Of a stretch of DNA of 64,000 bases, positions 1 to 64,000 are shown piece after piece. The stretch comes from a virus. The position numbers and the translations under genes are program-made. The DNA is taken from the IMG/VR virus record IMGVR_UViG_3300008267_013251, positions 1 to 64,000 of that record. One strand, 5' to 3'. The notes beneath the pieces are model-generated. The model made no database searches and was not told the origin of the DNA. It was given only the letters and a program-made list of their open reading frames with translations. The stretch's first letter is position 1; the number at the start of each line of letters is the position of its first letter.

Positions 1-1379
1 ACTAGTCTTGCAACCCAACAAGGAGCGGGTGCTGGCGTTGGTGCTGGTCCGGGCGGTGGAGCAGGTATTGTACCTGCTGGGAAGTCTAAATAATTTAAAG
101 CACCACAGTAATATTTACCACCTGTTGATTTTCTCCATGCTGTTCCTCCCAAAACTGTTTGTACTGGGGAGCTTCTATTGGTTCTTGTGTTATCACCAAT
201 TTGACCGTAAGCGTTCACCCCCCAAACCCAGAGCGTACCATCTGTTTTTATCGCTGTTGTATTTTCATATCCACACCCTAAATAAACCCAAGTATTACCA
301 GCCGAAACTGTTTGTACAGGCGAATAGGTCAAAAAGGATGAATTATTTCCTAATTGTCCTAAATTGTTTTGCCCCCACATCCAGAGGCTGCCGTCTGTCT
401 TAATAGCGCCCATATGGCCACCGCCACCACTTGCGAATTTCCAGTTCGTGCCCCCTGTAACAGTTTGTGCAGGCGACGATCTAGAGGGTTCCCCGAAAAC
501 TCCGGTTGCTAATGCCCCGCCACTCCCCCATGTCCAGAGAGTGCCATCGGTTTTGATACATCCGGTAGAAAATCCTGTGCATGCAACTTGTTTCCAGTTA
601 GTGCCACCTGCTACTGTTTGTACTGGTGATGATCTATGAACCGTAGAATTATCTCCTAGTTGTCCATAGAGGTTCTGACCCATAGACCAAAGAGTTCCAT
701 CCGTTTTTACTGCTGCCATGTAAAACTTTCCACAGCTAGCCTGTTTCCATGTGCTGCCTCCAGTAACTGTTTGAATTGGGGAGCTTCTACTTGTGCGGGT
801 ATTATCACCTAGATTTCCAAAAAGATTGTATCCCCAAACCCAAAGCGTCCCGTCTGTCTTAATAGATGCTGTAAACCTATATCCGCACGATACACTTTGC
901 CAGTTTGTTCCTCCAGTTACCGTTTGTACAGGACTACTACGGGTTGTAGTTGTGTTATCACCTAACTGTCCGTAAGAATTTGTTCCCCACAACCAGAGCG
1001 TACCGTCTGATTTTATTCCCGCTGTGTGAAAACCACCCATCGATATGTCAATCCAATTGTTACCACCAGCACATGTTTGTATGGGAGAACTTCTATGAAC
1101 TAGATCATGTGATCCAAGCTGGGCAGATGAATTGTTTCCCCAATTCAGCAAATTGCCCTGTCTCCAAAAATCTGCTCTGACATAAATGTCATCTAGGTTG
1201 TAAGTGGTAGCTCCAGATTTAAAATAAAATTTCGATACTTGTGCATCTGGCAGAATATAGTTGGGAACCATATTCGCTTTGACGGCAGTTAGGTATGCAG
1301 TTTCGACCAACTGTAGACCAAGGTCTATTCCGTTTTCGTCTCTAAATTTTGTCGTGTATGTTCCTGTTACATTTGCCAT
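1..1379 (-). CDS. RCC1-repeat surface/tail-fibre-like protein (partial, 3' end outside window)
   Basis: An open frame runs without a stop from ATG at 1379 to the window edge, so only the 5' part is seen (about 459 residues). After a short N-terminal region (MANVTGTYTTKF...) come about seven RCC1-type beta-propeller units of roughly 50 residues, each with variants of AIKTDGTLWVWG, GQLGDN and RSSPVQTV. The visible end is a Pro/Ala-rich linker, so another domain probably follows. RCC1 repeats form seven-bladed propellers. In phage genomes such proteins are usually annotated as tail-fibre or adhesin-like, which is inference here. The plus-strand frames at 8-1180 are shadows of this gene. A TATAAATA octamer on the minus strand at 1396-1403 lies just upstream. 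A paralogue is at 46388-47575. Confidence 0.9.
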   Translation of the reverse strand, partial: MANVTGTYTTKFRDENGIDLGLQLVETAYLTAVKANMVPNYILPDAQVSKFYFKSGATTYNLDDIYVRADFWRQGNLLNWGNNSSAQLGSHDLVHRSSPIQTCAGGNNWIDISMGGFHTAGIKSDGTLWLWGTNSYGQLGDNTTTTRSSPVQTVTGGTNWQSVSCGYRFTASIKTDGTLWVWGYNLFGNLGDNTRTSRSSPIQTVTGGSTWKQASCGKFYMAAVKTDGTLWSMGQNLYGQLGDNSTVHRSSPVQTVAGGTNWKQVACTGFSTGCIKTDGTLWTWGSGGALATGVFGEPSRSSPAQTVTGGTNWKFASGGGGHMGAIKTDGSLWMWGQNNLGQLGNNSSFLTYSPVQTVSAGNTWVYLGCGYENTTAIKTDGTLWVWGVNAYGQIGDNTRTNRSSPVQTVLGGTAWRKSTGGKYYCGALNYLDFPAGTIPAPPPGPAPTPAPAPCWVARL

Positions 1380-1395
1380 AAATACCTTTTTAGTC

Positions 1396-1403
1396 TATTT
1401 ATA
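1396..1403 (-). promoter_or_regulatory. T4-late-type promoter octamer TATAAATA
   Basis: A perfect TATAAATA lies 16 bases upstream of the RCC1 start codon at 1379, with AAAGG as a possible ribosome site in between. T4-like late promoters consist of this octamer, about 6-13 bases before the transcript start. Functional assignment is inferred from similarity and from recurrence upstream of other surface genes here. Confidence 0.5.
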
Positions 1404-1431
1404 TTGAAATCTGATAAAGATATATTAATAA

Positions 1432-2241
1432 ATGGTAAAAATTTCATCTTTTTCTGAAAACCAAATTAGAAAATGGACCGTAGCAACGGTTCATTGGAAA
1501 TCCTATGAATACTTATATTGGCAAATAAAAACGCTCTATGATTACAACAATCCGAACGACTTTGAACTTTGTATATTTGATGGAATGTTTCCGCATAACG
1601 ATAACAATCTGCTAGAAAATCTTATAAATGAATATAAAAGATATAAAAATATTAAATTGTTTTTTTGGGAGTCTTTTGCGGAAAAGGGCCTACCACATGG
1701 AAGCGAATTGACTGAAATACTCAGGAGAGTGAATTCAAAATATGTTATCTTTAACGATCCAGATTGTTTTTGGTTAGTTCAAGGGCATCTTGATTTTCTA
1801 GAAAGTTTTTTAATGGCTGGCAATCGAAGTGTTGGGGTTCAACACAGAACCATGTCTGGACCTGCCATTTATGGTGCAGCTTATTATTTGCAAGATATAA
1901 AAAACTGTGACCTGTCGGCCACTTGGCAGTATTGCCAAGATTGTAAAAAAGGCACCTTGGTAAAAAATCAAGACACAGGTTGGCAATTGAATCTAAGGAC
2001 ATCACATCTGCCCATGCAGATATTTCGAGAAAGTATTGAAAAAACACCAAGATTTGGGAAATATTCGCATGGAAGACCTGATTGTTTTCAATCATATCAA
2101 TATAAAGATAATTTAGTAGCAACTCATTTGTTCAGAGGCATATACAAGCAAGAAACCGCCGAAGAAATTTATCCAGAATTTTGGTTAAAAAATAGAATGA
2201 AATATGGTCAATATTTTTACGAAAATTGTAAAAAACTATAA
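1432..2241 (+). CDS. GT-A fold glycosyltransferase-like protein
   Basis: 269 residues. The N-terminal strand WTVATVHWKSYEYLYWQIKTL, the acidic VIFNDPDCFW segment (DxD-like D109-D111) and the preceding helix HGSELTEILRRV match the layout of family-2-like GT-A glycosyltransferases: a nucleotide-binding beta-alpha unit followed by a metal-binding DxD. The sugar donor and acceptor cannot be read from sequence. It is the first of three collinear plus-strand genes (then a 2OG-Fe oxygenase and a STELLO-like transferase), which suggests modification of one surface polymer or protein. No clear strong ribosome site precedes the ATG. Confidence 0.7.
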   Translation: MVKISSFSENQIRKWTVATVHWKSYEYLYWQIKTLYDYNNPNDFELCIFDGMFPHNDNNLLENLINEYKRYKNIKLFFWESFAEKGLPHGSELTEILRRVNSKYVIFNDPDCFWLVQGHLDFLESFLMAGNRSVGVQHRTMSGPAIYGAAYYLQDIKNCDLSATWQYCQDCKKGTLVKNQDTGWQLNLRTSHLPMQIFRESIEKTPRFGKYSHGRPDCFQSYQYKDNLVATHLFRGIYKQETAEEIYPEFWLKNRMKYGQYFYENCKKL

Positions 2242-2276
2242 AAATTACTTACTGATTTATACTAAGGACGGTCAAA

Positions 2277-2999
2277 ATGTTTGATTATTCACTTGGAGCA
2301 AGTTTACACGAAAAATTTGTGTACGCAAAACCATTCCCACATGTAGTTATTGACAACTTTATTTCTGATATCAGCCTATTAGACAAAATTTCTTATGAAT
2401 TCGAGCAACCTCAAGCTTGGGGTTATGACCCCGTAGCTGGCGACAATATGGCTAATAAATTATTCATCCCGTGGAAAGAACAGGACATTTCGAGCCTTCC
2501 TCAACACACCAAATCATTTTTGCAGTCTATGAATACAACCCAAACACTTATATTTTTAAGAGATTTAACAGGTATCAAAAATCTATTTGGAGACCCCTTT
2601 TTTGCTGGCGGTGGGATGCATAGAATTTTTAACGGTGGGAAATTATCTGTTCACGAAGATTTTGCGAAACATCCAAATAATAAAAAATGGTACAGAAGAC
2701 TCAATCTGTTGCTTTATTTAAATAGAGACTGGGATGAAAAATGGGGTGGTTCTTTGCAATTATTTGATAAACGAACCAAAAAAGTAGTTCATGATATAAT
2801 GCCAATTTTCAATAGAGCAGTAATTTTTGATACAACAAAAGACGCTTTGCATGGCCACCCGCATCCATTAAATACCCCACAAAATATTTGTAGAAATAGT
2901 TTAGCTCTGTATTATTTTACCGCAGAACCACCTAATGATGCGAGAAGCAGTTTAACTGCGGAGTGGCACCAGATTGACATCAATGGAAATTTGACTTGA
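2277..2999 (+). CDS. 2-oxoglutarate/Fe(II)-dependent oxygenase (prolyl-hydroxylase-like)
   Basis: 240 residues. The facial triad and co-substrate residues of the 2OG-Fe(II) superfamily are visible: H126-E-D128 (HxD), a distal His in the GHPHPL block (H192/H194/H196) and R206 in RNSLALYYF. WGGSLQLF lies between them, as in PF13640-type proteins. Such enzymes hydroxylate proteins, nucleobases or small molecules using O2 and 2-oxoglutarate. They are common in large phages, usually with unknown substrate. The stop overlaps the next start (TTGATGAAT), indicating coupling to the following glycosyltransferase. AAGGACGG precedes the start. Confidence 0.88.
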   Translation: MFDYSLGASLHEKFVYAKPFPHVVIDNFISDISLLDKISYEFEQPQAWGYDPVAGDNMANKLFIPWKEQDISSLPQHTKSFLQSMNTTQTLIFLRDLTGIKNLFGDPFFAGGGMHRIFNGGKLSVHEDFAKHPNNKKWYRRLNLLLYLNRDWDEKWGGSLQLFDKRTKKVVHDIMPIFNRAVIFDTTKDALHGHPHPLNTPQNICRNSLALYYFTAEPPNDARSSLTAEWHQIDINGNLT

Positions 3000-3985
3000 T
3001 GAATTTTGCTATTTGCTTAGCCCCAGACAAACCTACGGATAAAATATTTAATATATTTGATGTCTACAAATCCCATGGCGTAAGAATTTTATTTTTAGCA
3101 AAACCAAAAAGCGATCACGACTCATTTAAAAAACTACCAATTTTCTATGAAAATTTTGAATATATTTCACTAGACGATCAAAAAAATATTGATTTTAGAC
3201 TTTATACGAACATCGATGAAGATGACAAATTTCGACTCAATCTTGGGATGTTGTATGCATATCGCCAGAAGGCAAAGACGATATTTCTAGTTGATTTAGA
3301 TGAAGAGACAGAGCTTAATTATCTATTTGAAAAAGTTACGATAGGTAATTTTTTAAATTCGGAACATGACATAGATTTGTTTGTAACTGAAGATGCTGTT
3401 CTTGATCCTTTTCAAGCTACCACATCTACTCATATGTGGCACAGAGGGTTTCCATGGGAAAAACTTATCAGTAGAAATTCAATAGTAAAGAATTTAAATT
3501 GTCGAATAAAACCTTTTGTTCAAACATCTTTCATAAACGGGTCAACAGATGTAGACAATCTAGGAAAAATATTCTTTCAACCTGATGCTCAAATAAGTAT
3601 AAGCAAACCTTTCACATCAAATGCTTTGATGCCATTTAATTGTCTGAACACTTTAATAAAAAGAGAAGCCGTACCTTATTATTTTATTTTTCAAAATCTT
3701 GGAAATATATCCGACATTTTTGGATCATATGTCTTTCAATTATATTTCAAAAATTCTGTATTGTATTCTTGGCCAACCCTTACACGATTTGGAAAAAAAC
3801 AAAGCAATATAGACAGCTTAGAACAAGATATTCAGGATCAAAAACTGATTTCTGCCTTTTTTGAAAACCCCTCAGAATATAAACAGTTACTATCAAAACA
3901 AAACTTGCTATCACTTGAAATATACAGAACAAATTTTCCAGAAATAAATTTTGAATCCGGCGAAACTTCTTGGATGTCTGGTTAG
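2996..3985 (+). CDS. STELLO/DUF288-like glycosyltransferase
   Basis: About 329 residues; the start is MM or the second Met. The central FLVDLDEETEL segment resembles the acidic motif of GT-A enzymes. The later blocks HRGFPWEKL, VQTSFINGSTDVDNLGKI, PFNCLNTLIKREAVPYYF and ISDIFGSYVFQLYF match in order the conserved parts of STELLO/DUF288 and reversibly glycosylated polypeptide-like proteins, where NGDPDVDAI, an NSQNT-like block and DIWRGYI occur. That match is from memory of the family, not a search. Plant STELLOs act in Golgi polysaccharide synthesis. A phage role, probably glycan modification together with the two genes upstream, is inferred. Confidence 0.6.
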   Translation: MMNFAICLAPDKPTDKIFNIFDVYKSHGVRILFLAKPKSDHDSFKKLPIFYENFEYISLDDQKNIDFRLYTNIDEDDKFRLNLGMLYAYRQKAKTIFLVDLDEETELNYLFEKVTIGNFLNSEHDIDLFVTEDAVLDPFQATTSTHMWHRGFPWEKLISRNSIVKNLNCRIKPFVQTSFINGSTDVDNLGKIFFQPDAQISISKPFTSNALMPFNCLNTLIKREAVPYYFIFQNLGNISDIFGSYVFQLYFKNSVLYSWPTLTRFGKKQSNIDSLEQDIQDQKLISAFFENPSEYKQLLSKQNLLSLEIYRTNFPEINFESGETSWMSG

Positions 3986-4026
3986 GTGCGTTCAGATACG
4001 AAACTTTAACCAAGGAGGATTTCACA

Positions 4027-5283
4027 ATGAGCACCACTACCAATACCGTCGAGCAAAATACGCCTAAAGTTTCAGCATCTCCTTCAGATTATGTCCCAGT
4101 AAAAAGGACTCCTGTTTGGACCAGCGTAGGTCTTCCAGACATTAATGCTACCGGCTTGAAGGGACGAGATAAGATTCTCGCCAAAATGGAGGCCATGAAA
4201 ACTGCAATTGTCGATAATCTCAAAAATGGCGTGATTCCATGGCGACATCAACTAGATGACGGTAAAGCAATTCAAAATGGCAGTCTTATCATTAACGCTA
4301 CTCCGAAGAAGGTGATTACTGGAGAGGCGTACCAAAAGATGAACTTCATTCGACTTCAGGTTGCTTGTGCTATCTTAAAATATAGCAGCAATTGGTTTGG
4401 GACTGTTGGTCAATGGAAGAAGGTAGTCCCCGGACTTCATTGTATTAAGGGCACTCATCCTATCACATTGTTTGCTCCACAAATGAGCAAATGCATCGAA
4501 CACGAAGCAAATGGTGATCCAAAAACAGATGCAAATGGAAAATATATCTATGCTAAAGATAGCGATGGTGAATTTATCTATGATCATACAGGATGGGCAC
4601 CATTCTATGTAATGAATTTGGATGATATGGACCCACAAACTCAAGAGCAACAAGATGCTCTCGATCAATTGCGTAAGAATGACTTGCATGAGTGTCGCAT
4701 TACTTATGATGACAAAATCAATATCATTCGTTGTCCTGAACTTGATGCGCTTCCGGGTCTTCTGGGTTGCAATTTGATTTTCCACGATGATCCCATGGAA
4801 AAGAGGTCTTTTTATCGCTTGTCAGAACATGCTATCTACATGCCGAAGCCCGAACGATTTAAGAGTGGCAAGGGATTTTATGCTGTGTTGCTGCATGAGC
4901 TTGTGCATAGCACCAAGAAGCAGCTAAACCGACCTCATGGGACTTATGATCCATTCTTTGGACCGGACGATGCTTATGCGAGGGAGGAATTGGTAGCTGA
5001 ATTCACTTGCATCAGTCTCATGTCAATCTTGGGCATGCATGATTGGGAAGGAGATGATTTGATTCAAAACTCCTCCGCTTATATGAAAAGCTGGTTGACT
5101 AAATTGCAATCAGAACCTGACTACCTTGATGAGGTGATGTATGCTGCTAAGGATGCCACAAGTTTGATTTTGGATAAACTTGGAAGCAAGTTTTCTCATC
5201 TCAAGTTGTCTTCTTTCAATCCTAAAACCGAAGCACCGGAGGAAAACTATGGAATTTTCGTCGCCAAAAACTGGGCCGTCTAA
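4027..5283 (+). CDS. ArdC-like protein with zincin metallopeptidase domain
   Basis: 418 residues from ATG 4027, chosen because AGGAGG lies 8 bases upstream; an in-frame upstream ATG at 3970 lacks this. The N-terminal part (about 50-160) has the ArdC/TraC-type layout (IVDNLKNGVIPWRHQ, then GEAYQKMNFIRL), a single-strand DNA-binding antirestriction domain in plasmid proteins. The C-terminal part has a gluzincin-like HELVH (290-294) and downstream EELVAE (320-325), as in ArdC metallopeptidases. It may protect incoming phage DNA from restriction; this is inferred from the family. The 3' end overlaps the next gene by 35 bases. Confidence 0.8.
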   Translation: MSTTTNTVEQNTPKVSASPSDYVPVKRTPVWTSVGLPDINATGLKGRDKILAKMEAMKTAIVDNLKNGVIPWRHQLDDGKAIQNGSLIINATPKKVITGEAYQKMNFIRLQVACAILKYSSNWFGTVGQWKKVVPGLHCIKGTHPITLFAPQMSKCIEHEANGDPKTDANGKYIYAKDSDGEFIYDHTGWAPFYVMNLDDMDPQTQEQQDALDQLRKNDLHECRITYDDKINIIRCPELDALPGLLGCNLIFHDDPMEKRSFYRLSEHAIYMPKPERFKSGKGFYAVLLHELVHSTKKQLNRPHGTYDPFFGPDDAYAREELVAEFTCISLMSILGMHDWEGDDLIQNSSAYMKSWLTKLQSEPDYLDEVMYAAKDATSLILDKLGSKFSHLKLSSFNPKTEAPEENYGIFVAKNWAV

Positions 5284-5749
5284 TCAAGACACCTATATGA
5301 TAGGTGAAATTTTTGAGGACGCTTTTGTTCTCGATCTTCTGAATCAAGAAGATCGAGAACTATGGCACCAGAAGTTGCTTGAAAAAGGACAAGAGGAAGC
5401 CGACTTTCAATCATGTGATCCCAAACTAGATCGTGTTGATTTTGATGGCAACGGCACTCCTTGGGGCATGTGGATGATTGTGGATGAAAGCGCCACTCAT
5501 TACACTCTCATGCCTTGGACCTGCGATCCTGACGATCCAACTGTTCTCAACGATGAAGGAGGATTGGATTATCAACCTGTCAAAGTTCAATGTGAATTTT
5601 TCGGGTTGGCGAATTCAATTCACACGATGTATATTATTACTGGTTACCCGATACTTATAGAAAAGAATGAGTTGAAAAAGTATTTGCCAGAATTTGAGGT
5701 TATGCGTTTCTGTAAAGATTCAATAACTAGTATTTTGATTAACGAATAA
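5249..5749 (+). CDS. Unrecognised acidic protein, 166 residues
   Basis: The start is set at ATG 5249 because GGAGG lies about 7 bases upstream inside the ArdC-like gene. A longer frame from 5180 would overlap more and has no ribosome site. The protein is acidic, with DGNGTPWGMWMIVDES near residue 70 and a Trp/Asp/Pro-rich middle (PWTCDPDDPT). No motif allows a function. Coupling to the upstream gene suggests a partner or co-expressed accessory protein. Confidence 0.75.
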   Translation: MEFSSPKTGPSNQDTYMIGEIFEDAFVLDLLNQEDRELWHQKLLEKGQEEADFQSCDPKLDRVDFDGNGTPWGMWMIVDESATHYTLMPWTCDPDDPTVLNDEGGLDYQPVKVQCEFFGLANSIHTMYIITGYPILIEKNELKKYLPEFEVMRFCKDSITSILINE

Positions 5750-5774
5750 AGTTCTATATATTAAGGAGGATTTG

Positions 5775-6311
5775 ATGACTGGATTTAAGGAATGGCTGGA
5801 AGGTAAAGATACTGACAATATGGCTGGATTCAGTCATGTCAGAAGAATGTTACTTGGTGATATTGATAGTATAGACAAGCTTGCCATTCTTACAGCAGCA
5901 AATCCCCAAGCTCAAATGCTTTCAAATAGAGAAAATTGGCAGTTGATGAGCAGTTTGGAAGCTGATTTACGACAGAATAATTACGGTCCTATTAAAGTAT
6001 CTGGCCAATATGGGCACAAAGAACCATCTTTCATAGTTCCTCATATGTCAAGAGATGAGGTTATTAATCTTGGTAAAAAGTATAATCAAGAATCAGTAAT
6101 TTATGGTGAAAAATTTGTTAATGGAGAAGGCCAAACAGCCATGAGGTTTGATTTAATTGATTGTGAGCATAACGCTGTCATAAGCACTAGATGTAGAACT
6201 CTTGGAAATGATATACAGAATAATATTGACTGTTTTACAAAGGTTAAAGGCCGTAAATTCAATATACCATTTTTTGATAATCAATACGCAAGCGATTCCA
6301 ATTGTATTTAA
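5775..6311 (+). CDS. DUF3293-like protein with FKEWL N-terminus
   Basis: 178 residues from ATG 5775, with AAGGAGG 5 bases upstream. The C-terminal half contains GHKEPSFIVPHMSRDEVINL followed by KKYNQESVIYGEKF. This resembles DUF3293-type proteins (conserved E-x-SF, then fGQ-x-av), a family of unknown role common in phages. The N-terminus MTGFKEWLEGKD is close to the F-x-EWL leader on several other proteins here, which I compare with phage capsid-targeting peptides. The family assignment is tentative. Confidence 0.7.
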   Translation: MTGFKEWLEGKDTDNMAGFSHVRRMLLGDIDSIDKLAILTAANPQAQMLSNRENWQLMSSLEADLRQNNYGPIKVSGQYGHKEPSFIVPHMSRDEVINLGKKYNQESVIYGEKFVNGEGQTAMRFDLIDCEHNAVISTRCRTLGNDIQNNIDCFTKVKGRKFNIPFFDNQYASDSNCI

Positions 6312-6374
6312 TATGATGTAATTTGCTATAACTTTTCCATAGATACATAAGTATTTTGTGGAAAGGTATAAATA

Positions 6375-8435
6375 ATGCTCATTAATACTTATCTTAAAAA
6401 CCTGAATGCTGCCCATCTTGGAATTACAAATTGTTTTAACGAAAAATTTTATTTTGCAGATGATGCTGATGCTAATACATCTTTGAGAGTTGGAATCGGC
6501 GCTGTTGCATATGTTCAGACAGACGGAAAAGTTTTATTGGGTGGCATTGATGCTACATCTGGTTTTAAAAATTTAAGAAGATTCAACCCTAATGGAACAG
6601 AGGATGCCTCTTTCGTTACAGAAGATTTCGGAGGGGCAAATGATGGATATGTTAGAGATGTTTATGAGCAATCCGATGGCAAGTTGGTTGTTGTTGGCCA
6701 TTTTTCAAATTTAAATGGCAATAATGTTGGTAGAATTTGTAGACTAAACTCTGATGGCACTATCGATGTCACATACGACCCTTCTACTACCTACAATTAT
6801 GGTTTTGATGGGCCAGCCTTTGCTGTTCATGTTTTGCCTAATTTAAGCGCATTAGTTTGCGGACAATTTTCACAACATAATACTGGAAACACAGTTGATC
6901 ATTTAATTAAACTTGACGAGCAAGGTCAGGAAGATACAGCTTTTACTACAAATTGGCTGACAAATGGGATCAATGATGTCATTCAAGATTTGCATGTGCA
7001 AAGCGATGGAAAAGTCATTTTAGGTGGCAACTTTCCAGAACATATCCATAGAATCAATGCCGATGGCACAGAAGATACAGATTTTTCAGATACTATAGGT
7101 ACTGGATTCAACGGTCGTGTTTATAGCGTAGATCAACAGGATGACGGCAAGATCATAGTTGGAGGTTGGTTCACAGAATTTAATGGAAGTCCATGCAATC
7201 CCGGAGTAGTAAGACTAAACTCTGATGGAAGTTTGGATGCGTCATTTGAGACTGAGGGCACAGGGCTCGTAAATACCAATGATACCTCTGTCAATGTACA
7301 ATATGTGAATGTACAGCCAGATCAAAAAATATTAGTTGGTGGATGGTTCAATGAGTATAACGGCCAAAGACAAGGTCACATAATTCGATTTAATTCAGAC
7401 GGAACTAAAGATGTCTCATTTGACACGGGTAGCGGTTTTAATGATGACACAGGATCAGGTGCTGGCGGTGTCTCCCCAGATGGAAGAGTGCAGAAAATAA
7501 CTTACGACATTCATGGCAATATTTATGTTGTTGGAAGATTCACATCATATAACAGAGCAACAAGGTATAATTATGCAAAATTGAGTAATTCAGGTGAATT
7601 GTTAGACTTCCATGTTCCACTTTCATACCAACAATGGGGAATAAATGATGGAAATAATGACATGTATGATGGTGGTAATTTTATAAATACTAATCTGACA
7701 CAGGATTATAATACAGCAAAAGAGGATGGTGTTGATCCAGTATTATCAGTTCCATCAACCCATACTCAGGCTTATGACACCGATATTGATCCGTTTGAAG
7801 ACCTTAGTTCTCCTTATGGTTACAATTATCAACCAAAGCCTTCTGATGGCAAAGTTTTAAACGGTACAAGTTACTTTGGTTCTGGGAGTTATTACTTTAC
7901 CAATATGTATCCCGGAATGTTTGTGATGGTTGCCACGAATGTGAATGTGAGCGAATTTTCAATAACTGGGAATCTTGGTTCTGATGGCTCGGCAACTGAC
8001 ACATCTTTAATTTATCCTATTAAATCTCATGGGAAATTATATTCTGTGTTTTTCAAAACAAATTACGATGGTGGTGATCCATCGGTTAATCACTTTATTA
8101 TTGTCCCCGGAAAAAGCGATGGTATCCTACATCTTTATGATACCACCGGGGAGTATGATGACCATTGCATTCAAAATATAGAAAATGTTAGGCAAATATT
8201 TTATATTTTAGTTTCTAAAGGTAGTGCAGAGAGACTATCTGATCTTGAAGTAAAAAACTTGACTCAAATATTTCTCGACACGGTAACTTTTCCAGCTGAA
8301 ACTTGTAATTACAGCGCTTGCGTCGATGCAAGCAAAGTAGGATTTATCTGTTCAAGACAAAATTGCAAGTGTGTTGAAATGCGTTTTATCAATAATGCGT
8401 ATGTACCTGCTGTGACCGTATGTTCTCAACTATAA
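6375..8435 (+). CDS. Delta-60 repeat beta-propeller surface protein
   Basis: 686 residues. At least seven imperfect repeats in residues 40-420 carry QSDGKVILGG...RLNSDGSLDASF variants, the signature of the delta-60 repeat (TIGR02608), which forms propeller-like folds in secreted bacterial proteins. The C-terminal third lacks repeats and ends in a Cys-rich tail (CNYSAC, CSRQNCKCVEM). It is likely a virion-exposed adhesin or tail-fibre component, by analogy with the RCC1, lectin and LamG proteins in the window. A TATAAATA ends at the start codon, too close to act as its promoter. Confidence 0.8.
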   Translation: MLINTYLKNLNAAHLGITNCFNEKFYFADDADANTSLRVGIGAVAYVQTDGKVLLGGIDATSGFKNLRRFNPNGTEDASFVTEDFGGANDGYVRDVYEQSDGKLVVVGHFSNLNGNNVGRICRLNSDGTIDVTYDPSTTYNYGFDGPAFAVHVLPNLSALVCGQFSQHNTGNTVDHLIKLDEQGQEDTAFTTNWLTNGINDVIQDLHVQSDGKVILGGNFPEHIHRINADGTEDTDFSDTIGTGFNGRVYSVDQQDDGKIIVGGWFTEFNGSPCNPGVVRLNSDGSLDASFETEGTGLVNTNDTSVNVQYVNVQPDQKILVGGWFNEYNGQRQGHIIRFNSDGTKDVSFDTGSGFNDDTGSGAGGVSPDGRVQKITYDIHGNIYVVGRFTSYNRATRYNYAKLSNSGELLDFHVPLSYQQWGINDGNNDMYDGGNFINTNLTQDYNTAKEDGVDPVLSVPSTHTQAYDTDIDPFEDLSSPYGYNYQPKPSDGKVLNGTSYFGSGSYYFTNMYPGMFVMVATNVNVSEFSITGNLGSDGSATDTSLIYPIKSHGKLYSVFFKTNYDGGDPSVNHFIIVPGKSDGILHLYDTTGEYDDHCIQNIENVRQIFYILVSKGSAERLSDLEVKNLTQIFLDTVTFPAETCNYSACVDASKVGFICSRQNCKCVEMRFINNAYVPAVTVCSQL

Positions 8436-8494
8436 TATTTTGAGAAAGTTGCTCTATTAAACTTAAGACATGTTTAATTATTTAATGGGGTAAA

Positions 8495-9403
8495 ATGAAA
8501 GTAATTGAATTTGATGACATGGCTTTTGCAGGTGGAGAGATACTTGAATTTGTCAAGAAAAAATTTGGCAAAAGCCGTGTCATAGTTAATAGCTCAATAA
8601 CAGAAACAGATATTTATGAAAACGATGTAACAATTAAAGGTTTGCAAAATCGTTTAATACAAGTTTTAGAAAAATTCGATGCCTTGAGTGGGGAATTGAT
8701 AGTAACTGAAAACGATGGCAATTTTTATTTTGATTTCAGTCCAGATGATGGTAAAGAAAAGTTTGTTGGTAAAAAAATTAGATTTGATATGGAAAAAGAT
8801 CATAGATTAGAAGATTTTCTTGAGGGAGGAGGCCCAAGAGAGCTTTACATAAAAAACAAAAAAGAATATTTGGAAAAAAATAGTCCTATAGAAGAACACA
8901 AGGATATCGAAGGTAAAAAGAAATGTCTTTTGTGCGAAAGTGTTTTTCTTGTGAAAGACTACAAAGTCATAGCTGGCCCTGAGATAGATTACATCAGTTG
9001 CCCACATTATCCTAACTGCGATGGTGATATTCTAGATTGGGCAAATACTGATGAACCTGTTCGTGAGGGTGAATTAGTATTTTTGAATAAAGTGGAAAGA
9101 GATACACAAGATGACCTCATGAAAGCTCAAGAACAATATCTTGATAGATATTATGGATTTCGAGAAGTAGATAGATATCATGTCAAAGCTAATGAAGGAA
9201 TAGTCGTTTATTTTTGCCCACGCAATAAAGCTTTGCTACAACTTGTAATTGTAAAAGCAAGCATGGACAAGAAATTTGGTAAAATTATTGAAAAAAGAAT
9301 CAAGGAAGAGCAAAGCATGGGATTTATGCCTGACGATGGTCTTACTCCATCTATACTACTTTTAAAAGCTGATAATATGGAGTACATGGGAGATTTTCTT
9401 TAA
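8495..9403 (+). CDS. Unrecognised protein with central C4 zinc-finger-like motif
   Basis: 302 residues. The only recognisable element is a CxxC (C144, C147) followed by SCPHYPNC (C169, C175), which looks like a treble-clef or topoisomerase-type zinc ribbon. The flanks are acidic and Lys-rich. It lies directly upstream of the SF2 helicase, so a nucleic-acid-related role is plausible but not shown. ATG 8495 is preceded by TGGGGT. Confidence 0.65.
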   Translation: MKVIEFDDMAFAGGEILEFVKKKFGKSRVIVNSSITETDIYENDVTIKGLQNRLIQVLEKFDALSGELIVTENDGNFYFDFSPDDGKEKFVGKKIRFDMEKDHRLEDFLEGGGPRELYIKNKKEYLEKNSPIEEHKDIEGKKKCLLCESVFLVKDYKVIAGPEIDYISCPHYPNCDGDILDWANTDEPVREGELVFLNKVERDTQDDLMKAQEQYLDRYYGFREVDRYHVKANEGIVVYFCPRNKALLQLVIVKASMDKKFGKIIEKRIKEEQSMGFMPDDGLTPSILLLKADNMEYMGDFL

Positions 9404-9507
9404 TTCTAGTACACACTCAAAAATTAAATTGGTAGAACAACTGGCGAAACTAATTTCGTGATCACATTAAAGTACCTTGTTTAATACTTCATACAGGAGG
9501 TTTTTTA

Positions 9508-11610
9508 ATGAGCATGAAGCAAGTAGTGCGTGGTGTTATTCCCAAGGGATTTACACATTCTGGCATTCGTCCCTCGAAGCGGGAATTTACCTATCGTGAT
9601 AATCTGAGTGCTGTCAAAGTTGCTGGAGCAAATGGTCGTGGCTATCAAAAAGACGGTGTAGCAAAACTCAAGGGACATCCCCTTACAATTTATGTTGCTC
9701 CTACCGGCAGCGGTAAGACGATTGTTCAAAACACTCTGGCCGGAATTGATCTGGTCACCAATAGCTTCAAGCGCAAACAGCTGTTCATTGCACCGCAGCG
9801 CAATATTGGCAACAATTTTTCCATGGAGTATATTGATTCACAAGGTATCAAGCAGTTTAGTAGAATCGATATCAATGGGTCTGCTTATGAGTGGCAGATT
9901 ACTGAAAATTATTGTGAACTAGTCAATAAGAAGTCTGAAGCCAACATTCGTGCCTTTCTTTTGGCAAAAACTCCATCAACTAAATTTTCCGACCGCATCA
10001 AGCAACTGAAGGTTCTTGATCATGGGCTTGCCGTCTGTTGCTATCCAACTCTAGTAGCGGTATGGAAAAATCTAACTAGTAGTGAAAAAGATTATGTTTC
10101 TCAAACTACAGCTATTAGAATTGATGAGGTACATCACCTGCGACTTGATGGGCTGGATGATGATGGTTGCAACCAGCTGGGCCGTGTTATTCGTGATTTT
10201 ATTGCTCGTAAAGGCCATCTTCATTGCACTACCGCCACTATGTTCCGTGGGGACCGTGCCAGCATTCTAAACAATCTTGATATAGGCCGATTTAAGAAAT
10301 ACAAAGTTGATTGGATGACATTTTGGAAAAGTACGGGAATTGACCGATTGAGCATGAATTTTTCCGCCTTTTCAGATTCTGATGATTTGCTAGGCATTCT
10401 TGAAAAGTCAATCAAAAAAGAAAAGTCACAAAAGCATATTATTATTGTCCCATCGGACAATACTGGTATGTTCAAATATATTGATAAATCAGTTTGGGTG
10501 AAAAAGCTTGTTCGTAAAATGAAAGCAATATATGGAAGCAACCGGGTTCTTGATTTGATTTATAATCAGGATACAGACAAACAAAGGTTGCTATCTGAAA
10601 ATAAGGACTTCGATTGTGTTGTTACATGCATGATTGGCCGGGAGGGAACTGATTGGCCTGCTTGCTCACGGGTGCATAATTTAGTTTTGGATAGAAATGT
10701 TCTGCAACCTATTCAAAAACTAGGTAGAGCAACTCGTCGTTACAAATCCAAGCACAATATTGTTATGACTTGCTATATTGAGCACTTTAATGACTGGGAG
10801 AGTGACGGTGATGAATTGCAAAATAAATTCACAGATTATTTTAATGCAATTCTGGCTATGTCTATCTACGATGATTTATTCTACCCAATTAAACTACCAG
10901 TCATTAAACCACCATTAGAAGCGACTGATAAGGATGATGATGATGATGATCACGGTGATCGTGAAAAAACCGTTGATCTTCAAGATGTTTTTGAGACAGA
11001 AAAATATCATCAGATCAAAACCGAAGTCTATCAACTTGTGACTATGCTTGCCTCAAACGACATCAAGGACGCTGATGAAGTAAAAGAAGAGATTGAGGCT
11101 ATCGTTAAGAAGTACGAGAAGCATATGATTGTTCCAGTACCAAGGGACGAGCTTGTTGCTGCATTGTATATTGATGTTGCAAGGCGTTGTGACACAAAAA
11201 GCAAGAAGATTCGTGCAGAAATCGATGGATACGCCAGCAGCTGGATTCGCAAGATGGGCTTTGAAACAATATTCAAAAAGAATATTGCTGGTAGAAGTTT
11301 CTTTGAGGGTACAGCTAGTACTAAATTGATGCAGCGTATGGGTCGATTTTTCAAGCAACAGCACGATAGGTTCAGCAAAGACAAATTTGTAGATTGGGTC
11401 AAACTGTATGTCAACATATTCCTAGACATGCATGAAAGAATTCCAACGAATGCTGAACTACGAATTATTGTTGATGGACTAAACGCTGCTGCTAAAAAGC
11501 ATGGAAAAATTCCGACTGATCGGAAAATTATTGATCCGATTATGAGAAATGTTGTTCAGAATCCCAAGACAAGGAGGAAAAGTCGTGGCAAAAAAGACAA
11601 AACAACCTGA
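9508..11610 (+). CDS. Superfamily 2 DNA/RNA helicase
   Basis: 700 residues; AGGAGG precedes ATG 9508. Helicase motifs are visible in order: I APTGSGKT (64-71), II DEVH (206-209), III TTAT (241-244), V IGREGTDWP (377-385) and VI QKLGRATRR (403-411). This is an SF2 DExH-type ATPase similar in layout to UvsW or type III restriction translocases. An Asp run (about residues 474-482) separates it from a Lys-rich C-terminal region ending in a basic tail. It probably acts in replication, recombination or transcript unwinding. The 3' end overlaps the next gene by 26 bases. Confidence 0.85.
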   Translation: MSMKQVVRGVIPKGFTHSGIRPSKREFTYRDNLSAVKVAGANGRGYQKDGVAKLKGHPLTIYVAPTGSGKTIVQNTLAGIDLVTNSFKRKQLFIAPQRNIGNNFSMEYIDSQGIKQFSRIDINGSAYEWQITENYCELVNKKSEANIRAFLLAKTPSTKFSDRIKQLKVLDHGLAVCCYPTLVAVWKNLTSSEKDYVSQTTAIRIDEVHHLRLDGLDDDGCNQLGRVIRDFIARKGHLHCTTATMFRGDRASILNNLDIGRFKKYKVDWMTFWKSTGIDRLSMNFSAFSDSDDLLGILEKSIKKEKSQKHIIIVPSDNTGMFKYIDKSVWVKKLVRKMKAIYGSNRVLDLIYNQDTDKQRLLSENKDFDCVVTCMIGREGTDWPACSRVHNLVLDRNVLQPIQKLGRATRRYKSKHNIVMTCYIEHFNDWESDGDELQNKFTDYFNAILAMSIYDDLFYPIKLPVIKPPLEATDKDDDDDDHGDREKTVDLQDVFETEKYHQIKTEVYQLVTMLASNDIKDADEVKEEIEAIVKKYEKHMIVPVPRDELVAALYIDVARRCDTKSKKIRAEIDGYASSWIRKMGFETIFKKNIAGRSFFEGTASTKLMQRMGRFFKQQHDRFSKDKFVDWVKLYVNIFLDMHERIPTNAELRIIVDGLNAAAKKHGKIPTDRKIIDPIMRNVVQNPKTRRKSRGKKDKTT

Positions 11611-12211
11611 TTATCACAAGAGCAAAAGAAAACATGATGCACGGAAAATCATGATTGATCTTTACCGTGCGTCTACAGGTTGTCAAACAATTCCTGAAGA
11701 CAAGCAATACTGGACCTTATGTAATCTCCAGCCTGATGGAGATTGTGTAGGGTTTGGGTCAGAAATCAGTCAGATTCTTTCTGCTGGTCTGATCACAAAA
11801 AAGAATCAATTCCACGGAATTGACAATAATTTAGACTATATTCTGGAAAATAGAAAGGTTCATCCAGATGCGAACTTTTATCATGGTGATTGGAAGAATG
11901 TTGTAAAGTATGAAATGGCCGAAGAATTCAACCCAGCCATAATCTATTTTGATACCATTTACAGTATCGATAATCGAGATTTCATTTCAGACTTGGCAAC
12001 TACCATGAATTATGCAGCACCGGGGACATTCATAGCTGCAAACGCTGTTGCGGAGAAACTCTTTTGCCAAAAGGTGTACTATGACTTGGTCTACAAAAAT
12101 TTGTACAACTTGGTTTGGGAAAAAGATAAATGGAAGCCGATTAAAGGTGAGTACTACTACAGGTCAAACAGACTCATGATGTGTACCCTGTTTTTTATTC
12201 ATTCGGGATGA
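11585..12211 (+). CDS. Class I methyltransferase-like phage protein
   Basis: 208 residues from GTG 11585, chosen because AGGAGG lies about 9 bases upstream and the start is tightly coupled to the helicase gene. FHGIDNNLDYILENRKVHP (a nucleotide-binding acidic loop after a strand), then ANFYHGDW and IIYFDTIY, resemble motifs II-IV of Rossmann-fold SAM-dependent methyltransferases. The glycine-rich motif I is weak (GFGSEISQIL), so activity is uncertain. The target is unknown. Confidence 0.6.
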   Translation: MAKKTKQPDYHKSKRKHDARKIMIDLYRASTGCQTIPEDKQYWTLCNLQPDGDCVGFGSEISQILSAGLITKKNQFHGIDNNLDYILENRKVHPDANFYHGDWKNVVKYEMAEEFNPAIIYFDTIYSIDNRDFISDLATTMNYAAPGTFIAANAVAEKLFCQKVYYDLVYKNLYNLVWEKDKWKPIKGEYYYRSNRLMMCTLFFIHSG

Positions 12212-12219
12212 TTTATATA

Positions 12220-12227
12220 TATAAATA
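12220..12227 (+). promoter_or_regulatory. T4-late-type promoter octamer TATAAATA
   Basis: A perfect TATAAATA lies 13 bases before ATG 12241, with AGAGG between them as a ribosome site. The spacing and sequence match the T4 late-promoter pattern. Function is inferred. Confidence 0.5.
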
Positions 12228-12240
12228 AAAAGAGGACTAT

Positions 12241-12897
12241 ATGAATTACTCATTTTCAAATTGGTTCAATAAAAGAATCACAGAGGATTTTGAAAAAAGT
12301 TTTGGTGTAAAAAACAAATGGGTGACCATAGATTCTACTAACATAGAAAAAGACCCTGATTTGGCTTATGAAATATTTGATCTCATAAATTCTGCCTATA
12401 AAAGCATAGGTGGCCATGCTGATTTTAAATCAGCTAAGGATGTAATCAATGCCTTTAAAAACGGTGAAGTGTCAGTCGCAAAAGCCATAGATGTTGATGC
12501 CGTTCCAGACATGGATGCCGTGACTATTTACAAGCAGCGTTCTGGTGGAAGCAAATCTGTTGCATCTGCTGCAAAATCATCAAGCGATATTGCAAAAAAT
12601 AATTTAATTGCCCATAAAGCTTATGAATTGAAACAACCCGGACACTATGCCGAAGTATCGGACAAACTTGCCAAGATACTTTTAAGCATGGGAGTTCCCG
12701 TAGTAGAGAATCCTGATGTAGTAAACAGCATAATAAACAAAGAAGTTAAATGGTATGGCAATCATCCAGATTTGAGCAAATTGCCACCAAAAGTGGCAGA
12801 AGTATTTGACAAATACAAAGGGTGGTATGGCCGAGTTTTGGGTGATGGACAGCTACATGCAAAAATTATGGTTGGACTGCCAAAGGTAAAACAATAA
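12241..12897 (+). CDS. Conserved phage-type protein (IGGH/GHYAE/GWYGR blocks)
   Basis: 218 residues. The order of blocks (LAYEIFDLINSAYKSIGGH, AIDVDAVPDMDAV, AHKAYELKQPGHYAEVSD, WYGNHP, KGWYGRVLGDGQLHAKIMVG) recalls a conserved protein found in many large phages. I believe it is GNAT-like in parts, but I know no established role. The leader MNYSFSNWFNKRITED resembles the aromatic F-x-xW leader of other putative virion proteins here. The upstream late-promoter octamer supports late expression. Confidence 0.7.
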   Translation: MNYSFSNWFNKRITEDFEKSFGVKNKWVTIDSTNIEKDPDLAYEIFDLINSAYKSIGGHADFKSAKDVINAFKNGEVSVAKAIDVDAVPDMDAVTIYKQRSGGSKSVASAAKSSSDIAKNNLIAHKAYELKQPGHYAEVSDKLAKILLSMGVPVVENPDVVNSIINKEVKWYGNHPDLSKLPPKVAEVFDKYKGWYGRVLGDGQLHAKIMVGLPKVKQ

Positions 12898-12939
12898 ATA
12901 TTTTTGAAGCCGGGGAAAAACAAATAAGAGAAGAATTCA

Positions 12940-13956
12940 ATGAATAATAAAAAAAATAATTTACCCAAATATAAAAATGTGAATATGACCAATGAAAAAG
13001 CATATCCAAATTTCAAATCGCTGATACCAATAAATACAAATACAAAAAATTCGAGCAGTCAAAAAAGTCGTGACAACCTAATTAAAAAGCAAAAAAATAA
13101 AATCAGGCCTACTGTGCCATCTGATTACAATTCATTTATTAAACAACAATCTAGGTCTGCAATACCGTTGCAAAATTTATCAAAAACAGAAAATCTTAGT
13201 GTGCCATTTCAAGTAGAAACAAAAATAACGAATATAAAACTGCATGACAGGCCATACGCTTCAAAAAATACAATTAAAAATAAAGTGACCATCGTAATTC
13301 CAACTCTACAAGTAGTTTTTAACGAAATAACTTTAAAAATGGTCGAGCAAATTTGCCTTAAAACAAAATTTGTTCATGAGGTGATAATAATTAACAATGC
13401 AAACTCAGACATGATGACTGAAAGTTTCAAAAATTATCCCATGGTCAGCGTTGTGAATGATTTGCCAAATTTATATGTCAACTCCGCATGGAACTATGGA
13501 TTATCCAGATGTAATACAGAGTATTATTGTTTGCTGAACGATGATGTTGTTTTCTTTCCAGAGCTACTTGATAGTTTAGTGAAGTTTTTGACTTATAGCC
13601 CACATTTGAATGTTACTACGGTTTCAACTCATGTTTTTAGCCATAGAGAAAAGGCTTTTCACAGACTCGAACACATGACGAAATTTAACGCTAATTTAAC
13701 TCATGAAATCAGACAATATCCAACAAACATCAAACAAGGATGGTTTTTGTTCGGCAGAACCGCTAGCTGGGTTCCAATCGAAATTTCATTTACAGGTGAA
13801 ATTATGAATGGAGATGATTGGATTTTGCAAAGAAATATGGAGCAATATGGCTCGGTGGTTCTGATAAAGAACAATTTATTGATACATGCAGAATCAAGTA
13901 CAGTTCTTACTGTGCAAGATAATATTCAATACATAAAAAAAATAAGCAAACCATAA
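12940..13956 (+). CDS. Family 2 glycosyltransferase with disordered N-terminus
   Basis: 338 residues. The first ~100 residues are Lys/Asn/Ser-rich and probably disordered. From about residue 110 a GT2 domain begins: KVTIVIPTL, EVIIINNAN, NSAWNYGLSRCNTEYYCLLNDDVVF (acidic metal site NDD), later GWFLFGRTASW and a GEIMNGDDW block at the usual catalytic-base position. Donor and acceptor are unknown. It converges with the next minus-strand gene, leaving only 4 bases between stops. Confidence 0.8.
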   Translation: MNNKKNNLPKYKNVNMTNEKAYPNFKSLIPINTNTKNSSSQKSRDNLIKKQKNKIRPTVPSDYNSFIKQQSRSAIPLQNLSKTENLSVPFQVETKITNIKLHDRPYASKNTIKNKVTIVIPTLQVVFNEITLKMVEQICLKTKFVHEVIIINNANSDMMTESFKNYPMVSVVNDLPNLYVNSAWNYGLSRCNTEYYCLLNDDVVFFPELLDSLVKFLTYSPHLNVTTVSTHVFSHREKAFHRLEHMTKFNANLTHEIRQYPTNIKQGWFLFGRTASWVPIEISFTGEIMNGDDWILQRNMEQYGSVVLIKNNLLIHAESSTVLTVQDNIQYIKKISKP

Positions 13957-13960
13957 TTGT

Positions 13961-14620
13961 TCAAATTTTTATAGTCCACTCATTTTTGCTGAACCAATTT
14001 GACTTTATTTTATATAAATCAAGCTCTCTGTAGTATTCTGTTTTTCTATTAATTCCGGTGTTGTAAAAATCTTTTTCACCGCAATCTTTCGGCGGTTGGC
14101 AATAGCCAGACATTGGGTATCTTTGAAATAAAAAATCTTCTTTTTCAACAGCTAGGCTTTTTGATCTCTGCAAACCTTGTACTGTGTAGTCCGTATTCTT
14201 AAGGTCAATTAATTCCTGTTTCGACTCCACAATAAATTCTTTACTATAAAGACCCATAGACATACTTCGTTGACAACTTGTAACAGGCTTGGTTTTAGTT
14301 CCGTGTTCAAATTTCAAATAGTTTGGAAAGAAGTGCCCCCCTACATAACAAGTATCGTGCATCAAGAAAAAGTAATCTGCTTGGTAGTCCAACTCGACCA
14401 TGGCAATCAAGGCAGTAAAATCGAATTCATTGTGTGGAGCAGTAATTATTTCTTCTGGACAGGTTTTGTCTATTTTGTAGTCATCATAACCGCCAGCTTT
14501 TACTATGAGAATGTCTTGTGGTTTTATTAACGGGCAATTTTGATAAATCGAATTCAATAAAAACTTACACGAAATATCAAAGTAATCAACATGGCTTGTG
14601 ATTAATATTTTTGTTAACAT
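13961..14620 (-). CDS. GT-A glycosyltransferase-like protein
   Basis: 219 residues. A strand-helix start (KILITSHVDYFDISCKFLLNSI), DILIVKAGGYDDY and the acidic FFLMHDTCYVGG suggest a small GT-A type fold. SMGLYSKEF and ETPED-like acidic positions later (EKDF) could be acceptor-site elements. There is no full match to a known family. Its start overlaps the upstream stop (TAATG), so it is translated together with the DUF5661-like and DUF5872-like proteins. Confidence 0.6.
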   Translation of the reverse strand: MLTKILITSHVDYFDISCKFLLNSIYQNCPLIKPQDILIVKAGGYDDYKIDKTCPEEIITAPHNEFDFTALIAMVELDYQADYFFLMHDTCYVGGHFFPNYLKFEHGTKTKPVTSCQRSMSMGLYSKEFIVESKQELIDLKNTDYTVQGLQRSKSLAVEKEDFLFQRYPMSGYCQPPKDCGEKDFYNTGINRKTEYYRELDLYKIKSNWFSKNEWTIKI

Positions 14621-14883
14621 TAAAGCTCAATTTTTTTCAACTTTTTGTAATAGTTTTTATCTTCTTCCAGATGCGCTAACGCAATTTTCAAAATCTTGGA
14701 TTCATCACCCTGAATTACATCCAATTTTTTTGATTGCATATGCTCTTGTTCTACAGACATACCATCTTTGATTGCTTGGATATCAAATTTGCTTATATCC
14801 ACTTTGATTTTATCCGCTAAATCTTTTATTTCTGATGTTGAAAATGCTTTTGCCTCATTCAGCAGCCATTCCTTAAATTTCAT
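14620..14883 (-). CDS. DUF5661-like small protein with capsid-targeting-like leader
   Basis: 87 residues. The pattern GMSVEQEHM...ILKIALAHLEEDKNYYKKL matches DUF5661-type proteins (E-x-EH, then kIALaHL-E--YY--L). The start MKFKEWLLNEAKAF resembles T4 capsid-targeting peptides such as MKTYQEFIAEA, with LNE|A as a possible prohead-protease site of (L/I)-x-E type. ATGA and TAATG overlaps link it to both neighbours. Packaging in the head is inferred. Confidence 0.75.
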   Translation of the reverse strand: MKFKEWLLNEAKAFSTSEIKDLADKIKVDISKFDIQAIKDGMSVEQEHMQSKKLDVIQGDESKILKIALAHLEEDKNYYKKLKKIEL

Positions 14884-15329
14884 TTCTTCTCCCAGCTGAT
14901 TGGCTTGCTGCTTTTTTTCTTTTTCTTAGCCGTGTTACACATGCTTAGTGTTGGTCTGCAAGCAGGATATTTTCTCTCTGTACCGGGACCAGTCTTTTGT
15001 CTACCACAGGGAACTAGTTTTCCTTTTTTGCTTGCTTTGCAGTCAATCCAACCTTTACCTTGGTTTCTATCAAACCATCCCTTCAGACCTCGTTCCTTCT
15101 CAAGACCGAATTTTGTTTCATTCAAATATTGCTCAAGTGTTGGAAATTTATTCTCTTTTAGTTTTTTCTTCTTTTTATTTCCCCAATTCTTGGCTCCAAC
15201 TTTACGGCATTTTACTAACGCCCCGCTGGCGTAGGCACTAGGCCAAACACGATACCTTGCTTTTACCTTGTGATAGCAAGCATCTTTTTTACTTTCATCC
15301 AATAGCAGCCATTCTTGTAGTGTTATCAT
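14880..15329 (-). CDS. DUF5872-like basic Cys protein with EWL leader
   Basis: 149 residues, strongly basic. The block KDACYHKVKARYRVWPSAYASG and then KCRKVGAKNWG, the later GWFDRNQGKGWIDC, CGRQ and YPACRPTLSMC recall the DUF5872-type family found in phages and environmental genomes, usually with a metal- or nucleic-acid-binding look. The leader MITLQEWLLLDESKK again has an EWL motif and an L-x-E site (LDE|S). Lys runs (KKKKK, KKKKKSSK) fit DNA binding in a virion. An AATAAATA octamer precedes it. Confidence 0.75.
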   Translation of the reverse strand: MITLQEWLLLDESKKDACYHKVKARYRVWPSAYASGALVKCRKVGAKNWGNKKKKKLKENKFPTLEQYLNETKFGLEKERGLKGWFDRNQGKGWIDCKASKKGKLVPCGRQKTGPGTERKYPACRPTLSMCNTAKKKKKSSKPISWEKK

Positions 15330-15336
15330 AGTAATA

Positions 15337-15344
15337 TATTTATT
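15337..15344 (-). promoter_or_regulatory. Late-promoter-like octamer AATAAATA
   Basis: Seven of eight bases match TATAAATA, 7 bases upstream of ATG 15329. The very short leader leaves little room for a ribosome site, so confidence is limited. Confidence 0.35.
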
Positions 15345-15359
15345 AACAAGACAAACAAT

Positions 15360-16109
15360 TTAGTTATTTTTGATCATTTTAAATATTGGCAAATTTAAAT
15401 GTTCAACTCTTGGGTCAACACTACAAATATGATCATATGGCCAATCATTTTGGATTTTGTAAATTTGGTAGCCAAAACTTGAAATCAACTCGTATATTTC
15501 GTCTGTTGTAACACCAAACTTTTGCAGATGATGCTCTTCGATTTCTATGAAAATGGTTGGCATGTATTTCTTAATAGTGTTTTCTGCGCCTTGCATAATA
15601 AACTTTTCATAACCCTGAGCATCTAATTTTATGAAATCTATTCTGCCAATTTCTAAATCATCTAACTTCGTAGTCTTAATAGTTTCTCCACCAGAACCAA
15701 TGCTCAAAGCGCCCAAATTTACGCATGCTTGCTGATAATCAATTGGCTCCATTGTGAGAACTTGGCCAGATTCATTTCCTAAAGCCAAATTGTAAGTGTA
15801 AGCATTTTGGATATCATTCAGCACTAAATTTGCATTTAATTGTTGGAATAGTAATCGCTGTGGTTCGAAGGCAAATAGCTTGCCATTTAAACCCGTCTTT
15901 TTTGCCATTAAAACGCTGTTGTAACCAAAGTTGGCCCCGATATCAACTAAACATGAGCCAGCGCCTATAAGCTTAATTACCTCGTCAAAATGGGGTTCCC
16001 AAACTCCATCTCTAAGAATGTGCTGGCCAATATAATCAAATTCATAAAAAACAAACTGATTCTGTCTACTTCTAGCTATTATTTGTTTAATCAAGAGTTT
16101 GAGTTCCAA
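15360..16109 (-). CDS. FkbM-family SAM-dependent methyltransferase
   Basis: 249 residues. SAM motif I LVDIGANFGYNS, the acidic FAFEPQ loop, LALGNESG, and the FkbM-typical IDFIKLDAQGYEKFIMQGAENTI and PTIFIEIEE are all present in order. FkbM proteins methylate hydroxyls of sugars or polyketides. In phages and surface-glycan loci they cap or decorate carbohydrates. The start overlaps the small gene upstream (16091-16315) by 19 bases. Confidence 0.88.
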   Translation of the reverse strand: MELKLLIKQIIARSRQNQFVFYEFDYIGQHILRDGVWEPHFDEVIKLIGAGSCLVDIGANFGYNSVLMAKKTGLNGKLFAFEPQRLLFQQLNANLVLNDIQNAYTYNLALGNESGQVLTMEPIDYQQACVNLGALSIGSGGETIKTTKLDDLEIGRIDFIKLDAQGYEKFIMQGAENTIKKYMPTIFIEIEEHHLQKFGVTTDEIYELISSFGYQIYKIQNDWPYDHICSVDPRVEHLNLPIFKMIKNN

Positions 16110-16315
16110 TTTCGGGAAACCTGAATGTTTCCACTAAAATAATATCGTCTGATGAACTCGCATTCAGTCAAAAATATTGAATTCTTTGAAAAGCTGTGAT
16201 TCATGCGAAAGCATCGGCCTTTGCTTTTATTGTAGAAGTGATTGATCGAATGATGAAAACCTGTCGATCCAGTCCAGCAACTCGTAGATGAACAAGACCA
16301 TATTTTATGAATCAT
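16091..16315 (-). CDS. Tiny-array family protein (SCW...CF type)
   Basis: 74 residues, rich in Ser, Asn, Phe and Cys, and not recognisable by family. It has a CW pair (SCWTG) and RCFRMNHSF, the CF-x4-S/F core shared with the tiny genes at 63 kb (LCFEGNSF, HCFPRFQY, YCFIGTKY). ATG follows the upstream stop by 2 bases and the 3' end overlaps the FkbM start, so it is part of a coupled operon. Similarity is by eye. Confidence 0.5.
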   Translation of the reverse strand: MIHKIWSCSSTSCWTGSTGFHHSINHFYNKSKGRCFRMNHSFSKNSIFLTECEFIRRYYFSGNIQVSRNWNSNS

Positions 16316-16317
16316 AT

Positions 16318-16962
16318 TTATCCAAAGTAAGAAAGATAGTTTTTCAATTCTGCAATGTCGTAGAATTTATCATACTTATCACAAGTGTAGCATTTTTTCT
16401 TCCAAAAATAATTGTAGTTTTCATGAAACGGCAAATCTTCTGAACCAAAGTCAATCAGGAAAAACTGATATGTATTGAAGGCTATCCCAAGTAATAACGA
16501 CTTGTTTTTTACTAAATGTGAGTGTTTATCCATTCTTAAATCAATTTTTTTCTGTTTAATCCAATAATCAGTAAAATTGACATAAAGTTCCAAATATCGA
16601 TCATTTAACATAAAATCAGAATCATATTTGATTTGTTTGCTTTTTAGAAAATTTCGTTGTGAATCCGCTCCATTATTTTTCAAATTAAGGTATTTTTTTA
16701 TTACATCTTCTACAAGCCAAGAAACGACTAAATCTCTTGCATATTCAGTAGGTGTTCGACTATCTCTGTTATTAAGGTTGCAGACACTATCTATAAAATC
16801 TTTTTGTTCTTGATTCAAATTTCTATCAATAATATTTTTGAATAAGCAGTATTTTTCTATTTTTGTTTCAGGAAAAAATTCATTGTCATAAACCTGTAAA
16901 AAGTCTCCGAGACTCAGATTGATTTTCTCGCAAAATACTTTTAGTTTTTCTATTTTATCCAC
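16318..16962 (-). CDS. Phage PD-(D/E)XK-like nuclease relative (active site uncertain)
   Basis: 214 residues from GTG 16962. SDFMLNDRYLELYVNFTDYW and then KKIDLRMDKHSHLVKN recall a phage family whose members have an E-x-K signature followed by KIDLRDDK. Here the expected Lys after the Glu is replaced (ELY), so catalysis is doubtful. A YTCDKYDKFYD tail has a single CxxC-like hint. A hairpin at 16964-16993 abuts the start. Confidence 0.5.
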   Translation of the reverse strand: MDKIEKLKVFCEKINLSLGDFLQVYDNEFFPETKIEKYCLFKNIIDRNLNQEQKDFIDSVCNLNNRDSRTPTEYARDLVVSWLVEDVIKKYLNLKNNGADSQRNFLKSKQIKYDSDFMLNDRYLELYVNFTDYWIKQKKIDLRMDKHSHLVKNKSLLLGIAFNTYQFFLIDFGSEDLPFHENYNYFWKKKCYTCDKYDKFYDIAELKNYLSYFG

Positions 16963-16963
16963 A

Positions 16964-16993
16964 AATACCTACCAGCTTTTGCTAGTAGGTATT
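16964..16993 (-). promoter_or_regulatory. Hairpin overlapping ribosome site of the 16962 gene
   Basis: AATACCTAC-c-AGC pairs with GCT-a-GTAGGTATT around a TTTT loop. In minus-strand RNA the 3' arm contains the TAGGT ribosome-site-like sequence, just before GTG 16962. It may be a terminator of the upstream tiny genes that also masks the ribosome site. No T-run follows on the minus strand, so a translational control role is as likely as termination. Confidence 0.45.
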
Positions 16994-17027
16994 GTGTTTT
17001 AATTTGTTTTTTTAATAAAAAATGACA

Positions 17028-17234
17028 TTAAACCCAAAAAGCCCTGAACTGAATACGGCTGTAAACATAAGGTGCGTATGAACTGCCTAATATATGTAAA
17101 GTATAATCTTGATGATTATGCCCATAATGTGAAAGTGTAAAACATTTGCTTTTATGTTGATTGGCATTATTAACAGAAATAGCTCTTTTGCCAAACACGG
17201 AAGAGCAGATGACTGCTGCATTGTGAATTGTCAT
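17028..17234 (-). CDS. Tiny-array family protein (KCFTLSHY core)
   Basis: 68 residues from ATG 17234, which overlaps the upstream stop as TAATG and has GGAGA upstream. His/Asn/Ser/Tyr-rich. KSKCFTLSHY fits the CF-x4-Y core of the 63 kb array proteins. It ends in an aromatic FRAFWV. Start choice rests on the coupling; a longer frame from 17258 exists but lacks support. Function unknown. Confidence 0.55.
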   Translation of the reverse strand: MTIHNAAVICSSVFGKRAISVNNANQHKSKCFTLSHYGHNHQDYTLHILGSSYAPYVYSRIQFRAFWV

Positions 17235-17506
17235 TATATTCTCCATTCTCCAAAACAAATTGATTCAGAAACCACGGGATTTTTGGAAAAGCAGCCACTT
17301 CTCTGGAAGCGCATTATACCGAAGAAAACTTTTTTACTGCCCCACGATGATACAGCATGTTTGCTCTGTTTAGCTCCTTTATCAAAAAAACTAAAAGCAT
17401 ATGACCTATGAGATAGATCAACTGTTCTTTTGGTTTCTTGCCAACTTACTTTCAAAGGTGGTTTGATATCAGTTGCCAAACCATAAAAACTAAAATCATA
17501 TTCCAT
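17234..17506 (-). CDS. KRTVDLSH-family small protein
   Basis: 90 residues. The N-terminal 35 residues (FSFYGLATDIKPPLKVSW, then KRTVDLSH-x-SYAF) are plainly related to the protein at 60474-60800 on the other strand (FSVYGFTTNKPPV...SW, KRTVDLSH-x-SYVF), while the C-termini diverge and are Cys/Phe/Ser-rich. Two copies in separate tiny-gene clusters imply a functional unit. GGAGGCAATA precedes ATG 17506. I know no named family with this motif. Confidence 0.7.
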   Translation of the reverse strand: MEYDFSFYGLATDIKPPLKVSWQETKRTVDLSHRSYAFSFFDKGAKQSKHAVSSWGSKKVFFGIMRFQRSGCFSKNPVVSESICFGEWRI

Positions 17507-17577
17507 ATTATTGCCTCCTGTATACGAACCTGAGACACATTGTACGCAAAAATTTTGAATTGTGTCTACATTAAATT

Positions 17578-18045
17578 ATGCTTGTCGATAAAACATATTG
17601 GGCTACACAATTGCAGCCTCCCTATAGCCCATCAGACGATGATATCAATATTTACATAAAATATAAAATTCAAGGCTCCAGCTTGCTTCTTGGCTGTACA
17701 CATAAACTTTTAATACATACTGATTATCAACTGGATATCGATCCGTGGTTTTTATCTAAAAATGTTATAGTTGGAGATTGGAGAAATAATAAAATATTTT
17801 ATAATAACATCATGGGTGATGGGGTTTTAAACTTTACGGAAGAGCTTACTAATGATGTACTAAAAATGGCATCTACTCATTGTAACCGTTTCGTTGTAAG
17901 ATATTTTAATGAGCGTTTGCCGAACATGAAAATTGCAAATTATTTTACACATCCACATGAGCTTTACATAAAGCCTGATACAATAGAAGACCAATCAGTT
18001 TATTCCTTTTTAATATGGAACTTCCATGCAAAGAATTTCAATTGA
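17578..18045 (+). CDS. Small methyltransferase-like protein
   Basis: 155 residues. SSLLLGCTHKLL, an acidic DYQLDIDPWF, NVIVGDWRN and IMGDGVLNF resemble the strand/loop order of small phage SAM-methyltransferase-like proteins (glycine loop, acidic loop, DGVLNF motif). The glycine-rich loop is degenerate, so enzymatic activity is uncertain. It overlaps the next gene by 20 bases, suggesting joint work with the adenylate-forming enzyme. Confidence 0.5.
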   Translation: MLVDKTYWATQLQPPYSPSDDDINIYIKYKIQGSSLLLGCTHKLLIHTDYQLDIDPWFLSKNVIVGDWRNNKIFYNNIMGDGVLNFTEELTNDVLKMASTHCNRFVVRYFNERLPNMKIANYFTHPHELYIKPDTIEDQSVYSFLIWNFHAKNFN

Positions 18046-19075
18046 TCAACACATAAAGCATCTTCTAGATTCTTTTGATGTCATGCAGTACAATTATAAA
18101 CCAAATTTCGATTTTGTCAAAAATTTACCAATCATAAGCAGAGAAGAATTGCAAAAAACCAAAATGGAAAAAGGTGTATTCAGTTGCAAAAGTTCTGGAT
18201 CAACTGGCATACCCGTAACCGTTGAAAAAACTATTCTCGATCACATCTGGTACATGGCAACAAACATTCGTGAGATGAAATGGAGAAACTGGAATTTTGG
18301 ATTGACTAAAGCAACGGTAAAACCCAGTATAGAAAAAGAAGATAAAGAATTTGATTCTTGGGGTATTCCAAAAATTATTGCACCGAAGCAGGGAAAATCT
18401 TATAAATCCCATTTAGGCACAGTAAGAGAAATACAAGAATGGCTTGAAAAGAAAAATCCACATTATCTTCATTGCAATCCTACTGTAGCCAAACAACTTG
18501 ATCTCAAAAAAATCACCAACTTAATAGATGTAAAAGGTACTGGTGAACTGGGTGGCAGTATGTATTCATCTGAAGAATGTGGCACAATTGCAATTCAATG
18601 TCCGACAAATCAAGAAAATTATCATGTCATGGAAAACCAAATTGTTGAAACTAATGAAAACAAAGAATTAATAATAACAACTCTAACAAATCCTTACATT
18701 AGAAGATATAAGCACGGTGATTTGATAGAATTGGGAACTTGTAGTTGTGGTAGGTCTTTGCAAACAATAACAAAAATTTACGGCAGAGTAAGAAATATGT
18801 TTGTTTATCCTAATGGAGATAAAAAATGGCCATTATTTGGCAGCAGAACATACTATGATGATTTCGGAATAAAAAGATATAAGCTAATACAGCACTCTTT
18901 GCATCAATTAGAACTCCAAGTCGTATGTGAAAAAATGTCAGAACAAAATGAAACACGGCTCAAGGAGCAAATCCGCTCCATGTTGGAAACAGAATCTCAA
19001 GTTGCAATAACCTATGTTGATAATTTTACAAACTACAAGCACGAAGAATTTGTTTCCTTGGTCAAGTCAGTCTGA
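18026..19075 (+). CDS. Adenylate-forming enzyme, PaaK/CapK-like
   Basis: 349 residues. The ATP-binding signature KSSGSTGIPVTV (56-63 core), YSSEECGTIAIQC (adenine/acyl pocket), YIRRYKHGDLIELG and YGRVRNMFVYPNG follow the order in phenylacetate-CoA-ligase-like enzymes (A3, A5, A7, A8). It is shorter than typical PaaK (about 430). Members activate carboxylic acids as acyl-AMP. CapK relatives sit in polysaccharide loci, consistent with the island here. The substrate is unknown. Confidence 0.8.
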   Translation: MQRISIDQHIKHLLDSFDVMQYNYKPNFDFVKNLPIISREELQKTKMEKGVFSCKSSGSTGIPVTVEKTILDHIWYMATNIREMKWRNWNFGLTKATVKPSIEKEDKEFDSWGIPKIIAPKQGKSYKSHLGTVREIQEWLEKKNPHYLHCNPTVAKQLDLKKITNLIDVKGTGELGGSMYSSEECGTIAIQCPTNQENYHVMENQIVETNENKELIITTLTNPYIRRYKHGDLIELGTCSCGRSLQTITKIYGRVRNMFVYPNGDKKWPLFGSRTYYDDFGIKRYKLIQHSLHQLELQVVCEKMSEQNETRLKEQIRSMLETESQVAITYVDNFTNYKHEEFVSLVKSV

Positions 19076-19440
19076 CTATTTGTAGTTTCACTAATTATTT
19101 TTCTAATTGTTTGAGCCATTTCTTCAAGCATAGTAGCCGTGCTTTCATCTATCTTGCCAAGATAAACTTGAATTCTATTATGTGTACTTGCTCGTCTAGG
19201 CTTAAACTCACCACCAACTCCATAAACTTGAGCAATTAATTCATCTCCATACTTATGTTGGCCCTGTGCTATAGTAAGACTGACCTTGCCATCAAGGTGT
19301 AATTTTTTTGTATTGTATGCTGCTTCTCCTCTACAGTCCTCCATGTACCTTTCCCACATATGGAAAGTAATGCCATGGGCCATGTCATTTGTACGAGTAT
19401 CAACTCTTTTTTCCCAAGCAGCCATGTTTGCTCCAGTCAT
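19033..19440 (-). CDS. Unrecognised protein, 135 residues
   Basis: Basic and polar, with KRVDTRTNDMAHGITFHMWERYMEDCRGEAAY followed by beta-rich segments (KVSLTIAQGQHKYGDELIAQVYG). No motif is assigned. Its start overlaps the upstream stop (ATGA), so it is coupled to the nucleotidyltransferase-kinase. Its 3' end overlaps the convergent PaaK-like gene by 43 bases. Confidence 0.65.
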   Translation of the reverse strand: MTGANMAAWEKRVDTRTNDMAHGITFHMWERYMEDCRGEAAYNTKKLHLDGKVSLTIAQGQHKYGDELIAQVYGVGGEFKPRRASTHNRIQVYLGKIDESTATMLEEMAQTIRKIISETTNSQTDLTKETNSSCL

Positions 19441-21002
19441 TTTTTTTGGAAATGAATCTCCAAGTACCTGATACCTTGAAGATACAGATATTTGGAAAAA
19501 TTTTCAAGATGTAACGGGGCCATGTTTAATAAAATTAAATAAGACAATAATTCTACTTTATCAAGCGAGAAATTGTTTTTTACCAGCCAGTTTCTGAAAT
19601 GGTGAATAAATATTTGTTCATCAGCAGTCGAAAACCAATTGACATCATATTCTTTGCTTTGTTTTTTATAAAAATATCTTTTATCGTAACAACATTTATA
19701 AAAGTTAATCAAACATCCAGCATAAAGTTTTGCAAAATCATAATACAAATCTCCATAAGGTAATCCAGCAAAATCTGATCTCCAGTCAATTAGTTTGAAA
19801 TCTCCGTTAGTCTGAAGAATTATATTTCCAAAATTTAAATCACCATGAAAAATATAGGCCTTTGATTCTTCACAGATAAAATTCCAATCAATCTTATTGA
19901 AATAATCGAATGCGTTTCCACATGTGGTGCTCGCAATAATCAATTCAGAATTGAACTCTGGAAATCTTTTGTAAAATGCAGCTATTCTTTCATAAGTTTT
20001 CTGTTTATAAAATTTTTCACAAGCTTCTTTGAATCCTTTGTTACATTCAATTGTTTTACAGAATAAATTATCATCAGCCCATTTTAAAAACTTATGATAA
20101 ACTTCTGCATCTCCAATTTGGTATAAGTTTTTCCCACAGATAAAGTTATGAACTAATAAGTTGTGAAGATTGTCATGAATGGGCTCAGGTGTAAAGTCAT
20201 GTAAAATTCTTTGTCTTAATTTTTTTTGAGTAATAATTTTTGGCATGGAAAGTTTTGCTACTTTGCCATCGTAAATGTATGTCAATTCATCGTGATCAAC
20301 TTTTTTTAAATCATAATCATCAACACCATCTAAAGATTCGTAAACACTCATGTACAAGGTTCTTCTTCCAACATCTTTCCAAGCTATTTTCTTGTTCTTA
20401 ATTGGTGCAAAGAAAGGTCTGTAAAATGCCCCAACAAATTCAATTTCTTTATCCGGTTTTTCATTTAAATATTGTTCGTACCTTTTCCAAAATAAATCAT
20501 AATCCTTTACTGCGATTACACCTGTGAAAGCCAAAGGCAAACTGTTTTCATTTTTGTTTTGAAAATCAACCACGATGTCATTTTCATCTACTTTCAAGGT
20601 TGAATAGTGTCTCATGTCATCTACATCTCCTGATCCAATCCAGTTGCAATCTATTGCTGGTAGTTTTTGCGTCAGTAAAGAATCGACTGTCACCAGATAG
20701 AAAGGACAATTTAACTCTGCCTTGCAACAAAACATGCTGTATCCGGGGCCTGCACCGGGGCCGTCATAATTGTCTACCTCAATAAATGTAATATTGTTTT
20801 TTTGATGAAATATTGAACAATAATCCTTAATTTGTTGCCCTCTATATCCAATAGCAATTATTATATGATCAACAGGAGCATTTTCTATTATATGTGAGAT
20901 TACAGCCTTCCCCTGTATAGGCAACAAAGCCTTGTTAAACGAATCTCCTAATAAGCCCATTCTTGAACCGAATCCAGCTGCAAGTATTACTAGTTTTGTC
21001 AT
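19437..21002 (-). CDS. Nucleotidyltransferase-kinase fusion (LicC-LicA-like)
   Basis: 521 residues, two domains. N-terminal 1-230: a nucleotidyltransferase with LAAGFGSRM (8-15), KALLPIQGKAVISHII and an acidic VTVDSLL. C-terminal 280-521: an aminoglycoside/choline kinase fold with HGDLNFGN (386-393) and the metal-binding DWRSD (406-410). Such pairs activate a phosphorylated alcohol or sugar, for example choline kinase plus CTP:phosphocholine cytidylyltransferase. The sequence does not fix the substrate. It is typical of cell-surface decoration pathways and unusual in a phage. Confidence 0.82.
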   Translation of the reverse strand: MTKLVILAAGFGSRMGLLGDSFNKALLPIQGKAVISHIIENAPVDHIIIAIGYRGQQIKDYCSIFHQKNNITFIEVDNYDGPGAGPGYSMFCCKAELNCPFYLVTVDSLLTQKLPAIDCNWIGSGDVDDMRHYSTLKVDENDIVVDFQNKNENSLPLAFTGVIAVKDYDLFWKRYEQYLNEKPDKEIEFVGAFYRPFFAPIKNKKIAWKDVGRRTLYMSVYESLDGVDDYDLKKVDHDELTYIYDGKVAKLSMPKIITQKKLRQRILHDFTPEPIHDNLHNLLVHNFICGKNLYQIGDAEVYHKFLKWADDNLFCKTIECNKGFKEACEKFYKQKTYERIAAFYKRFPEFNSELIIASTTCGNAFDYFNKIDWNFICEESKAYIFHGDLNFGNIILQTNGDFKLIDWRSDFAGLPYGDLYYDFAKLYAGCLINFYKCCYDKRYFYKKQSKEYDVNWFSTADEQIFIHHFRNWLVKNNFSLDKVELLSYLILLNMAPLHLENFSKYLYLQGIRYLEIHFQKK

Positions 21003-21014
21003 GAACTATATATT

Positions 21015-22091
21015 TTAATCAAGATGTTTTAAAATCCACTCTTCAGGTGGGTGATAGGTAGTATCGAAACGGGTAAAATGACAATCCACTCTCTCTTTAA
21101 GGCTTTGTATATAACGATTTTTGTAACATGATTTGAATTTATAATCATTTTCAAGATTTGAGTTTATTTTTGAAATTCTGTTTTTCCAGAATAACGGCAA
21201 GCGATCAAGAATAGTCCACATGTCATGGCCTGACTCTAAATTTGTTGTCTTGAATGAAATTGCTCTTGGATTTATGTTGGTCACATTTCTGTCAATCTCT
21301 TCAAAACCATAGTTGACTATCATTTGAGATTCAAAAAAACCTCTTGGTATTTCTAGTGGGGGGAAAAAATCGTATAAACCACCGACATGACTATATCCAT
21401 CAAAATGCCTGCACATCTCTCTGGTTGGCACGAATGTTTTGATGGGAAATTTACCCTCATCGGAAAAGTTAAATGCATCTGTTCTATAAAAATCTACACA
21501 TGCCGTATCGGCTTTTGTGCCAAACCAATAATAATTAAATAGTTTTTTAGTCACAATCCGAATTGAATCGTGATTCTCCCAATTAAAAAAAACAAAATTT
21601 TTGTTTTGATGAATTTTACCATGATAGTGAAATGCCATGCGAATTGCTTCTGGCCAATGCGAAAAATATACAGCAGCAAAATTATTACTTTCTTCTTCAA
21701 GCAACTTAGTTGCTGTTTCGACTAACTCTAAGTTGTAATCAAAAAATATATGATCATCGTTACCTGCAAACCATATTATTTCATCATCTAAATTATTCCA
21801 TAGGGCACTATGATTTTTCCAGTCTGTAATTGTGTTATTTCGGTGCCACATTAGGTCCGTCTTCGATACATCGATATTCTGCTGAATGAATTGTTTGATT
21901 TCATCTTTTTTATTTTCTAAATCATTATCTAATTGAATGAAAAATATGTATCTTGATACATGCTTGTTTAAAATTGCATGACTAGCTATAGAATACTTGA
22001 ATATATCTGCTCTACAAAAATCAGATAAGTTAGGCCTTTGATGAACGAAAAATCTAAGGTTGCTAACTTTAACATTAAATATCACGATCAT
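21015..22091 (-). CDS. Glycosyltransferase-like protein (GNDDH acidic motif)
   Basis: 358 residues. IIWFAGNDDHIFFD is a typical acidic strand end of GT-A enzymes, preceded by SRYIFFIQLDND and a helix. HWPEAIRMAFHYHG and YRTDAF could form acceptor elements. No named family is recognised. The start overlaps the stop of the upstream small membrane protein (ATGA). Confidence 0.55.
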   Translation of the reverse strand: MIVIFNVKVSNLRFFVHQRPNLSDFCRADIFKYSIASHAILNKHVSRYIFFIQLDNDLENKKDEIKQFIQQNIDVSKTDLMWHRNNTITDWKNHSALWNNLDDEIIWFAGNDDHIFFDYNLELVETATKLLEEESNNFAAVYFSHWPEAIRMAFHYHGKIHQNKNFVFFNWENHDSIRIVTKKLFNYYWFGTKADTACVDFYRTDAFNFSDEGKFPIKTFVPTREMCRHFDGYSHVGGLYDFFPPLEIPRGFFESQMIVNYGFEEIDRNVTNINPRAISFKTTNLESGHDMWTILDRLPLFWKNRISKINSNLENDYKFKSCYKNRYIQSLKERVDCHFTRFDTTYHPPEEWILKHLD

Positions 22092-22312
22092 ACATCACTT
22101 CTCATTCCTGATTGTAATAAATTTATTATTAGCAAAAAAACCAATGAAATCAAAAATACACCCATATAATGTGGAACTTGTAGATGATATTGATCATAGT
22201 ATATCAAAATTTTACCTATATTTAAAGCAGACAAAATAAAGAAGAAACAAAACGCTCTTTTCATCATTTCTAAACAAAACATTAAGATGTTGAAAGTTTT
22301 TTCTGTTTTCAT
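22088..22312 (-). CDS. Small membrane protein, two TM segments
   Basis: 74 residues. Hydrophobic stretches at about 7-35 (FNILMFCLEMM, AFCFFFILSALNIGKILIYY) and 48-68 (YMGVFLISLVFLLIINLL) predict two transmembrane helices. It couples to the downstream glycosyltransferase-like gene by ATGA. It may anchor glycan-modifying enzymes at the host membrane, or be a phage membrane effector. Confidence 0.65.
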   Translation of the reverse strand: MKTEKTFNILMFCLEMMKRAFCFFFILSALNIGKILIYYDQYHLQVPHYMGVFLISLVFLLIINLLQSGMRSDV

Positions 22313-22338
22313 ATACGCCTCATTTTCATAGGATTATA

Positions 22339-23133
22339 ATGGAAAGAGTAAATTTATACAAGCCCATGAAAAAATCCTGTTGTTTATTGACATATGTCCA
22401 TGACGAGCATTTTTTCTTTCCAATATTTTTAAAATATTACACTAAAATATTTAATCCCGAAGATATTTTCGTTGTCGAAAATAATTGCGAAAATAGCTTC
22501 ATATACAACTACAGAAAAAAATTTCTTTTCAATAATTTTGTTTTCAATACAAAATTTAACCACGACTTCACAGCAATTAATCAAGAGCTTACGAGGCTGA
22601 TGAGAATTTTACTCGATCAATATTACTCTGTGTATCTGGCCGAATGTGATGAAATTTTATATCACCCAAACGGCTTAATTCAGGCAGCAAAAAAATACTT
22701 TAAGTGGCCACAAAAAGTAATTCGTTGTTTGGGTTATGAACCAATACATGATATTCAAAATAATGAGAGCGCATTGAATCCTGACTTGCCATTATTAAAA
22801 CAAAGAAAACTGTGGTGGGATAACAATTACTTCAGGAAACCAGTTTTTATAAAAGAGCCAATAGATTATTGGAATAGTATGCATAATTTTGATGAAACAT
22901 ATCCTACGATTGACACTCAACTTATGTTGATTCATCTCAAAATGATCGATTACGATGTTCTTTATGCACGAAATCAAAAAACATTACTTGAAGGCAATTT
23001 CCATCCAGAAACACTTACATTAAAAAAAGGATGGCAAAATAGAATAGAAAAAAAAGAACAATTTGTTTCATTTTTTACTGAAAATATTTGCAAGTGTGTA
23101 CAAATACCAGAAAAATATAAAATTATTTGCTGA
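22339..23133 (+). CDS. Glycosyltransferase (GT2_4/GT92-like)
   Basis: 264 residues. CCLLTYVHDEHFFFPIFLKYY, FVVENNCENSF and YSVYLAECDEILYHP (acidic ECDE) follow the layout of Glyco_tranf_2_4/GT92-like proteins, in which a divalent metal site follows a short strand. The 3' end overlaps the convergent neighbour by 11 bases. Donor and acceptor unknown. Confidence 0.7.
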   Translation: MERVNLYKPMKKSCCLLTYVHDEHFFFPIFLKYYTKIFNPEDIFVVENNCENSFIYNYRKKFLFNNFVFNTKFNHDFTAINQELTRLMRILLDQYYSVYLAECDEILYHPNGLIQAAKKYFKWPQKVIRCLGYEPIHDIQNNESALNPDLPLLKQRKLWWDNNYFRKPVFIKEPIDYWNSMHNFDETYPTIDTQLMLIHLKMIDYDVLYARNQKTLLEGNFHPETLTLKKGWQNRIEKKEQFVSFFTENICKCVQIPEKYKIIC

Positions 23134-24496
23134 TCGAAAAACTACTCTTATTTTCCTGCATAAGCTTTTTCATCTTACGCATCTGCGATAATTTTTCAGC
23201 AATTGTTTTTGCTGCTATAGCGTGGTGAAACAAATAAGTGCTTTTATATTCTTCGTTAAATCGACCCGCAAAAGCACAATATTTTTCATGGAGTAACACA
23301 AATTTTGTTTTATGCTGAAGGTTTTTGATAACAGATTGATCCGCAAACTCTAATTGCTCTTGGGGTGTGTTTTTAAGATTTTCTAATACTAAATTCAAAA
23401 AATAGATAGCTTTTTGTATTCTGCTTTTTTTTATTATATAAAACCCAGCACACAACTCATAATTTTCATACACAATTTCTGGTTGGAAATAAAAATCATA
23501 ATTAGTGGAGTCCACATATTCAAAAAGCTCTTCCCAAACAGATAGCCTTTCAGGAAAAAATTGAACATCACAATCATGACAAATAAAATAATCGTATCTC
23601 TCGTTTGTAGAGTTTTTCTTTAATATTTCGATTATTAATTCAATTTTGTTTTTTATGGAATGATGCCATATATCACTCCCAAATCTAATTTCACCTTTCA
23701 TGTAGTCTGGCAAAGGTATATTTTTATGAGTTATATTTTCATTACTTACACCAAGTTTTATCAAATCATCGATGCATCCTTTACTTAAAATTTTATAGTT
23801 CTCAGATGCCAAAGAAATCCAATTCACACAGTCTAAGGAAAATGGTTTTTTATTTGGTATTTTATAAATTTTTAAATCTTTTCTATTAGAAAAATATAAC
23901 ATACTAATCCGCTCATAAACATACGCAGCAGTCCTTGACGGATCATCAACTTTCATTTGATAACTGTATTCATACTTCTGATGCATGTAAGAAAAAACTT
24001 TTTGGAAAAATTCCAAAAATTTGAAGAAGATACTTTTGTGACAAATAAAATTATTTGCCCATAAAGTGGGATTTTCCTCTAAAGATAAATGGAATTGTTT
24101 TGCCATATCCTCAATATATTTTTGTATAGTGAGATGATACTTGTAAGTATATTTTAACCACTTCCCCTCATAGAATGTTTCTGTTGGGCTGGCTGCATAA
24201 ACAGTATCATGCTTTAATTTCTCTCTTATTTGATCAAAATTTTCAAGACTTAGTAAATTTGGATACTTCGTATCAAAATTTGATGTCAAAACGCCTATGT
24301 AATCTTTGCAATTATTAAACTGTTCTTTTTTAAGTAAAAAGAATCTATTTTCTGCTAGATCATTTGTATTTTTTATCGGTAGTTCTAATTGATTTAAATT
24401 TATTTTATGTAAAAATGGTTTACTAGGAATTTTGTCTATCTGACATTTCTCATGGCCCAACACAAAAATGTCTATTTCTGGTAACAATCTTAACAT
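23123..24496 (-). CDS. Two-module glycosyltransferase-like protein
   Basis: 457 residues. Residues about 1-215 form a module I cannot place, possibly a degenerate transferase. The C-terminal part has YDYFICHDCDVQFFP (DCD acidic site), YDFYFQPEI, ELCAGFYIIKKS, ADQSVIKNL and FHHAIA, the order seen in nucleotide-diphospho-sugar transferases of PF03407 type. ATG follows the stop of a tiny membrane-protein gene by one base. Confidence 0.7.
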   Translation of the reverse strand: MLRLLPEIDIFVLGHEKCQIDKIPSKPFLHKINLNQLELPIKNTNDLAENRFFLLKKEQFNNCKDYIGVLTSNFDTKYPNLLSLENFDQIREKLKHDTVYAASPTETFYEGKWLKYTYKYHLTIQKYIEDMAKQFHLSLEENPTLWANNFICHKSIFFKFLEFFQKVFSYMHQKYEYSYQMKVDDPSRTAAYVYERISMLYFSNRKDLKIYKIPNKKPFSLDCVNWISLASENYKILSKGCIDDLIKLGVSNENITHKNIPLPDYMKGEIRFGSDIWHHSIKNKIELIIEILKKNSTNERYDYFICHDCDVQFFPERLSVWEELFEYVDSTNYDFYFQPEIVYENYELCAGFYIIKKSRIQKAIYFLNLVLENLKNTPQEQLEFADQSVIKNLQHKTKFVLLHEKYCAFAGRFNEEYKSTYLFHHAIAAKTIAEKLSQMRKMKKLMQENKSSFSISK

Positions 24497-24497
24497 A

Positions 24498-24605
24498 TCA
24501 ACGATTGTCTTTAATCAAATGGATTATAAAAATAGTTATCCAACATAAACAAAACCCTAACATAGCAACAGAGGGTTGAGACAAAAAATTTTTTATTACT
24601 TCCAT
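24498..24605 (-). CDS. Tiny membrane protein, 35 residues
   Basis: A frame too short for usual gene calls: MEVIKNFLSQPSVAMLG, then a hydrophobic helix FCLCWITIFIIHLI and a basic end KDNR. GGGGA lies about 4 bases upstream of ATG 24605, and the stop is one base from the next start. Position and ribosome site support expression. Function unknown. Confidence 0.5.
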   Translation of the reverse strand: MEVIKNFLSQPSVAMLGFCLCWITIFIIHLIKDNR

Positions 24606-24614
24606 AAATCCCCA

Positions 24615-24719
24615 TCAGAAAGCCACCACTACTGTAGCTATTGTCAATCCTAAAATTATGCCGAAAATTATTGATAAAATCAAACATTTTGCCTCAAAAC
24701 TGAGATTAATGTTGATCAT
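24615..24719 (-). CDS. Tiny membrane protein, 34 residues
   Basis: ATG 24719 overlaps the RNA-ligase stop as ATGA. The product is almost entirely one transmembrane helix (CLILSIIFGIILGLTIATVVVAF) after a short polar start. The coupling and the second tiny membrane gene just downstream argue that both are real. Membrane toxin, holin-like or scaffold roles are possible. Confidence 0.5.
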   Translation of the reverse strand: MININLSFEAKCLILSIIFGIILGLTIATVVVAF

Positions 24720-25801
24720 GTTTCAGAATTTAACAGTTTATTGGGGTACAAAGATTTATATTTTTCATATAATTTTTTACTCACGAAACTTTTTGTATCT
24801 TTATTTTGATACAACATCATCATAGCCGGAAAATTTGGGCTTGCTTGACATGCTGATGCAACTTGTTTTTTACAGGATGCAGTATCGTTCATTTCCAGAT
24901 TTCTTGTCAAATAACTATACTCTTCAATTAATGCAGCATGAAACTCTACTACATCATTTTTTACAACAGAATCAATATCCATCAAAACCTGCTTATGCAT
25001 ATCAGGAGCATTTGAAATTACATCATCCAGACAACCCTGTAATGCTAAGTCCATAACCTTGTACTTAGGGCTCATCATTATGTCAACAGCACGATGCCTA
25101 GTTAAATACCATGGTGTTTTTACCTTCAGTATAGTCCCACAGCTTAAATGACAAACATAACCTTCCATTTCAGTTCCGTTTATGTGATTCAGAATATCCG
25201 AAAATTCTATGTCATACCGCACAGCTTTGTCTGCATACTTCTCCTCAAAAAAATAATCTCCGGTTGATCTATTCCTAGAATTGAGGTAAACAAGTCTCGG
25301 ATTTTTATAATGGCACACTATTTGATTATGCGGGGCTACCCATTCAAAAATTGGAGTAAACCCATAATCTATGCTTTGCACAATCTTATTCAATAGATAA
25401 GCATTGTTGAATGCAAATTCTTTTGCTTGTTTTGCCTGAATAGAGTTTGTTGACCGACATGTTGAGCATGTGACGCTACCGTCAGGCATCCTGAAAAAAT
25501 GAATCATGCTCCCATCAAGTTTTTCAAAAACATACGCTTTTTTGTGTTTGTGCAAATGGAATTGAGTTTCTACTGTCTGATTGAGATTAAAAAACTTGTG
25601 AAACGGAAGACTGATTATTTCTCCTGTCTTCTTGTTGAAAACAACTCCTCGAAAGTTTCTTCGAATACGACCAAACTCATCATCGGAGAATGTATCATCT
25701 GATATTACAATATAATCAATAGTTATAGTGTTATAAGTTTCAACGATGGCAAATTCTTTTCTGCCTTCTAATGCTTGCCATGCTTTTTCAAGAGTAAAAA
25801 T
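24716..25801 (-). CDS. T4 Rnl1-family RNA ligase (non-canonical ATT start proposed)
   Basis: The frame is open back to a stop at 25820-25822 but has no ATG, GTG or TTG before TTG 25555, which would delete the first ~80 conserved residues. I propose ATT 25801 with GGAG 8 bases upstream, giving about 361 residues against 374 in T4 Rnl1. Visible: FHKFFNLNQ (as T4 MEKFFNLNE), nucleotidyl motif EKLDGS with K94, FEWVAPHNQIV, YLNSRN, EGYV and LKVKTPWY. The enzyme joins RNA ends by adenylylation and repairs cleaved tRNA. A lost base near the true start is an alternative. Confidence 0.8.
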   Translation of the reverse strand: MFTLEKAWQALEGRKEFAIVETYNTITIDYIVISDDTFSDDEFGRIRRNFRGVVFNKKTGEIISLPFHKFFNLNQTVETQFHLHKHKKAYVFEKLDGSMIHFFRMPDGSVTCSTCRSTNSIQAKQAKEFAFNNAYLLNKIVQSIDYGFTPIFEWVAPHNQIVCHYKNPRLVYLNSRNRSTGDYFFEEKYADKAVRYDIEFSDILNHINGTEMEGYVCHLSCGTILKVKTPWYLTRHRAVDIMMSPKYKVMDLALQGCLDDVISNAPDMHKQVLMDIDSVVKNDVVEFHAALIEEYSYLTRNLEMNDTASCKKQVASACQASPNFPAMMMLYQNKDTKSFVSKKLYEKYKSLYPNKLLNSET

Positions 25802-25829
25802 GACTTGATCTCCAAAAGCCTAAGTCAAA

Positions 25830-26057
25830 TCATTTTTCTGAATCAGAAACTACTAGCTTATTTGCCAAAACACTCTTGCTTACTTGAAAAACTTTTGATT
25901 GCAGATCAGCCAAAGTATCGGCTTCTAACTTAACAGGTTCTTGACAATAAGTCAACGGTTCATCAAATGCCGAAGTTATTGCATGCACGGCATAAAAGTC
26001 TCCAGTATTATTTTTATGTTTAACTACAACATAATTATTAATTTTTATGTATGGCAT
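25830..26057 (-). CDS. Unrecognised small protein, 75 residues
   Basis: Beta-rich start (YIKINNYVVVKHKNNTGDFYAVHAI), then a helical Leu/Ala/Asp segment (LEADTLADLQSKVFQVSKSVL). The start overlaps the upstream methyltransferase gene by 20 bases with AGGAGGAAA upstream. No family recognised. Confidence 0.65.
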   Translation of the reverse strand: MPYIKINNYVVVKHKNNTGDFYAVHAITSAFDEPLTYCQEPVKLEADTLADLQSKVFQVSKSVLANKLVVSDSEK

Positions 26058-27003
26058 TTTCCTCCTCTTGATGAGTTGAAAATATTAATATAGTATCTCT
26101 GAACCAGTCACAATGATCTTCGATAAGAAGCCTTGCTTTTGTAGTAAGCTCTTTACAAAAAATAAACCCTTGAGAGGAGAACATTTCAAGAACTTCGTCA
26201 TTGTTTCTGCAATTTACATGGCAAGTTCCACCTTGGCCCCTTACTGCCCAACTAAATATAAGATATCCATGACATGCATTAGTTATATTTGAAATAAGAA
26301 TGTTTTCATATTCCCTTGGAATATGCTCCGCTACTTCAAGACAGATTACATGACCTTTTTCTGGCACACTAAACAATTCAGCTAGGTCTTGCTTGTGGAT
26401 GTTGCTGAATTTAGGACTGGTTGATGGGCTCCCCTCAAAGCCTGTGAGTTTATCAAATCCAGACTCTTGTAAAGTTGATAAATAAAATCCATCACCGCAA
26501 CCAAAGTCATATATATTTCTGTCTTTAGTCAACAATGAAGAAATGAATCTAGCAAGGTTGGGACTATGAATATGGTTTTCATGAGTTGACCAAAAGCCAT
26601 GATTCGACCCTAAGTGCTCTATTTCATCCTTGATCCGTTTTAAGTTTGCCTTGGCAATCAATTGGTTTTCTACATCGAAGCACATATCTAAATACTTTTG
26701 TGCTTTTTCAATTTGTAACAAATTAGCGTAGCAAATGCTAAGTTGTCTGTATGCTTGATCCTTAGAGTGCAAGTACTCAACACAACTTTCAAAAACATCA
26801 ATAGCTTTTTGAAACTCTGCTATCTCTTGATAACACGAACCCAAAATAAATCCTTGATGTGGGTCTATCAGAATTTCTGATAACTCGTCTAATAATTTGA
26901 TTGCAAATTTTGTTTTGCCTTTTTTGCAAAACAACTGACACAATTCTAGGATTGGATTCACTTTAAATTTTCCTTGACCAGTTGTGAGAACATAACATGC
27001 CAT
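26038..27003 (-). CDS. TPR-methyltransferase fusion
   Basis: 321 residues from ATG 27003. Residues about 15-130 form TPR-like helical pairs (AIKLLDEL, GSCYQEIAEFQKAIDVFESC, AYRQLSICYANLLQIEKAQKYLD). Residues 165-300 are a class I SAM methyltransferase: IYDFGCGDGFYLSTL (motif I), LTGFEGSP, VICLEVAEHIPREY (motif IV). Similar fusions occur in glycan-modification loci, where the methyl acceptor is often a sugar. Confidence 0.8.
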   Translation of the reverse strand: MACYVLTTGQGKFKVNPILELCQLFCKKGKTKFAIKLLDELSEILIDPHQGFILGSCYQEIAEFQKAIDVFESCVEYLHSKDQAYRQLSICYANLLQIEKAQKYLDMCFDVENQLIAKANLKRIKDEIEHLGSNHGFWSTHENHIHSPNLARFISSLLTKDRNIYDFGCGDGFYLSTLQESGFDKLTGFEGSPSTSPKFSNIHKQDLAELFSVPEKGHVICLEVAEHIPREYENILISNITNACHGYLIFSWAVRGQGGTCHVNCRNNDEVLEMFSSQGFIFCKELTTKARLLIEDHCDWFRDTILIFSTHQEEENAIHKN

Positions 27004-27187
27004 CAAACAAAAAACTAAAAGCGCCTCTTTTAAAAAGATTTCCAGATAGGTTCCACAGAAATGAATTGACTACATTTGTGACAAAAAAACTGGAAGGAGA
27101 AATAGTGCTGTACAATTTTGATCCATTTGAATTATTGGCCCAACATCGCACCACACTTATGGAATTCGTTCGATGACATAGTTTCAT
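26963..27187 (-). CDS. Possible tiny-array family protein
   Basis: 74 residues, Ser/Asn/Phe/Trp/Cys-rich (RCWANNSNGSKLYSTI, SSFFVTNVVNSFLWN). The composition and the CW and KLYST elements recall the 63 kb array (YSTL). It overlaps the methyltransferase start by 41 bases and begins 3 bases after the upstream stop. No strong ribosome site is seen, so it could be a non-coding spacer frame. Confidence 0.35.
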   Translation of the reverse strand: MKLCHRTNSISVVRCWANNSNGSKLYSTISPSSFFVTNVVNSFLWNLSGNLFKRGAFSFLFDGMLCSHNWSRKI

Positions 27188-27190
27188 GAA

Positions 27191-27424
27191 TTAATTTCCA
27201 GTCCTTTTTTTCTTCAGTTCAAAAATTTCATTTCTTAACATTTGGTTTTCATTCATGATCATTTGATTTTCGTCATTCATTTTGTTTATTAAATCGTCTA
27301 AGTATTCTGTCTTTTTCACTTCTGCAAAGTAAAAAGAAATTATGACAGTCAAAAACAAACCACAAATCACCAACATGATCATACTAAATGTTTTATCTTC
27401 GTCAATAACAGTTTTCTTAGCCAT
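27191..27424 (-). CDS. Small membrane-anchored coiled-coil protein
   Basis: 77 residues. One transmembrane helix at about 14-33 (MIMLVICGLFLTVIISFYF), then a coiled-coil-like heptad segment (YLDDLINKMNDENQMIMNENQMLRNEIFELKKK). AAGGA lies before ATG 27424. It resembles phage spanin-like or membrane-tether proteins only in general form. Role unknown. Confidence 0.7.
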   Translation of the reverse strand: MAKKTVIDEDKTFSMIMLVICGLFLTVIISFYFAEVKKTEYLDDLINKMNDENQMIMNENQMLRNEIFELKKKRTGN

Positions 27425-27481
27425 TTTTCAATCCTTTTATTAAACCGCAAAATTATTGCAAACTGAATAATTATAACACAT

Positions 27482-27519
27482 AAAAAAATAAAGACCTTGT
27501 CAAAGTTTTGACAAGGTCT
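27482..27519 (-). terminator. Rho-independent terminator after lectin-like gene
   Basis: AGACCTTGTCAAA pairs with TTTGACAAGGTCT (27492-27519), followed on the minus strand by a T-rich run (27482-27490). It ends transcription of the gene at 27542-28231. Confidence 0.8.
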
Positions 27520-27541
27520 CATGTAATTATAAAATTTTGAA

Positions 27542-28231
27542 TTACTGAGTTAAAGCAATCCATCCTCTTGCTGATTTTACTTGGAAGCTTTTCACGCTAT
27601 GCACATTGTTAACTGAACCACACCATCCAGAAATTCCGATGTAGTTGCCACCGGGAGTCCAACTGCCTACATCGATTCGTGATACATATCTTTTATTCAA
27701 CAAAACATGTAGAATCCTTGAATCGGCATCTTTGTACTCATAAACGATTTCCCAAAAATTATAGGTGTTATCATCAAGAGTTTTGAGAGTGGAAACAGAT
27801 GGGCCTACAGTTGCAAGGTCTTTCTGAACTAAAACCACATCAGAATTGAACTCATCAACATATATTGATAAAGAATCATGGCCTTCTCCATCCTGTGAAA
27901 CAACATCTGATCCACCTAGGAAGAAAGTAATTCCATCACCACCATCACCACCACCAGAGCGAGTTGTTGCGGAAATGATTATATTTTTAGTGTAATCGAA
28001 ATCTTTTTGCCAATAAAGATATCCGGTTGTTCCATCGGTGGCTGGTGTCAACCAAACCCCTTCGTTAGTACTATTAAAGCTGGCATCACCTGAAATAGTT
28101 GCATCAGCTACTGAGGATGGGTCTCCGTCTGTGGAAACCCAGTTGATGTCTGTGTCTCCGATACTTTGATATTGCAAATAATTCGGATGTATTAAATTGC
28201 CCTGAGCAACTAAATCGTTTTCTGCGTCCAT
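27542..28231 (-). CDS. L-type lectin/concanavalin-like surface protein
   Basis: 229 residues. The segment GGDGGDGITFFLGG, then LSIYVDEFNSD and LVQKDL, looks like a legume-lectin-type jelly-roll (the DG-x-aF and carbohydrate/metal loop). SRILHVLLNKRYVSRID and NYIGISGWCGSVNNVHSVKSFQV fit the C-terminal strands of a concanavalin sandwich. It is probably a receptor-binding or virion-decorating protein. GGAGACAAT precedes the start, and late-promoter-like octamers lie upstream. Confidence 0.7.
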   Translation of the reverse strand: MDAENDLVAQGNLIHPNYLQYQSIGDTDINWVSTDGDPSSVADATISGDASFNSTNEGVWLTPATDGTTGYLYWQKDFDYTKNIIISATTRSGGGDGGDGITFFLGGSDVVSQDGEGHDSLSIYVDEFNSDVVLVQKDLATVGPSVSTLKTLDDNTYNFWEIVYEYKDADSRILHVLLNKRYVSRIDVGSWTPGGNYIGISGWCGSVNNVHSVKSFQVKSARGWIALTQ

Positions 28232-28255
28232 ATTGTCTCCTTGTAAGGTATATGT

Positions 28256-28283
28256 TATTTATTATTATATAAACATATTTATA
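28256..28283 (-). promoter_or_regulatory. Late-promoter-like octamers upstream of lectin gene
   Basis: On the minus strand AATAAATA (28256-28263) and TATAAATA (28276-28283) lie 25 and 45 bases upstream of ATG 28231. Either could serve as a T4-type late promoter. Confidence 0.45.
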
Positions 28284-28315
28284 ATTTAGCCTCTTAATAA
28301 AAACAACAAATTAAC

Positions 28316-28323
28316 AATAAATA
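28316..28323 (+). promoter_or_regulatory. Late-promoter-like octamer upstream of LamG gene
   Basis: AATAAATA lies 31 bases before ATG 28355, with AAAGGG as the ribosome site. The region 28232-28354 is thus a divergent late-promoter region between two surface-protein genes. Confidence 0.4.
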
Positions 28324-28354
28324 AAAAAGTATAGATTTATAAAAAGGGAAAATT

Positions 28355-29854
28355 ATGTATACCAGCAACCTAGAAACAAAACCAAGTTGGCTTGATTATT
28401 ACCCAAATACTGAAAAAACAACCGTTGATGTAAACTTCGGTTTCGATTCTTCAGGAATGTGGTTTTCAGGTACTTCAGATGATGTTTCTTACCCTATTAG
28501 AACAACTTTTGATATCCCAAGTGATAATAAAACTGAGATTATAGCTACTTTTGTACAAGTAAATAATTGCGCCGATCATTCAATTTGTATTTTCAATCCA
28601 AATATTGAGCCAGAATGGTCTTGGGGCACAAGTACAACCAGAATTGCTTTTCAGGTAGACTGCGGGAGCCCGATGATATCTGGAATAACTCAGGATGGTG
28701 AAGGTGCTGGCTCAGATTTGAGTATTGGAAATACATACACTTGTAAGATTGTTTACGATCCATCAGCGGGTACATTTTCTTACGAAGTATATGATGGAGC
28801 AAGTGCAACAGGCGTTGCAATCAATTCATTAGTTTTGAATGAAGTTCTTCCGGCTGGTCCATATAGAATTGGATTCGATGCTGACCAAGATGAAGATCCA
28901 ACTAGAAGCTATTTTACATATTTGAGTATAAGCGGGCAAAAATCAAATCAATATCCATATCCAGAAGTTATATTCAGAGTGAAAACCTACGATCCATTAC
29001 AATTTGTAGGGCAAAATTTTCCAGACTCAAATGTGAACAACATTATTCGAAATCTAGAAAACCAGACTGTTTGGATTGAAAATTGGCCTTATGAATTAAA
29101 ACATGGTGATGAATTCACATTGTATGGAGAACAAGCTCTTCAAACATTAAATGCTTACAGTCAAATCAATCCGGGTGGAACACAGCTTGAAATGTTATAT
29201 TACGGCATTCGAGGCGGTTACTCTCCAGTAGGTCTTGGTGGTAGCTTGCATTTCAATAATAGTTATTTGACAGTTCCTGCAAGTAGTGACTGGGCTGTAG
29301 GTACTGGAGATTTCACAGTCGAATGGTTCCAATATCAATTCCCGACTGGTGGAAATGAAAGAGTATTTTCGGTGAATGCTTGGCCATCAGCAAGTATCGC
29401 TTGTAGCATGGAGTCAAGTGAAAATACATTTTATTTTTGGACAAATGGAAATTTGATAGATTGCGGTAATATTTCAGGCATTTATACCTCTTGGACTCAC
29501 ATAGCTGTTTGTAGAGCTTCAGGAACTCTTACTGCTTATGTGAACGGTACCCAAGTTTACAGCGGGGCTAACAGCGATGATATAACAGACAGCAGTAATT
29601 TGTTGTACATAGGTACGGAATCAACCCGTGGTGGTTCTGATTTCCTAGGGTACATAACAAATTTCCAATTCGTCAAGGGAACCGCATTGTACAATGCACC
29701 CTTCACTCCTCCAAGTGCTCCTATAACACCAGATGCAAATGCCAAATTGCTGTTACTTGCTTCAAGTGATTCTGAAAAATTAAAAGACAGCAGCAGTCAA
29801 AATAAAACTGTCACAAATAATGGCGTAGACTGGAATGAAACAACACCATTCTAA
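28355..29854 (+). CDS. LamG-domain tail-fibre-like protein
   Basis: 499 residues. The C-terminal ~220 residues are a LamG/Laminin_G_3 module: GSLHFNNSYLTVP, GDFTVEWFQY, WTHIAVCRASGTLTAYVNGT, LYIGTES and FLGYITNFQFVKGTALY, typical of phage fibres that bind glycans. The N-terminal 200 residues form another beta-sandwich-like domain (TTFDIPSDNKTEIIATFVQ, SYEVYDGASATG, YRIGFDAD). It is paired divergently with the lectin-like gene. Confidence 0.85.
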   Translation: MYTSNLETKPSWLDYYPNTEKTTVDVNFGFDSSGMWFSGTSDDVSYPIRTTFDIPSDNKTEIIATFVQVNNCADHSICIFNPNIEPEWSWGTSTTRIAFQVDCGSPMISGITQDGEGAGSDLSIGNTYTCKIVYDPSAGTFSYEVYDGASATGVAINSLVLNEVLPAGPYRIGFDADQDEDPTRSYFTYLSISGQKSNQYPYPEVIFRVKTYDPLQFVGQNFPDSNVNNIIRNLENQTVWIENWPYELKHGDEFTLYGEQALQTLNAYSQINPGGTQLEMLYYGIRGGYSPVGLGGSLHFNNSYLTVPASSDWAVGTGDFTVEWFQYQFPTGGNERVFSVNAWPSASIACSMESSENTFYFWTNGNLIDCGNISGIYTSWTHIAVCRASGTLTAYVNGTQVYSGANSDDITDSSNLLYIGTESTRGGSDFLGYITNFQFVKGTALYNAPFTPPSAPITPDANAKLLLLASSDSEKLKDSSSQNKTVTNNGVDWNETTPF

Positions 29855-30051
29855 AAGTTATTTCTTTTAAATGTAGATGATTCACTAAATTGACCGAAGA
29901 CAAAAGATTTCAACATGTCGTTATTGTAAACATCGGACGATTTGAAAGATCGTCCGAATGTTCCGCAATTGCAAACCCTGTTACATAACTCTGTGCAATA
30001 GTAATTGCTTCCCCAGCAGCGAGATATATAATCAGCTAATTTTTGTTGCAT
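29851..30051 (-). CDS. Possible tiny-array family protein (Cys-rich)
   Basis: 66 residues from ATG 30051. RCWGSNYYCTELCNRVCNCGTFGRSF and then FVFGQF have the Cys/aromatic/Ser/Asn style of the 63 kb array (CW, YCT, GRS elements). It lies between a terminator and the convergent LamG gene, which it overlaps by 4 bases. No clear ribosome site. Coding status uncertain. Confidence 0.35.
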   Translation of the reverse strand: MQQKLADYISRCWGSNYYCTELCNRVCNCGTFGRSFKSSDVYNNDMLKSFVFGQFSESSTFKRNNF

Positions 30052-30066
30052 ATTTTTTACCAAATA

Positions 30067-30106
30067 AAAAAGCCAAGCAAGAATATTTACTCTTGCTTGG
30101 CTTTTT
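30067..30106. terminator. Bidirectional terminator
   Basis: AAAAAGCCAAGCAAGA pairs perfectly with TCTTGCTTGGCTTTTT around an 8-base loop. A-tracts and T-tracts on both sides allow termination in either direction, mainly of the minus-strand gene 30126-30452. Confidence 0.88.
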
Positions 30107-30125
30107 CTATGAAACTTAAGATTTC

Positions 30126-30452
30126 TTAATCAGCAACTCTGCGCTCTTTTTCAGCAGCAGCCGGATCATATTCCCTCTGACGGCTTACACAAATCCAAGT
30201 ATTAGGAGGACAAGTGATTACATTGTGCTCATCGTGTCCAACTTGCATCTCTTTATCGGAGAGAATGTAGATATCTCCGTTTTCATCTACATAGGATTCA
30301 CAGTCAGAGATGTTAGTTGTCAGCCGGTGAGCATGACCCGTGACTTCACCATAGGCAAATATGCCATCGGTTTTCTTTTTCATTTTGGTGATATCTGGCT
30401 TATTGCAAGCCTTGAAATAGATATCACCTTGTCTTGCTTGGAAACTTTTCAT
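30126..30452 (-). CDS. Conserved QGD/GHAH/QREY phage protein
   Basis: 108 residues from ATG 30452 (AAAGGAGA upstream). FQARQGDIYF, GEVTGHAHRL and the end VSRQREYDP define a small family often found next to DUF6745-type proteins in phages and bacterial mobile regions. That association is from memory. Its role is unknown. The same pairing is seen here. Confidence 0.75.
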   Translation of the reverse strand: MKSFQARQGDIYFKACNKPDITKMKKKTDGIFAYGEVTGHAHRLTTNISDCESYVDENGDIYILSDKEMQVGHDEHNVITCPPNTWICVSRQREYDPAAAEKERRVAD

Positions 30453-30515
30453 GATCTTTCTCCTTTTGAAAGCACAAAATGCCACACACAATCATACCAT
30501 ATGTACGCCAGCCAA

Positions 30516-31124
30516 TCAAGTTTCTTGCATTGGAGCGTAATCATCCGCAGTCATTCTGAAAGTCCATGCAACCGCCTCCTTGCATTTTTTCATGTTAGGA
30601 GGGACCGTCAAATAGTAGTTTTTAAAAGTACCATCTGGCTCTGCGGTACTATTAATCACTTTCAAAACACAAACCGGATCATCAAAAATACCCTTGATAC
30701 TAAAAAGCTCCATGCCTGTTTTTTTGCAGGTATCAACGAGCTTACAGTTTTTGTGAGTACGAATTCTATCGTACCCGATGATTTTAATTCCTACATATCG
30801 TATTTCAGCATTTTGATGCTTCAATACCTCTTCAACTGTCAAAATCTCTGGCTCACCCACAGCTTGGTGATAGCGTGGAGGAATCCTAATGTTTTCGTAA
30901 TAGTAAGTAATGCTGCCATGAATATCGGCATCAATCCCATGCTTTCTGCCGTCACGATACCAAATGATTCTCGTAGGCGATCTCCATGCCGGTTCATTAT
31001 CGGCATGCAGTCTACCTTCTTCGTTTTTAATTGTAACAATTCCCTCTTCCGGTTTGGTAAACGGGAACTCTTGGCCCATGAATTCAAGTCGAGCTTTCCA
31101 AGAATTGAATCCGGTATTTTTCAT
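30516..31124 (-). CDS. DUF6745-like protein
   Basis: 202 residues from ATG 31124, chosen because GGAGG lies upstream and the region between 31124 and 31211 holds a terminator. GRLHADNEPAW, RKHGIDADIHG, IRIPPRYHQ, AEIRYVGIKIIGYDRI and the end EAVAWTF...DDYAPMQET match my recollection of DUF6745 (LH-d-gPA; EA-AWT; Y--QT). It is transcribed with the QREY protein. Function unknown. Confidence 0.72.
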   Translation of the reverse strand: MKNTGFNSWKARLEFMGQEFPFTKPEEGIVTIKNEEGRLHADNEPAWRSPTRIIWYRDGRKHGIDADIHGSITYYYENIRIPPRYHQAVGEPEILTVEEVLKHQNAEIRYVGIKIIGYDRIRTHKNCKLVDTCKKTGMELFSIKGIFDDPVCVLKVINSTAEPDGTFKNYYLTVPPNMKKCKEAVAWTFRMTADDYAPMQET

Positions 31125-31161
31125 TTGATTCCCTCCACTACAATAAATCAAAATTACAACA

Positions 31162-31196
31162 AAACTCTTCCTGTTTTTTGGAAACAGGAAGAGTTT
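31162..31196 (-). terminator. Terminator after the 31208-31525 gene
   Basis: AAACTCTTCCTGTTT pairs with AAACAGGAAGAGTTT (15 base pairs) around a short loop. A T-rich stretch follows on the minus strand. Confidence 0.75.
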
Positions 31197-31207
31197 ACAT
31201 TGACATA

Positions 31208-31525
31208 TCAATCATTTAAATCGGCAAAACACCAAGCTGGTTGGTAAATCAGTTCGACAGCGTTGATACTGATGATAACAGATGATCCAATTGGGTCTTC
31301 ATTGCTAGGCCTTTCTTGGCTGCTAGCACCGGAGCTTTCAACAGCACGGGCTTGGGCAATGATGCAGTAGTCCTTGCCAACCTTGCTCAAAATACCCCTA
31401 TAATTGAATCTGGCGCACAAAATGGCCACAGGCTGGCCAATGTATGCCTTCATCGCATCACCGATAGTTTCAGCATGCGTCTTATCAATTTCAACACGAT
31501 CAAAAGCGGGCTTCGACTTAGCCAT
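31208..31525 (-). CDS. Unrecognised protein, 105 residues
   Basis: Begins MAKSKPAFDRVEIDK; the middle is beta-rich (VAILCARFNYRGILSKVGKDYCIIAQAR) and resembles a small barrel such as an SH3/OB-like fold. GAGGAAAA precedes the ATG. It is followed by its own terminator. Function unknown. Confidence 0.7.
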   Translation of the reverse strand: MAKSKPAFDRVEIDKTHAETIGDAMKAYIGQPVAILCARFNYRGILSKVGKDYCIIAQARAVESSGASSQERPSNEDPIGSSVIISINAVELIYQPAWCFADLND

Positions 31526-31608
31526 TTTAATTTTCCTCCCTGTTGAACAGAATTATTCATCAAAACCGAAGTCTTTATACCAATCGGCTGAAACAAAAAC
31601 AACCAAAA

Positions 31609-31638
31609 TTGTTGAAAAAACTTGGGAACTCATATAAA
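31609..31638 (+). promoter_or_regulatory. Sigma70-like promoter upstream of polymerase operon
   Basis: TTGTTG or TTGAAA (31609-31617) and TATAAA (31633-31638), 15-18 bases apart, precede the 31667 gene in the divergent gap. Weak -35 match. Confidence 0.35.
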
Positions 31639-31666
31639 CTGAAAAATCCTCTCAGGAGCCTCTCTC

Positions 31667-31906
31667 ATGCGTGGAATCAACTACAGGTCGTTGAATGAAA
31701 AATGGATTTCAATCATCGACAAGCTTTGTGACGAAAAAACACCTCATGATGTTTTAGGTGTCGTGGTAGACCACTTGAAAGCAACAAAAGTAATCACAGA
31801 AAAAATGGGCTACAAATCTGAAAATTTAGCTCATGGAATAAGGGAATTGGAAAGAGGAATCATGCATATTAAATTAGGGATGAAGCACATTGATCCAGAA
31901 GGTTGA
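31667..31906 (+). CDS. Unrecognised helical protein upstream of polymerase
   Basis: 79 residues, mostly helical (ISIIDKLCDEKTPHDVLGVVVDHL; ENLAHGIRELERGIMHIKLG). AGGAG lies upstream. The 3' end overlaps the polymerase frame by 17 bases, so the two are translated together. A polymerase accessory role is possible but unproven. Confidence 0.7.
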   Translation: MRGINYRSLNEKWISIIDKLCDEKTPHDVLGVVVDHLKATKVITEKMGYKSENLAHGIRELERGIMHIKLGMKHIDPEG

Positions 31907-33605
31907 AAAATATTTCAGAAGAAAGCTACCTCAAGAAGAAGCCTATCTGGCCAGATATGCCAGAGAAATGGCTTTGATTGAGAAATTTGGTTTTGCTGAA
32001 TCATTCATTCAAGTCAGAGAAATTCTGGACTTGGTTCCTGAATATCGTTTTATCACTAGAGGCTCTGCCGGATGTAGCTTAATTTGTTATTTAATGGGCA
32101 TCCACAATATGGACCCTGTTAAAAACAATTTTGTCTTGAGCCGTTTCATGCATGAAAACCGCTCAGACCTTCCAGATATTGACATAGACTTTGCATATAA
32201 CCAAAGAGATAGTGTAATAGAATTAGTCAAAGAAAAATACCCAAATAGAGTTGCAAGAATAAGCAATCATGTTTTATACCGTCCTAACTCTGCTGTTCGA
32301 CAAGCCATAAGGGAACATGGCAATAGAAAATTTATGCCCAAGTATTTTGATTTTGAAAATATTGCTGGTTCTAGAATTGAATCTATTCTGGATAGAGCCA
32401 AAGAATTAGAAGGAACTTTTAAAAATTACTCCCTGCATTGTGGAGGAATTGTTGTTTTCCCAGATTGTGTTCCCGAAGAATTAAAGCTTACAAATGATCA
32501 AATTAAATTGAATAAGGATGAAGTTGAACAAAAAGGATTGTTCAAGATTGATATTTTGTGCAACAGGGGTTTGGCACAACTAAACGAACTATCTTCTAGA
32601 AGTTTAGAAGATTATCCAGAATACGATGAATCAACTGCAAATCTGTTTCGTTCAGGCAATACATGGGGAGTAACTTTTGGAGAAAGCCCTGCTCAGAGAC
32701 GATTGCATGTTGATGTCCAGCCAAAATGCAGAAAAGATGTGATATTTTCGCTTGCCTTGATAAGACCATTGCCTTCGGCTGATGGAAGAAAAATTCGTGT
32801 ATTAGATCAATTCCATAAGGAAAGAAACCATCGTGGTCAATTAATATATGACGATGATGGAATTCTTTTTATTCAGAAGCTTTTAAACTGTTCTGAATCA
32901 GATGCAGAACTATATCGTAAAGGATTTGGTAAAAAAAACAAAATCAAAATGGATGAATTTGCTGAAAAGATAAAATATCATCCAGAAAAAGAATTCATTC
33001 TAAAAGAGCTTGGTTATTTTTCTCTTTACAGTTTTTGTCATGCTCATGCGACTAGTTATGGCAATTTAGTCTGGGCTTTGGCATACGAAAAAGTTCGTCA
33101 ACCAAAGAAATTTTGGTGGTCTGCTTTGAATCATGCTCAATCTTTGTATAGACCTTGGGTCCATATACAGGAGGCTAAGAAAGCCGGTTTGAAATTTGCT
33201 GCCTTTGGCAAAGGGCCTTGGAAACTAATAGGAGATGAACTGCATCCTAAATTTCCAGAATCTTCTGGTGATGGTTGGCACCAATATCAACAAAGAGGAT
33301 ATTGGATAAGCAATAGATTTATGCCGGGAATGTTTTCCAAAGAAAATAATAATTATGTTAATTTTAAAGGATTGATTGCCACAGGCAGACACCATACAGT
33401 TCATGGTAGGAAGATAACATTTATAACAATTGGAACATCCATGAACAAATATTATGATTTAGTTTTAGATGGAGCACACGAATTTGACAGATATGACACA
33501 ATTGAAGGAGAAGGAATATTTTCTAACAGATCAATTCAATGTAGTAAATATATATTTTCAAAATTAAATAAAGTCCCAAATCAAAAAATGCTTTTTGAAA
33601 TTTAA
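31890..33605 (+). CDS. Compact C-family DNA polymerase (DnaE-like, no PHP domain)
   Basis: 571 residues from TTG 31890. Core palm motifs of bacterial Pol III alpha are visible: ITRGSAGCSLICYLMGI (57-70), LPDIDIDF with catalytic D96/D98/D100, SLHCGGIVVF, and KID (D221), matching the third catalytic Asp. FCHAHATSYGNLVWALAYEK fits the later HAAAYA block. The protein starts where E. coli DnaE residue ~330 would be, and it lacks the PHP domain and most of the C-terminal tau/OB region. It is probably the phage replicase or a repair polymerase. Confidence 0.82.
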   Translation: MIQKVEKYFRRKLPQEEAYLARYAREMALIEKFGFAESFIQVREILDLVPEYRFITRGSAGCSLICYLMGIHNMDPVKNNFVLSRFMHENRSDLPDIDIDFAYNQRDSVIELVKEKYPNRVARISNHVLYRPNSAVRQAIREHGNRKFMPKYFDFENIAGSRIESILDRAKELEGTFKNYSLHCGGIVVFPDCVPEELKLTNDQIKLNKDEVEQKGLFKIDILCNRGLAQLNELSSRSLEDYPEYDESTANLFRSGNTWGVTFGESPAQRRLHVDVQPKCRKDVIFSLALIRPLPSADGRKIRVLDQFHKERNHRGQLIYDDDGILFIQKLLNCSESDAELYRKGFGKKNKIKMDEFAEKIKYHPEKEFILKELGYFSLYSFCHAHATSYGNLVWALAYEKVRQPKKFWWSALNHAQSLYRPWVHIQEAKKAGLKFAAFGKGPWKLIGDELHPKFPESSGDGWHQYQQRGYWISNRFMPGMFSKENNNYVNFKGLIATGRHHTVHGRKITFITIGTSMNKYYDLVLDGAHEFDRYDTIEGEGIFSNRSIQCSKYIFSKLNKVPNQKMLFEI

Positions 33606-35176
33606 TTCAAGTTATTCTTGAAATATAAATCTTCGCAAACAAAACCATTCAGTTTTGTTTGTTTCAAAACTTCAAACGCATCTTTTAATGTTGTAAGAAT
33701 TGGCTTGCCTTTTATGTTGAAAGAAGTATTCAGTAAGATGGGCTCACCACCTAATTTTTCAATTTCATCGAGTATTTTATACAGCTTGTAATTTTGCTCC
33801 TTTGTAACTGTTTGAATTCTACAAGTATTATCGACATGCGTAATGGATGGCCATCGATACTCTTCTTTCAAAGTAGGACAAAATGTCATGTGTCTTGATT
33901 CACAGGCATTATAGAAATATTTATCGAGAGCATCCAGTTTCGTGACTGCTCCAAAAGGTCTGAACCATTCTCTAAATTTTATTTCACTATTCAACTTATT
34001 TTTCAGGTCTGGAATATCAGGATAACAAAGAATACTGCGATTGCCCAAAGCTCTCGGGCCACATTCACTTTTGCCTTGCATGAGCCCTATTATTTGTTTT
34101 TCAAAAAATAATAAATTAGCAATACTAGATTCTCTGATGTATTCGCAGTTAAATTCATGATCTCGATAGTCTTCATCTAAAATATCAAAACCAGCATAGG
34201 TGAGGTCAATATTTTTATCTTTATAAATATCGGCTAAAACTCCAAAAGTTAACCCGCAGTCACCAACATTCGGTGGCACATAAATATTGTATCCCATTTC
34301 AAATAACTTTTGATTCACAACAATATTCATGGCACAACCTCCAACCATGCATATGTTTGAACCTTTAGGTATCTTCATAAGATTGAATAATCTAAAAAAC
34401 TTATCTTCAAAAGCCCATTGGATGGTAGCAGCAAAATCTAACTCATCCTGTCCAGACAAGGTGTGCCAATGCTGGACATATAAACCTATTTGATTTGCCA
34501 AAGCATTCAAACTTAAATATCCGGGATTATCGAAATATTTGGCTATTGGAATTTTCCACTCTTCCCGTGGTTTTCCATGGGCGCAAAGACCCATCAGTTT
34601 GCCTGCTCTCGGCAATCCAAAGAATTCTGATCCGTTTATTGAAGACAAACAAATAGAAAGATCAATATAACAATCACCCAAGCTAAATGCTGTGTGAGGG
34701 GTGAATTCTCTTAACTTAATTATTTCATTGTGTTTGGCATGCCAGAATACGAAAGAACTCATGGTATGATTTGTATTCTTGCCAGAACCATCGTAGCTTA
34801 TTATGTAGCATTCATCAAATGGAGATTGATAATATGCACTACAGGCATGAGAATAGTGGTGATCATAGCTTCTGAAGTTTTTAATATCAAAAATTGAATT
34901 CAAGACAGCCAAATCTTGAGCATACATGTCATGATAATAAAAATTTTCTATTCGATTGTCTTTATGTTTGTTTTTTATGTGAACAAAAAAATTGTTGAAC
35001 TCATCTTCTGTAGGAGTTAAAAAAGATACATTTTCTTCTAATTCAAATTCTCTGGTGATAAGAGAATACCTTCTCCCGAAGAATCTCTCAGCTTCATAAA
35101 TATGATATTTACCATCATCATCTCTGATACAAACAGAACCATCATGGTAGCCATAAACTGCCATGTCCACAATCAC
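33602..35176 (-). CDS. NodU/CmcH-family carbamoyltransferase (copy 2)
   Basis: Up to 524 residues; GTG 35176 overlaps the upstream stop (GTGA), while ATG 35164 is an alternative. HHYSHACSAYYQSPFDECYIISYDGSG, GLPRAGKLMGLCAHG, GGCAMNIVVNQKLFE and the C-terminal ECGPRALGNRSIL with REWFRPFGAV are hallmarks of the O-carbamoyltransferase family (Kae1-like fold plus YrdC-like C-terminal domain). Such enzymes transfer carbamoyl to sugar hydroxyls (NodU, TobZ). In phages some are implicated in DNA base hypermodification. It is about 60-65% identical by eye to its upstream copy. Confidence 0.88.
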   Translation of the reverse strand: MIVDMAVYGYHDGSVCIRDDDGKYHIYEAERFFGRRYSLITREFELEENVSFLTPTEDEFNNFFVHIKNKHKDNRIENFYYHDMYAQDLAVLNSIFDIKNFRSYDHHYSHACSAYYQSPFDECYIISYDGSGKNTNHTMSSFVFWHAKHNEIIKLREFTPHTAFSLGDCYIDLSICLSSINGSEFFGLPRAGKLMGLCAHGKPREEWKIPIAKYFDNPGYLSLNALANQIGLYVQHWHTLSGQDELDFAATIQWAFEDKFFRLFNLMKIPKGSNICMVGGCAMNIVVNQKLFEMGYNIYVPPNVGDCGLTFGVLADIYKDKNIDLTYAGFDILDEDYRDHEFNCEYIRESSIANLLFFEKQIIGLMQGKSECGPRALGNRSILCYPDIPDLKNKLNSEIKFREWFRPFGAVTKLDALDKYFYNACESRHMTFCPTLKEEYRWPSITHVDNTCRIQTVTKEQNYKLYKILDEIEKLGGEPILLNTSFNIKGKPILTTLKDAFEVLKQTKLNGFVCEDLYFKNNLN

Positions 35177-36738
35177 ACCTCTCTCGTATAATATAAATTA
35201 TTGTGTACAAAGCCATTAAGCTTAGTTTGTTCTAAAACCTCAAATGCATCTCGCATAGTAGTTAAAATTGGCTTACCCTTTATATTAAATGATGTATTCA
35301 GAAGGATTCCCTCTCCTCCTAGATTCTCTATTTGAGTAAGAATGTCATACAAATCGGGATGCTGAAGTCGAGTAACCGTTTGTATTCTGCAAGTGTTATC
35401 AACATGTGTAATTGATGGCCACCTGTATTGTTCTTTCAAAATTGGACAAAAATTCATAAATGGTGATTCGCAAGCCTTGTAAAAATATTTTTCCAAGTTT
35501 TCCAACTTTGTTACTGCTCCAAATGGTCTATACCATTCTCTAAATTTGATTTCACTATTTAACTTATTTTTTAAATTTGCAATATCTGGGTAGCAAAGAA
35601 TACTACGGTTACCCAAAGCTCTAGGACCACACTCACTATTGCCATGAATGTAACCAATAATTTTCTTTTGCTCAAAAAGAATTTTTGCTATTTCTTGATT
35701 GGTGACATCGTGTCTGTAAAAACTACTATCGTAATACCCATAATCTAAAATCTCATAACCACAATATGTTGCATCTATTTTTCTATCTTGGTTTTCATGG
35801 GCTACAACCCCAAGTGTAATGCCACAGTCCCCACTATTAGGTGGAACATAGACATTATATCCCATCTCAAATAGCTTTTGATTTACAATTATATTAAGGG
35901 CGCAACCTCCAGCAAGACATAAATTTGAATTCGGAGGAATATTTAAATCGTTGAAAATTCCAAAAAACTTATCTTCAAAAGCCCATTGAATAGTTGCTGC
36001 AAAATCTAACTCATCCCTGCCAGATATCGTGTCATATTCTCTTGGATCAAATCCAACAACATTAGCAACACCTTGGGCTGCATCTTTGGAACCGCTATCA
36101 AAGAACTCTCTTATAACTTGCTTCCATGCTTCTCTTGGTTGACCATAAGAACAAAGACCCATCAGCTTACCAGCGCTGGGCAAACCAAAATTTTTCTTCT
36201 TTTTGATCGAAGCCAGACAATTTGTAAGTGCGATGTAACAATTACCAAGGCTGTATGAACCCCATGGCTGGAAGTCGTTTAATTTTTTTACTTCTGTTGG
36301 CGTTGCGTACCACAGCACAAAACTACTTTCTGGACCAACTAAGTTTTTTCCATTTCCATCATATGTGATGATATATGTTTCATCAAAAGGACATTGGCAA
36401 TATGCGCTCCAAGCATGTGCATCATGATGATTGAAGCTTCTGAAATTTTGGACATGAAAAAATTGCTTGATTTTATTGATATCTGGAGGATACATGTCGT
36501 GATAGTAAAGATTTTCAATAGTTTCAAATTTATGTTTGTTTTTGATGTGATCAAAGAATGCATGAAATTGCGAATCTGAAGGAACTAAATGCCCAACAAT
36601 AGGATGATTTTTGAACTCTTGAGTCAGTATCGAGTATCTTTTTCCGAAAAATCTTTCCGCTTCATAAATGTAATAACGACCGTTATCTTTCAAACATAAA
36701 GATGCGTCATGGTATCCATAAATAGCTACATTTTTCAT
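35173..36738 (-). CDS. NodU/CmcH-family carbamoyltransferase (copy 1)
   Basis: 521 residues from ATG 36738 (TAATG overlap with the upstream glycosyltransferase stop). It has the same motif order as its downstream copy: FNHHDAHAWSAYCQCPFDETYIITYDGNG, GLPSAGKLMGLCSYG, GGCALNIIVNQKLFEMGYNVY, ECGPRALGNRSIL, REWYRPFGAV. Tandem paralogues suggest two carbamoylation targets or a heterodimer. Coupling to a glycosyltransferase suggests a sugar acceptor. Confidence 0.88.
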   Translation of the reverse strand: MKNVAIYGYHDASLCLKDNGRYYIYEAERFFGKRYSILTQEFKNHPIVGHLVPSDSQFHAFFDHIKNKHKFETIENLYYHDMYPPDINKIKQFFHVQNFRSFNHHDAHAWSAYCQCPFDETYIITYDGNGKNLVGPESSFVLWYATPTEVKKLNDFQPWGSYSLGNCYIALTNCLASIKKKKNFGLPSAGKLMGLCSYGQPREAWKQVIREFFDSGSKDAAQGVANVVGFDPREYDTISGRDELDFAATIQWAFEDKFFGIFNDLNIPPNSNLCLAGGCALNIIVNQKLFEMGYNVYVPPNSGDCGITLGVVAHENQDRKIDATYCGYEILDYGYYDSSFYRHDVTNQEIAKILFEQKKIIGYIHGNSECGPRALGNRSILCYPDIANLKNKLNSEIKFREWYRPFGAVTKLENLEKYFYKACESPFMNFCPILKEQYRWPSITHVDNTCRIQTVTRLQHPDLYDILTQIENLGGEGILLNTSFNIKGKPILTTMRDAFEVLEQTKLNGFVHNNLYYTREV

Positions 36739-37868
36739 TAGTGCATTTGGTTGCATTCAAGAGCTAAGCGATGTAAGTCTTGTACCAATGTTCCTGTATT
36801 GTGGTAAGCATCGTCTTCAAGAACAACACAAAGACTCGGATAAGGGTTAGTTCTTTGAGGGTCCATCATTCGAGTTGTGACTTGTAGCATCTCTGCAAAT
36901 CTTTTATTGCGATGGTAAAGCCAAGCCAATCTCTTAAGATGTTCATTCCTTCTTGGGCAAGTCATTTCAGCAGTTTTAAGAGCCCAAATCTCTTTTTCTA
37001 AATCTCCCATCACGGAGTATAAATGTGCCATACACAGAAATCCTGTGTATGCCATTTCATCAACATATTTAATTGTTCCAGCTGACATAAACTGGTGTCT
37101 TACTTCAAGGAATCTCTCAAAATAAAACAATCCTCGCCTAGCTAGTTCATGATTATGCAATTCACCAAATGGGAGATGACCAGATGGCACATTATCATGA
37201 TAACTTTTACCCAAGTACCACAAGTGATACTGGTCGGTCAGCATCTCCTTCTTCACGATCATGTCTTTTTCTAATTCAAGAGCATCGATGTAATACTTGA
37301 ATGGATTTGAGTAGGTCTGCCCATCTGCAATCACTTTGTGACGAAAACTAGGTGGCAGTTGAACTCTTTGGAAATTTTCTCCTACATTATCCCTGTCCAA
37401 CATGATACATTCATGGCGCTTATCATGCTTGAACTTCCATGGCAATTTGGCATTCCAAAGCCAACAGCGGTAGTAATTTACGACACCAGATTTAGCTGGT
37501 ACATCAAAACTTTGAATGCTGGTTTCATCAAAAATTGACCAGTCGAAGTCATCATCAACCTCTAACACTTCATCTGCATCAACCCGCAAAATCCAATCAC
37601 AACCATGATCTGCTTTCAAACATGTTTGAACTGTGTGATCTCGATTCTGACCCATGCAGCCAGACCAAGGAATTTCGTAAAGAAATCCCGGAATGCCTTT
37701 CTCTGCGAAGAAGTTTTTGATCAAATCTTGAGTTCCATCCGTAGAACCGTTGTCTTGAATTACCCAATAATCTACATATTTGTAGACCGATTCAAGCATT
37801 CTAAGGATGCAATGGCTCTCATTTGAAACCATTGTGTTAAAAACAAATTTTGCTTTACACTTTTTCAT
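36738..37868 (-). CDS. Family 2 glycosyltransferase with TPR-like tail
   Basis: 376 residues. FVFNTMVSNESHCILRMLESV, VIQDNGSTDGTQDLI and WILRVDADEVLEV (DADE metal site) are typical of the SunS-like GT2 branch. The C-terminal ~150 residues form helical repeats (RGLFYFERFLEVRHQFMSAG; WALKTAEMTCPRRNEHLKRLAWLYH). This is a common arrangement for glycosyltransferases that act on peptides or polysaccharides. It heads an operon with the two carbamoyltransferases. Confidence 0.85.
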   Translation of the reverse strand: MKKCKAKFVFNTMVSNESHCILRMLESVYKYVDYWVIQDNGSTDGTQDLIKNFFAEKGIPGFLYEIPWSGCMGQNRDHTVQTCLKADHGCDWILRVDADEVLEVDDDFDWSIFDETSIQSFDVPAKSGVVNYYRCWLWNAKLPWKFKHDKRHECIMLDRDNVGENFQRVQLPPSFRHKVIADGQTYSNPFKYYIDALELEKDMIVKKEMLTDQYHLWYLGKSYHDNVPSGHLPFGELHNHELARRGLFYFERFLEVRHQFMSAGTIKYVDEMAYTGFLCMAHLYSVMGDLEKEIWALKTAEMTCPRRNEHLKRLAWLYHRNKRFAEMLQVTTRMMDPQRTNPYPSLCVVLEDDAYHNTGTLVQDLHRLALECNQMH

Positions 37869-37899
37869 AAAATTATTTTAGTTAATCATTTTGAAATTA

Positions 37900-38514
37900 T
37901 TAAGCAAAAATGTCTTTTTTCATTTTTTGCCAAAGTTCAAATGCAAGAACGACATCAACATCTGATCGATGTATACCTTGAGAATTAATTTCGTACATAT
38001 TGTACATCGATTGACTGTTTATATACTTTAAATCAGATTTGAGCTTACCGCTATCAAGAGCAGCAGACGCAATAATTAACGGATCAATTTGTTTTCTGGG
38101 CAACAAACTATCAATCTTCATATTGAATGTATTGCAAGCTTTCTTTATGAATGACAAATCAAATTGAACATTCATTCCTAACAAAAAATCACAATCAGTT
38201 GCGTTTTCAAGCAACCAGCTGACGAAGAAACGCACAAATGTGCTATAATTTTCTATGAGATAATAACCTTTTTCTGTTGTTCCCTCTATTATGTCTTTTG
38301 TAAGAACAGAAAAATACTCTGTCTGAAACAGACTAATTCCATTAACCTTGAGGGCAGAAGCATCTATTGTAAACTGCTGCCAGTCTTTGTTAGCTCCATG
38401 CCATTGGGAAACTTTCTTTTTTCCATCGTATACGACTGCACTTAAAGTAATTAATCCATGTATTTCTGGATCGAGACCAGTTGTTTCACAATCAACTACA
38501 AGATACTTTGACAT
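37900..38514 (-). CDS. DnaQ-like DEDDh 3'-5' exonuclease
   Basis: 204 residues; GGAGG before ATG 38514. ExoI VVDCETTGLDPE, ExoII NVQFDLSFI and ExoIII HRSDVDVVLAFELW give a complete DEDDh site. This is the proofreading-exonuclease fold. Together with the C-family polymerase at 31.9 kb, it is a candidate epsilon-like subunit, though the genes are 4 kb apart on opposite strands. A sigma70-like promoter precedes it. Confidence 0.85.
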   Translation of the reverse strand: MSKYLVVDCETTGLDPEIHGLITLSAVVYDGKKKVSQWHGANKDWQQFTIDASALKVNGISLFQTEYFSVLTKDIIEGTTEKGYYLIENYSTFVRFFVSWLLENATDCDFLLGMNVQFDLSFIKKACNTFNMKIDSLLPRKQIDPLIIASAALDSGKLKSDLKYINSQSMYNMYEINSQGIHRSDVDVVLAFELWQKMKKDIFA

Positions 38515-38538
38515 GGGAATCCTCCAAGTAATAGTTTT

Positions 38539-38566
38539 ATTTTACTGATACAAAATCGAATGACAA
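38539..38566 (-). promoter_or_regulatory. Sigma70-like promoter for exonuclease gene
   Basis: TTGTCA (38561-38566) and TAAAAT (38539-38544), 16 bases apart, on the minus strand upstream of ATG 38514. Confidence 0.45.
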
Positions 38567-38585
38567 CTAAAATAAAAATAAAAAT

Positions 38586-38593
38586 AATAAATA
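38586..38593 (+). promoter_or_regulatory. Late-promoter-like octamer AATAAATA
   Basis: Seven of eight bases match TATAAATA, 22 bases upstream of ATG 38616; GGAGAG in between serves as the ribosome site. Confidence 0.4.
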
Positions 38594-38615
38594 GTCTAGA
38601 TAAAATGGAGAGACC

Positions 38616-39548
38616 ATGGACCTAAGCTACTTAAAAAAAGTGGACCCAGACTTCTTGTATGATGAACGCAAACATGATACCGAATACCCCTGCATAACAT
38701 TTTTTTATAATAAATCCTTTCATCATGTAGACTGTCCCGAAGCACATGATGACTTAGCAAATAATAAAACTACATTTTATGATATTTTCCCAAAAGCCAA
38801 AGGCGTTGTGACATCTTTTCAAATAGAAGATTTATTAAACTATAAAACTAAAGAAAATTTTCCATTTTTAGATGCCAAGCTCAAAGAAATGGGAATCAAT
38901 CCATCAGATTGGAAGTCTACTTTTGGCATACGAGGGAAATGCCTAAATTTTGGAGATGCTCTGGCGGGGAGAATTGCAGTACTAGACAAAGAACTTGTCA
39001 TAGCGTTTTGGCAAGGCAAAGAACATCCAAAGTTTGAAACCTTTTTGCATGATCCCGCAGTCACTTCTGAAATTTTTAAAAGATACGGAAAAGGCATGGC
39101 AAAAGAATGGGCAATCGTCCCCTTCAAAGGAGAACCATATCTTTTTTCACCAATTGCTGACAAGTCAGCACCTGAAGAAGCGCCAAGAAAAATTGCTAAA
39201 CTACCTCTCAAACCTGAATATGTTATAAATGGGATTAAAGTAAAATCCGAAGATATGGTTAAACTAAGAGGATTAATTCACAGCAGCCCAGCAGAATCTA
39301 AAATGTATCAAGCTGCACTTTCAATACTTTGCCACCCTGACATGCAAAAACACCCAGAATTGACTGGATTTATTCCAAACCAATGTTTGCCCAAGAGCAA
39401 TATCAAAGTGGACCCTTACCTAGCATCTGGGAAAGAACTCTACATGTTATCCAAGAAGCCTGCGCCAACTAGTCTGCTTTATCCAGCTTGGAGATCACAA
39501 TCCGAAGGCCATTTGAATTTTGCAGAGTGGTTTAGACAAGAATCATAA
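38616..39548 (+). CDS. Unrecognised, possibly virion protein with C-terminal FAEWF tag
   Basis: 310 residues. No catalytic motif is seen. The middle has KSTFGIRGKCLNFGDALAGRIAVLD and EWAIVPFKGEPYLFSP. The final residues HLNFAEWFRQES resemble the F-x-EW leader of the putative capsid-targeted proteins but sit at the C-terminus, a possible scaffold or core-binding signal. A late-promoter-like octamer upstream supports a structural role. Confidence 0.6.
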   Translation: MDLSYLKKVDPDFLYDERKHDTEYPCITFFYNKSFHHVDCPEAHDDLANNKTTFYDIFPKAKGVVTSFQIEDLLNYKTKENFPFLDAKLKEMGINPSDWKSTFGIRGKCLNFGDALAGRIAVLDKELVIAFWQGKEHPKFETFLHDPAVTSEIFKRYGKGMAKEWAIVPFKGEPYLFSPIADKSAPEEAPRKIAKLPLKPEYVINGIKVKSEDMVKLRGLIHSSPAESKMYQAALSILCHPDMQKHPELTGFIPNQCLPKSNIKVDPYLASGKELYMLSKKPAPTSLLYPAWRSQSEGHLNFAEWFRQES

Positions 39549-39549
39549 A

Positions 39550-41454
39550 TTAGGCAACCCTTTTTAAGAAGGTTGCCAATTTATTTCTTAATAATGGCAA
39601 GGTACCCTTTATACCCTGAATAACTGCGAAATTGCCTGCTCCAAACAACGCCTTGCCCGTTTGCTCTGAAAAAGCGTTGTGAACTCCGATACCATAAACC
39701 TTAACCCCAGCTTTTCTTGCCTTTTCAACTGCATAAGCGGTTAATTCAACGGGATTTTTACCAACCGATCCATGTGTTGGCTCACCATCCGTAATCATAA
39801 ACAATATCTTGTTTTCAACAAACGGATTTTGTGTAATAATCTTATCTGCAATTGCACACAAGTGATACCCCATAGCTGTATTGCCAGATGCCAATATTTC
39901 TGACAAAGCCTCTGTCTTGTTATAGTTATGATCTTTATACACATGGGTTTCTACATCTGTACCCGTGTTAAAACCATAAATTGAATAATCTACATCTTTT
40001 ATTTTCTTCAAAGCTTCAGCCATAATTATTGCCAAAGTTGCTGCTTCTCTCATGCTGCCAGCCATCGAGCCAGTTTGATCTAGAGCAATACTTACATGAT
40101 ATTTTTTTCTAGATACTAAATCCTTTTGATAATAAATTTTGTCATGCTCTCCAAGAAAAGTTTTGTAAAAACTATTATCGTCAAGGTCTCCAGAGTTAGT
40201 GCCGTAAGTAAAAGTTTGGTTAACATTGTTTCTAAACATAAAAGAAGTTTCTAAATCTTTAATAGATTTCTTATGTGCATGAACAATCTTCTTGTATGCT
40301 TCAATAGTTTCTGTATTTACAGCTGGAACAACAAGCTTATAGCTCAAATGTGTCAAATAGTTATCTTTGTTGTAGACTGGTGATTTCAAATGATCATCAA
40401 AAGACTTTGTCCTATCTCTAAGATTCTTGTTGTGATCGAGAGAGCTACTAATAATATTTCCGGGAATTGAAATATTGTTGTTATAAGCATCCCCACCAGT
40501 CAAAGGCCTATCTTTGGCAGAATTGTTTGTTTCTATCGTAATATCATTCAATGTGATAGTCGATTTTTGAGTTTCACTAGGCTCTAACATTTCGAGCATG
40601 TCTTGATACAAGTTGACCGCACGATCAAACTTATATTGGTCTGTAACAAATGAATTTAATCTGTCATTAAAATGTGTATCAACTTCATCGATCTTGTCTC
40701 TAAATTCTTGTGGAAAAATATAATAATCAATTTTTTCTGGACTTAATCTATTGAAACAAAGTAACTCTACAATGTCATCGAACTCAACTGATCCTTTAGC
40801 AATATTTGATACTAAATTCTCCTCTATCTTTTTCTTTTGTTGTCCAAACACCACCATTTGTTGAGTTACATAACTCAAAAAACCGGGCCATTTTGAAAAG
40901 ACTTCATTGCTTGCACCAGACTGCAAATCTGTCATAAAAATATTACGCACAGCCCAAGAATCGGAATTCTTGAACTGCAATGCTGAATCAACATGAATAC
41001 TCTTCTTAATAAAAGAACAAAGCAAGGCCTGACCATTCAACCCGTCTAGGACATCAAAATACTTCTGATCCTTGTCAATTAACTTCATATCCTCGTCCAG
41101 CAAACTATCTGGAGAGACATAAAGAACATCTGACAACAAATCATTTGTAACTTTGCCGTTACTATATTTAACGCATAGACATTTCTCGTATCCGTCTGAA
41201 CTATTTGCAGTCAAATTGATTGTTTTGTTTAGTTCCTTCAAAGTCTTATGCAAATCTTCTTCGGTCTGATGAAGGCTGTCTTTGAAATACCTATCATCAT
41301 ACCCAGAGCTTTGCCTTAAATATTCACTAGTTGATTTAATTGGGTTATAAACAGACCATGGTGTATGGCTTACTTCCGTGTTCTTTCCGTAGAAGTAAGC
41401 ATCATCATCTTCATACTCCCAACTGTCATCAAACAGATTAGTTTTGCTGCTCAT
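39550..41454 (-). CDS. VWA-domain protein, CobT-like
   Basis: 634 residues. The C-terminal VWA domain has a MIDAS site DQTGSM (459-464), later NTAMGYHL and ILFMITDGEPTHGS. The long N-terminal part is helical with DRPLTGG and YKLVVPAVNTE, as in CobT-like proteins. With the AAA ATPase next upstream it forms a MoxR/CobS-VWA pair; such pairs act as metal-chelatase-like or macromolecular remodelling machines. In phages the role is unknown. Confidence 0.8.
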   Translation of the reverse strand: MSSKTNLFDDSWEYEDDDAYFYGKNTEVSHTPWSVYNPIKSTSEYLRQSSGYDDRYFKDSLHQTEEDLHKTLKELNKTINLTANSSDGYEKCLCVKYSNGKVTNDLLSDVLYVSPDSLLDEDMKLIDKDQKYFDVLDGLNGQALLCSFIKKSIHVDSALQFKNSDSWAVRNIFMTDLQSGASNEVFSKWPGFLSYVTQQMVVFGQQKKKIEENLVSNIAKGSVEFDDIVELLCFNRLSPEKIDYYIFPQEFRDKIDEVDTHFNDRLNSFVTDQYKFDRAVNLYQDMLEMLEPSETQKSTITLNDITIETNNSAKDRPLTGGDAYNNNISIPGNIISSSLDHNKNLRDRTKSFDDHLKSPVYNKDNYLTHLSYKLVVPAVNTETIEAYKKIVHAHKKSIKDLETSFMFRNNVNQTFTYGTNSGDLDDNSFYKTFLGEHDKIYYQKDLVSRKKYHVSIALDQTGSMAGSMREAATLAIIMAEALKKIKDVDYSIYGFNTGTDVETHVYKDHNYNKTEALSEILASGNTAMGYHLCAIADKIITQNPFVENKILFMITDGEPTHGSVGKNPVELTAYAVEKARKAGVKVYGIGVHNAFSEQTGKALFGAGNFAVIQGIKGTLPLLRNKLATFLKRVA

Positions 41455-41466
41455 AAATTCTCCTTA

Positions 41467-42558
41467 TTATGAAAGTAGTCCGAATTTGCCAACAAGCAGG
41501 GTTCTCAAATTATTCCTCTCACTCGCAGCACCACCAGCCGAACTGAAGTGGTTCAAAAGAGTAAATTGCAAAGACTTCACCCCCTGCTTTTTGAAAGCTC
41601 TTGCAGCATTCTCAAGCATTCGTGTAGAAATAGGCTTGCTGTAACTATCAACTGAATCCATCTGTGATTTGATTCTTACTTGATTTGCAATATCAACAAG
41701 TTTTTCACAAACTGATTCCTCCAAACCAGTCTTTTTATGCAAAACCAGCTTTTCTTCAATTGATGGCAAAAATTTACACTCCATAACAAGACCAAATCTA
41801 TCAGAGATTGCTTCATCAAGAGCAATCGTTCCGGTAAACTGACTGCCTTCGTTGATTGGAGCCCAGAATGTAACACCTTCAGCACAACTGATGTTCTTGC
41901 CAGCTTCCTCAAGATAAGTAGAGCGACGATGGTCAAGCAAAGGAATCAGCGTATTGATCACCAACGGAGACACACGGTTAAGCTCATCGAGAACAATAAC
42001 ACTATGTGCAGTTTCAACCATCTTAACAAAGAGACTCTCATGCCAGACAATTTCTTTAGTAACTGGATCAAATGTTCGATATCCGAACCAATCTCTAGGC
42101 TCTCGAACATTAGCACAGTCCATAATCAAACAAGGATAGTTATTTTTTGCAGCGTATTGTGTTGCAAAGCTGGTTTTGCCACAACCTGCTGGACCAACCA
42201 GTCTAATATTTAAATTGTTGACCCTGCTCATTGACTGCACAAGCCCAATAAAATTATTGCCCTCTTCTGTGATTGCAAAATACGGGTCAAGAGATGGAAT
42301 CAACTTGGATGCCTGCTCATCATACTCTGGCTCAAAGTCACTTACATCCTCTGAGTCAAATTCTGCAACTTGTGGCACCACAGCAAAAGCTTTTTCAGCC
42401 GTCACCTTTCTAAAACGACTTTTGACAGTATTGAAATATGCATTTTCGATATCATAAGCGTAGTCTGGCATTTTTACCAGATCGGCATATCGTAGATTGT
42501 GATCATTTTTAAGCTTGGATTCGATGTACAAAGCTTCTGGTGACTTCCTTCTAGACAT
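41467..42558 (-). CDS. AAA+ ATPase, CobS/MoxR-like
   Basis: 363 residues. Walker A GPAGCGKT (122-129), Walker B VIVLDELNR (188-195), sensor and arginine-finger region DRFGLVMEC. The N-terminal leader includes RKSPEALYIESKL. CobS-like ATPases partner VWA proteins such as the gene 12 bases downstream. Preceded by AAAGGAG. Possibly used in particle maturation or host protein remodelling. Confidence 0.85.
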   Translation of the reverse strand: MSRRKSPEALYIESKLKNDHNLRYADLVKMPDYAYDIENAYFNTVKSRFRKVTAEKAFAVVPQVAEFDSEDVSDFEPEYDEQASKLIPSLDPYFAITEEGNNFIGLVQSMSRVNNLNIRLVGPAGCGKTSFATQYAAKNNYPCLIMDCANVREPRDWFGYRTFDPVTKEIVWHESLFVKMVETAHSVIVLDELNRVSPLVINTLIPLLDHRRSTYLEEAGKNISCAEGVTFWAPINEGSQFTGTIALDEAISDRFGLVMECKFLPSIEEKLVLHKKTGLEESVCEKLVDIANQVRIKSQMDSVDSYSKPISTRMLENAARAFKKQGVKSLQFTLLNHFSSAGGAASERNNLRTLLVGKFGLLS

Positions 42559-42623
42559 ATTATCTCCTTTATAAAATGGACCTAAGATGATTGTAATATT
42601 GAGAAAAAATAGATTCGCCGGTT

Positions 42624-44075
42624 TTACTTGGGGTCGGTAGACTTCGCAAGTTCAACAGACATGCGGATCAGGAAGTTGGCAAAATCACGACTACCATCTG
42701 TTGCCTTGGTAATGTGATGCGCTACTTCCTCAACCATGGTATCCATCAAAGAGTTATTACTATTCTGCGAAATATCCTCATTGATGTAAATCGTTCCGTC
42801 GAGCCAGTAACCAAATGTCATGGAAGATGCTTCCGTCAGCTGACGAAAGCAACGAAGTTCAGGTTTTGGCCGATTGTAGGTCATATCAATGCTCTCCAGC
42901 TTTTCCCAGACCCAATTAAGGGCTTGGGTAACAGCCAAGGAAGGAGCAAAAATCTTGCGACCATTCAAATCATTAGCAGTCAAAACATCCACATCAGAAA
43001 GAATATTCATTTCTTTCAAAAACTTCTGAAATCCACTCTGTGCGTTTGATAGCACGATAGGTGTGTAGCCTTTTTCCTTGCAACGATCAGCAAGAGCACT
43101 AGTGGTGATGACTGCATTCTTACCACAAACTGCAAAGAAAGCATTTTGCCATATCTGCTGTTTCTTTTGTTTATCAGAAATGCAGTAAGTCAGCGCAAAT
43201 CCATCTTGCTCCAGTTCCCAACAACTCTCATTCTTCACAAGCTTTTGAAACATCAAAGTAGGAACAGTTGGGTCTTCCGTTTGCGCCAAAGCTTGACCAC
43301 ACTCAAACTTAGCCTTCCAGTCATCGATAGTTCTGGATTCATCGATTGGCAAATCAGGGATGTTATAATCAAAAAGACTGGGAATATCAGAAGAAGTGAA
43401 CTCCCGCACCCTCACACCACGGCGGTAGATTACGGCAGTAGACTTTTTGTTACCTGAACTATCAACGCAATTTCGATTCTTTTTGAAAAGCAACTTATTT
43501 TCCATGCTTTGTGGTTCACTAAAGTGAAGAAACCACTTGCCAATTTCTTGATGAAAACGCATGACATCCATGGTAGCTGGAACAAAAATGCGAGTTGTAC
43601 CACCCTTGGCACGAACTTGATTTTCTTCCACCAACTCAACACTCATGGAGTCTGGGGACAATCCCTGCTCGTAGCAAGCATCGATTGCATTTGAAACAAA
43701 CTCACGCAGAGCCAAAGAAAGCTCATTCCAATCTTTATTGCCATAAGAAAGAGTATGATCCAATTCACGATCTTGATTGATCGTCTTGTTATCTTCAGTT
43801 TGACCAGAAATCTTAACGCACAGTTGCTGGTGAACCGCTTCTCCAGAAACACCTTTAATCTTGAGAGGCTTAGTGTAAAAGGCCAGACGAACTTTACCGC
43901 AATATACAACAGGCATCAAACCCTGACGCAAGGCAAGAGAAATGCCATGCTTTGCACCAGAGCCAAATGTGCCAATAATATTCGGATCGGTATTTTCAGA
44001 TTTAGAAGACGCACCAAAAATGGTGAAACCTTCAGTAGGACAAACGCCAACATTTTCAATCTTCAGATACTGCAT
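42624..44075 (-). CDS. GHKL-like ATPase with zincin-like C-terminus
   Basis: 483 residues. The N-terminal GTFGSGAKHGISLALRQG and ELSLALREFVSNAIDACYE resemble the N and G1 boxes of GHKL ATPases (E-x2-SNAIDA, G-x-GxK). The C-terminal DTMVEEVAHHITKATDGSRDF resembles a metallopeptidase-like helix, with HH and a downstream Asp. I recall such fusions in large phages beside CobS/CobT-like genes. The combination suggests an ATP-driven chaperone-protease-like component. The peptidase reading is weak because HExxH is not intact. Confidence 0.65.
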   Translation of the reverse strand: MQYLKIENVGVCPTEGFTIFGASSKSENTDPNIIGTFGSGAKHGISLALRQGLMPVVYCGKVRLAFYTKPLKIKGVSGEAVHQQLCVKISGQTEDNKTINQDRELDHTLSYGNKDWNELSLALREFVSNAIDACYEQGLSPDSMSVELVEENQVRAKGGTTRIFVPATMDVMRFHQEIGKWFLHFSEPQSMENKLLFKKNRNCVDSSGNKKSTAVIYRRGVRVREFTSSDIPSLFDYNIPDLPIDESRTIDDWKAKFECGQALAQTEDPTVPTLMFQKLVKNESCWELEQDGFALTYCISDKQKKQQIWQNAFFAVCGKNAVITTSALADRCKEKGYTPIVLSNAQSGFQKFLKEMNILSDVDVLTANDLNGRKIFAPSLAVTQALNWVWEKLESIDMTYNRPKPELRCFRQLTEASSMTFGYWLDGTIYINEDISQNSNNSLMDTMVEEVAHHITKATDGSRDFANFLIRMSVELAKSTDPK

Positions 44076-44145
44076 TATATACTCCTTTAGTGATTACTGG
44101 TTAAGGAACAATACTAATCATTAGTTAAAAAAGATTCGCCAGAAA

Positions 44146-44414
44146 TACCCTCAACAGGACTCGAACCTGTAACCTACAGCTTAGCATACCACTACGGTTT
44201 TCACCGCCCCATGTGGGTTCGTGGTCTGGACTGTGTCTTGACCTTCAGCATTATCTGTTCAGGTCCGTGCCGTTCAGTCTCTACACCTTCCCGTTTCCGG
44301 GCTTGGCTCGGCGTTACCAGTTAAGGATTCACCGAATTTGACACGATCCATTATAAGATTTCTCTTATAACGCTCCTTTTGAAGGCTGTTGCTCTTCCAT
44401 TGAGCTATGAGGGC
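44146..44414 (-). tRNA. tRNA-Arg(UCU) interrupted by a group I intron
   Basis: 5' exon 44382-44414: GCCCTCA acceptor arm, TA, D arm GCTC...GAGC, anticodon stem ACAGC, then CTT. 3' exon 44146-44184: CTAA, stem GCTGT, AGGTT, T arm ACAGG-TTCGAGT-CCTGT, TGAGGGT, discriminator A. Joining gives a 72-base tRNA with 7-base loop CTTCTAA and anticodon TCT, i.e. Arg for AGA/AGG. The G1-U72 pair also occurs in T4 tRNA-Arg. No CCA is encoded. Every stem pairs only after intron removal. Confidence 0.9.
44185..44381 (-). ncRNA. Group I self-splicing intron (IC3-like), 197 bases
   Basis: Located after U34 of the anticodon, the same place as in cyanobacterial tRNA-Leu(UAA). Follows U and ends in G, as group I requires. 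Features: GGAGCG guide followed by P2 TTATAAGA-GAAA-TCTTATAA, GAGCCAAGCCC (Q-like), GGGAAGGTGTAGAGACTGAA (R-like) and ACAGTCCAGACC (S-like), in the order of subgroup IC3 tRNA introns. No homing endonuclease is encoded. Confidence 0.88.
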
Positions 44415-44432
44415 CTATCTCTTCTATTCTAG

Positions 44433-44481
44433 GTTTTCAATGTCCCTAGTCAACTTACAAATTGACTAGGGACTTGAAAAC
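44433..44481 (-). terminator. Long hairpin between tRNA and small gene
   Basis: GTTTTCAA-t-GTCCCTAGTCAA pairs with TTGACTAGGGAC and TTGAAAAC (20 pairs, one bulge). No poly-T follows on either strand, so it may be an RNA-processing or stability element. Confidence 0.55.
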
Positions 44482-44495
44482 AGCATGCATATTGA

Positions 44496-44641
44496 TTACT
44501 CAATATCGGACTTAATATCAGGATGGTTGGTCTTGATGTAGTCCTTGAACGCACGGGACATGATGGTAGTCAAAGTGCGCTCTTCACGCTTGGAAATAGT
44601 CCGAAGAGCATCGTTGCGGTAGCTTGCTTCTTATCAGACAT
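44496..44641 (-). pseudogene. Frameshifted ~49-codon gene
   Basis: AGGAGG lies 5 bases before ATG 44641. The start reads MSDKKQ, then the frame breaks. One base missing near GATAAGAAG would give MSDK-EASYRNDALRTISKREERT, then LTTIMSRAFKDYIKTNHPDIKSDIE to TAA 44496. The total length of 146 is not a multiple of three. Either a real inactivation, a programmed shift or a sequence error. Confidence 0.6.
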
Positions 44642-44752
44642 CGCATCCTCCTTAAAAAAGTAAAAGAAACCGGGAGAATCGAAGTGATTCATTCCCTATG
44701 TGAACATGATACCAAACGCACGAAAAAAACACAACTCAAAATAAAAATATGC

Positions 44753-45700
44753 TTACTGATCCACAGGTTGATCAAGAGAATTCTTGCCCTTTCTCTTTAC
44801 CCTTTCTTGACTTGCGACATTGAGTAAATCTCCCACTTGTACAGAATTGATGCAAGCCATAGCTTTATCGAGACGAGGTTTACACGGGAGAAGTAGCTTC
44901 ACCATTTCAATATCATTTCGTTTGACTGCTTCCGTGAATACGCTCGTCACACCTCTGAATCCTGTTTTGACAATCGAACTTGCCAAATCTAATTTCTGCT
45001 TACTGGGCTTTCCCCATTTGTAGACACTATTGAAGTAATATTTCAAAACATCTTGTCTGAAAATATCTTTCAGATTATAATACTTAGATATAAAAACCAA
45101 ATCTTCTTCTTTGAAGTTTGTATGCACACCTATGTTGGCATGCAGAAAATTCTTTAACCAATTGTCAGTTTCTTGAATTTTCTTTGCATCCTCAAATAGT
45201 TTCACAAAATAATGAAGCAAGTACTTTCTTTTAACAATTGCCAACAAAATAGCCTCACCGTGTGCGTTGAGACGCATTTTATGAATATCCAATTTGCTGA
45301 TTACAAAACTTCGAAAATAGTCTGGTGTATCTGCAAATCCATCAAGAATTTTATTGAAAAAATCTTTGCAAAAATAAATCTCATCAGGCAAAATTTCTTG
45401 CATTTGCTTGTAATCATAACACTCAAATAAAATTGAAAAAATTTGTTCTTGCTCTCCCGTTGTCAAAAGGGAAAAGTCCTCTGCAAGAAATGTAGAAATG
45501 ATATCTTTATCACCTAAAGTACAAAGAAATTGACTTTCATCTATTCTGTCCATACTGTTAAAAGCTTGAATTCTTTTGAGATACTTGTAAATATCTTTTC
45601 TATCTTTCATATCATATTCTTTATTTCTCATGATTGAGAAAATGAGTTGTCGATAATCCCCAGTATCGAGCAAATTTGATATTTCAGTATTAGTAAACAT
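44753..45700 (-). CDS. Helical-repeat (ankyrin-like) protein
   Basis: 315 residues, largely helical. The clearest repeat-like piece near the end, GVTSVFTEAVKRNDIEMVKLLLP, is ankyrin-like (A--ND-EMVKLLL). The earlier part has ISTFLAEDFSLL and AIVKRKYLLHYFVKLF, plausible further helical pairs. AGGAGG precedes the ATG. It is likely a protein-interaction module and probably related to its neighbour at 45716-46093. Confidence 0.65.
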   Translation of the reverse strand: MFTNTEISNLLDTGDYRQLIFSIMRNKEYDMKDRKDIYKYLKRIQAFNSMDRIDESQFLCTLGDKDIISTFLAEDFSLLTTGEQEQIFSILFECYDYKQMQEILPDEIYFCKDFFNKILDGFADTPDYFRSFVISKLDIHKMRLNAHGEAILLAIVKRKYLLHYFVKLFEDAKKIQETDNWLKNFLHANIGVHTNFKEEDLVFISKYYNLKDIFRQDVLKYYFNSVYKWGKPSKQKLDLASSIVKTGFRGVTSVFTEAVKRNDIEMVKLLLPCKPRLDKAMACINSVQVGDLLNVASQERVKRKGKNSLDQPVDQ

Positions 45701-45715
45701 ATTTCAGCCCTCCTG

Positions 45716-46093
45716 TCACTTTTTGCGTTGCAAATATTCAGCTAATTCATAGTTTTGCATTTGAACTGCTTTGAATATTGCAAAGTCTATGTTTTTTGCT
45801 CCCCTCCTGATAGCAAAATTAATTCCATCAGGCCAATTCAATTCTACTGACCGAATGAGCAAAGTGTCCACATTAGCAAATTCCATAAATGGTTCAATCT
45901 TCTTGTATTCACCAGTTTTCAGATATTCGGATATCGTCTTTTCAATACATTTTGTATCCGCACCTCTTGATGTGCAATACCGAATGAGTTTTTTTTGTCC
46001 AATGATGTCAAATTCATCATTTTCGTTTTTGATAGCGTACTCTAAAATTTTATCAAATTCGTTATTATCTAACAATTTATTGAGATTTGTCAT
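45716..46093 (-). CDS. Small helical-repeat (ankyrin-like) protein
   Basis: 125 residues. Repeated units FDKILEYAIKNEND, LLIRSVELNWPDGINFAIRRGAK and FAIFKAVQMQNYELAEYLQ have ankyrin spacing. GGAGG precedes the start. It shares a likely origin with the larger helical-repeat protein directly downstream. Confidence 0.65.
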   Translation of the reverse strand: MTNLNKLLDNNEFDKILEYAIKNENDEFDIIGQKKLIRYCTSRGADTKCIEKTISEYLKTGEYKKIEPFMEFANVDTLLIRSVELNWPDGINFAIRRGAKNIDFAIFKAVQMQNYELAEYLQRKK

Positions 46094-46102
46094 ATTGCCT
46101 CC

Positions 46103-46306
46103 TTACCATTGAAACATTTCTACCAAATACAAGTATTCATCCTGTCCAACGACAACTTTGTAACATTCTGTATAAGGGTTATAGCCTTCTATATGGCACA
46201 CATGTTCAGTCTTTTCAGCAAACGAAAGGACTGCTTCCCAGTCTTCCACTTGATTAGAAAGAGGTTGATAAGAACCATTTTCAATCTTAACTCGAATGCA
46301 GTCCAT
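46103..46306 (-). CDS. Unrecognised small protein, 67 residues
   Basis: Start ATG 46306 chosen for AAGGAGA upstream. Sequence MDCIRVKIENGSYQPLSNQVEDW, then a mixed alpha/beta stretch ending YLYLVEMFQW. No family recognised. Confidence 0.65.
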   Translation of the reverse strand: MDCIRVKIENGSYQPLSNQVEDWEAVLSFAEKTEHVCHIEGYNPYTECYKVVVGQDEYLYLVEMFQW

Positions 46307-46387
46307 TGCTCTTCTCCTTGTTGAATGAAAAGACTCTTTAAACAAGTCTTATCATAACAAGTTTCGCCATATTAATCAAATAAAAAA

Positions 46388-47575
46388 CTAACCATTTTTT
46401 ACCGCAGCAGTTCTGTTGTATCCAACAGAAACCTGTTTCCAAGTTGTTCCAGCAGCAACTGTTTGAATTGGAGATGAATAAAATTGCAGGGCAGCATTGG
46501 TTCCTATTTGGCCGGTTATGGTGGATGTGCCAAAAATAACATTTCTTCCCCAACACCAAAGACTTCCATCACTTTTTATGGCTCCTGTTGATTGTCCAAA
46601 CCCTCCACAATCAACCTGTTTCCAACTTGTTCCGGCAGATACAGTTTGAACGGGAGATGAGCGGTTAGTAATAGTATTATCCCCTAATGATCCTGTAAGG
46701 TTATACCCCCACATCCAGAGGCTTCCGTCATTCTTGATTGCCCCCGTGTGGTTGCCACCACCCATCGAAACTTGTTTCCAGCTTGTCCCTCCTGTTATTG
46801 TTTGGATCGGAGATGACTTATCAACAATTGTGTTATCTCCTAAACCACCGAAGCTGTTGCCTCCCCAAGTCCAGAGAGTTCCATCCGTCTTAATTGCTGC
46901 CGTTGAAAATCCTCCGCAAGAAACATTTAGCCAATTAGTTCCACCAGCTACTGTTTGGACAGGAGAACTACGATGAGTTCTAGTATTATCTCCAAGCTGC
47001 CCTTGGTTGTTATACCCCCATAGCCAAAGCGTACCGTCTGTTTTTATGCAAGCAGTATGATATCCACCGCAAGATATTTTGTTCCAGTTTGTACCAGCTG
47101 CTACTGTTTGTACACCAGAGCTTCTTTTTGTTACTGTATTATCTCCAAGCTCTCCATCTGCATTATATCCCCACATCCAGAGCGTTCCATCTGTCTTTAT
47201 AGCAGCACTATGGTAGTATCCAGCAGCACATGTTTTCCAAAATGTTCCAGATATAGCTGTAGTCACGGGAGAGGAATAATTAGTTACATTGTTAGTACCT
47301 AGTTGGCCGTGATTGTTATAGCCCCATACCCAGAGTGCATTGTCAGTTTTTATAGACAATGAATGATATGAGCCAAGATGAATTTCTTTCCAGTTTGTGC
47401 CAGCAGACACAGTCTGAACAGGAGAGCTTCTGCTGGTTACGGAGTTGTCCCCCAGTCCTCCTTGATAATTTCTTCCCCAAGACCAAAGAGTGCTTCCTAC
47501 AAACTGGTCGAGAAGCCAAGCGTCAGTAATAAAAACTTTTTTAACATCACCGTCAGGTCTTGAAATAAATGGCAT
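46388..47575 (-). CDS. RCC1-repeat surface protein (second copy)
   Basis: 395 residues. The leader MPFISRPDGDVKKVFITDAWLL is followed by seven ~50-residue RCC1 units (GTLWMWGYN--G-LGDNT---RSSPVQTVAAGTNW). The repeat wording is close to the partial protein at 1-1379, so the two are paralogues with different N-termini. It ends right after the last blade. Probable virion propeller involved in adsorption. AATAAATA lies upstream and AAGGAAA before the ATG. Confidence 0.9.
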   Translation of the reverse strand: MPFISRPDGDVKKVFITDAWLLDQFVGSTLWSWGRNYQGGLGDNSVTSRSSPVQTVSAGTNWKEIHLGSYHSLSIKTDNALWVWGYNNHGQLGTNNVTNYSSPVTTAISGTFWKTCAAGYYHSAAIKTDGTLWMWGYNADGELGDNTVTKRSSGVQTVAAGTNWNKISCGGYHTACIKTDGTLWLWGYNNQGQLGDNTRTHRSSPVQTVAGGTNWLNVSCGGFSTAAIKTDGTLWTWGGNSFGGLGDNTIVDKSSPIQTITGGTSWKQVSMGGGNHTGAIKNDGSLWMWGYNLTGSLGDNTITNRSSPVQTVSAGTSWKQVDCGGFGQSTGAIKSDGSLWCWGRNVIFGTSTITGQIGTNAALQFYSSPIQTVAAGTTWKQVSVGYNRTAAVKNG

Positions 47576-47596
47576 AGTGTATTTTCCTTGTATTAT

Positions 47597-47604
47597 TATT
47601 TATT
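47597..47604 (-). promoter_or_regulatory. Late-promoter-like octamer AATAAATA
   Basis: Seven of eight bases match the T4 late box, 21 bases upstream of ATG 47575 (RCC1 gene). Confidence 0.42.
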
Positions 47605-47615
47605 AGTATAATTAC

Positions 47616-47676
47616 GAAAAAACGAGCAGCAACCTCCCACACTATGTGGCCCGCCTTCGTGAGGTTACTGCTCGTT
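47616..47676 (-). terminator. Terminator after secreted-protein gene
   Basis: AACGAGCAG-AACCTC pairs with GAGGTT-CTGCTCGTT, enclosing a smaller hairpin CCACA-TAG-TGTGG. On the minus strand a T6 run follows. It separates the 47697 gene from the RCC1 gene. Confidence 0.8.
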
Positions 47677-47696
47677 ATGTCAAATTTTAAAATAAA

Positions 47697-48068
47697 TTAG
47701 TTGTAACGGCAGCATGCATACCACATGCCGTTAGCACCTTGTGCCACACCACTATCACGGAGAGGCCTTCTGCCATAATAACAGCAATTTTGGATTGCTG
47801 CTTGGGGTGAACCGCCCATTCCCACTCCCTCATAACCACCAGTTGGGTTGCCTAGGTGGGCCATACGAAGCAGTCGTGCCATTCGGTTAGCAACACCTTG
47901 CGCTGAATACAATTCACCGTTGTCATAATAGACTGTTCCTCCTGAATTGTTAGTGTTTTGGTTGCTGTAGTTGTTACTGCTGCCTCTCTTGAAAAGCCCG
48001 AAAGGGCCTGCAAAAGACTCGGTGGCCAGAGACATGATTGCCAGAGCAGCAAAAGCAAAACGCAACAT
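47697..48068 (-). CDS. Secreted Cys-rich protein, planctomycete-like
   Basis: 123 residues from ATG 48068 with GGAGG upstream. A signal peptide (MLRFAFAALAIMSLATESFA, likely cut before GPFG) precedes an Asn/Ser linker and a C-terminal domain with AQGVANRMARL, GYEGVGMGGSPQAAIQNCCYYGRR and GVAQGANGMWYACCRYN. From memory this combination is common in proteins of Planctomycetes. It is probably host-derived and exported. GC content is visibly higher than in neighbouring genes. Confidence 0.72.
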   Translation of the reverse strand: MLRFAFAALAIMSLATESFAGPFGLFKRGSSNNYSNQNTNNSGGTVYYDNGELYSAQGVANRMARLLRMAHLGNPTGGYEGVGMGGSPQAAIQNCCYYGRRPLRDSGVAQGANGMWYACCRYN

Positions 48069-48172
48069 TATTGTACTTCCTCCGTGATTCGAATCAGATG
48101 GCGCACTCTGACTCGCTTGATTAACCCTGCGCCGGGACAACTGCATGCTACCAACAGATTTTAAAAATGCAA

Positions 48173-48634
48173 CTAAAATTCTTCTTCAATATTTTGTGGT
48201 TTGGTAAGCCATTTAATATAAGCTGAGTTGGCAATCTTTTTACCCATAGAGTTCCACCATATGTCTGCTTTGTTGCAGAATTCTATTATTTCCTCAAGAT
48301 AGAGTATTGGCAGAGAACAACTTTCAAATTCCTGTAATTCATTGTCAACACGACATCCTTCTACCAAAACATCACCGAAAACAGCTATATCACGAAAAAA
48401 CTGATTGGTCACTCTGCAAAAACTATTTGCAATACAAGTTCCACGAATATTCAAAGGAAGTTTATTAGACTTTGCGTCTTTATTTACAACAATCAAAAAA
48501 GGATTGTCTTCGGCAACAGACACATGGCTTATTGGCCCGCCTACCATTTTTTGCTTTTCTTCTATATCATCATTTATCTCTATTAATTTTATTTCTCCTT
48601 CACATGGAATAAGCAAGGCACATATTTTTTTCAT
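48173..48634 (-). CDS. DUF3846-like protein
   Basis: 153 residues. MVGGPISHVSV...FLIVVNKDAKSNKLPLNIRG and then DIAVFGDVLVEG match the DUF3846 layout (vGG-ie-v, vnEegK--lp-N, i-G-vvi-g). Such proteins are common in phages and plasmids, with an unknown, possibly antirestriction-linked, role. The C-terminal 45 residues are an extra helical part. Confidence 0.65.
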   Translation of the reverse strand: MKKICALLIPCEGEIKLIEINDDIEEKQKMVGGPISHVSVAEDNPFLIVVNKDAKSNKLPLNIRGTCIANSFCRVTNQFFRDIAVFGDVLVEGCRVDNELQEFESCSLPILYLEEIIEFCNKADIWWNSMGKKIANSAYIKWLTKPQNIEEEF

Positions 48635-48672
48635 TTTTGCTTCCTTGAGTAAAGTTTCTATATTAACAAATT

Positions 48673-48777
48673 CTAGTCTTCGAGTAATTTCTTACAAACC
48701 CAAAAATATAGTAGAGGAAACACCACTACAGATAAAATAAGTAAAATGCTGAAAATCATTTCCTCAAAACGAGTCAC
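48673..48777 (-). CDS. Tiny membrane protein, 34 residues
   Basis: GTG 48777 with GGAG 6 bases upstream; product MTRFEEMIFSILLILSVVVF, then PLLYFWVCKKLLED: one transmembrane helix with a basic C-terminal end. A perfect TATAAATA lies 36 bases upstream, so late expression is likely. A holin-like or other membrane role is possible. Confidence 0.5.
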   Translation of the reverse strand: MTRFEEMIFSILLILSVVVFPLLYFWVCKKLLED

Positions 48778-48813
48778 AAGCTTCTCCGCAGTAATCCAAA
48801 CCCTCTACTCTTA

Positions 48814-48821
48814 TATTTATA
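48814..48821 (-). promoter_or_regulatory. T4-late-type promoter octamer TATAAATA
   Basis: Perfect octamer on the minus strand upstream of the tiny membrane-protein gene (GTG 48777). Confidence 0.45.
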
Positions 48822-48842
48822 ATACGAAAAATAGGATTCATC

Positions 48843-49517
48843 ATGTTCAAGCCGGGACCATTATACGAGAGACGAAAACAAATAGTACAACAACTAAAAC
48901 AAATTCCCCTTGAGACTGGTGATATAGTTTATAATGCATCTGATGTCACAGGTCCATTAGGAATACCTTTTGGCAAACTGATCCAAACTTTTACCAAATC
49001 ATTATACTCTCACGCCACTCTCATCCTTGTAGAGAATGGTGAAACATACGCAATAGATGTGTCAGATTGGGGAACAAGAAAACTCAGAGTAATAGACTGG
49101 TTTGACAACTGGTATATGACAGATTTTTGTGTCTACAGATTGCAGAATAAAACTAAAGATATTGAAAATTGCATCGAAAATCAAATCAAAGGTTTTTTAG
49201 AACTTGATCCAAGCTATGATTTCAACTTCAACGATCCCATGTCATTCTACTGCACCGAAGCCGTTAAAATGATGTACGGTAACTGTGGTTTGGATTTGGG
49301 TGGAGCTTACTTAGTAAAAGATATTGTTCCGAAATGGTTCTATCCATTCATATTAATTGGCAACTATTTCACTAAATTTTTGACAAATTCTTCCCTGCCA
49401 ACAAACATTCCCATCAGCGTGGTGGGCAACGAGAAAAAAGGTATGATGGCTAGCGAGTTGACATACAGAATATTTGAGTATGATAAAGCAACTGATACAA
49501 CCTTAAGATTCCTTTAA
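48843..49517 (+). CDS. YiiX/permuted NlpC-like cysteine amidase
   Basis: 224 residues. LETGDIVYNAS, SHATLILVENGETYAID (catalytic His-like) and MSFYCTEAVKMMY (catalytic Cys-like, after the His) are in the permuted papain order of YiiX/C92 proteins. Substrates in the family include lipid or peptide amides of the cell envelope. In a phage it may aid entry or release. Confidence 0.75.
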   Translation: MFKPGPLYERRKQIVQQLKQIPLETGDIVYNASDVTGPLGIPFGKLIQTFTKSLYSHATLILVENGETYAIDVSDWGTRKLRVIDWFDNWYMTDFCVYRLQNKTKDIENCIENQIKGFLELDPSYDFNFNDPMSFYCTEAVKMMYGNCGLDLGGAYLVKDIVPKWFYPFILIGNYFTKFLTNSSLPTNIPISVVGNEKKGMMASELTYRIFEYDKATDTTLRFL

Positions 49518-49558
49518 TAAAACATACATATATTAACTATCTTTTAGAAGGTGTTAAT

Positions 49559-49762
49559 ATGAAATCGTTTCATGAGTACTGCGAAGAAAAAGGTTATGTA
49601 TTAGAAGAAAAACAATGGATTGCTGGTGCAATTAAGCATCCCGGTCGTTGTGCAGACATGGGCAGCAAAAAGTGCCCAGAGGGTAGCCCACAGTACAAAC
49701 TTGCCAAAAGACTAAAGCCCGGAGGCGATCTTTATAAAGGCAAAAAGAAAAAGAATAAATAA
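49559..49762 (+). CDS. Small basic protein (WIAGAIKHPG family)
   Basis: 67 residues. WIAGAIKHPGRCAD, CPEGSPQYKLAKRLKPGG and a Lys-rich end recall a small conserved phage family. The leader MKSFHEYCEEKGYVLEE resembles capsid-targeting leaders (F-x-EY, then LEE). GAAGG precedes ATG. Confidence 0.7.
   Translation: MKSFHEYCEEKGYVLEEKQWIAGAIKHPGRCADMGSKKCPEGSPQYKLAKRLKPGGDLYKGKKKKNK
49754..49761 (+). promoter_or_regulatory. Late-promoter-like octamer AATAAATA
   Basis: Overlaps the end of the 49559 gene and lies 24 bases upstream of ATG 49786, the first gene of the long virion-protein pair. Confidence 0.35.
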
Positions 49763-49785
49763 ACCTTAAAAAGTATATAATTATT

Positions 49786-50934
49786 ATGGAAAATATTATT
49801 AAATCAGCTAATTCTGTTAAACAAAATCCATTCATTCTTGAAAATGGGGAATATTTTCCATATTTAACTTTCAAAGAATTTATAAAGACTTGCGAACAGG
49901 ATCGTTTAGATGAAATCCAATTCCTGAAAAACGCTTGGGACAAGCTCAAAGGTGGATTCAAATCAGCTTTCGGTTCTTGGGATCAAAAACAAGAACCTGA
50001 ACAGCAACAACCGGCTCAAGGAGCACAAAAACCAACCGACCCTTTCGCTGCTCAAAGTATTTCTACTACCGATATATCAAAAATAAATTTAGAAGCACCA
50101 CCCAAAGATGCAAACCCTGACGCAGTCACAGAAAAATATCAAGGACTTTGGGATAAGGTAAAATCTTTTGCCGTCAAGATGAAGGATGTGATACTTGCAG
50201 CTTCACGCATGACAGGCATAAGCGCACCATTAGCCATAGCAATTATATTTGCTGGCTGGTACGGAGGCATGGCTGCAATTCCGGCAGCTGTGATTCTTTA
50301 TTTCACCAGAAAAATATTGATGACACCAATCTTGGGTTTTGCCGGGAAAGTGTATGATACGGCTGTTGATACGGCAAGAAATGTTATCAGAGGGCCTAAA
50401 GTTCAAAAAGAAAGCTTTTCACTCATCAATGAGTGGACATTCACCAACGACTTCAGAAACTATAGCTTATATAAATTTCTTAAAAATGAAGGTGATATTG
50501 ATGTGAGCTACAAGGAGTGGCTTGCAAATCCAAATTATGAACTACTAACTGAAGGAAGAGTTAGCGATTACTTGCTGAACCTTATCGGCAGAGGCGCTGG
50601 TCATGTTGCCGGATTCGTGTCATCAGCTGTGAAAAAGACTGCAAAATTCCTTTACAACGGTATTGCATCGGCTCTTCAATGGGTTTGGAAATGGAAAGTG
50701 CCTATCGGCAAATTCCTCTTTTTAATGGCAATCGGTGTGCTTGTTGGTGGGACTATTACCAAACTGACCGCACCTATCGTAAACGATGCTGTTTCTTCAG
50801 TAAAAACAGCTATAGGCATGGGCGCTAAAGTACCTCCAGCTGAAGTAGCAGAACTAAATCAAATTGCTAAGCTGATCCCAATGCTGGAATGCCACCTGAA
50901 AATTGGGCTAATCCTGATTCTACAGATGCAGTAG
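49786..50934 (+). CDS. Putative head-targeted membrane-active virion protein, 5' part of frameshifted gene
   Basis: 382 residues as read. The leader YLTFKEFIKTCEQDRLDE|IQF has a capsid-targeting look with an L-x-E cleavage site. Hydrophobic helices at ~150-185 (ISAPLAIAIIFAGWYGGMAAIPAAVILYF) and ~305-325. A second signal SYKEWLANPNYELLTE|G occurs mid-protein. The last ~20 residues (LECHLKIGLILILQMQ) do not fit: one added base near 50874 would restore KLDPNAGMPPENWANPD and continue into 50889-51887. Paralogue of 51887-53407. Possibly a multi-cleaved internal head or DNA-injection protein. Confidence 0.65.
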   Translation: MENIIKSANSVKQNPFILENGEYFPYLTFKEFIKTCEQDRLDEIQFLKNAWDKLKGGFKSAFGSWDQKQEPEQQQPAQGAQKPTDPFAAQSISTTDISKINLEAPPKDANPDAVTEKYQGLWDKVKSFAVKMKDVILAASRMTGISAPLAIAIIFAGWYGGMAAIPAAVILYFTRKILMTPILGFAGKVYDTAVDTARNVIRGPKVQKESFSLINEWTFTNDFRNYSLYKFLKNEGDIDVSYKEWLANPNYELLTEGRVSDYLLNLIGRGAGHVAGFVSSAVKKTAKFLYNGIASALQWVWKWKVPIGKFLFLMAIGVLVGGTITKLTAPIVNDAVSSVKTAIGMGAKVPPAEVAELNQIAKLIPMLECHLKIGLILILQMQ

Positions 50935-51887
50935 GCGTTGCTCAAAGAGCCGTTGATGCGAAGCAGGCCCTAGCGCAAGGCAAAGACATTGTAGACAGTC
51001 TTGTAACAAAGTGGGGAATTATAAAACAGAGATTAGTCGATGTCATGAGAGATATGCAAAATCCAGATAAAGATGCTGTTGCTGTCATGAATGCTGCTCA
51101 AACTAAGGCAGAATTCAGCGCAGCCTATGAAAAAGCATCCTCACTAGGATCGAGTTACTTCAAAAGGTTTACGGATGCCTTAGAGCGCTTTTCACAAAAG
51201 ACGGGCAAGCCAATACCAGACATTGATGTATCTTCAATGGCACCAGACGATTCTGCTGTTGACCAATTTGGCAACATAGTTCAAAGCAAGGCCGATGCTG
51301 GGCAAGCAGCAAGCGATGCGGTAGCATCTGATATTGATCCAAGTATGATGGCTCCAGATGACTCCGCTGTTGATCAATTTGGAAATGTGATACAGAGCAA
51401 AGCAGAAGTAAAATCTATAATAGACACAGTTAAAAATAGTGCTTTATACAAAAATGCCGAGTCCTTACTCAGGCAAAAACTCGGCTCTGCCAGTATGAAA
51501 GATATTGATGCTTCTATGGCAAATATTGATAATTACAACAACATAATACTTAACAAACACAACATGTTTTCTTATATTGAAAAAACCCTCAATAAAACAG
51601 GCCTTAATTTGAGAAGTTGGTTGCCAGATGTCATCAAAAACAAAGGTGTCGATGAATCTTTTGCAGACTTTTTGAAGGACACAGGAACAGAAGTCAAATT
51701 TGATTCCCCTGAATATCAAACTTTGAAAACTTATTGGAATGAAGTATTAGAAAAAGTTGGAAGAGAAGGGATTGCTGGCCCCAAATCTAATTTAGAAAAG
51801 ATTGGAGAACTGTTTTCGAAACAAGCTGACAGACTCAGAGACAGAAAATTTGAATTAGAACAGTTTATGCGAGGCGGTAAACGATAA
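50889..51887 (+). CDS. 3' part of the same frameshifted gene
   Basis: The frame opens right after a stop at 50868-50870. Its first codons (ADPNAGMPPENWANPD) read as the natural continuation of the previous frame, and ATG 50889 has no ribosome site. It has two near-identical repeats (MAPDDSAVDQFGN-x-x-QSKA at about 117 and 155) and long helices (KSNLEKIGELFSKQADRLRDRKFELEQF). The combined product would be about 700 residues. It ends in TAATG, overlapping the next start. Confidence 0.6.
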   Translation: MPPENWANPDSTDAVGVAQRAVDAKQALAQGKDIVDSLVTKWGIIKQRLVDVMRDMQNPDKDAVAVMNAAQTKAEFSAAYEKASSLGSSYFKRFTDALERFSQKTGKPIPDIDVSSMAPDDSAVDQFGNIVQSKADAGQAASDAVASDIDPSMMAPDDSAVDQFGNVIQSKAEVKSIIDTVKNSALYKNAESLLRQKLGSASMKDIDASMANIDNYNNIILNKHNMFSYIEKTLNKTGLNLRSWLPDVIKNKGVDESFADFLKDTGTEVKFDSPEYQTLKTYWNEVLEKVGREGIAGPKSNLEKIGELFSKQADRLRDRKFELEQFMRGGKR

Positions 51888-53407
51888 TGAATGACATAAC
51901 TTTTGCAAAATTCGTTGATTTATGTGAGCAAGATAGGCTTGATGAAATTCAATTTATTAAGGACATGTGGAAACACGCCAAGCGTGGTTATCAATCTGGC
52001 TACACATACTGGAATCCAACCGAGACTGAAGAAGATAAAGCATTAAGAGCGGACGGTAAAAACCCAACATGGGAAAAATTTAAAAACGCAGTCATGCCAG
52101 CCATAGAAAAAACAAAACAATTCGTCAACAAGGCCCAAGAGGTTACTGGCGTTTCTGCACCTTTAGCTGCTGCTCTGTTGGCAGCTGGTGTGACTGGCGG
52201 GGCGGGAGCCATCCCGATGGCAGCTTTTTTGTACTTTACCAGAAAAATCTTTGTTACCCCTGTCTTGGGTGTAGCTGGAAAAGGCTTTGATAAAGTATTT
52301 GGCACAGATGAGGACAGACGCAAAAAAGAAGCAGAGGCACAAGCAGCAGCACAAGCAGCAAAAGATGCTATTAAGCCCGCAGAGGACATTCCTATAATCC
52401 GAAGAAAAAAAAAGAAAAAGAAAAAAAAATTGGTCACGGCTACAGAATGGGTTTTCTGTTCTGATTACAATAATTACTTGCTCTACAAAGAAATCAAAAC
52501 TCTTGGCTACATCAACAATATTTCTTTCAAAGAATGGATTTCAAATCCAAATTATGAATTACTAAATGAAGGCAAAATTCTAAATTGGATCGGTAGAAAA
52601 ATTGGCCAAGGGGTTGGTTTCGTAAGTGGATTCTTTGATAATATTCAGAATAAGATCGAAGCCGTTGTCGAAGGAAGTCTCCAAGCTTTAGGAAACTTTG
52701 CCAAAAATAATCGTATAGGAATTATGAAGGCAGCTTTCCTCATGGCTCTTGGTGTTGCAATCGGCCACGGAGTAACAAAACTTACTAATCATGTTATTCA
52801 GCAAGTACAAGATTCAGCACACCATGCTGTTACTGGACAAGCCCAATCAACCGAAACGCCTGCAAGTACAACCACAGCACCAACCTCACTTACAGCAAAC
52901 GCCGATCAGGAATTCCTGAGAATGAAGCAAGAAATATTAAGTAATAAAAACTTGTCACCCTATGAAATGAAGCTTCAAATACAAAAGGCATTTATGGACA
53001 CGCACAAGGATGTTGGAATTTATAAAAACTATGATATTTTAAGAGCTAAGGCAGAGAATGAAGCAATCTTATCCAATAACGCAGCAAGCACACCTGCCAA
53101 CATGGGTACTAATCATCTAGATTTGTTGAAACAAGCTGATAAAGAATTTATCAATATGAAACAACAGATACTATCTGATCCCAACTTGTCAGCACACGAA
53201 ACCCATGCAGCCCTCAAACAAGCTTACATAGATACACATAAGGATGTGTATAACAGTCCAGTAAGTAAAAAAATAAATTTTGTGTCAAACCATGCTGATC
53301 GTTTAGCAAATGATGCCGTGCTCAAAAAATTTGGAAGCCTTCCACCAGTAAGTAAAGCAGCAGCGGAACTTGGTCTTATTAGATCAAAACCGTTGCTGCC
53401 AGATTAA
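51887..53407 (+). CDS. Paralogous head-targeted membrane-active virion protein
   Basis: 506 residues. It shares with the upstream gene the leader ITFAKFVDLCEQDRLDE|IQF, the hydrophobic ISAPLA-like helices (VSAPLAAALLAAGVTGGAGAIPM), the TATEWVFCSDYNNYLLYKE block, SFKEWISNPNYELLNE|G and a later membrane helix. A Lys run (KKKKKKKK) sits near 180. C-terminal half has two related helical repeats (EFLRMKQEILSNKNLSPYEM / EFINMKQQILSDPNLSAHET, each followed by DTHKDV). Likely proteolytically processed, injected or head-internal. Role inferred. Confidence 0.7.
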   Translation: MNDITFAKFVDLCEQDRLDEIQFIKDMWKHAKRGYQSGYTYWNPTETEEDKALRADGKNPTWEKFKNAVMPAIEKTKQFVNKAQEVTGVSAPLAAALLAAGVTGGAGAIPMAAFLYFTRKIFVTPVLGVAGKGFDKVFGTDEDRRKKEAEAQAAAQAAKDAIKPAEDIPIIRRKKKKKKKKLVTATEWVFCSDYNNYLLYKEIKTLGYINNISFKEWISNPNYELLNEGKILNWIGRKIGQGVGFVSGFFDNIQNKIEAVVEGSLQALGNFAKNNRIGIMKAAFLMALGVAIGHGVTKLTNHVIQQVQDSAHHAVTGQAQSTETPASTTTAPTSLTANADQEFLRMKQEILSNKNLSPYEMKLQIQKAFMDTHKDVGIYKNYDILRAKAENEAILSNNAASTPANMGTNHLDLLKQADKEFINMKQQILSDPNLSAHETHAALKQAYIDTHKDVYNSPVSKKINFVSNHADRLANDAVLKKFGSLPPVSKAAAELGLIRSKPLLPD

Positions 53408-53409
53408 TT

Positions 53410-54795
53410 TTATCTTAGTTCTTGCCAGCTGATAACGGCTCCAACGCTAGCTGCTCTTGGAGGGTCTTGAGTATCGCAGCTTGTAACAACAACTGAAATT
53501 ACATCTGCATCTGTCCCAGCGTAATTGACGGTTAAGGGAACTTTGACAACCCTCTGGGTTATGCCACCAGTCGCATTAGCGCCCGGACCACCAGCAACCG
53601 CATAACCAGCTGCGATAACGATGCCTCCAGTAATAGCATTTGCAGCTGTATCATAACTCATTCCACTATATGTCGTATTAACATTGTTAAAAGAAGCATT
53701 AGTCAAAGTTCCATTATAAACAATTTCATAGTAAGAAGTATATGTTCCACTTGTAACTTCTACACCAGTAATATCAAATTCCATCCTATTTGTAATGCTA
53801 TTAAATGTGGTTCTGGGTTTAATGCTTAAAACAGGCCTTCTTGTTTGTACAGATGTAAAAGTCGAACCTTTTCCAACTGCAAATGGATAGCCGACTTTAT
53901 CATATCCCCCTTCAGAAACAACAGCACCGCAAATGCATTTCATAGTTGCAGCAGCACCGTTCGCTGTATTTTCTATCTCGTATCTTAGAGGCAGATTGGC
54001 AGTTGTCGTGTAAGCAGCAGTAACAACATTTGCATTATTGACTTCATGGCAATAATAGATTAAGCCGTTGACTACAAAACCGTACCTAACCCTACCAACA
54101 CCAAGCCATTCTAAATCAATTAAAAATATTTGTGCTTTGGTAAAATCTAAATCGATCCCACTCGCACCAGAACCATCCATCTTATCGATGTTCCATGCAG
54201 ATTGATCAACTCCTTGATCGCTTGAATTAGTTCTGATTACAACTTTAACTCCAGTATTTCCTCCAGATGCTGGGATTTGCTCAAAAAACATACCACCAGC
54301 ATCATCGAAATAGCCGATCCTTCTACGAACTCCTGAAGCAGATGCCCCTAATACACCTGTGACTAGTATGAGATGTGACTTTCCGGGCTGATATCTAAAA
54401 TATTGTTTTGTTTGTCTAATTGCTTTATCGTTGAGCGTACCCCCTACCGATAACTGCACAGTTGATTCTAATGCTATATGAGATGACCCACCACCTCCTG
54501 TAGTTACAGTATTATAAACTAATGGCTGTGCATCATATTGGTTCTGGTTCTCAAAAACATATGAAGGATTACTAACTCTAAGCCTGCCGAATGCATCTAT
54601 TGCGGGAGAGTCTCCAAGGGTGATTGCAAGATTATTACCTCCGGTTGTACCGACTGGCAGGGGGTTACTTTCACTCACATCAACAGCAGTATTTTCACCA
54701 CCATACTGAAGTTTGACCTTAAGATGTTTTACATTGCCTATTTCATCAGCAGCTAAAACTTTGTCATGATCTGTGAGACGGACATTATCAGACAT
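53410..54795 (-). CDS. Conserved phage structural protein (FGRLRVS family)
   Basis: 461 residues from ATG 54795 (GAGGT upstream). The order DAFGRLRVSNPSYVFENQNQYD, RQTKQYFRYQPGKSHLI, RRRIGYFDDAGG, FLIDLEWLGVGRVRYGFVVNG, LPLRYEIEN and VSEGGY matches a widespread viral structural protein I recall from large phages and algal viruses. It is beta-rich and probably a neck, tail or decoration protein. Confidence 0.75.
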   Translation of the reverse strand: MSDNVRLTDHDKVLAADEIGNVKHLKVKLQYGGENTAVDVSESNPLPVGTTGGNNLAITLGDSPAIDAFGRLRVSNPSYVFENQNQYDAQPLVYNTVTTGGGGSSHIALESTVQLSVGGTLNDKAIRQTKQYFRYQPGKSHLILVTGVLGASASGVRRRIGYFDDAGGMFFEQIPASGGNTGVKVVIRTNSSDQGVDQSAWNIDKMDGSGASGIDLDFTKAQIFLIDLEWLGVGRVRYGFVVNGLIYYCHEVNNANVVTAAYTTTANLPLRYEIENTANGAAATMKCICGAVVSEGGYDKVGYPFAVGKGSTFTSVQTRRPVLSIKPRTTFNSITNRMEFDITGVEVTSGTYTSYYEIVYNGTLTNASFNNVNTTYSGMSYDTAANAITGGIVIAAGYAVAGGPGANATGGITQRVVKVPLTVNYAGTDADVISVVVTSCDTQDPPRAASVGAVISWQELR

Positions 54796-54833
54796 TGGCA
54801 TACCTCATATTAATTATTGATATATAGTGTCTA

Positions 54834-55124
54834 TTAGTTCTGTATTTTCAATCTATGATACTTCTCTTTAGGGTCTTGTAGAATGTTTATTAAGGAATAC
54901 TCGGAAAGCCCAGTAGCTTCTGAAATACATTTTAAATCAGCTGACGGATCGATTACAAAACCGCCTCTATCTGTTTCCATCCAAAAAACTCGCTCCTTAG
55001 TCTTGAAAATAGGCCCGTAATAAAAAGCTACACTTTTATTGATATTGTGGTTGTCGTATAATTTCCAAGCAGAACCTAAATCAACATCAACTGTAATATC
55101 CCCTCTTTTCAAGGTGCGTGTCAT
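54834..55124 (-). CDS. Unrecognised small protein, 96 residues
   Basis: Start at ATG 55124 (GGAGG upstream). Beta-rich: LKRGDITVDVDLGSAWKLYD, VFWMETDRGGFVIDPSAD, then a helix. No family recognised. Confidence 0.65.
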   Translation of the reverse strand: MTRTLKRGDITVDVDLGSAWKLYDNHNINKSVAFYYGPIFKTKERVFWMETDRGGFVIDPSADLKCISEATGLSEYSLINILQDPKEKYHRLKIQN

Positions 55125-55140
55125 TTGTCCTCCATAAAAA

Positions 55141-55171
55141 AATAAAGCCGAAGTCATCCTTCGGCTTTATT
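55141..55171 (-). terminator. Terminator after 55193 gene
   Basis: AATAAAGCCGAAG pairs perfectly with CTTCGGCTTTATT around a 5-base loop, followed on the minus strand by T7. Confidence 0.85.
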
Positions 55172-55192
55172 GTACAAATAATTGCTTTTCGG

Positions 55193-55438
55193 TCAATCAA
55201 ATATATCACGGAAGAGAGATGCCTTGGGGCAGTCTTCCGGGTTTTTCTTGGCACGGTCCACAGCCCTTTTTACCTCTGAATCAGTAAACAGCAAGTGGAC
55301 CTCCTTTCCATCTTCAAGTTGAATACGAACATGATTATATTTTGCAGCTGCTGCTGGATGCTTCAATTGATTTACAACTGATTGCATGTCAGCAATTCTC
55401 TTAGCCTTGATTGTCGTACCTTTCAATCCCTTCGCCAT
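55193..55438 (-). CDS. Unrecognised small basic protein, 81 residues
   Basis: KGLKGTTIKAKRIADMQSVVNQL then HVRIQLEDGKEVHLLFTDSEVKRAVDRAKKNPED. Basic, mixed alpha/beta. Own terminator. Function unknown. Confidence 0.7.
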   Translation of the reverse strand: MAKGLKGTTIKAKRIADMQSVVNQLKHPAAAAKYNHVRIQLEDGKEVHLLFTDSEVKRAVDRAKKNPEDCPKASLFRDIFD

Positions 55439-55502
55439 TTTGTGCCCCTTTCTTGAATTTTGAGCCTGCTAGAAATAAAATAGTAAATCGTCTGGAGAAT
55501 TA

Positions 55503-56102
55503 ATGGTGACAACATATTTTAGGAATGGAATCATCTCAGGCAAATTCAATCGTGAAAGAAACGATGTTTTTGATGAAAAAGGCAAAAGATTTGCAACACT
55601 TTATTTTTCCAGCCAAGGGGCTAAAGTAGAGTGCAATGATTTAGATGAGTTGGGGAGAAGATTATTTCAGCAACCAGACTTGCGAGTATATTTTTCTGAT
55701 AGAGATATGACTGTATTTGTTGAAGCAGAAATAAAAAGCGATAAACATTGGCACTACATTTATGAAGGAATAGATGTACCAGCTAGAAAATATAAGTATG
55801 CGAAGATAACTAGCGGTAAAGGCTTTTACTTCATGGGGAAAGAAGACTTATCCGAATTCTTATTGATTCCTATGAAATACGCTTCAATGGCCATGGAATC
55901 TTGTGGTGAGGAATACATGGGCCATCGTAGCGTACCAGCAAGTGCTAACTTCGTGATGCCAGAGCATGGTTGTCACAGAGTAAGAAAATTCTGCTGCTCT
56001 GGTATCAACAAAGGTAGTGCAATCGAAGATTTTGTTAGAATTCCCTACGAAAATGTGTTGCACTATGTCAGGGACAACAACAAATTTGTAAGAAAAATCT
56101 AA
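55503..56102 (+). CDS. Unrecognised protein, 199 residues
   Basis: Beta-rich N-terminal half (KRFATLYFSSQGAKVEC; RVYFSDRDMTVFVEAE), then PEHGCHRVRKFCCSG near the end. TGGAGA precedes ATG. The convergent neighbour overlaps by 4 bases. No family recognised. Confidence 0.65.
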   Translation: MVTTYFRNGIISGKFNRERNDVFDEKGKRFATLYFSSQGAKVECNDLDELGRRLFQQPDLRVYFSDRDMTVFVEAEIKSDKHWHYIYEGIDVPARKYKYAKITSGKGFYFMGKEDLSEFLLIPMKYASMAMESCGEEYMGHRSVPASANFVMPEHGCHRVRKFCCSGINKGSAIEDFVRIPYENVLHYVRDNNKFVRKI

Positions 56103-56434
56103 AAATCATTAAGTTTCAAATTCTTCAAAGATTCATCGTCCCAAAAATCTGGAATTCTATCTTCCACTCCGAAAGCAAAATTCATAGCATCCCAATCATT
56201 GACGCTATAGACCAGACATACGCCATAAAATGTTACTCCACTTTTTTTATACTTTCTGATGACAAATTTTGTGTTTTCAACTTGACCAAAAGTTCTTATC
56301 AATTGCTGCTTAAAAGCTTTAACCTCCAGCTTTGCCTTTTCTAGATAGTCACATTTTTTTATGTCAAGAGACATCTCTTTGTAGGGTTTCGAACCAAATT
56401 CCAACTCATCAAAAATTGCGCTGCTTGCACTCAT
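56099..56434 (-). CDS. Unrecognised protein, 111 residues
   Basis: Start ATG 56434 (AGGAGG upstream). Contains KAKLEVKAFKQQLIRTFGQVENTKFVIRKY and WDAMNFAFGVEDRIPDFWDDE. No family recognised. Confidence 0.65.
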   Translation of the reverse strand: MSASSAIFDELEFGSKPYKEMSLDIKKCDYLEKAKLEVKAFKQQLIRTFGQVENTKFVIRKYKKSGVTFYGVCLVYSVNDWDAMNFAFGVEDRIPDFWDDESLKNLKLNDF

Positions 56435-56529
56435 ATTGTTCCTCCTAGTTTTTAATGTTCTCTGAGACAATATACCGGGAAAAAATATTTGCGACTACAG
56501 AGGACTAAATAAAAAATTAGGGGGCAAAA

Positions 56530-57000
56530 ATGATAGAAAAAATTAAAATGTTAATACTTAACTTTTTAAATGCTATAAAAAAATCTATCAGTCCATCTAA
56601 AGAAATAATACCAAATCCAGATAACAAATCAAGCAGCATTTACATCGAGAAATCTCTAAACATATTCAGAAATAAGAATAGTTTAATACCATTTATACAC
56701 AACAGCAGCCTTGAAAAAATTGCTACTGAATATTCTTTTGAGATGGCCAAGTCTAATCGTATCATGTATGATATGAAAGGATTGCAGTTGAGTTATAGAC
56801 TGCATAAAAACAACATTTTTTGCAAGAATATGTACCTAATTCCAGCACATTCTTATCATGAATGTAATACTGAAAACTTAATACGAAACATTCTTTCTGA
56901 TACGATTGGAAGGAATACGCTACTAAGTGATAACTTTTATTATATTGGTGTTGCGGTTTTTAACAATTACTGTACTGTTATTTTAACTAGTAAGTTTTGA
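56530..57000 (+). CDS. CAP/SCP-domain-like protein
   Basis: 156 residues. A hydrophobic N-terminus (MIEKIKMLILNFLNAI) may anchor it. The segment IEKSLNIFRNKNSLIPFIHNSSLEKIATEYSFEMAKS, then TENLIRNILS...NTLLSDNFYYIGVAVF has the CAP-superfamily layout (N-R, L--A---a--M, EN, and the final iGVa). CAP proteins are secreted and often bind sterols, or act as proteases. The two usual His positions are not obvious. Confidence 0.55.
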   Translation: MIEKIKMLILNFLNAIKKSISPSKEIIPNPDNKSSSIYIEKSLNIFRNKNSLIPFIHNSSLEKIATEYSFEMAKSNRIMYDMKGLQLSYRLHKNNIFCKNMYLIPAHSYHECNTENLIRNILSDTIGRNTLLSDNFYYIGVAVFNNYCTVILTSKF

Positions 57001-57017
57001 AAAATGATTGTTTTCTG

Positions 57018-57025
57018 CATAAATA
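57018..57025 (+). promoter_or_regulatory. Late-promoter-like octamer CATAAATA
   Basis: Seven of eight bases match, 44 bases upstream of ATG 57070. Confidence 0.35.
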
Positions 57026-57069
57026 ATGTTGCCTAATGGCATGCATGTCTTTATACAAGGAGATATTTA

Positions 57070-57315
57070 ATGGCTAATTATTTACTAAAATTGACCCCTA
57101 GCCTAGTCAACCTAGGAACAGAGGGCTCACTAGACACAAGCGTCAGCAACGGTGTTTCCGCTCAGCGCACAGGTTATATCGAAGTTGTAAATACTTCTGA
57201 CCTACAACAACGCATGGTTTGGGAACTCAATGACGGCGCAACTTTCAACGATGGTTTCCAAACACTCACCGACATTTCAAATGGTGCAGGTGGTGTATTC
57301 ATCGTAACCCCCTGA
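57070..57315 (+). CDS. Small single-gene-operon protein, possibly structural
   Basis: 81 residues with beta-rich KLTPSLVNLGTEGSLDTSVS, TGYIEVVNTSDLQQRMVWEL and GAGGVFIVTP. AAGGAG precedes the start and a very strong terminator follows, the arrangement of a highly expressed single-gene unit such as a decoration protein. Function unproven. Confidence 0.6.
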   Translation: MANYLLKLTPSLVNLGTEGSLDTSVSNGVSAQRTGYIEVVNTSDLQQRMVWELNDGATFNDGFQTLTDISNGAGGVFIVTP

Positions 57316-57333
57316 TTGCTAAGGGCACAATCT

Positions 57334-57370
57334 AAAAAAGGGGAAGGACTACTGTCCTTCCCCTTTTTTT
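57334..57370. terminator. Strong bidirectional terminator
   Basis: AAAAAAGGGGAAGGAC pairs perfectly with GTCCTTCCCCTTTTTT around a TACT loop. Serves both 57070-57315 and the minus gene at 57372. Confidence 0.9.
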
Positions 57371-57371
57371 A

Positions 57372-57584
57372 TTAATACGACTCAATCTTTTTGCGTATTT
57401 TACTCAAAAGCTTATTTATGAATTTGACATATCTGACATCATCTGATTTTTTTGTGACTTTAGATATTCTGTCACTTAACGCAAAGTTCAACTCTTCGAG
57501 TTCTTGATAATTAAACTTTGAAATTACTTTTCTATTCATGATAACTTTGAAAAGTTTTTCATGACCATTTTTGGAATTATTCAT
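57372..57584 (-). CDS. Unrecognised helical small protein, 70 residues
   Basis: Basic, helical: LFKVIMNRKVISKFNYQELEEL...VKFINKLLSKIRKK. GGAGGCAATAC precedes ATG. Ends at the bidirectional terminator. Confidence 0.65.
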   Translation of the reverse strand: MNNSKNGHEKLFKVIMNRKVISKFNYQELEELNFALSDRISKVTKKSDDVRYVKFINKLLSKIRKKIESY

Positions 57585-57644
57585 GTATTGCCTCCAGTTG
57601 GGAAAGCAATCATAAAAGAAAAATCAATATTTACAACAAAAAAA

Positions 57645-58853
57645 TTAATTTAATTTGTCGTAAATCATATTTTCGTTATCGAAATAATTACGAATTCTGA
57701 ACGGGTTGGTTTCTTTTACTGATTTCTCAACGAATACTTGTTGAATTCCATTATTGTGGAAAAACTGAAAAGCATCAACATAATCATCAGATGTAATATC
57801 AACCTCTGAAAAATAGAGGTGCCTAAACCTGTCTTTTTCCTTCATGTTTTTGATGCCCGGAGACGAATACATGTAAGATTCAGGAGTGGGGTGATATCCC
57901 GGCAATAATGCTGTGATGATGGTTGCAATATTATCTTTGAAGTCCATGGGTGAAGAGAAGCATTTCACATACACATCTCGTTTTTCGGTATTAGGAATAA
58001 CATTGCCATGAATCGACTTCAACTCAGGCTCTTTCTCTACAATATTTTTCACAACTGGTAAAAGTTTGCTAAATACTGGGAAATAAAATTGAATGAATCT
58101 CCGACCTCCAGCATGAAATGCTAGATTGTATTTCAAATTATTAAAGAATTCATAAAGTAAGATGAAACTACAATATGAACTTTTACCCCTATTCGAAAAT
58201 CTTTGAATAATCCGGCTCATGGCATGATGAGTGAAAACCATATCGTACTCTTTACTGTGCCATTTGATTTTATTGGGTATCATATACTGATAGCATGTAC
58301 TACCATCAGACTCTATTTTATTAATCCTTTGAAATACAAAACAAATTTTATTGTCAACAAAGCACAGTCTGAAACCTTGATTTGGCCAATACTTGAAAAG
58401 ACCATCCTTGCCTTTAGAAAAAAGTATATTATCTCCAATAGCAAGTAGCAACTTTTCATGCTGGCTTGCGAAATTGGATGCCCTTTTATTGAATTCAACA
58501 ACTTCAGGCTCCTCACTCATTAAGAATTGAGTGCCCTTTTTTACATCCATTCGGGAAATTTTATGAGCAAATTCCTCTATCCCAGCTGCCATGAAAAAAG
58601 CTGGCTTGAACCCAAACTTGACAATATTCTTCAAGAATTCGTGATATATGTCATCATGTGCATCATGGAATTTGAAGGTCTGAAAGTTGATATCTTTTAC
58701 AGCTTTTTTAACAATATCTACATAGTCTCTATCACAGATATGTTCGTTTACAAATGAAAATTGAGGATATAAACCTCTAACTGATTCAAAGTGCTTTTGT
58801 TTACGAAGCCTTTCTTCTCTTTCTTTCTTTTTTTGAATTTTGTTGCGATTCAT
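57645..58853 (-). CDS. Unrecognised protein, 402 residues
   Basis: A Lys/Arg/Glu-rich coiled-coil-like start (NKIQKKKEREERLRKQKHFES) leads into a mixed domain. YDMVFTHHAMSRIIQRFSNRGK resembles an H-x3-R-x2-RF pattern seen in some toxin-like RNases, but the rest does not help. GGAGG lies before the ATG and a sigma70-like promoter lies upstream. Confidence 0.65.
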   Translation of the reverse strand: MNRNKIQKKKEREERLRKQKHFESVRGLYPQFSFVNEHICDRDYVDIVKKAVKDINFQTFKFHDAHDDIYHEFLKNIVKFGFKPAFFMAAGIEEFAHKISRMDVKKGTQFLMSEEPEVVEFNKRASNFASQHEKLLLAIGDNILFSKGKDGLFKYWPNQGFRLCFVDNKICFVFQRINKIESDGSTCYQYMIPNKIKWHSKEYDMVFTHHAMSRIIQRFSNRGKSSYCSFILLYEFFNNLKYNLAFHAGGRRFIQFYFPVFSKLLPVVKNIVEKEPELKSIHGNVIPNTEKRDVYVKCFSSPMDFKDNIATIITALLPGYHPTPESYMYSSPGIKNMKEKDRFRHLYFSEVDITSDDYVDAFQFFHNNGIQQVFVEKSVKETNPFRIRNYFDNENMIYDKLN

Positions 58854-58893
58854 GGTGATTCCTCCTTGTACAATCCTCCATTTACATCCTTAT

Positions 58894-58922
58894 CTTATAC
58901 GGGACACAATAAAAAACGACAA
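58894..58922 (-). promoter_or_regulatory. Sigma70-like promoter for 57645-58853
   Basis: TTGTCG (58917-58922) and TATAAG (58894-58899), 17 bases apart, on the minus strand. Confidence 0.45.
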
Positions 58923-58930
58923 CCATAAAT

Positions 58931-58958
58931 TTGCTACAAATGGTTTTACCGTTAAAAT
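58931..58958 (+). promoter_or_regulatory. Sigma70-like promoter for the 58977 operon
   Basis: TTGCTA (58931-58936) and TAAAAT (58953-58958), 16 bases apart, just upstream of GAGG and ATG 58977. It may drive the plus-strand tiny-gene series to 62 kb. Confidence 0.4.
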
Positions 58959-58976
58959 GTAACAAAGAGGAAAAAT

Positions 58977-59504
58977 ATGATAAATATTAAGCTTACCAAG
59001 GATATGGTTCTTCGTGCCTACAAGGATTCCATATCTTTGGGAGAATGCAAAAACTCTATCCTAAGAGGTAAAGGCAACTTTACAGGCTTTGTTGGAGAAG
59101 AGGCAGTAAAATCGTATCTCAAAATCGAATCTCAAAGAAATAACACATACAACTATGACATAACATACAATAGTATATCTTTAGATGTAAAAGCCAAGAA
59201 AACATCTGTCATTCCACAGTCATACCATGAAGCAAGTATTGCCAATTTCAATACTAAACAAAATTGTAAATATTATGTTTTTACAAGAGTACTTTGGCCA
59301 CAAGATATGTTGCTTCCTATTTCTGTTTATATTATGGGATACTACGACAAAAAAGAATATATGAAAGAAGCGAGATTCTTGAAAAAGGGACAAGTTGATG
59401 GCAGCAATAATTTCGTAGTAAAAGCAGATTGCTGGAATATGCTTTATAGTGATCTCCTCGATTTTTCTCAATTTAAAGAAAAATATCAACCTTTACTCAT
59501 TTAA
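58977..59504 (+). CDS. PD-(D/E)XK-type nuclease-like protein
   Basis: 175 residues. FTGFVGEEAVKSYL then YDITYNSISLDVKAKKTS gives the E...D...D-x-K pattern of a restriction-endonuclease-like fold. The later QNCKYYVFTRVLW, GYYDKKEY and KKGQVDG blocks fit a phage nuclease family of this type. Target unknown. Confidence 0.72.
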   Translation: MINIKLTKDMVLRAYKDSISLGECKNSILRGKGNFTGFVGEEAVKSYLKIESQRNNTYNYDITYNSISLDVKAKKTSVIPQSYHEASIANFNTKQNCKYYVFTRVLWPQDMLLPISVYIMGYYDKKEYMKEARFLKKGQVDGSNNFVVKADCWNMLYSDLLDFSQFKEKYQPLLI

Positions 59505-59508
59505 AATT

Positions 59509-59715
59509 ATGAACCCAGAACTTTTACTATCTGACAAGTTTGTTGAATTTTCCCAAAAAATTTCACAACTTCATGAGGCTAAGAAAAAAGCCAGCGCAGA
59601 ACTCAAAAAACTTTTGGAGGATCACAAACTCCAGATGAAAAAAATTGATGACGAAGCCCTTGCTCTTTCTGCTGCCTTTGAAGCTTGGCAAAAAGAAAAT
59701 TCAAAACCCAAATAA
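59509..59715 (+). CDS. Small coiled-coil phage protein
   Basis: 68 residues from ATG 59509, 4 bases after the nuclease stop. KISQLHEAKKKASAELKKLLEDHKLQMKKIDDEALALSAAFEAWQ is one long helix and resembles small conserved phage proteins with a terminal FE-W. No sharper role. Confidence 0.7.
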   Translation: MNPELLLSDKFVEFSQKISQLHEAKKKASAELKKLLEDHKLQMKKIDDEALALSAAFEAWQKENSKPK

Positions 59716-59792
59716 AGTCATGTAATTATTTGACTTTCGTAAACACATTTCCTAATGTGTCTTGAAATATTTTGGGCAGCAGAGATTGGGTG

Positions 59793-60059
59793 ATGGTAGT
59801 TAAATGTTTAGAATGCAACTCATACTCTGTATTTCATGCATGGATTGGTGTAAAAAGTAGAGTGACCAAAGGCTGCTGCTGTCCAAATCAAGTCTGGATT
59901 GACAGCAAAGAAAATATCCGAGCAGAAAACTTCGACAAAATTGAAATTTGGCATGGCGTTGAACAGAAGTTTATTCCATACCAGAGGTTCATGAGCCTAT
60001 GTTCTTCCCAGAAAGCAAATCATTCAGATTTGAAAGAAGATATTCTGGCACACGGTTAG
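59793..60059 (+). CDS. Zinc-ribbon-like small protein
   Basis: 88 residues from ATG 59793. VKCLECNSYSVF and KGCCCPNQVWID give a CxxC plus CCC cluster, like a zinc ribbon. The following NFDKIEIWHGVEQKF is a beta segment. The 3' end overlaps the first tiny-array gene by 61 bases. The ribosome site is weak. Confidence 0.6.
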   Translation: MVVKCLECNSYSVFHAWIGVKSRVTKGCCCPNQVWIDSKENIRAENFDKIEIWHGVEQKFIPYQRFMSLCSSQKANHSDLKEDILAHG

Positions 60060-60181
60060 CAAGATATAAATACTCATATGGTTTTAAATTCCATAGTAGT
60101 TTTTCAATAGCTTTTTTTGAAAGAACTGGCAGCGTCCTATTCTCACAGTTTAATTCTCGTTCTTTTGCTTTTGGAAATTGA
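59999..60181 (+). CDS. Tiny-array protein A2 (60 residues)
   Basis: RRYSGTRLARYKYSYGFKFHSSF then SIAFFERTGSVLF and SRSFAFGN: Arg/Ser/Phe/Tyr-rich, with alternating short strands as in the other array members. Its stop is 2 bases from the next ATG. It overlaps the zinc-ribbon frame, and the ribosome site (AGAGG) is distant, so coding is less sure than for later members. Confidence 0.45.
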   Translation: MFFPESKSFRFERRYSGTRLARYKYSYGFKFHSSFSIAFFERTGSVLFSQFNSRSFAFGN

Positions 60182-60183
60182 AA

Positions 60184-60381
60184 ATGTTGTTTAAAGTTGG
60201 CCAACGAAGTGATGTTTGCCAATTCCAAAATAATTGGAATCGGTCTGATTGTTGGACAGAAAGAGATTTTATATTAGAATCAGAGTGTTTTTCTAACAAA
60301 TACTTTTTCAGCAGACATTTTACTTGGGGAGATGAGTTCAATTTAAATAGCAGCTGGGGACATTGGTCTGGCAACATTTAG
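60184..60381 (+). CDS. Tiny-array protein A3 (65 residues)
   Basis: MLFKVGQRSDVCQFQNNW, then NRSDCWTERDF and ESECFSNKYFFSRHF (CW and CF-x4-F elements), ending SSWGHWSGNI. The stop TAG is fused to the next ribosome site (TAGGAG), as also occurs at 63466. Opposite-strand frames here lack such signals. Confidence 0.6.
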   Translation: MLFKVGQRSDVCQFQNNWNRSDCWTERDFILESECFSNKYFFSRHFTWGDEFNLNSSWGHWSGNI

Positions 60382-60390
60382 GAGATCACC

Positions 60391-60474
60391 ATGATTAATA
60401 CTCTTTCTTTTCTCGTCGCTGTATCTGTACTAGTGGGTATGATATATATAGTTGCAGAGAAAGTGAGAGAGTGA
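60391..60474 (+). CDS. Tiny membrane protein in the array (27 residues)
   Basis: MINTLSFLVAVSVLVGMIYI and then VAEKVRE: one transmembrane helix. AGGAG lies 7 bases upstream. The stop overlaps the next ATG (TGATG). Likely expressed; role unknown. Confidence 0.55.
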   Translation: MINTLSFLVAVSVLVGMIYIVAEKVRE

Positions 60475-60800
60475 TGTCAGAAATTCCATTTTCAGTATAT
60501 GGTTTTACAACTAACAAGCCTCCAGTATTAAATACAAGTTGGAATGAACAAAAAAGAACTGTTGATCTAAGTCACAAAAGTTATGTTTTTATTACTTCTC
60601 TGTATTCATCACCATGGAGACAAAGAGAAAGGTTTCCAAACGCTGATCGATCCACTATACTTTACTATTGGTCAAAGTATGGTGATAAAAGAGTCAAAAG
60701 AAGTTTGAACTGGACAACCGAACCGAGATCATGGTGGCCTTCAGGCATAACTGAATCAAAGGTTTTCAACGAAAGTCATGTTAAAGGTTTTAAATTTTAA
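60474..60800 (+). CDS. KRTVDLSH-family small protein (108 residues)
   Basis: The N-terminal 35 residues pair with the protein at 17234-17506 (FS-YG--T--PP----SW-E-KRTVDLSH-SY-F). The C-terminal part is Trp/Arg/Ser-rich (SSPWRQRERF, YYWSKYGDKR, SLNWTTEPRSWW). The start is TGATG-coupled to the membrane peptide, suggesting they act together. No known family. Confidence 0.7.
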   Translation: MSEIPFSVYGFTTNKPPVLNTSWNEQKRTVDLSHKSYVFITSLYSSPWRQRERFPNADRSTILYYWSKYGDKRVKRSLNWTTEPRSWWPSGITESKVFNESHVKGFKF

Positions 60801-60963
60801 TTGTGATGTTTTTTCAGCAGGTAACGCTTGCTCATTCAAAGACATAAATAATAGTGAACTTTATAGAGCACTTAGCTTTGACGGCAGAACTCAAAGCCAA
60901 TTATTCAGTCATCCGTTTATTTATGACAGTCATTGCTTCAATATGTTGTGGAGAAGCCCGTGA
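60778..60963 (+). CDS. Tiny-array protein A6 (61 residues)
   Basis: LNFNCDVFSAGNACSFKDINN, LYRALSFDGRTQ, DSHCFNMLW. It overlaps the previous gene by 23 bases and shares its stop with the next start (GTGA). It has a weak ribosome site, so translation is probably by re-initiation. Confidence 0.5.
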   Translation: MLKVLNFNCDVFSAGNACSFKDINNSELYRALSFDGRTQSQLFSHPFIYDSHCFNMLWRSP

Positions 60964-61190
60964 TTTTCAATTACACATGCAGACACACTTATTCTGTATT
61001 CGCCCGAAATCAAAGATTCGGTGTGACATTCAGACCTAATGAATATTGTTGTTTGGCTTTTGGAAGTAGATTCAATAGAGTTAGTAGAAATACAGGGCAA
61101 GCTTGGAGTGAAGTGTTTGGTGCTTGCGAATCTACAGTATGGAAAGAATTTTCATTTGAAGAACAGCACAGTTGGAGCGATTGGGTATGA
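60960..61190 (+). CDS. Tiny-array protein A7 (76 residues)
   Basis: GTG start overlapping the preceding stop, with GGAGA upstream. Alternating strands: RHTYSVFARNQRFGVTFRP, EYCCLAFGSRFNRVSRN, WSEVFGACESTVW, ending SWSDWV. Its 3' end GGAGCGATTGGGTATGA serves as ribosome site and start of the next gene. Confidence 0.6.
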   Translation: MIFNYTCRHTYSVFARNQRFGVTFRPNEYCCLAFGSRFNRVSRNTGQAWSEVFGACESTVWKEFSFEEQHSWSDWV

Positions 61191-61372
61191 GGTTGTTACA
61201 TGCAGAATCATGCTGCTGGATATTGCATCAAAAAGCAAGTTCCAATATAGCTTGTTTCTTCCATCATTTTATGCCGTATTCATATCTTTGGAAAAGTTTT
61301 TCAGCCAGAAATACTAATCTACGACTTCAACAATCTAAAAATTTTGGATTTTATTCCAGCGATTGGGTTTGA
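61187..61372 (+). CDS. Tiny-array protein A8 (61 residues)
   Basis: ATGA-coupled to the previous gene. MRLLHAESCCWILHQKASS, NIACFFHHFMPYSYLWKSF, ending SSDWV, the same end as A7. The two 3' ends share AGCGATTGGGT, as if a junction had been duplicated. Confidence 0.6.
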   Translation: MRLLHAESCCWILHQKASSNIACFFHHFMPYSYLWKSFSARNTNLRLQQSKNFGFYSSDWV

Positions 61373-61424
61373 TTCAGTAATTTTTTATAGTATTATGCCT
61401 AAGTGTTTTTTAAAAGGAGTTTCT

Positions 61425-61616
61425 ATGCCGTATCCAACGAAATGTGACCGTTGTCGTCAATCTATGTCTGACTGCTGTATGAGCAAATTTAATTCAGACT
61501 ATATTTGTGGCACCTGCCAAACAAAAGAACAATCTCATCCCCAATATGCAATTGCTACGGAAGTTGCAAAAAGAATGAGCAACTTTTCTGGAATTGGCAA
61601 GCCTTCCGACCTTTAA
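61425..61616 (+). CDS. Small phage zinc-finger protein
   Basis: 63 residues. CDRCRQSMSDCCMSKFNSDYICGTC, then HPQYAIATEVAKRM and NFSGIGKPSDL match a common small phage family with two CxxC pairs (C-x2-C ... IC-x2-C) and a GIG-P-DL end. AGGAG precedes ATG. Unrelated to the tiny-array family, though in the same operon. Confidence 0.8.
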   Translation: MPYPTKCDRCRQSMSDCCMSKFNSDYICGTCQTKEQSHPQYAIATEVAKRMSNFSGIGKPSDL

Positions 61617-61658
61617 TTCGAATTGGATTCATAGTTTTTTTCGCATTTGGAGTAGAAC

Positions 61659-61817
61659 ATGGACAAGTCATTAGAAGAAAAAATTATGGAAGACATTATA
61701 AAACACCTGCATTCAAACCGGCATCTATCTAATTTAGGGTATGATTCTATGACAACAGAAATGAAAAATATATTTAATAGTATTGCATGCAATCCTGTGA
61801 GTGACCGTAATGTCTAG
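61659..61817 (+). CDS. Unrecognised small helical protein, 52 residues
   Basis: MDKSLEEKIMEDIIKHLHSNRHLSNLGYDS; TTGGAG lies upstream of ATG. It overlaps the next start by 8 bases. Too short for most gene finders. Confidence 0.55.
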   Translation: MDKSLEEKIMEDIIKHLHSNRHLSNLGYDSMTTEMKNIFNSIACNPVSDRNV

Positions 61818-61926
61818 TTATTGGGATGGATTTTGGACAGGTGTAGCTGTGACATTTGTTATGTCACAGCTTTATTTCTTGTGTTGTGACATTAGTTGTG
61901 GAAAAATTAAAAGAAGGGAGAAGTAA
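61810..61926 (+). CDS. Tiny membrane protein, 38 residues
   Basis: MSSYWDGFWTGVAVTFVMSQ, then LYFLCCDISCGKIKRREK: a membrane helix with a Cys cluster and basic end. TAATG couples it to the next gene. Confidence 0.55.
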   Translation: MSSYWDGFWTGVAVTFVMSQLYFLCCDISCGKIKRREK

Positions 61927-62090
61927 TGCCATATAAAAGTAGAATCAGAAGAGAAGAAGCAAGGTTAGCATGGCGAATTAAGAATAAAGAAAAACTTCGT
62001 GAACAAAGAAAAATATGGGAAGCAAATAATCAAGACAAAATTAGACAGTATAGAGAGAAAAGGAAACATAAAAATGCTCTCCAGAAATAA
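61926..62090 (+). CDS. Small basic helical protein, 54 residues
   Basis: RIRREEARLAWRIKNKEKLREQRKIWEANN, then QDKIRQYREKRKHKN: Arg/Lys-rich helix, like small nucleic-acid-binding phage proteins with YREKNRE-type repeats. TAATG coupling. Confidence 0.6.
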   Translation: MPYKSRIRREEARLAWRIKNKEKLREQRKIWEANNQDKIRQYREKRKHKNALQK

Positions 62091-62127
62091 CCACGATAAG
62101 TCTACAAATTTTTAGATCATAAAAAAA

Positions 62128-62772
62128 TTATTTTTTTTGTGGATATTTCAACTTTTTTATAAACCAAAAAGCTGCTTTAGATTCAAGCCTTAGTCTGTTC
62201 TCATTTGCAAATCTGTCTACGGCACTTTTTACACCTGCACACCAATCATAATCATGACCAAAAACAATTCCTTTTTCTACCATATCAAATGAGTACTTCA
62301 AGTCTGCGTAAACATCTTCCTCTTCATGAGATGCATCTATGTAAACAAGCTCTGGCTTTATCGCATGGTGTTTCAATATTTTTAAGCCTGTAATTGATGT
62401 ATTTGTTATTGGAATAATCGTATCTTGTAAATTATTGTGAACAACATTACTCAAGAACTGATAATATATTTGAGGATAACCATTTTTAAGATGGAGATTT
62501 CTTTCTGGAGTATCCTTGTGTGTTGTCCAAAATTCTGTCGCTCCTAACCATGTGTCAATGGCATATATCTTGGTATGTTTCAATCCTAGTTTTTTTAAAA
62601 TTTTGCCCATGTTAATAGTTGATTGGCCTTTCCAAGAACCTATTTCTACTACAACTGAAGGCAAAGACATAGATATCATTTCTTCAAAAATAGAATCATT
62701 TCCTCCCCAGCCATCTGTATCTTCAGGCCACAACTCTAAATTTTCATATATTTTTTGGTTTATTTCATTCAT
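62128..62772 (-). CDS. SAM-dependent methyltransferase (Methyltransf_24-like)
   Basis: 214 residues. VVVEIGSWKGQSTINMG (motif I), IYAIDTWLGATEF, ELVYIDASHEEEDVYADLKYSFDMV and GIVFGHDY follow the Methyltransf_24/cephalosporin-hydroxylase-like layout. These act on sugars or natural products. It interrupts the plus-strand tiny-gene series. Confidence 0.85.
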   Translation of the reverse strand: MNEINQKIYENLELWPEDTDGWGGNDSIFEEMISMSLPSVVVEIGSWKGQSTINMGKILKKLGLKHTKIYAIDTWLGATEFWTTHKDTPERNLHLKNGYPQIYYQFLSNVVHNNLQDTIIPITNTSITGLKILKHHAIKPELVYIDASHEEEDVYADLKYSFDMVEKGIVFGHDYDWCAGVKSAVDRFANENRLRLESKAAFWFIKKLKYPQKK

Positions 62773-62813
62773 ATTATTCCTTACGACATACCAACTACTA
62801 TGGCAAAATTTTA

Positions 62814-62841
62814 TTGTATTTTCGAACTTTGATTATATAAT
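62814..62841 (+). promoter_or_regulatory. Sigma70-like promoter for the 62.9-64 kb array
   Basis: TTGTAT (62814-62819) and consensus TATAAT (62836-62841), 16 bases apart, 36 bases before ATG 62878. Confidence 0.5.
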
Positions 62842-62877
62842 GAAAATTTATCATAAAAAATAAAAAAAGAAGGCAAG

Positions 62878-63072
62878 ATGCTTTTCATCAACGGGCATGA
62901 CTGCGCCATCTTCAGCCAAATATATTCTGGCAGTCACAATTGGAGAAATAATTGGTGTCTATGTGACACTAGAGCTATGACAGCCAGAGCAGCATTGTCA
63001 TTTTCCCATTGTTGGTCTAAAAATATAACTTGCTCCCAAAAGAATGATTCTTTTTTGTGGGGGATAGACTAA
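62878..63072 (+). CDS. Tiny-array protein B1 (64 residues)
   Basis: MLFINGHDCAIFSQIYSGSH, NWRNNWCLCDTRA, SFSHCWSKNITCSQ. AAGAAGG precedes ATG and a sigma70-like promoter lies upstream. The stop overlaps the next ATG (TAATG). It has a CW pair but the CF core is replaced by HCW. Confidence 0.6.
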   Translation: MLFINGHDCAIFSQIYSGSHNWRNNWCLCDTRAMTARAALSFSHCWSKNITCSQKNDSFLWGID

Positions 63073-63260
63073 TGTTCTATAAGTTCGGCAGTTCCAGATC
63101 ATTTCATTGGCAAATCTGGTCGCATCATGGCACCAGAGGCGTAATATGGGGAGATAATTTTGTGGGCAAAAGGGATCGGTATTCCATATTGTTGAGTAAG
63201 ACCTCCCAATTAACAAGCAGATGGTCGTACTACAGTAAGTGCTGGGGGTGGAGAGATTAG
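63072..63260 (+). CDS. Tiny-array protein B2 (62 residues)
   Basis: MFYKFGSSRSFHWQIWSHHG, GVIWGDNFVGKRDRYSILL, ending KCWGWRD. Trp/Ser/Arg/Gly-rich with short strands. TAATG start; GGGGG upstream. The next ATG is one base after its stop. Confidence 0.6.
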   Translation: MFYKFGSSRSFHWQIWSHHGTRGVIWGDNFVGKRDRYSILLSKTSQLTSRWSYYSKCWGWRD

Positions 63261-63261
63261 C

Positions 63262-63468
63262 ATGATATTCACTAGAAACTGTAATGGCATGAATACATTA
63301 CATCTACGAAGATTTTCTTATCTGTTTGATTCTTTTGGAACTTCAGTTTCTTTTCATGGAAAATATGGGTCAGCACTTTGTTTTGAAGGAAATTCATTTA
63401 TGTCTAATGCATTTCACGATGGACAGATGACATGCGGAAGACCATTTGCTTTAAGGACACAAATTTAG
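63262..63468 (+). CDS. Tiny-array protein B3 (68 residues)
   Basis: FSYLFDSFGTSVSFHGKYGS, then ALCFEGNSFMSNAFHDGQ (CF-x4-F core), ending RPFALRTQI. GGAGA precedes ATG. The stop TAG is fused to the next AGGAG ribosome site, as in A3. Confidence 0.62.
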   Translation: MIFTRNCNGMNTLHLRRFSYLFDSFGTSVSFHGKYGSALCFEGNSFMSNAFHDGQMTCGRPFALRTQI

Positions 63469-63479
63469 GAGACTTTCCA

Positions 63480-63620
63480 ATGATGTTCTGCCGTATGAGA
63501 AGCAGCAAATGTTGGTCAGAAGGCAATTATCAATTCATTTTTTATGATGTTGTAAGCAGTCGTTTAAACGGTGGATATTATAGTTATATGTTCAGCAGAG
63601 AGCGAGTGAGGAGCCTTTGA
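63480..63620 (+). CDS. Tiny-array protein B4 (46 residues)
   Basis: MMFCRMRSSKCWSEGNYQF, then YYSYMFSRERVRSL. Shortest member; CW motif only. Its tail encodes GAGGAG, the ribosome site of the next gene, and its stop overlaps that gene's TTG start. Confidence 0.55.
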   Translation: MMFCRMRSSKCWSEGNYQFIFYDVVSSRLNGGYYSYMFSRERVRSL

Positions 63621-63823
63621 TTATCCGAATTAACACTATTTCAAACAATGGATGCTGGAGTGGCGATAACAGCATTAGCCATTGCTTTCCACGCTTCCAA
63701 TATTGCACTCTGAGGAATACAGTAGGCAGAAGCATGGGTTTTTGGAGTGTGATATTTGAAAGGCAATGCAGATCGAAATTGCGCTATGGATTTTGGTCGA
63801 GTTGCTGGGGGAGCGGGATATGA
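63617..63823 (+). CDS. Tiny-array protein B5 (68 residues)
   Basis: TTG start overlapping the previous TGA, with GAGGAG upstream. NGCWSGDNSISHCFPRFQY and then CTLRN fit CW-x7-(H/Y)CF-x4-Y-(C/S)TL, identical in spacing to B6. The C-terminal half is Trp/Arg/Ser-rich. Clear paralogue of B6. Confidence 0.6.
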   Translation: MIIRINTISNNGCWSGDNSISHCFPRFQYCTLRNTVGRSMGFWSVIFERQCRSKLRYGFWSSCWGSGI

Positions 63824-63999
63824 TCCATCTGATTAACTCCTACAAAGAATGTTGGTGCTGGAATGATGCCAGCGATACAAGCTATTGCTTTATTGGCACA
63901 AAATATAGTACATTGTCAAAGCGCAGGGCATTTGGTGTCAAGGCAATATGGAGTTATGGGTATTCACAAGGCTATTCACAAAACTATTGGATTTTTTGA
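63820..63999 (+). CDS. Tiny-array protein B6 (59 residues)
   Basis: ATGA-coupled; GGAG 6 bases upstream. MIHLINSYKE, CWNDASDTSYCFIGTKYSTL and AFGVKAIW, then a Tyr/Gln/Ser repeat (SYGYSQGYSQNYW). CW-x7-YCF-x4-YSTL matches B5. The array may continue beyond the window. Confidence 0.62.
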   Translation: MIHLINSYKECWCWNDASDTSYCFIGTKYSTLSKRRAFGVKAIWSYGYSQGYSQNYWIF

Positions 64000-64000
64000 A

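Follow-up and report, generated by a model that had tools for sequence, protein, structure and literature searches.

Tiny coupled genes at the end of the window

The window analyzed here, 64,000 nt in length, makes up the first 64 kb of a viral contig of 145,015 bp (G000), which like all sequences considered below is metagenomic. At its end lie six short open reading frames (B1–B6, 62878–63999), all of which we found where an earlier note on this DNA had placed them:

62878–63072, +, B1, 64 aa; opens the array and ends in a TAATG overlap with B2
63072–63260, +, B2, 62 aa; C-terminal ..SKCWGWRD, TAATG overlap with B1
63262–63468, +, B3, 68 aa; contains LCFEGNSF; frame open, with a GGAG site, and separated from B2 by 1 nt
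63480–63620, +, B4, 46 aa; its ribosome site, TAGGAG, is fused with the stop of B3
63617–63823, +, B5, 68 aa; TTG start within a TTGA overlap
63820–63999, +, B6, 59 aa; ATGA overlap with B5

The array is not over at position 63999. B1–B6 begin a series of about a dozen genes that extends to approximately 65616, and further arrays and single copies are present elsewhere in G000:

64046–64213, 64210–64401, 64401–64571 and 64568–64765, array genes 3' of B6
64762–65334, 190-aa gene without any domain, within the array
65413–65616, array gene
65616–65801, small hydrophobic protein at the end of the array
66215–66244, clear terminator-like hairpin between the first and the second run
66265–67547, second run of tiny genes, 3' of the hairpin
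near 71907–72757 and 74980–75720, shorter arrays
59999–61372, +, upstream sister array, with the following genes
59999–60181, +, 60 aa
60184–60381, +, 65 aa; TTG at 60178 is a possible start; clear family member (iterated profile E = 7.2e-14, G006-only profile E = 0.0012; see below)
60391–60474, +, hydrophobic peptide of 27 aa
60474–60800, +, coupled gene, 108 aa; second type of array protein, conserved KRTVDLSHKSYVF
60778–60963, +, 61 aa
60960–61190, +, 76 aa; GTG start within GTGA
61187–61372, +, 61 aa; ATGA overlap
16091–16315, −, single copy, 74 aa; orthologue in contig G006 44% identical
17234–17506, −, single copy, 90 aa; paralogue of 60474–60800
26963–27187, −, single copy, 74 aa; family member (iterated profile E = 3e-8, G006-only profile E = 1.6e-4)

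The product of 60474–60800 represents a second conserved type of protein within the array, with a 60% identical orthologue in G006. It shares its first 37 residues (59% identity) with the product of 17234–17506, while the remainder is different; the pair is apparently a case of modular end exchange.

From B1 to 65616, neighboring genes are mostly spaced at −4 (ATGA, GTGA or TTGA), −1 (TAATG or TGATG) or +1 nt. The junctions that depart from this rule are B3/B4 (+11), B6/64046 (+46) and 65334/65413 (+78), the last of which is bridged by a duplicated gene end. The longest coupled chain (62861–65620) comprises 10 genes, against a maximum of 4 in 1000 dinucleotide-preserving shuffles, and its part inside the window comprises 6, where as many shuffles gave no more than 3. 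The array with its stop/start overlaps is not a chance product.

In the bacteria and archaea tested, overlaps of the ATGA and TGATG type couple translation (PMC6728339, PMC10666635), and the array resembles these termination-reinitiation pairs in its −4 and −1 nt geometry. Known overlapping pairs usually encode unrelated subunits, whereas here about ten divergent small genes stand in a row, and the ribosome site is encoded by a conserved C-terminal motif. The last codons of a gene, for example TGC TGG GGG AAT AGG ATA TGA, read C-W-G-N-R-I-stop and also provide the following gene with a G-rich ribosome site and its ATG. Translation would run on from one gene to the next through termination-reinitiation at the overlapping stop and start codons, with the last codons (..TGG GGN .. 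ATA TGA) doubling as ribosome site for the following gene, and through this relay the set would be made together. On sequence grounds, such translational coupling is well supported. Since the last codons are read both as protein and as ribosome site, the ribosome site, and not the protein, may account for part of the W-G conservation at the C-terminus. This suggests a design rule, by which a conserved C-terminal motif (..CW-G-x-x-I) is the next ribosome site and the genes are thereby modular.

The TTGTAT/TATAAT promoter that the earlier note placed upstream of B1 did not hold up: TTGTAT has 3 of the 6 bases of the −35 consensus, and the region contains 21 promoter-like sites where 20.6 are expected. 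A single promoter for the array was rejected, as such sites are not above chance.

The small-protein family and its turnover

Searches covering IMG/VR, GTDB and named phages identified relatives of the array genes in four more contigs, G002 (181 kb), G003 (144 kb), G006 (27 kb) and G007 (173 kb); short as it is, G006 has about 15 coupled ORFs of tiny size. The lineage with the family comprises the 145-kb source contig and four or more related contigs; judging by some of the metagenome accessions, these phages are presumably of lake origin. Aligned, the family members follow the pattern M-I-x-(K/R)-x-x-S-x-S-x-x-x-(C/L)-(W/F)-S ... S-x-x-W ... S-(R/K/x)-x-W-(G/S)-x-(N)-(I/L), with the short signature MIxKxxSxSxxxCW ... 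SRxWGxNI.

An iterated profile retrieved 37 ORFs at E ≤ 0.01, and one reversed ORF at E = 0.003. To exclude effects of composition and self-training, we trained a further profile on G006 only, with reversed and shuffled ORFs as decoys. It matched 12 ORFs at E < 0.01 in G000, G002 and G003 (7 of the 12 in G000), and none of the reversed or shuffled decoys at this threshold. As the G006-only profile matches other phages and not decoys, the array ORFs appear to constitute one divergent family, in support of the tandem paralogues suspected from the window itself. These decoys also ruled out a low-complexity artefact behind the profile matches. Comparison across the contigs thus shows that a long array begins in the region, made up of a single divergent family of predicted 45–80 aa proteins, in a lineage of large phages.

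Among the six frames of the window, membership appears clear for B5 (iterated profile E = 2.9e-12; G006-only profile E = 0.09) and borderline for B1, B2, B4 and B6 (family profile E = 0.021 for B6), while B3 would belong only through its likeness to B2. A CF-x4-(Y/F) core had been proposed as common to all six. The similarity stands for B5/B6 (p = 0.0005) and, more weakly, for B2/B5 (p = 0.0015), B2/B3 (p = 0.004) and B4/B5 (p = 0.0045), but neither B1 against the other five frames nor most other pairs are significant on their own. B1 does, however, share the S-x-x-W-x-x-N-I stretch.

The ORFs of two arrays (L030, 9482–10654; L050, 6001–6711) have MILKxNxxSNNxCFGFNxPKSxCWS in common, followed by in-frame hexanucleotide repeats that encode (SW/SR/SM)n, or (GL)n in an alternative frame. 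The tandem-repeat regions of Borgs are reported to create disordered protein segments (PMC9879509), and they resemble the (SW/SR/SM)n ORFs of G003: in-frame short tandem repeats, a huge element and a low-complexity protein. This likeness applies to the members in G003 and G007 only, as the array of the window is without such repeats.

Relative to the large ORFs of the same contig, the array proteins are enriched in W (3.0-fold), R (2.1-fold), C (2.1-fold), S (2.1-fold) and F (1.9-fold) and depleted in K (0.4-fold) and E (0.5-fold), with D and P also low; their net charge is mostly +1 to +7. AlphaFold yielded no confident fold for the two members modeled (pLDDT 47 and 48, from 28 and 10 sequences), which with such shallow alignments is no proof of disorder, and no helix or strand periodicity was found in the array proteins.

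The impression that the products fit no known family was borne out. The family profile has no meaningful match in Pfam, NCBIfam, PHROGs or PDB (best matches scattered at E 0.002–0.1, with one or two members each), and no match was obtained with PADLOC models, which cover defence and not anti-defence proteins. Named phages, searched at the DNA and protein level, and GTDB genomes gave no match to the array, and a piecewise scan of the 595-kb phage LR756511, the nearest named record by DnaE (41% identity), revealed no family member, also with the G006-only profile. No earlier description of such arrays was found in the literature, and the family is previously unrecorded in the libraries searched. 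Phage annotation routinely misses small genes; here a whole family, covering several kb, is absent from every library searched.

A strain contig from the same phage population (L010) carries a variant allele of B1–B2. Between the two alleles, synonymous and non-synonymous changes number 21.5 and 10.5 in B1 (dN/dS 0.058) and 18.5 and 23.5 in B2 (dN/dS 0.18), compared to about 0.7–1.2 (0.69–1.17) for the other two forward frames of the B1–B2 block. Orthologues in other phages gave a dN/dS of 0.07–0.26 where dS was unsaturated, with no stops in any; for B3, no orthologue was found. The earlier note had named a dN/dS of about 1, or stops in relatives, as evidence against its proposal, and the opposite was seen (0.06–0.26, no stops). 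With the junction geometry, these values support coupled, divergent tandem small protein genes, and by this pattern of substitution the array frames are real protein genes under purifying selection. It is barely credible that the frames are not genes and that the DNA or RNA itself is conserved, as recombination or regulatory sequence. An 81-bp direct repeat lies inside the array, and the frame test on the hexanucleotide-repeat heads of G003 did not discriminate between reading frames, so that coding of those heads follows from homology only. However, the low dN/dS recurs in independent pairs with other frames near 1, the amino-acid profile works from phage to phage, and a search for RNA families found none at the array.

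B1 is a slow evolver, as its orthologue in G003 (43156–43344) is 81% identical, against a median identity of 53% for the large proteins common to G003 and G000. The description of the set as fast-evolving is therefore wrong for B1 and unsupported as a general statement, although B2 and other members are more divergent.

Over 52934–63347, L010 is 98.8% identical to G000, but it contains a divergent block (about 62817–63233, +). Within the block DNA identity is about 80%, both flanks are near-identical, and 3' of it L010 returns to identity until the contig end. This shows B1–B2 as a swapped allele between near-identical flanks, and sequence exchange does occur. Another strain contig, L012, lacks 336 bp of the window (61473–61808) and stops at 62816, the very point at which the allele of L010 begins to diverge; the assembly breaks at the variable array.

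Duplication is evident 3' of the 190-aa gene, where an 81-bp copy of the end of gene 64568 is found (89% identical). The two copies (64685–64765 and 65336–65416, or 4685–4765 and 5336–5416 of L002) flank the 190-aa gene, and because the second again ends in a stop/start junction, the next gene stays attached. It looks as if the 190-aa gene entered at a stop/start junction and the coupling signal was duplicated in the process. In G003, tandem units are almost identical. Comparison thus shows a repertoire that turns over by cassette exchange and duplication, with each gene under purifying selection.

Possible roles of the array proteins

Our preferred reading, which we hold tentatively, is that the products are soluble accessory effectors that bind macromolecules and are made as a co-translated set renewed by cassette exchange. 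Soluble, basic and rich in aromatic residues and serine, they would bind host enzymes, nucleic acid or phage structures, each paralogue with a partner of its own, and would most likely act as counter-defence or host-takeover factors. Host-interaction factors would fit the absence of a recognized domain and the accessory-gene setting. The anti-defence islands of phages (e.g., anti-CRISPR) group together small accessory genes that lack known domains; the array resembles them in this respect, but appears to be mostly one family.

The T4 internal proteins IPI and IPI* are small, are diverse between related phages and have a short conserved end, and IPI* inhibits a host restriction enzyme (PMC3012670). 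The array proteins are likewise small, highly diverse phage proteins with a short conserved end, but have no sequence match to the T4 proteins, occur in far more copies and are coupled by stop/start overlaps. A T4-type capsid-targeting N-terminus was not seen by eye on the alignment, where the array N-terminus reads MI-x-(K/R)-xx-S-x-S. By analogy, the array proteins would most likely work much as the varied internal proteins of T4 do, though they do not belong to that family.

Several findings speak against effectors. B1 is unlike a typical arms-race gene in its slow evolution, the predicted structures are of low confidence (pLDDT 47–48), and no PADLOC model matched. In addition, beta-propeller (RCC1, DUF5122) and possible virion genes are located near arrays in several contigs, a neighborhood that fits a virion role about as well as an effector role. 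Both a place in the virion and membership in a multi-subunit assembly are serious alternatives to the effector reading.

As virion proteins, the products would be small components or decorations (on the tail or capsid surface, or packaged internally), varied to match receptors or glycans. An RCC1 gene (73000–74319) lies between arrays of G000, a DUF5122 gene adjoins the array of G002 and an RCC1 orthologue is present in G006; the Trp/Tyr/Arg/Asn/Ser-rich make-up would suit sugar binding, and the strain-level allele swap would agree with such variation. We nevertheless regard this role as rather unlikely, given that no virion family is matched, that the T4-type N-terminus was not seen by eye, and that single copies also occur far from beta-propeller and repeat-protein genes.

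Unlikely, though to be taken seriously, is that the products are subunits of one heteromeric assembly or condensate, for which coupling would ensure stoichiometric co-translational assembly of chains that are unfolded alone. Short overlaps are enriched among genes for heteromeric complexes (PMC10666635), and the Arg/aromatic/Ser-rich sequences and the (SW/SR/SM)n repeats of G003 resemble low-complexity, self-associating proteins. Single chains receive low AlphaFold confidence and have no helix or strand periodicity, but the shallow alignment alone may explain that confidence, and gene content that varies between phages, with single copies, is odd for obligate subunits. Very improbable is an array of divergent precursors of ribosomally made peptides, later modified or cleaved: the tandem small ORFs are Cys/Ser/Trp-rich and near a methyltransferase gene, but both ends are conserved without an acidic leader, no recognizable modification enzyme is coupled to the array and no NCBIfam precursor model matched.

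A fuller form of the effector reading, possible but doubtful, is a host-interaction kit in which up to a dozen divergent proteins would be translated together from one message, C-terminal motifs would encode the next ribosome site, and cassettes could be swapped, duplicated or inserted without breaking the relay. Should the products act on the host, every phage of this kind would carry a large set of small effectors, with alleles that differ within one population.

Other features of the contig

RCC1-like and DUF5122 beta-propeller proteins are encoded at 3–1379, 6375–8435 and 46388–47575 of the window and at 13000–14319 of L002 (two of the four were checked by profile), and relatives adjoin tiny-gene arrays in G002 and G006. 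A Group I intron of about 196 nt (Rfam RF00028, 44208–44392) is located in a tRNA anticodon loop (44146–44416, minus strand). The ARAGORN call of a tRNA-Ser(gct) at 44146–44218 looks like an artefact; depending on the splice site, the joined exons give tRNA-Arg(tct) or tRNA-Leu(caa). Ten N bases at 69584–69593 mark a scaffold gap in a glycosyltransferase gene, where strain contig L007 has 28 bases. By eye, we identified an IF-3-like protein (L005; 120613–121158 of G000, minus strand) and, elsewhere in G000, SpoVR- and PrkA-like proteins, a deformylase and pieces of a DnaE-like polymerase in separate ORFs.
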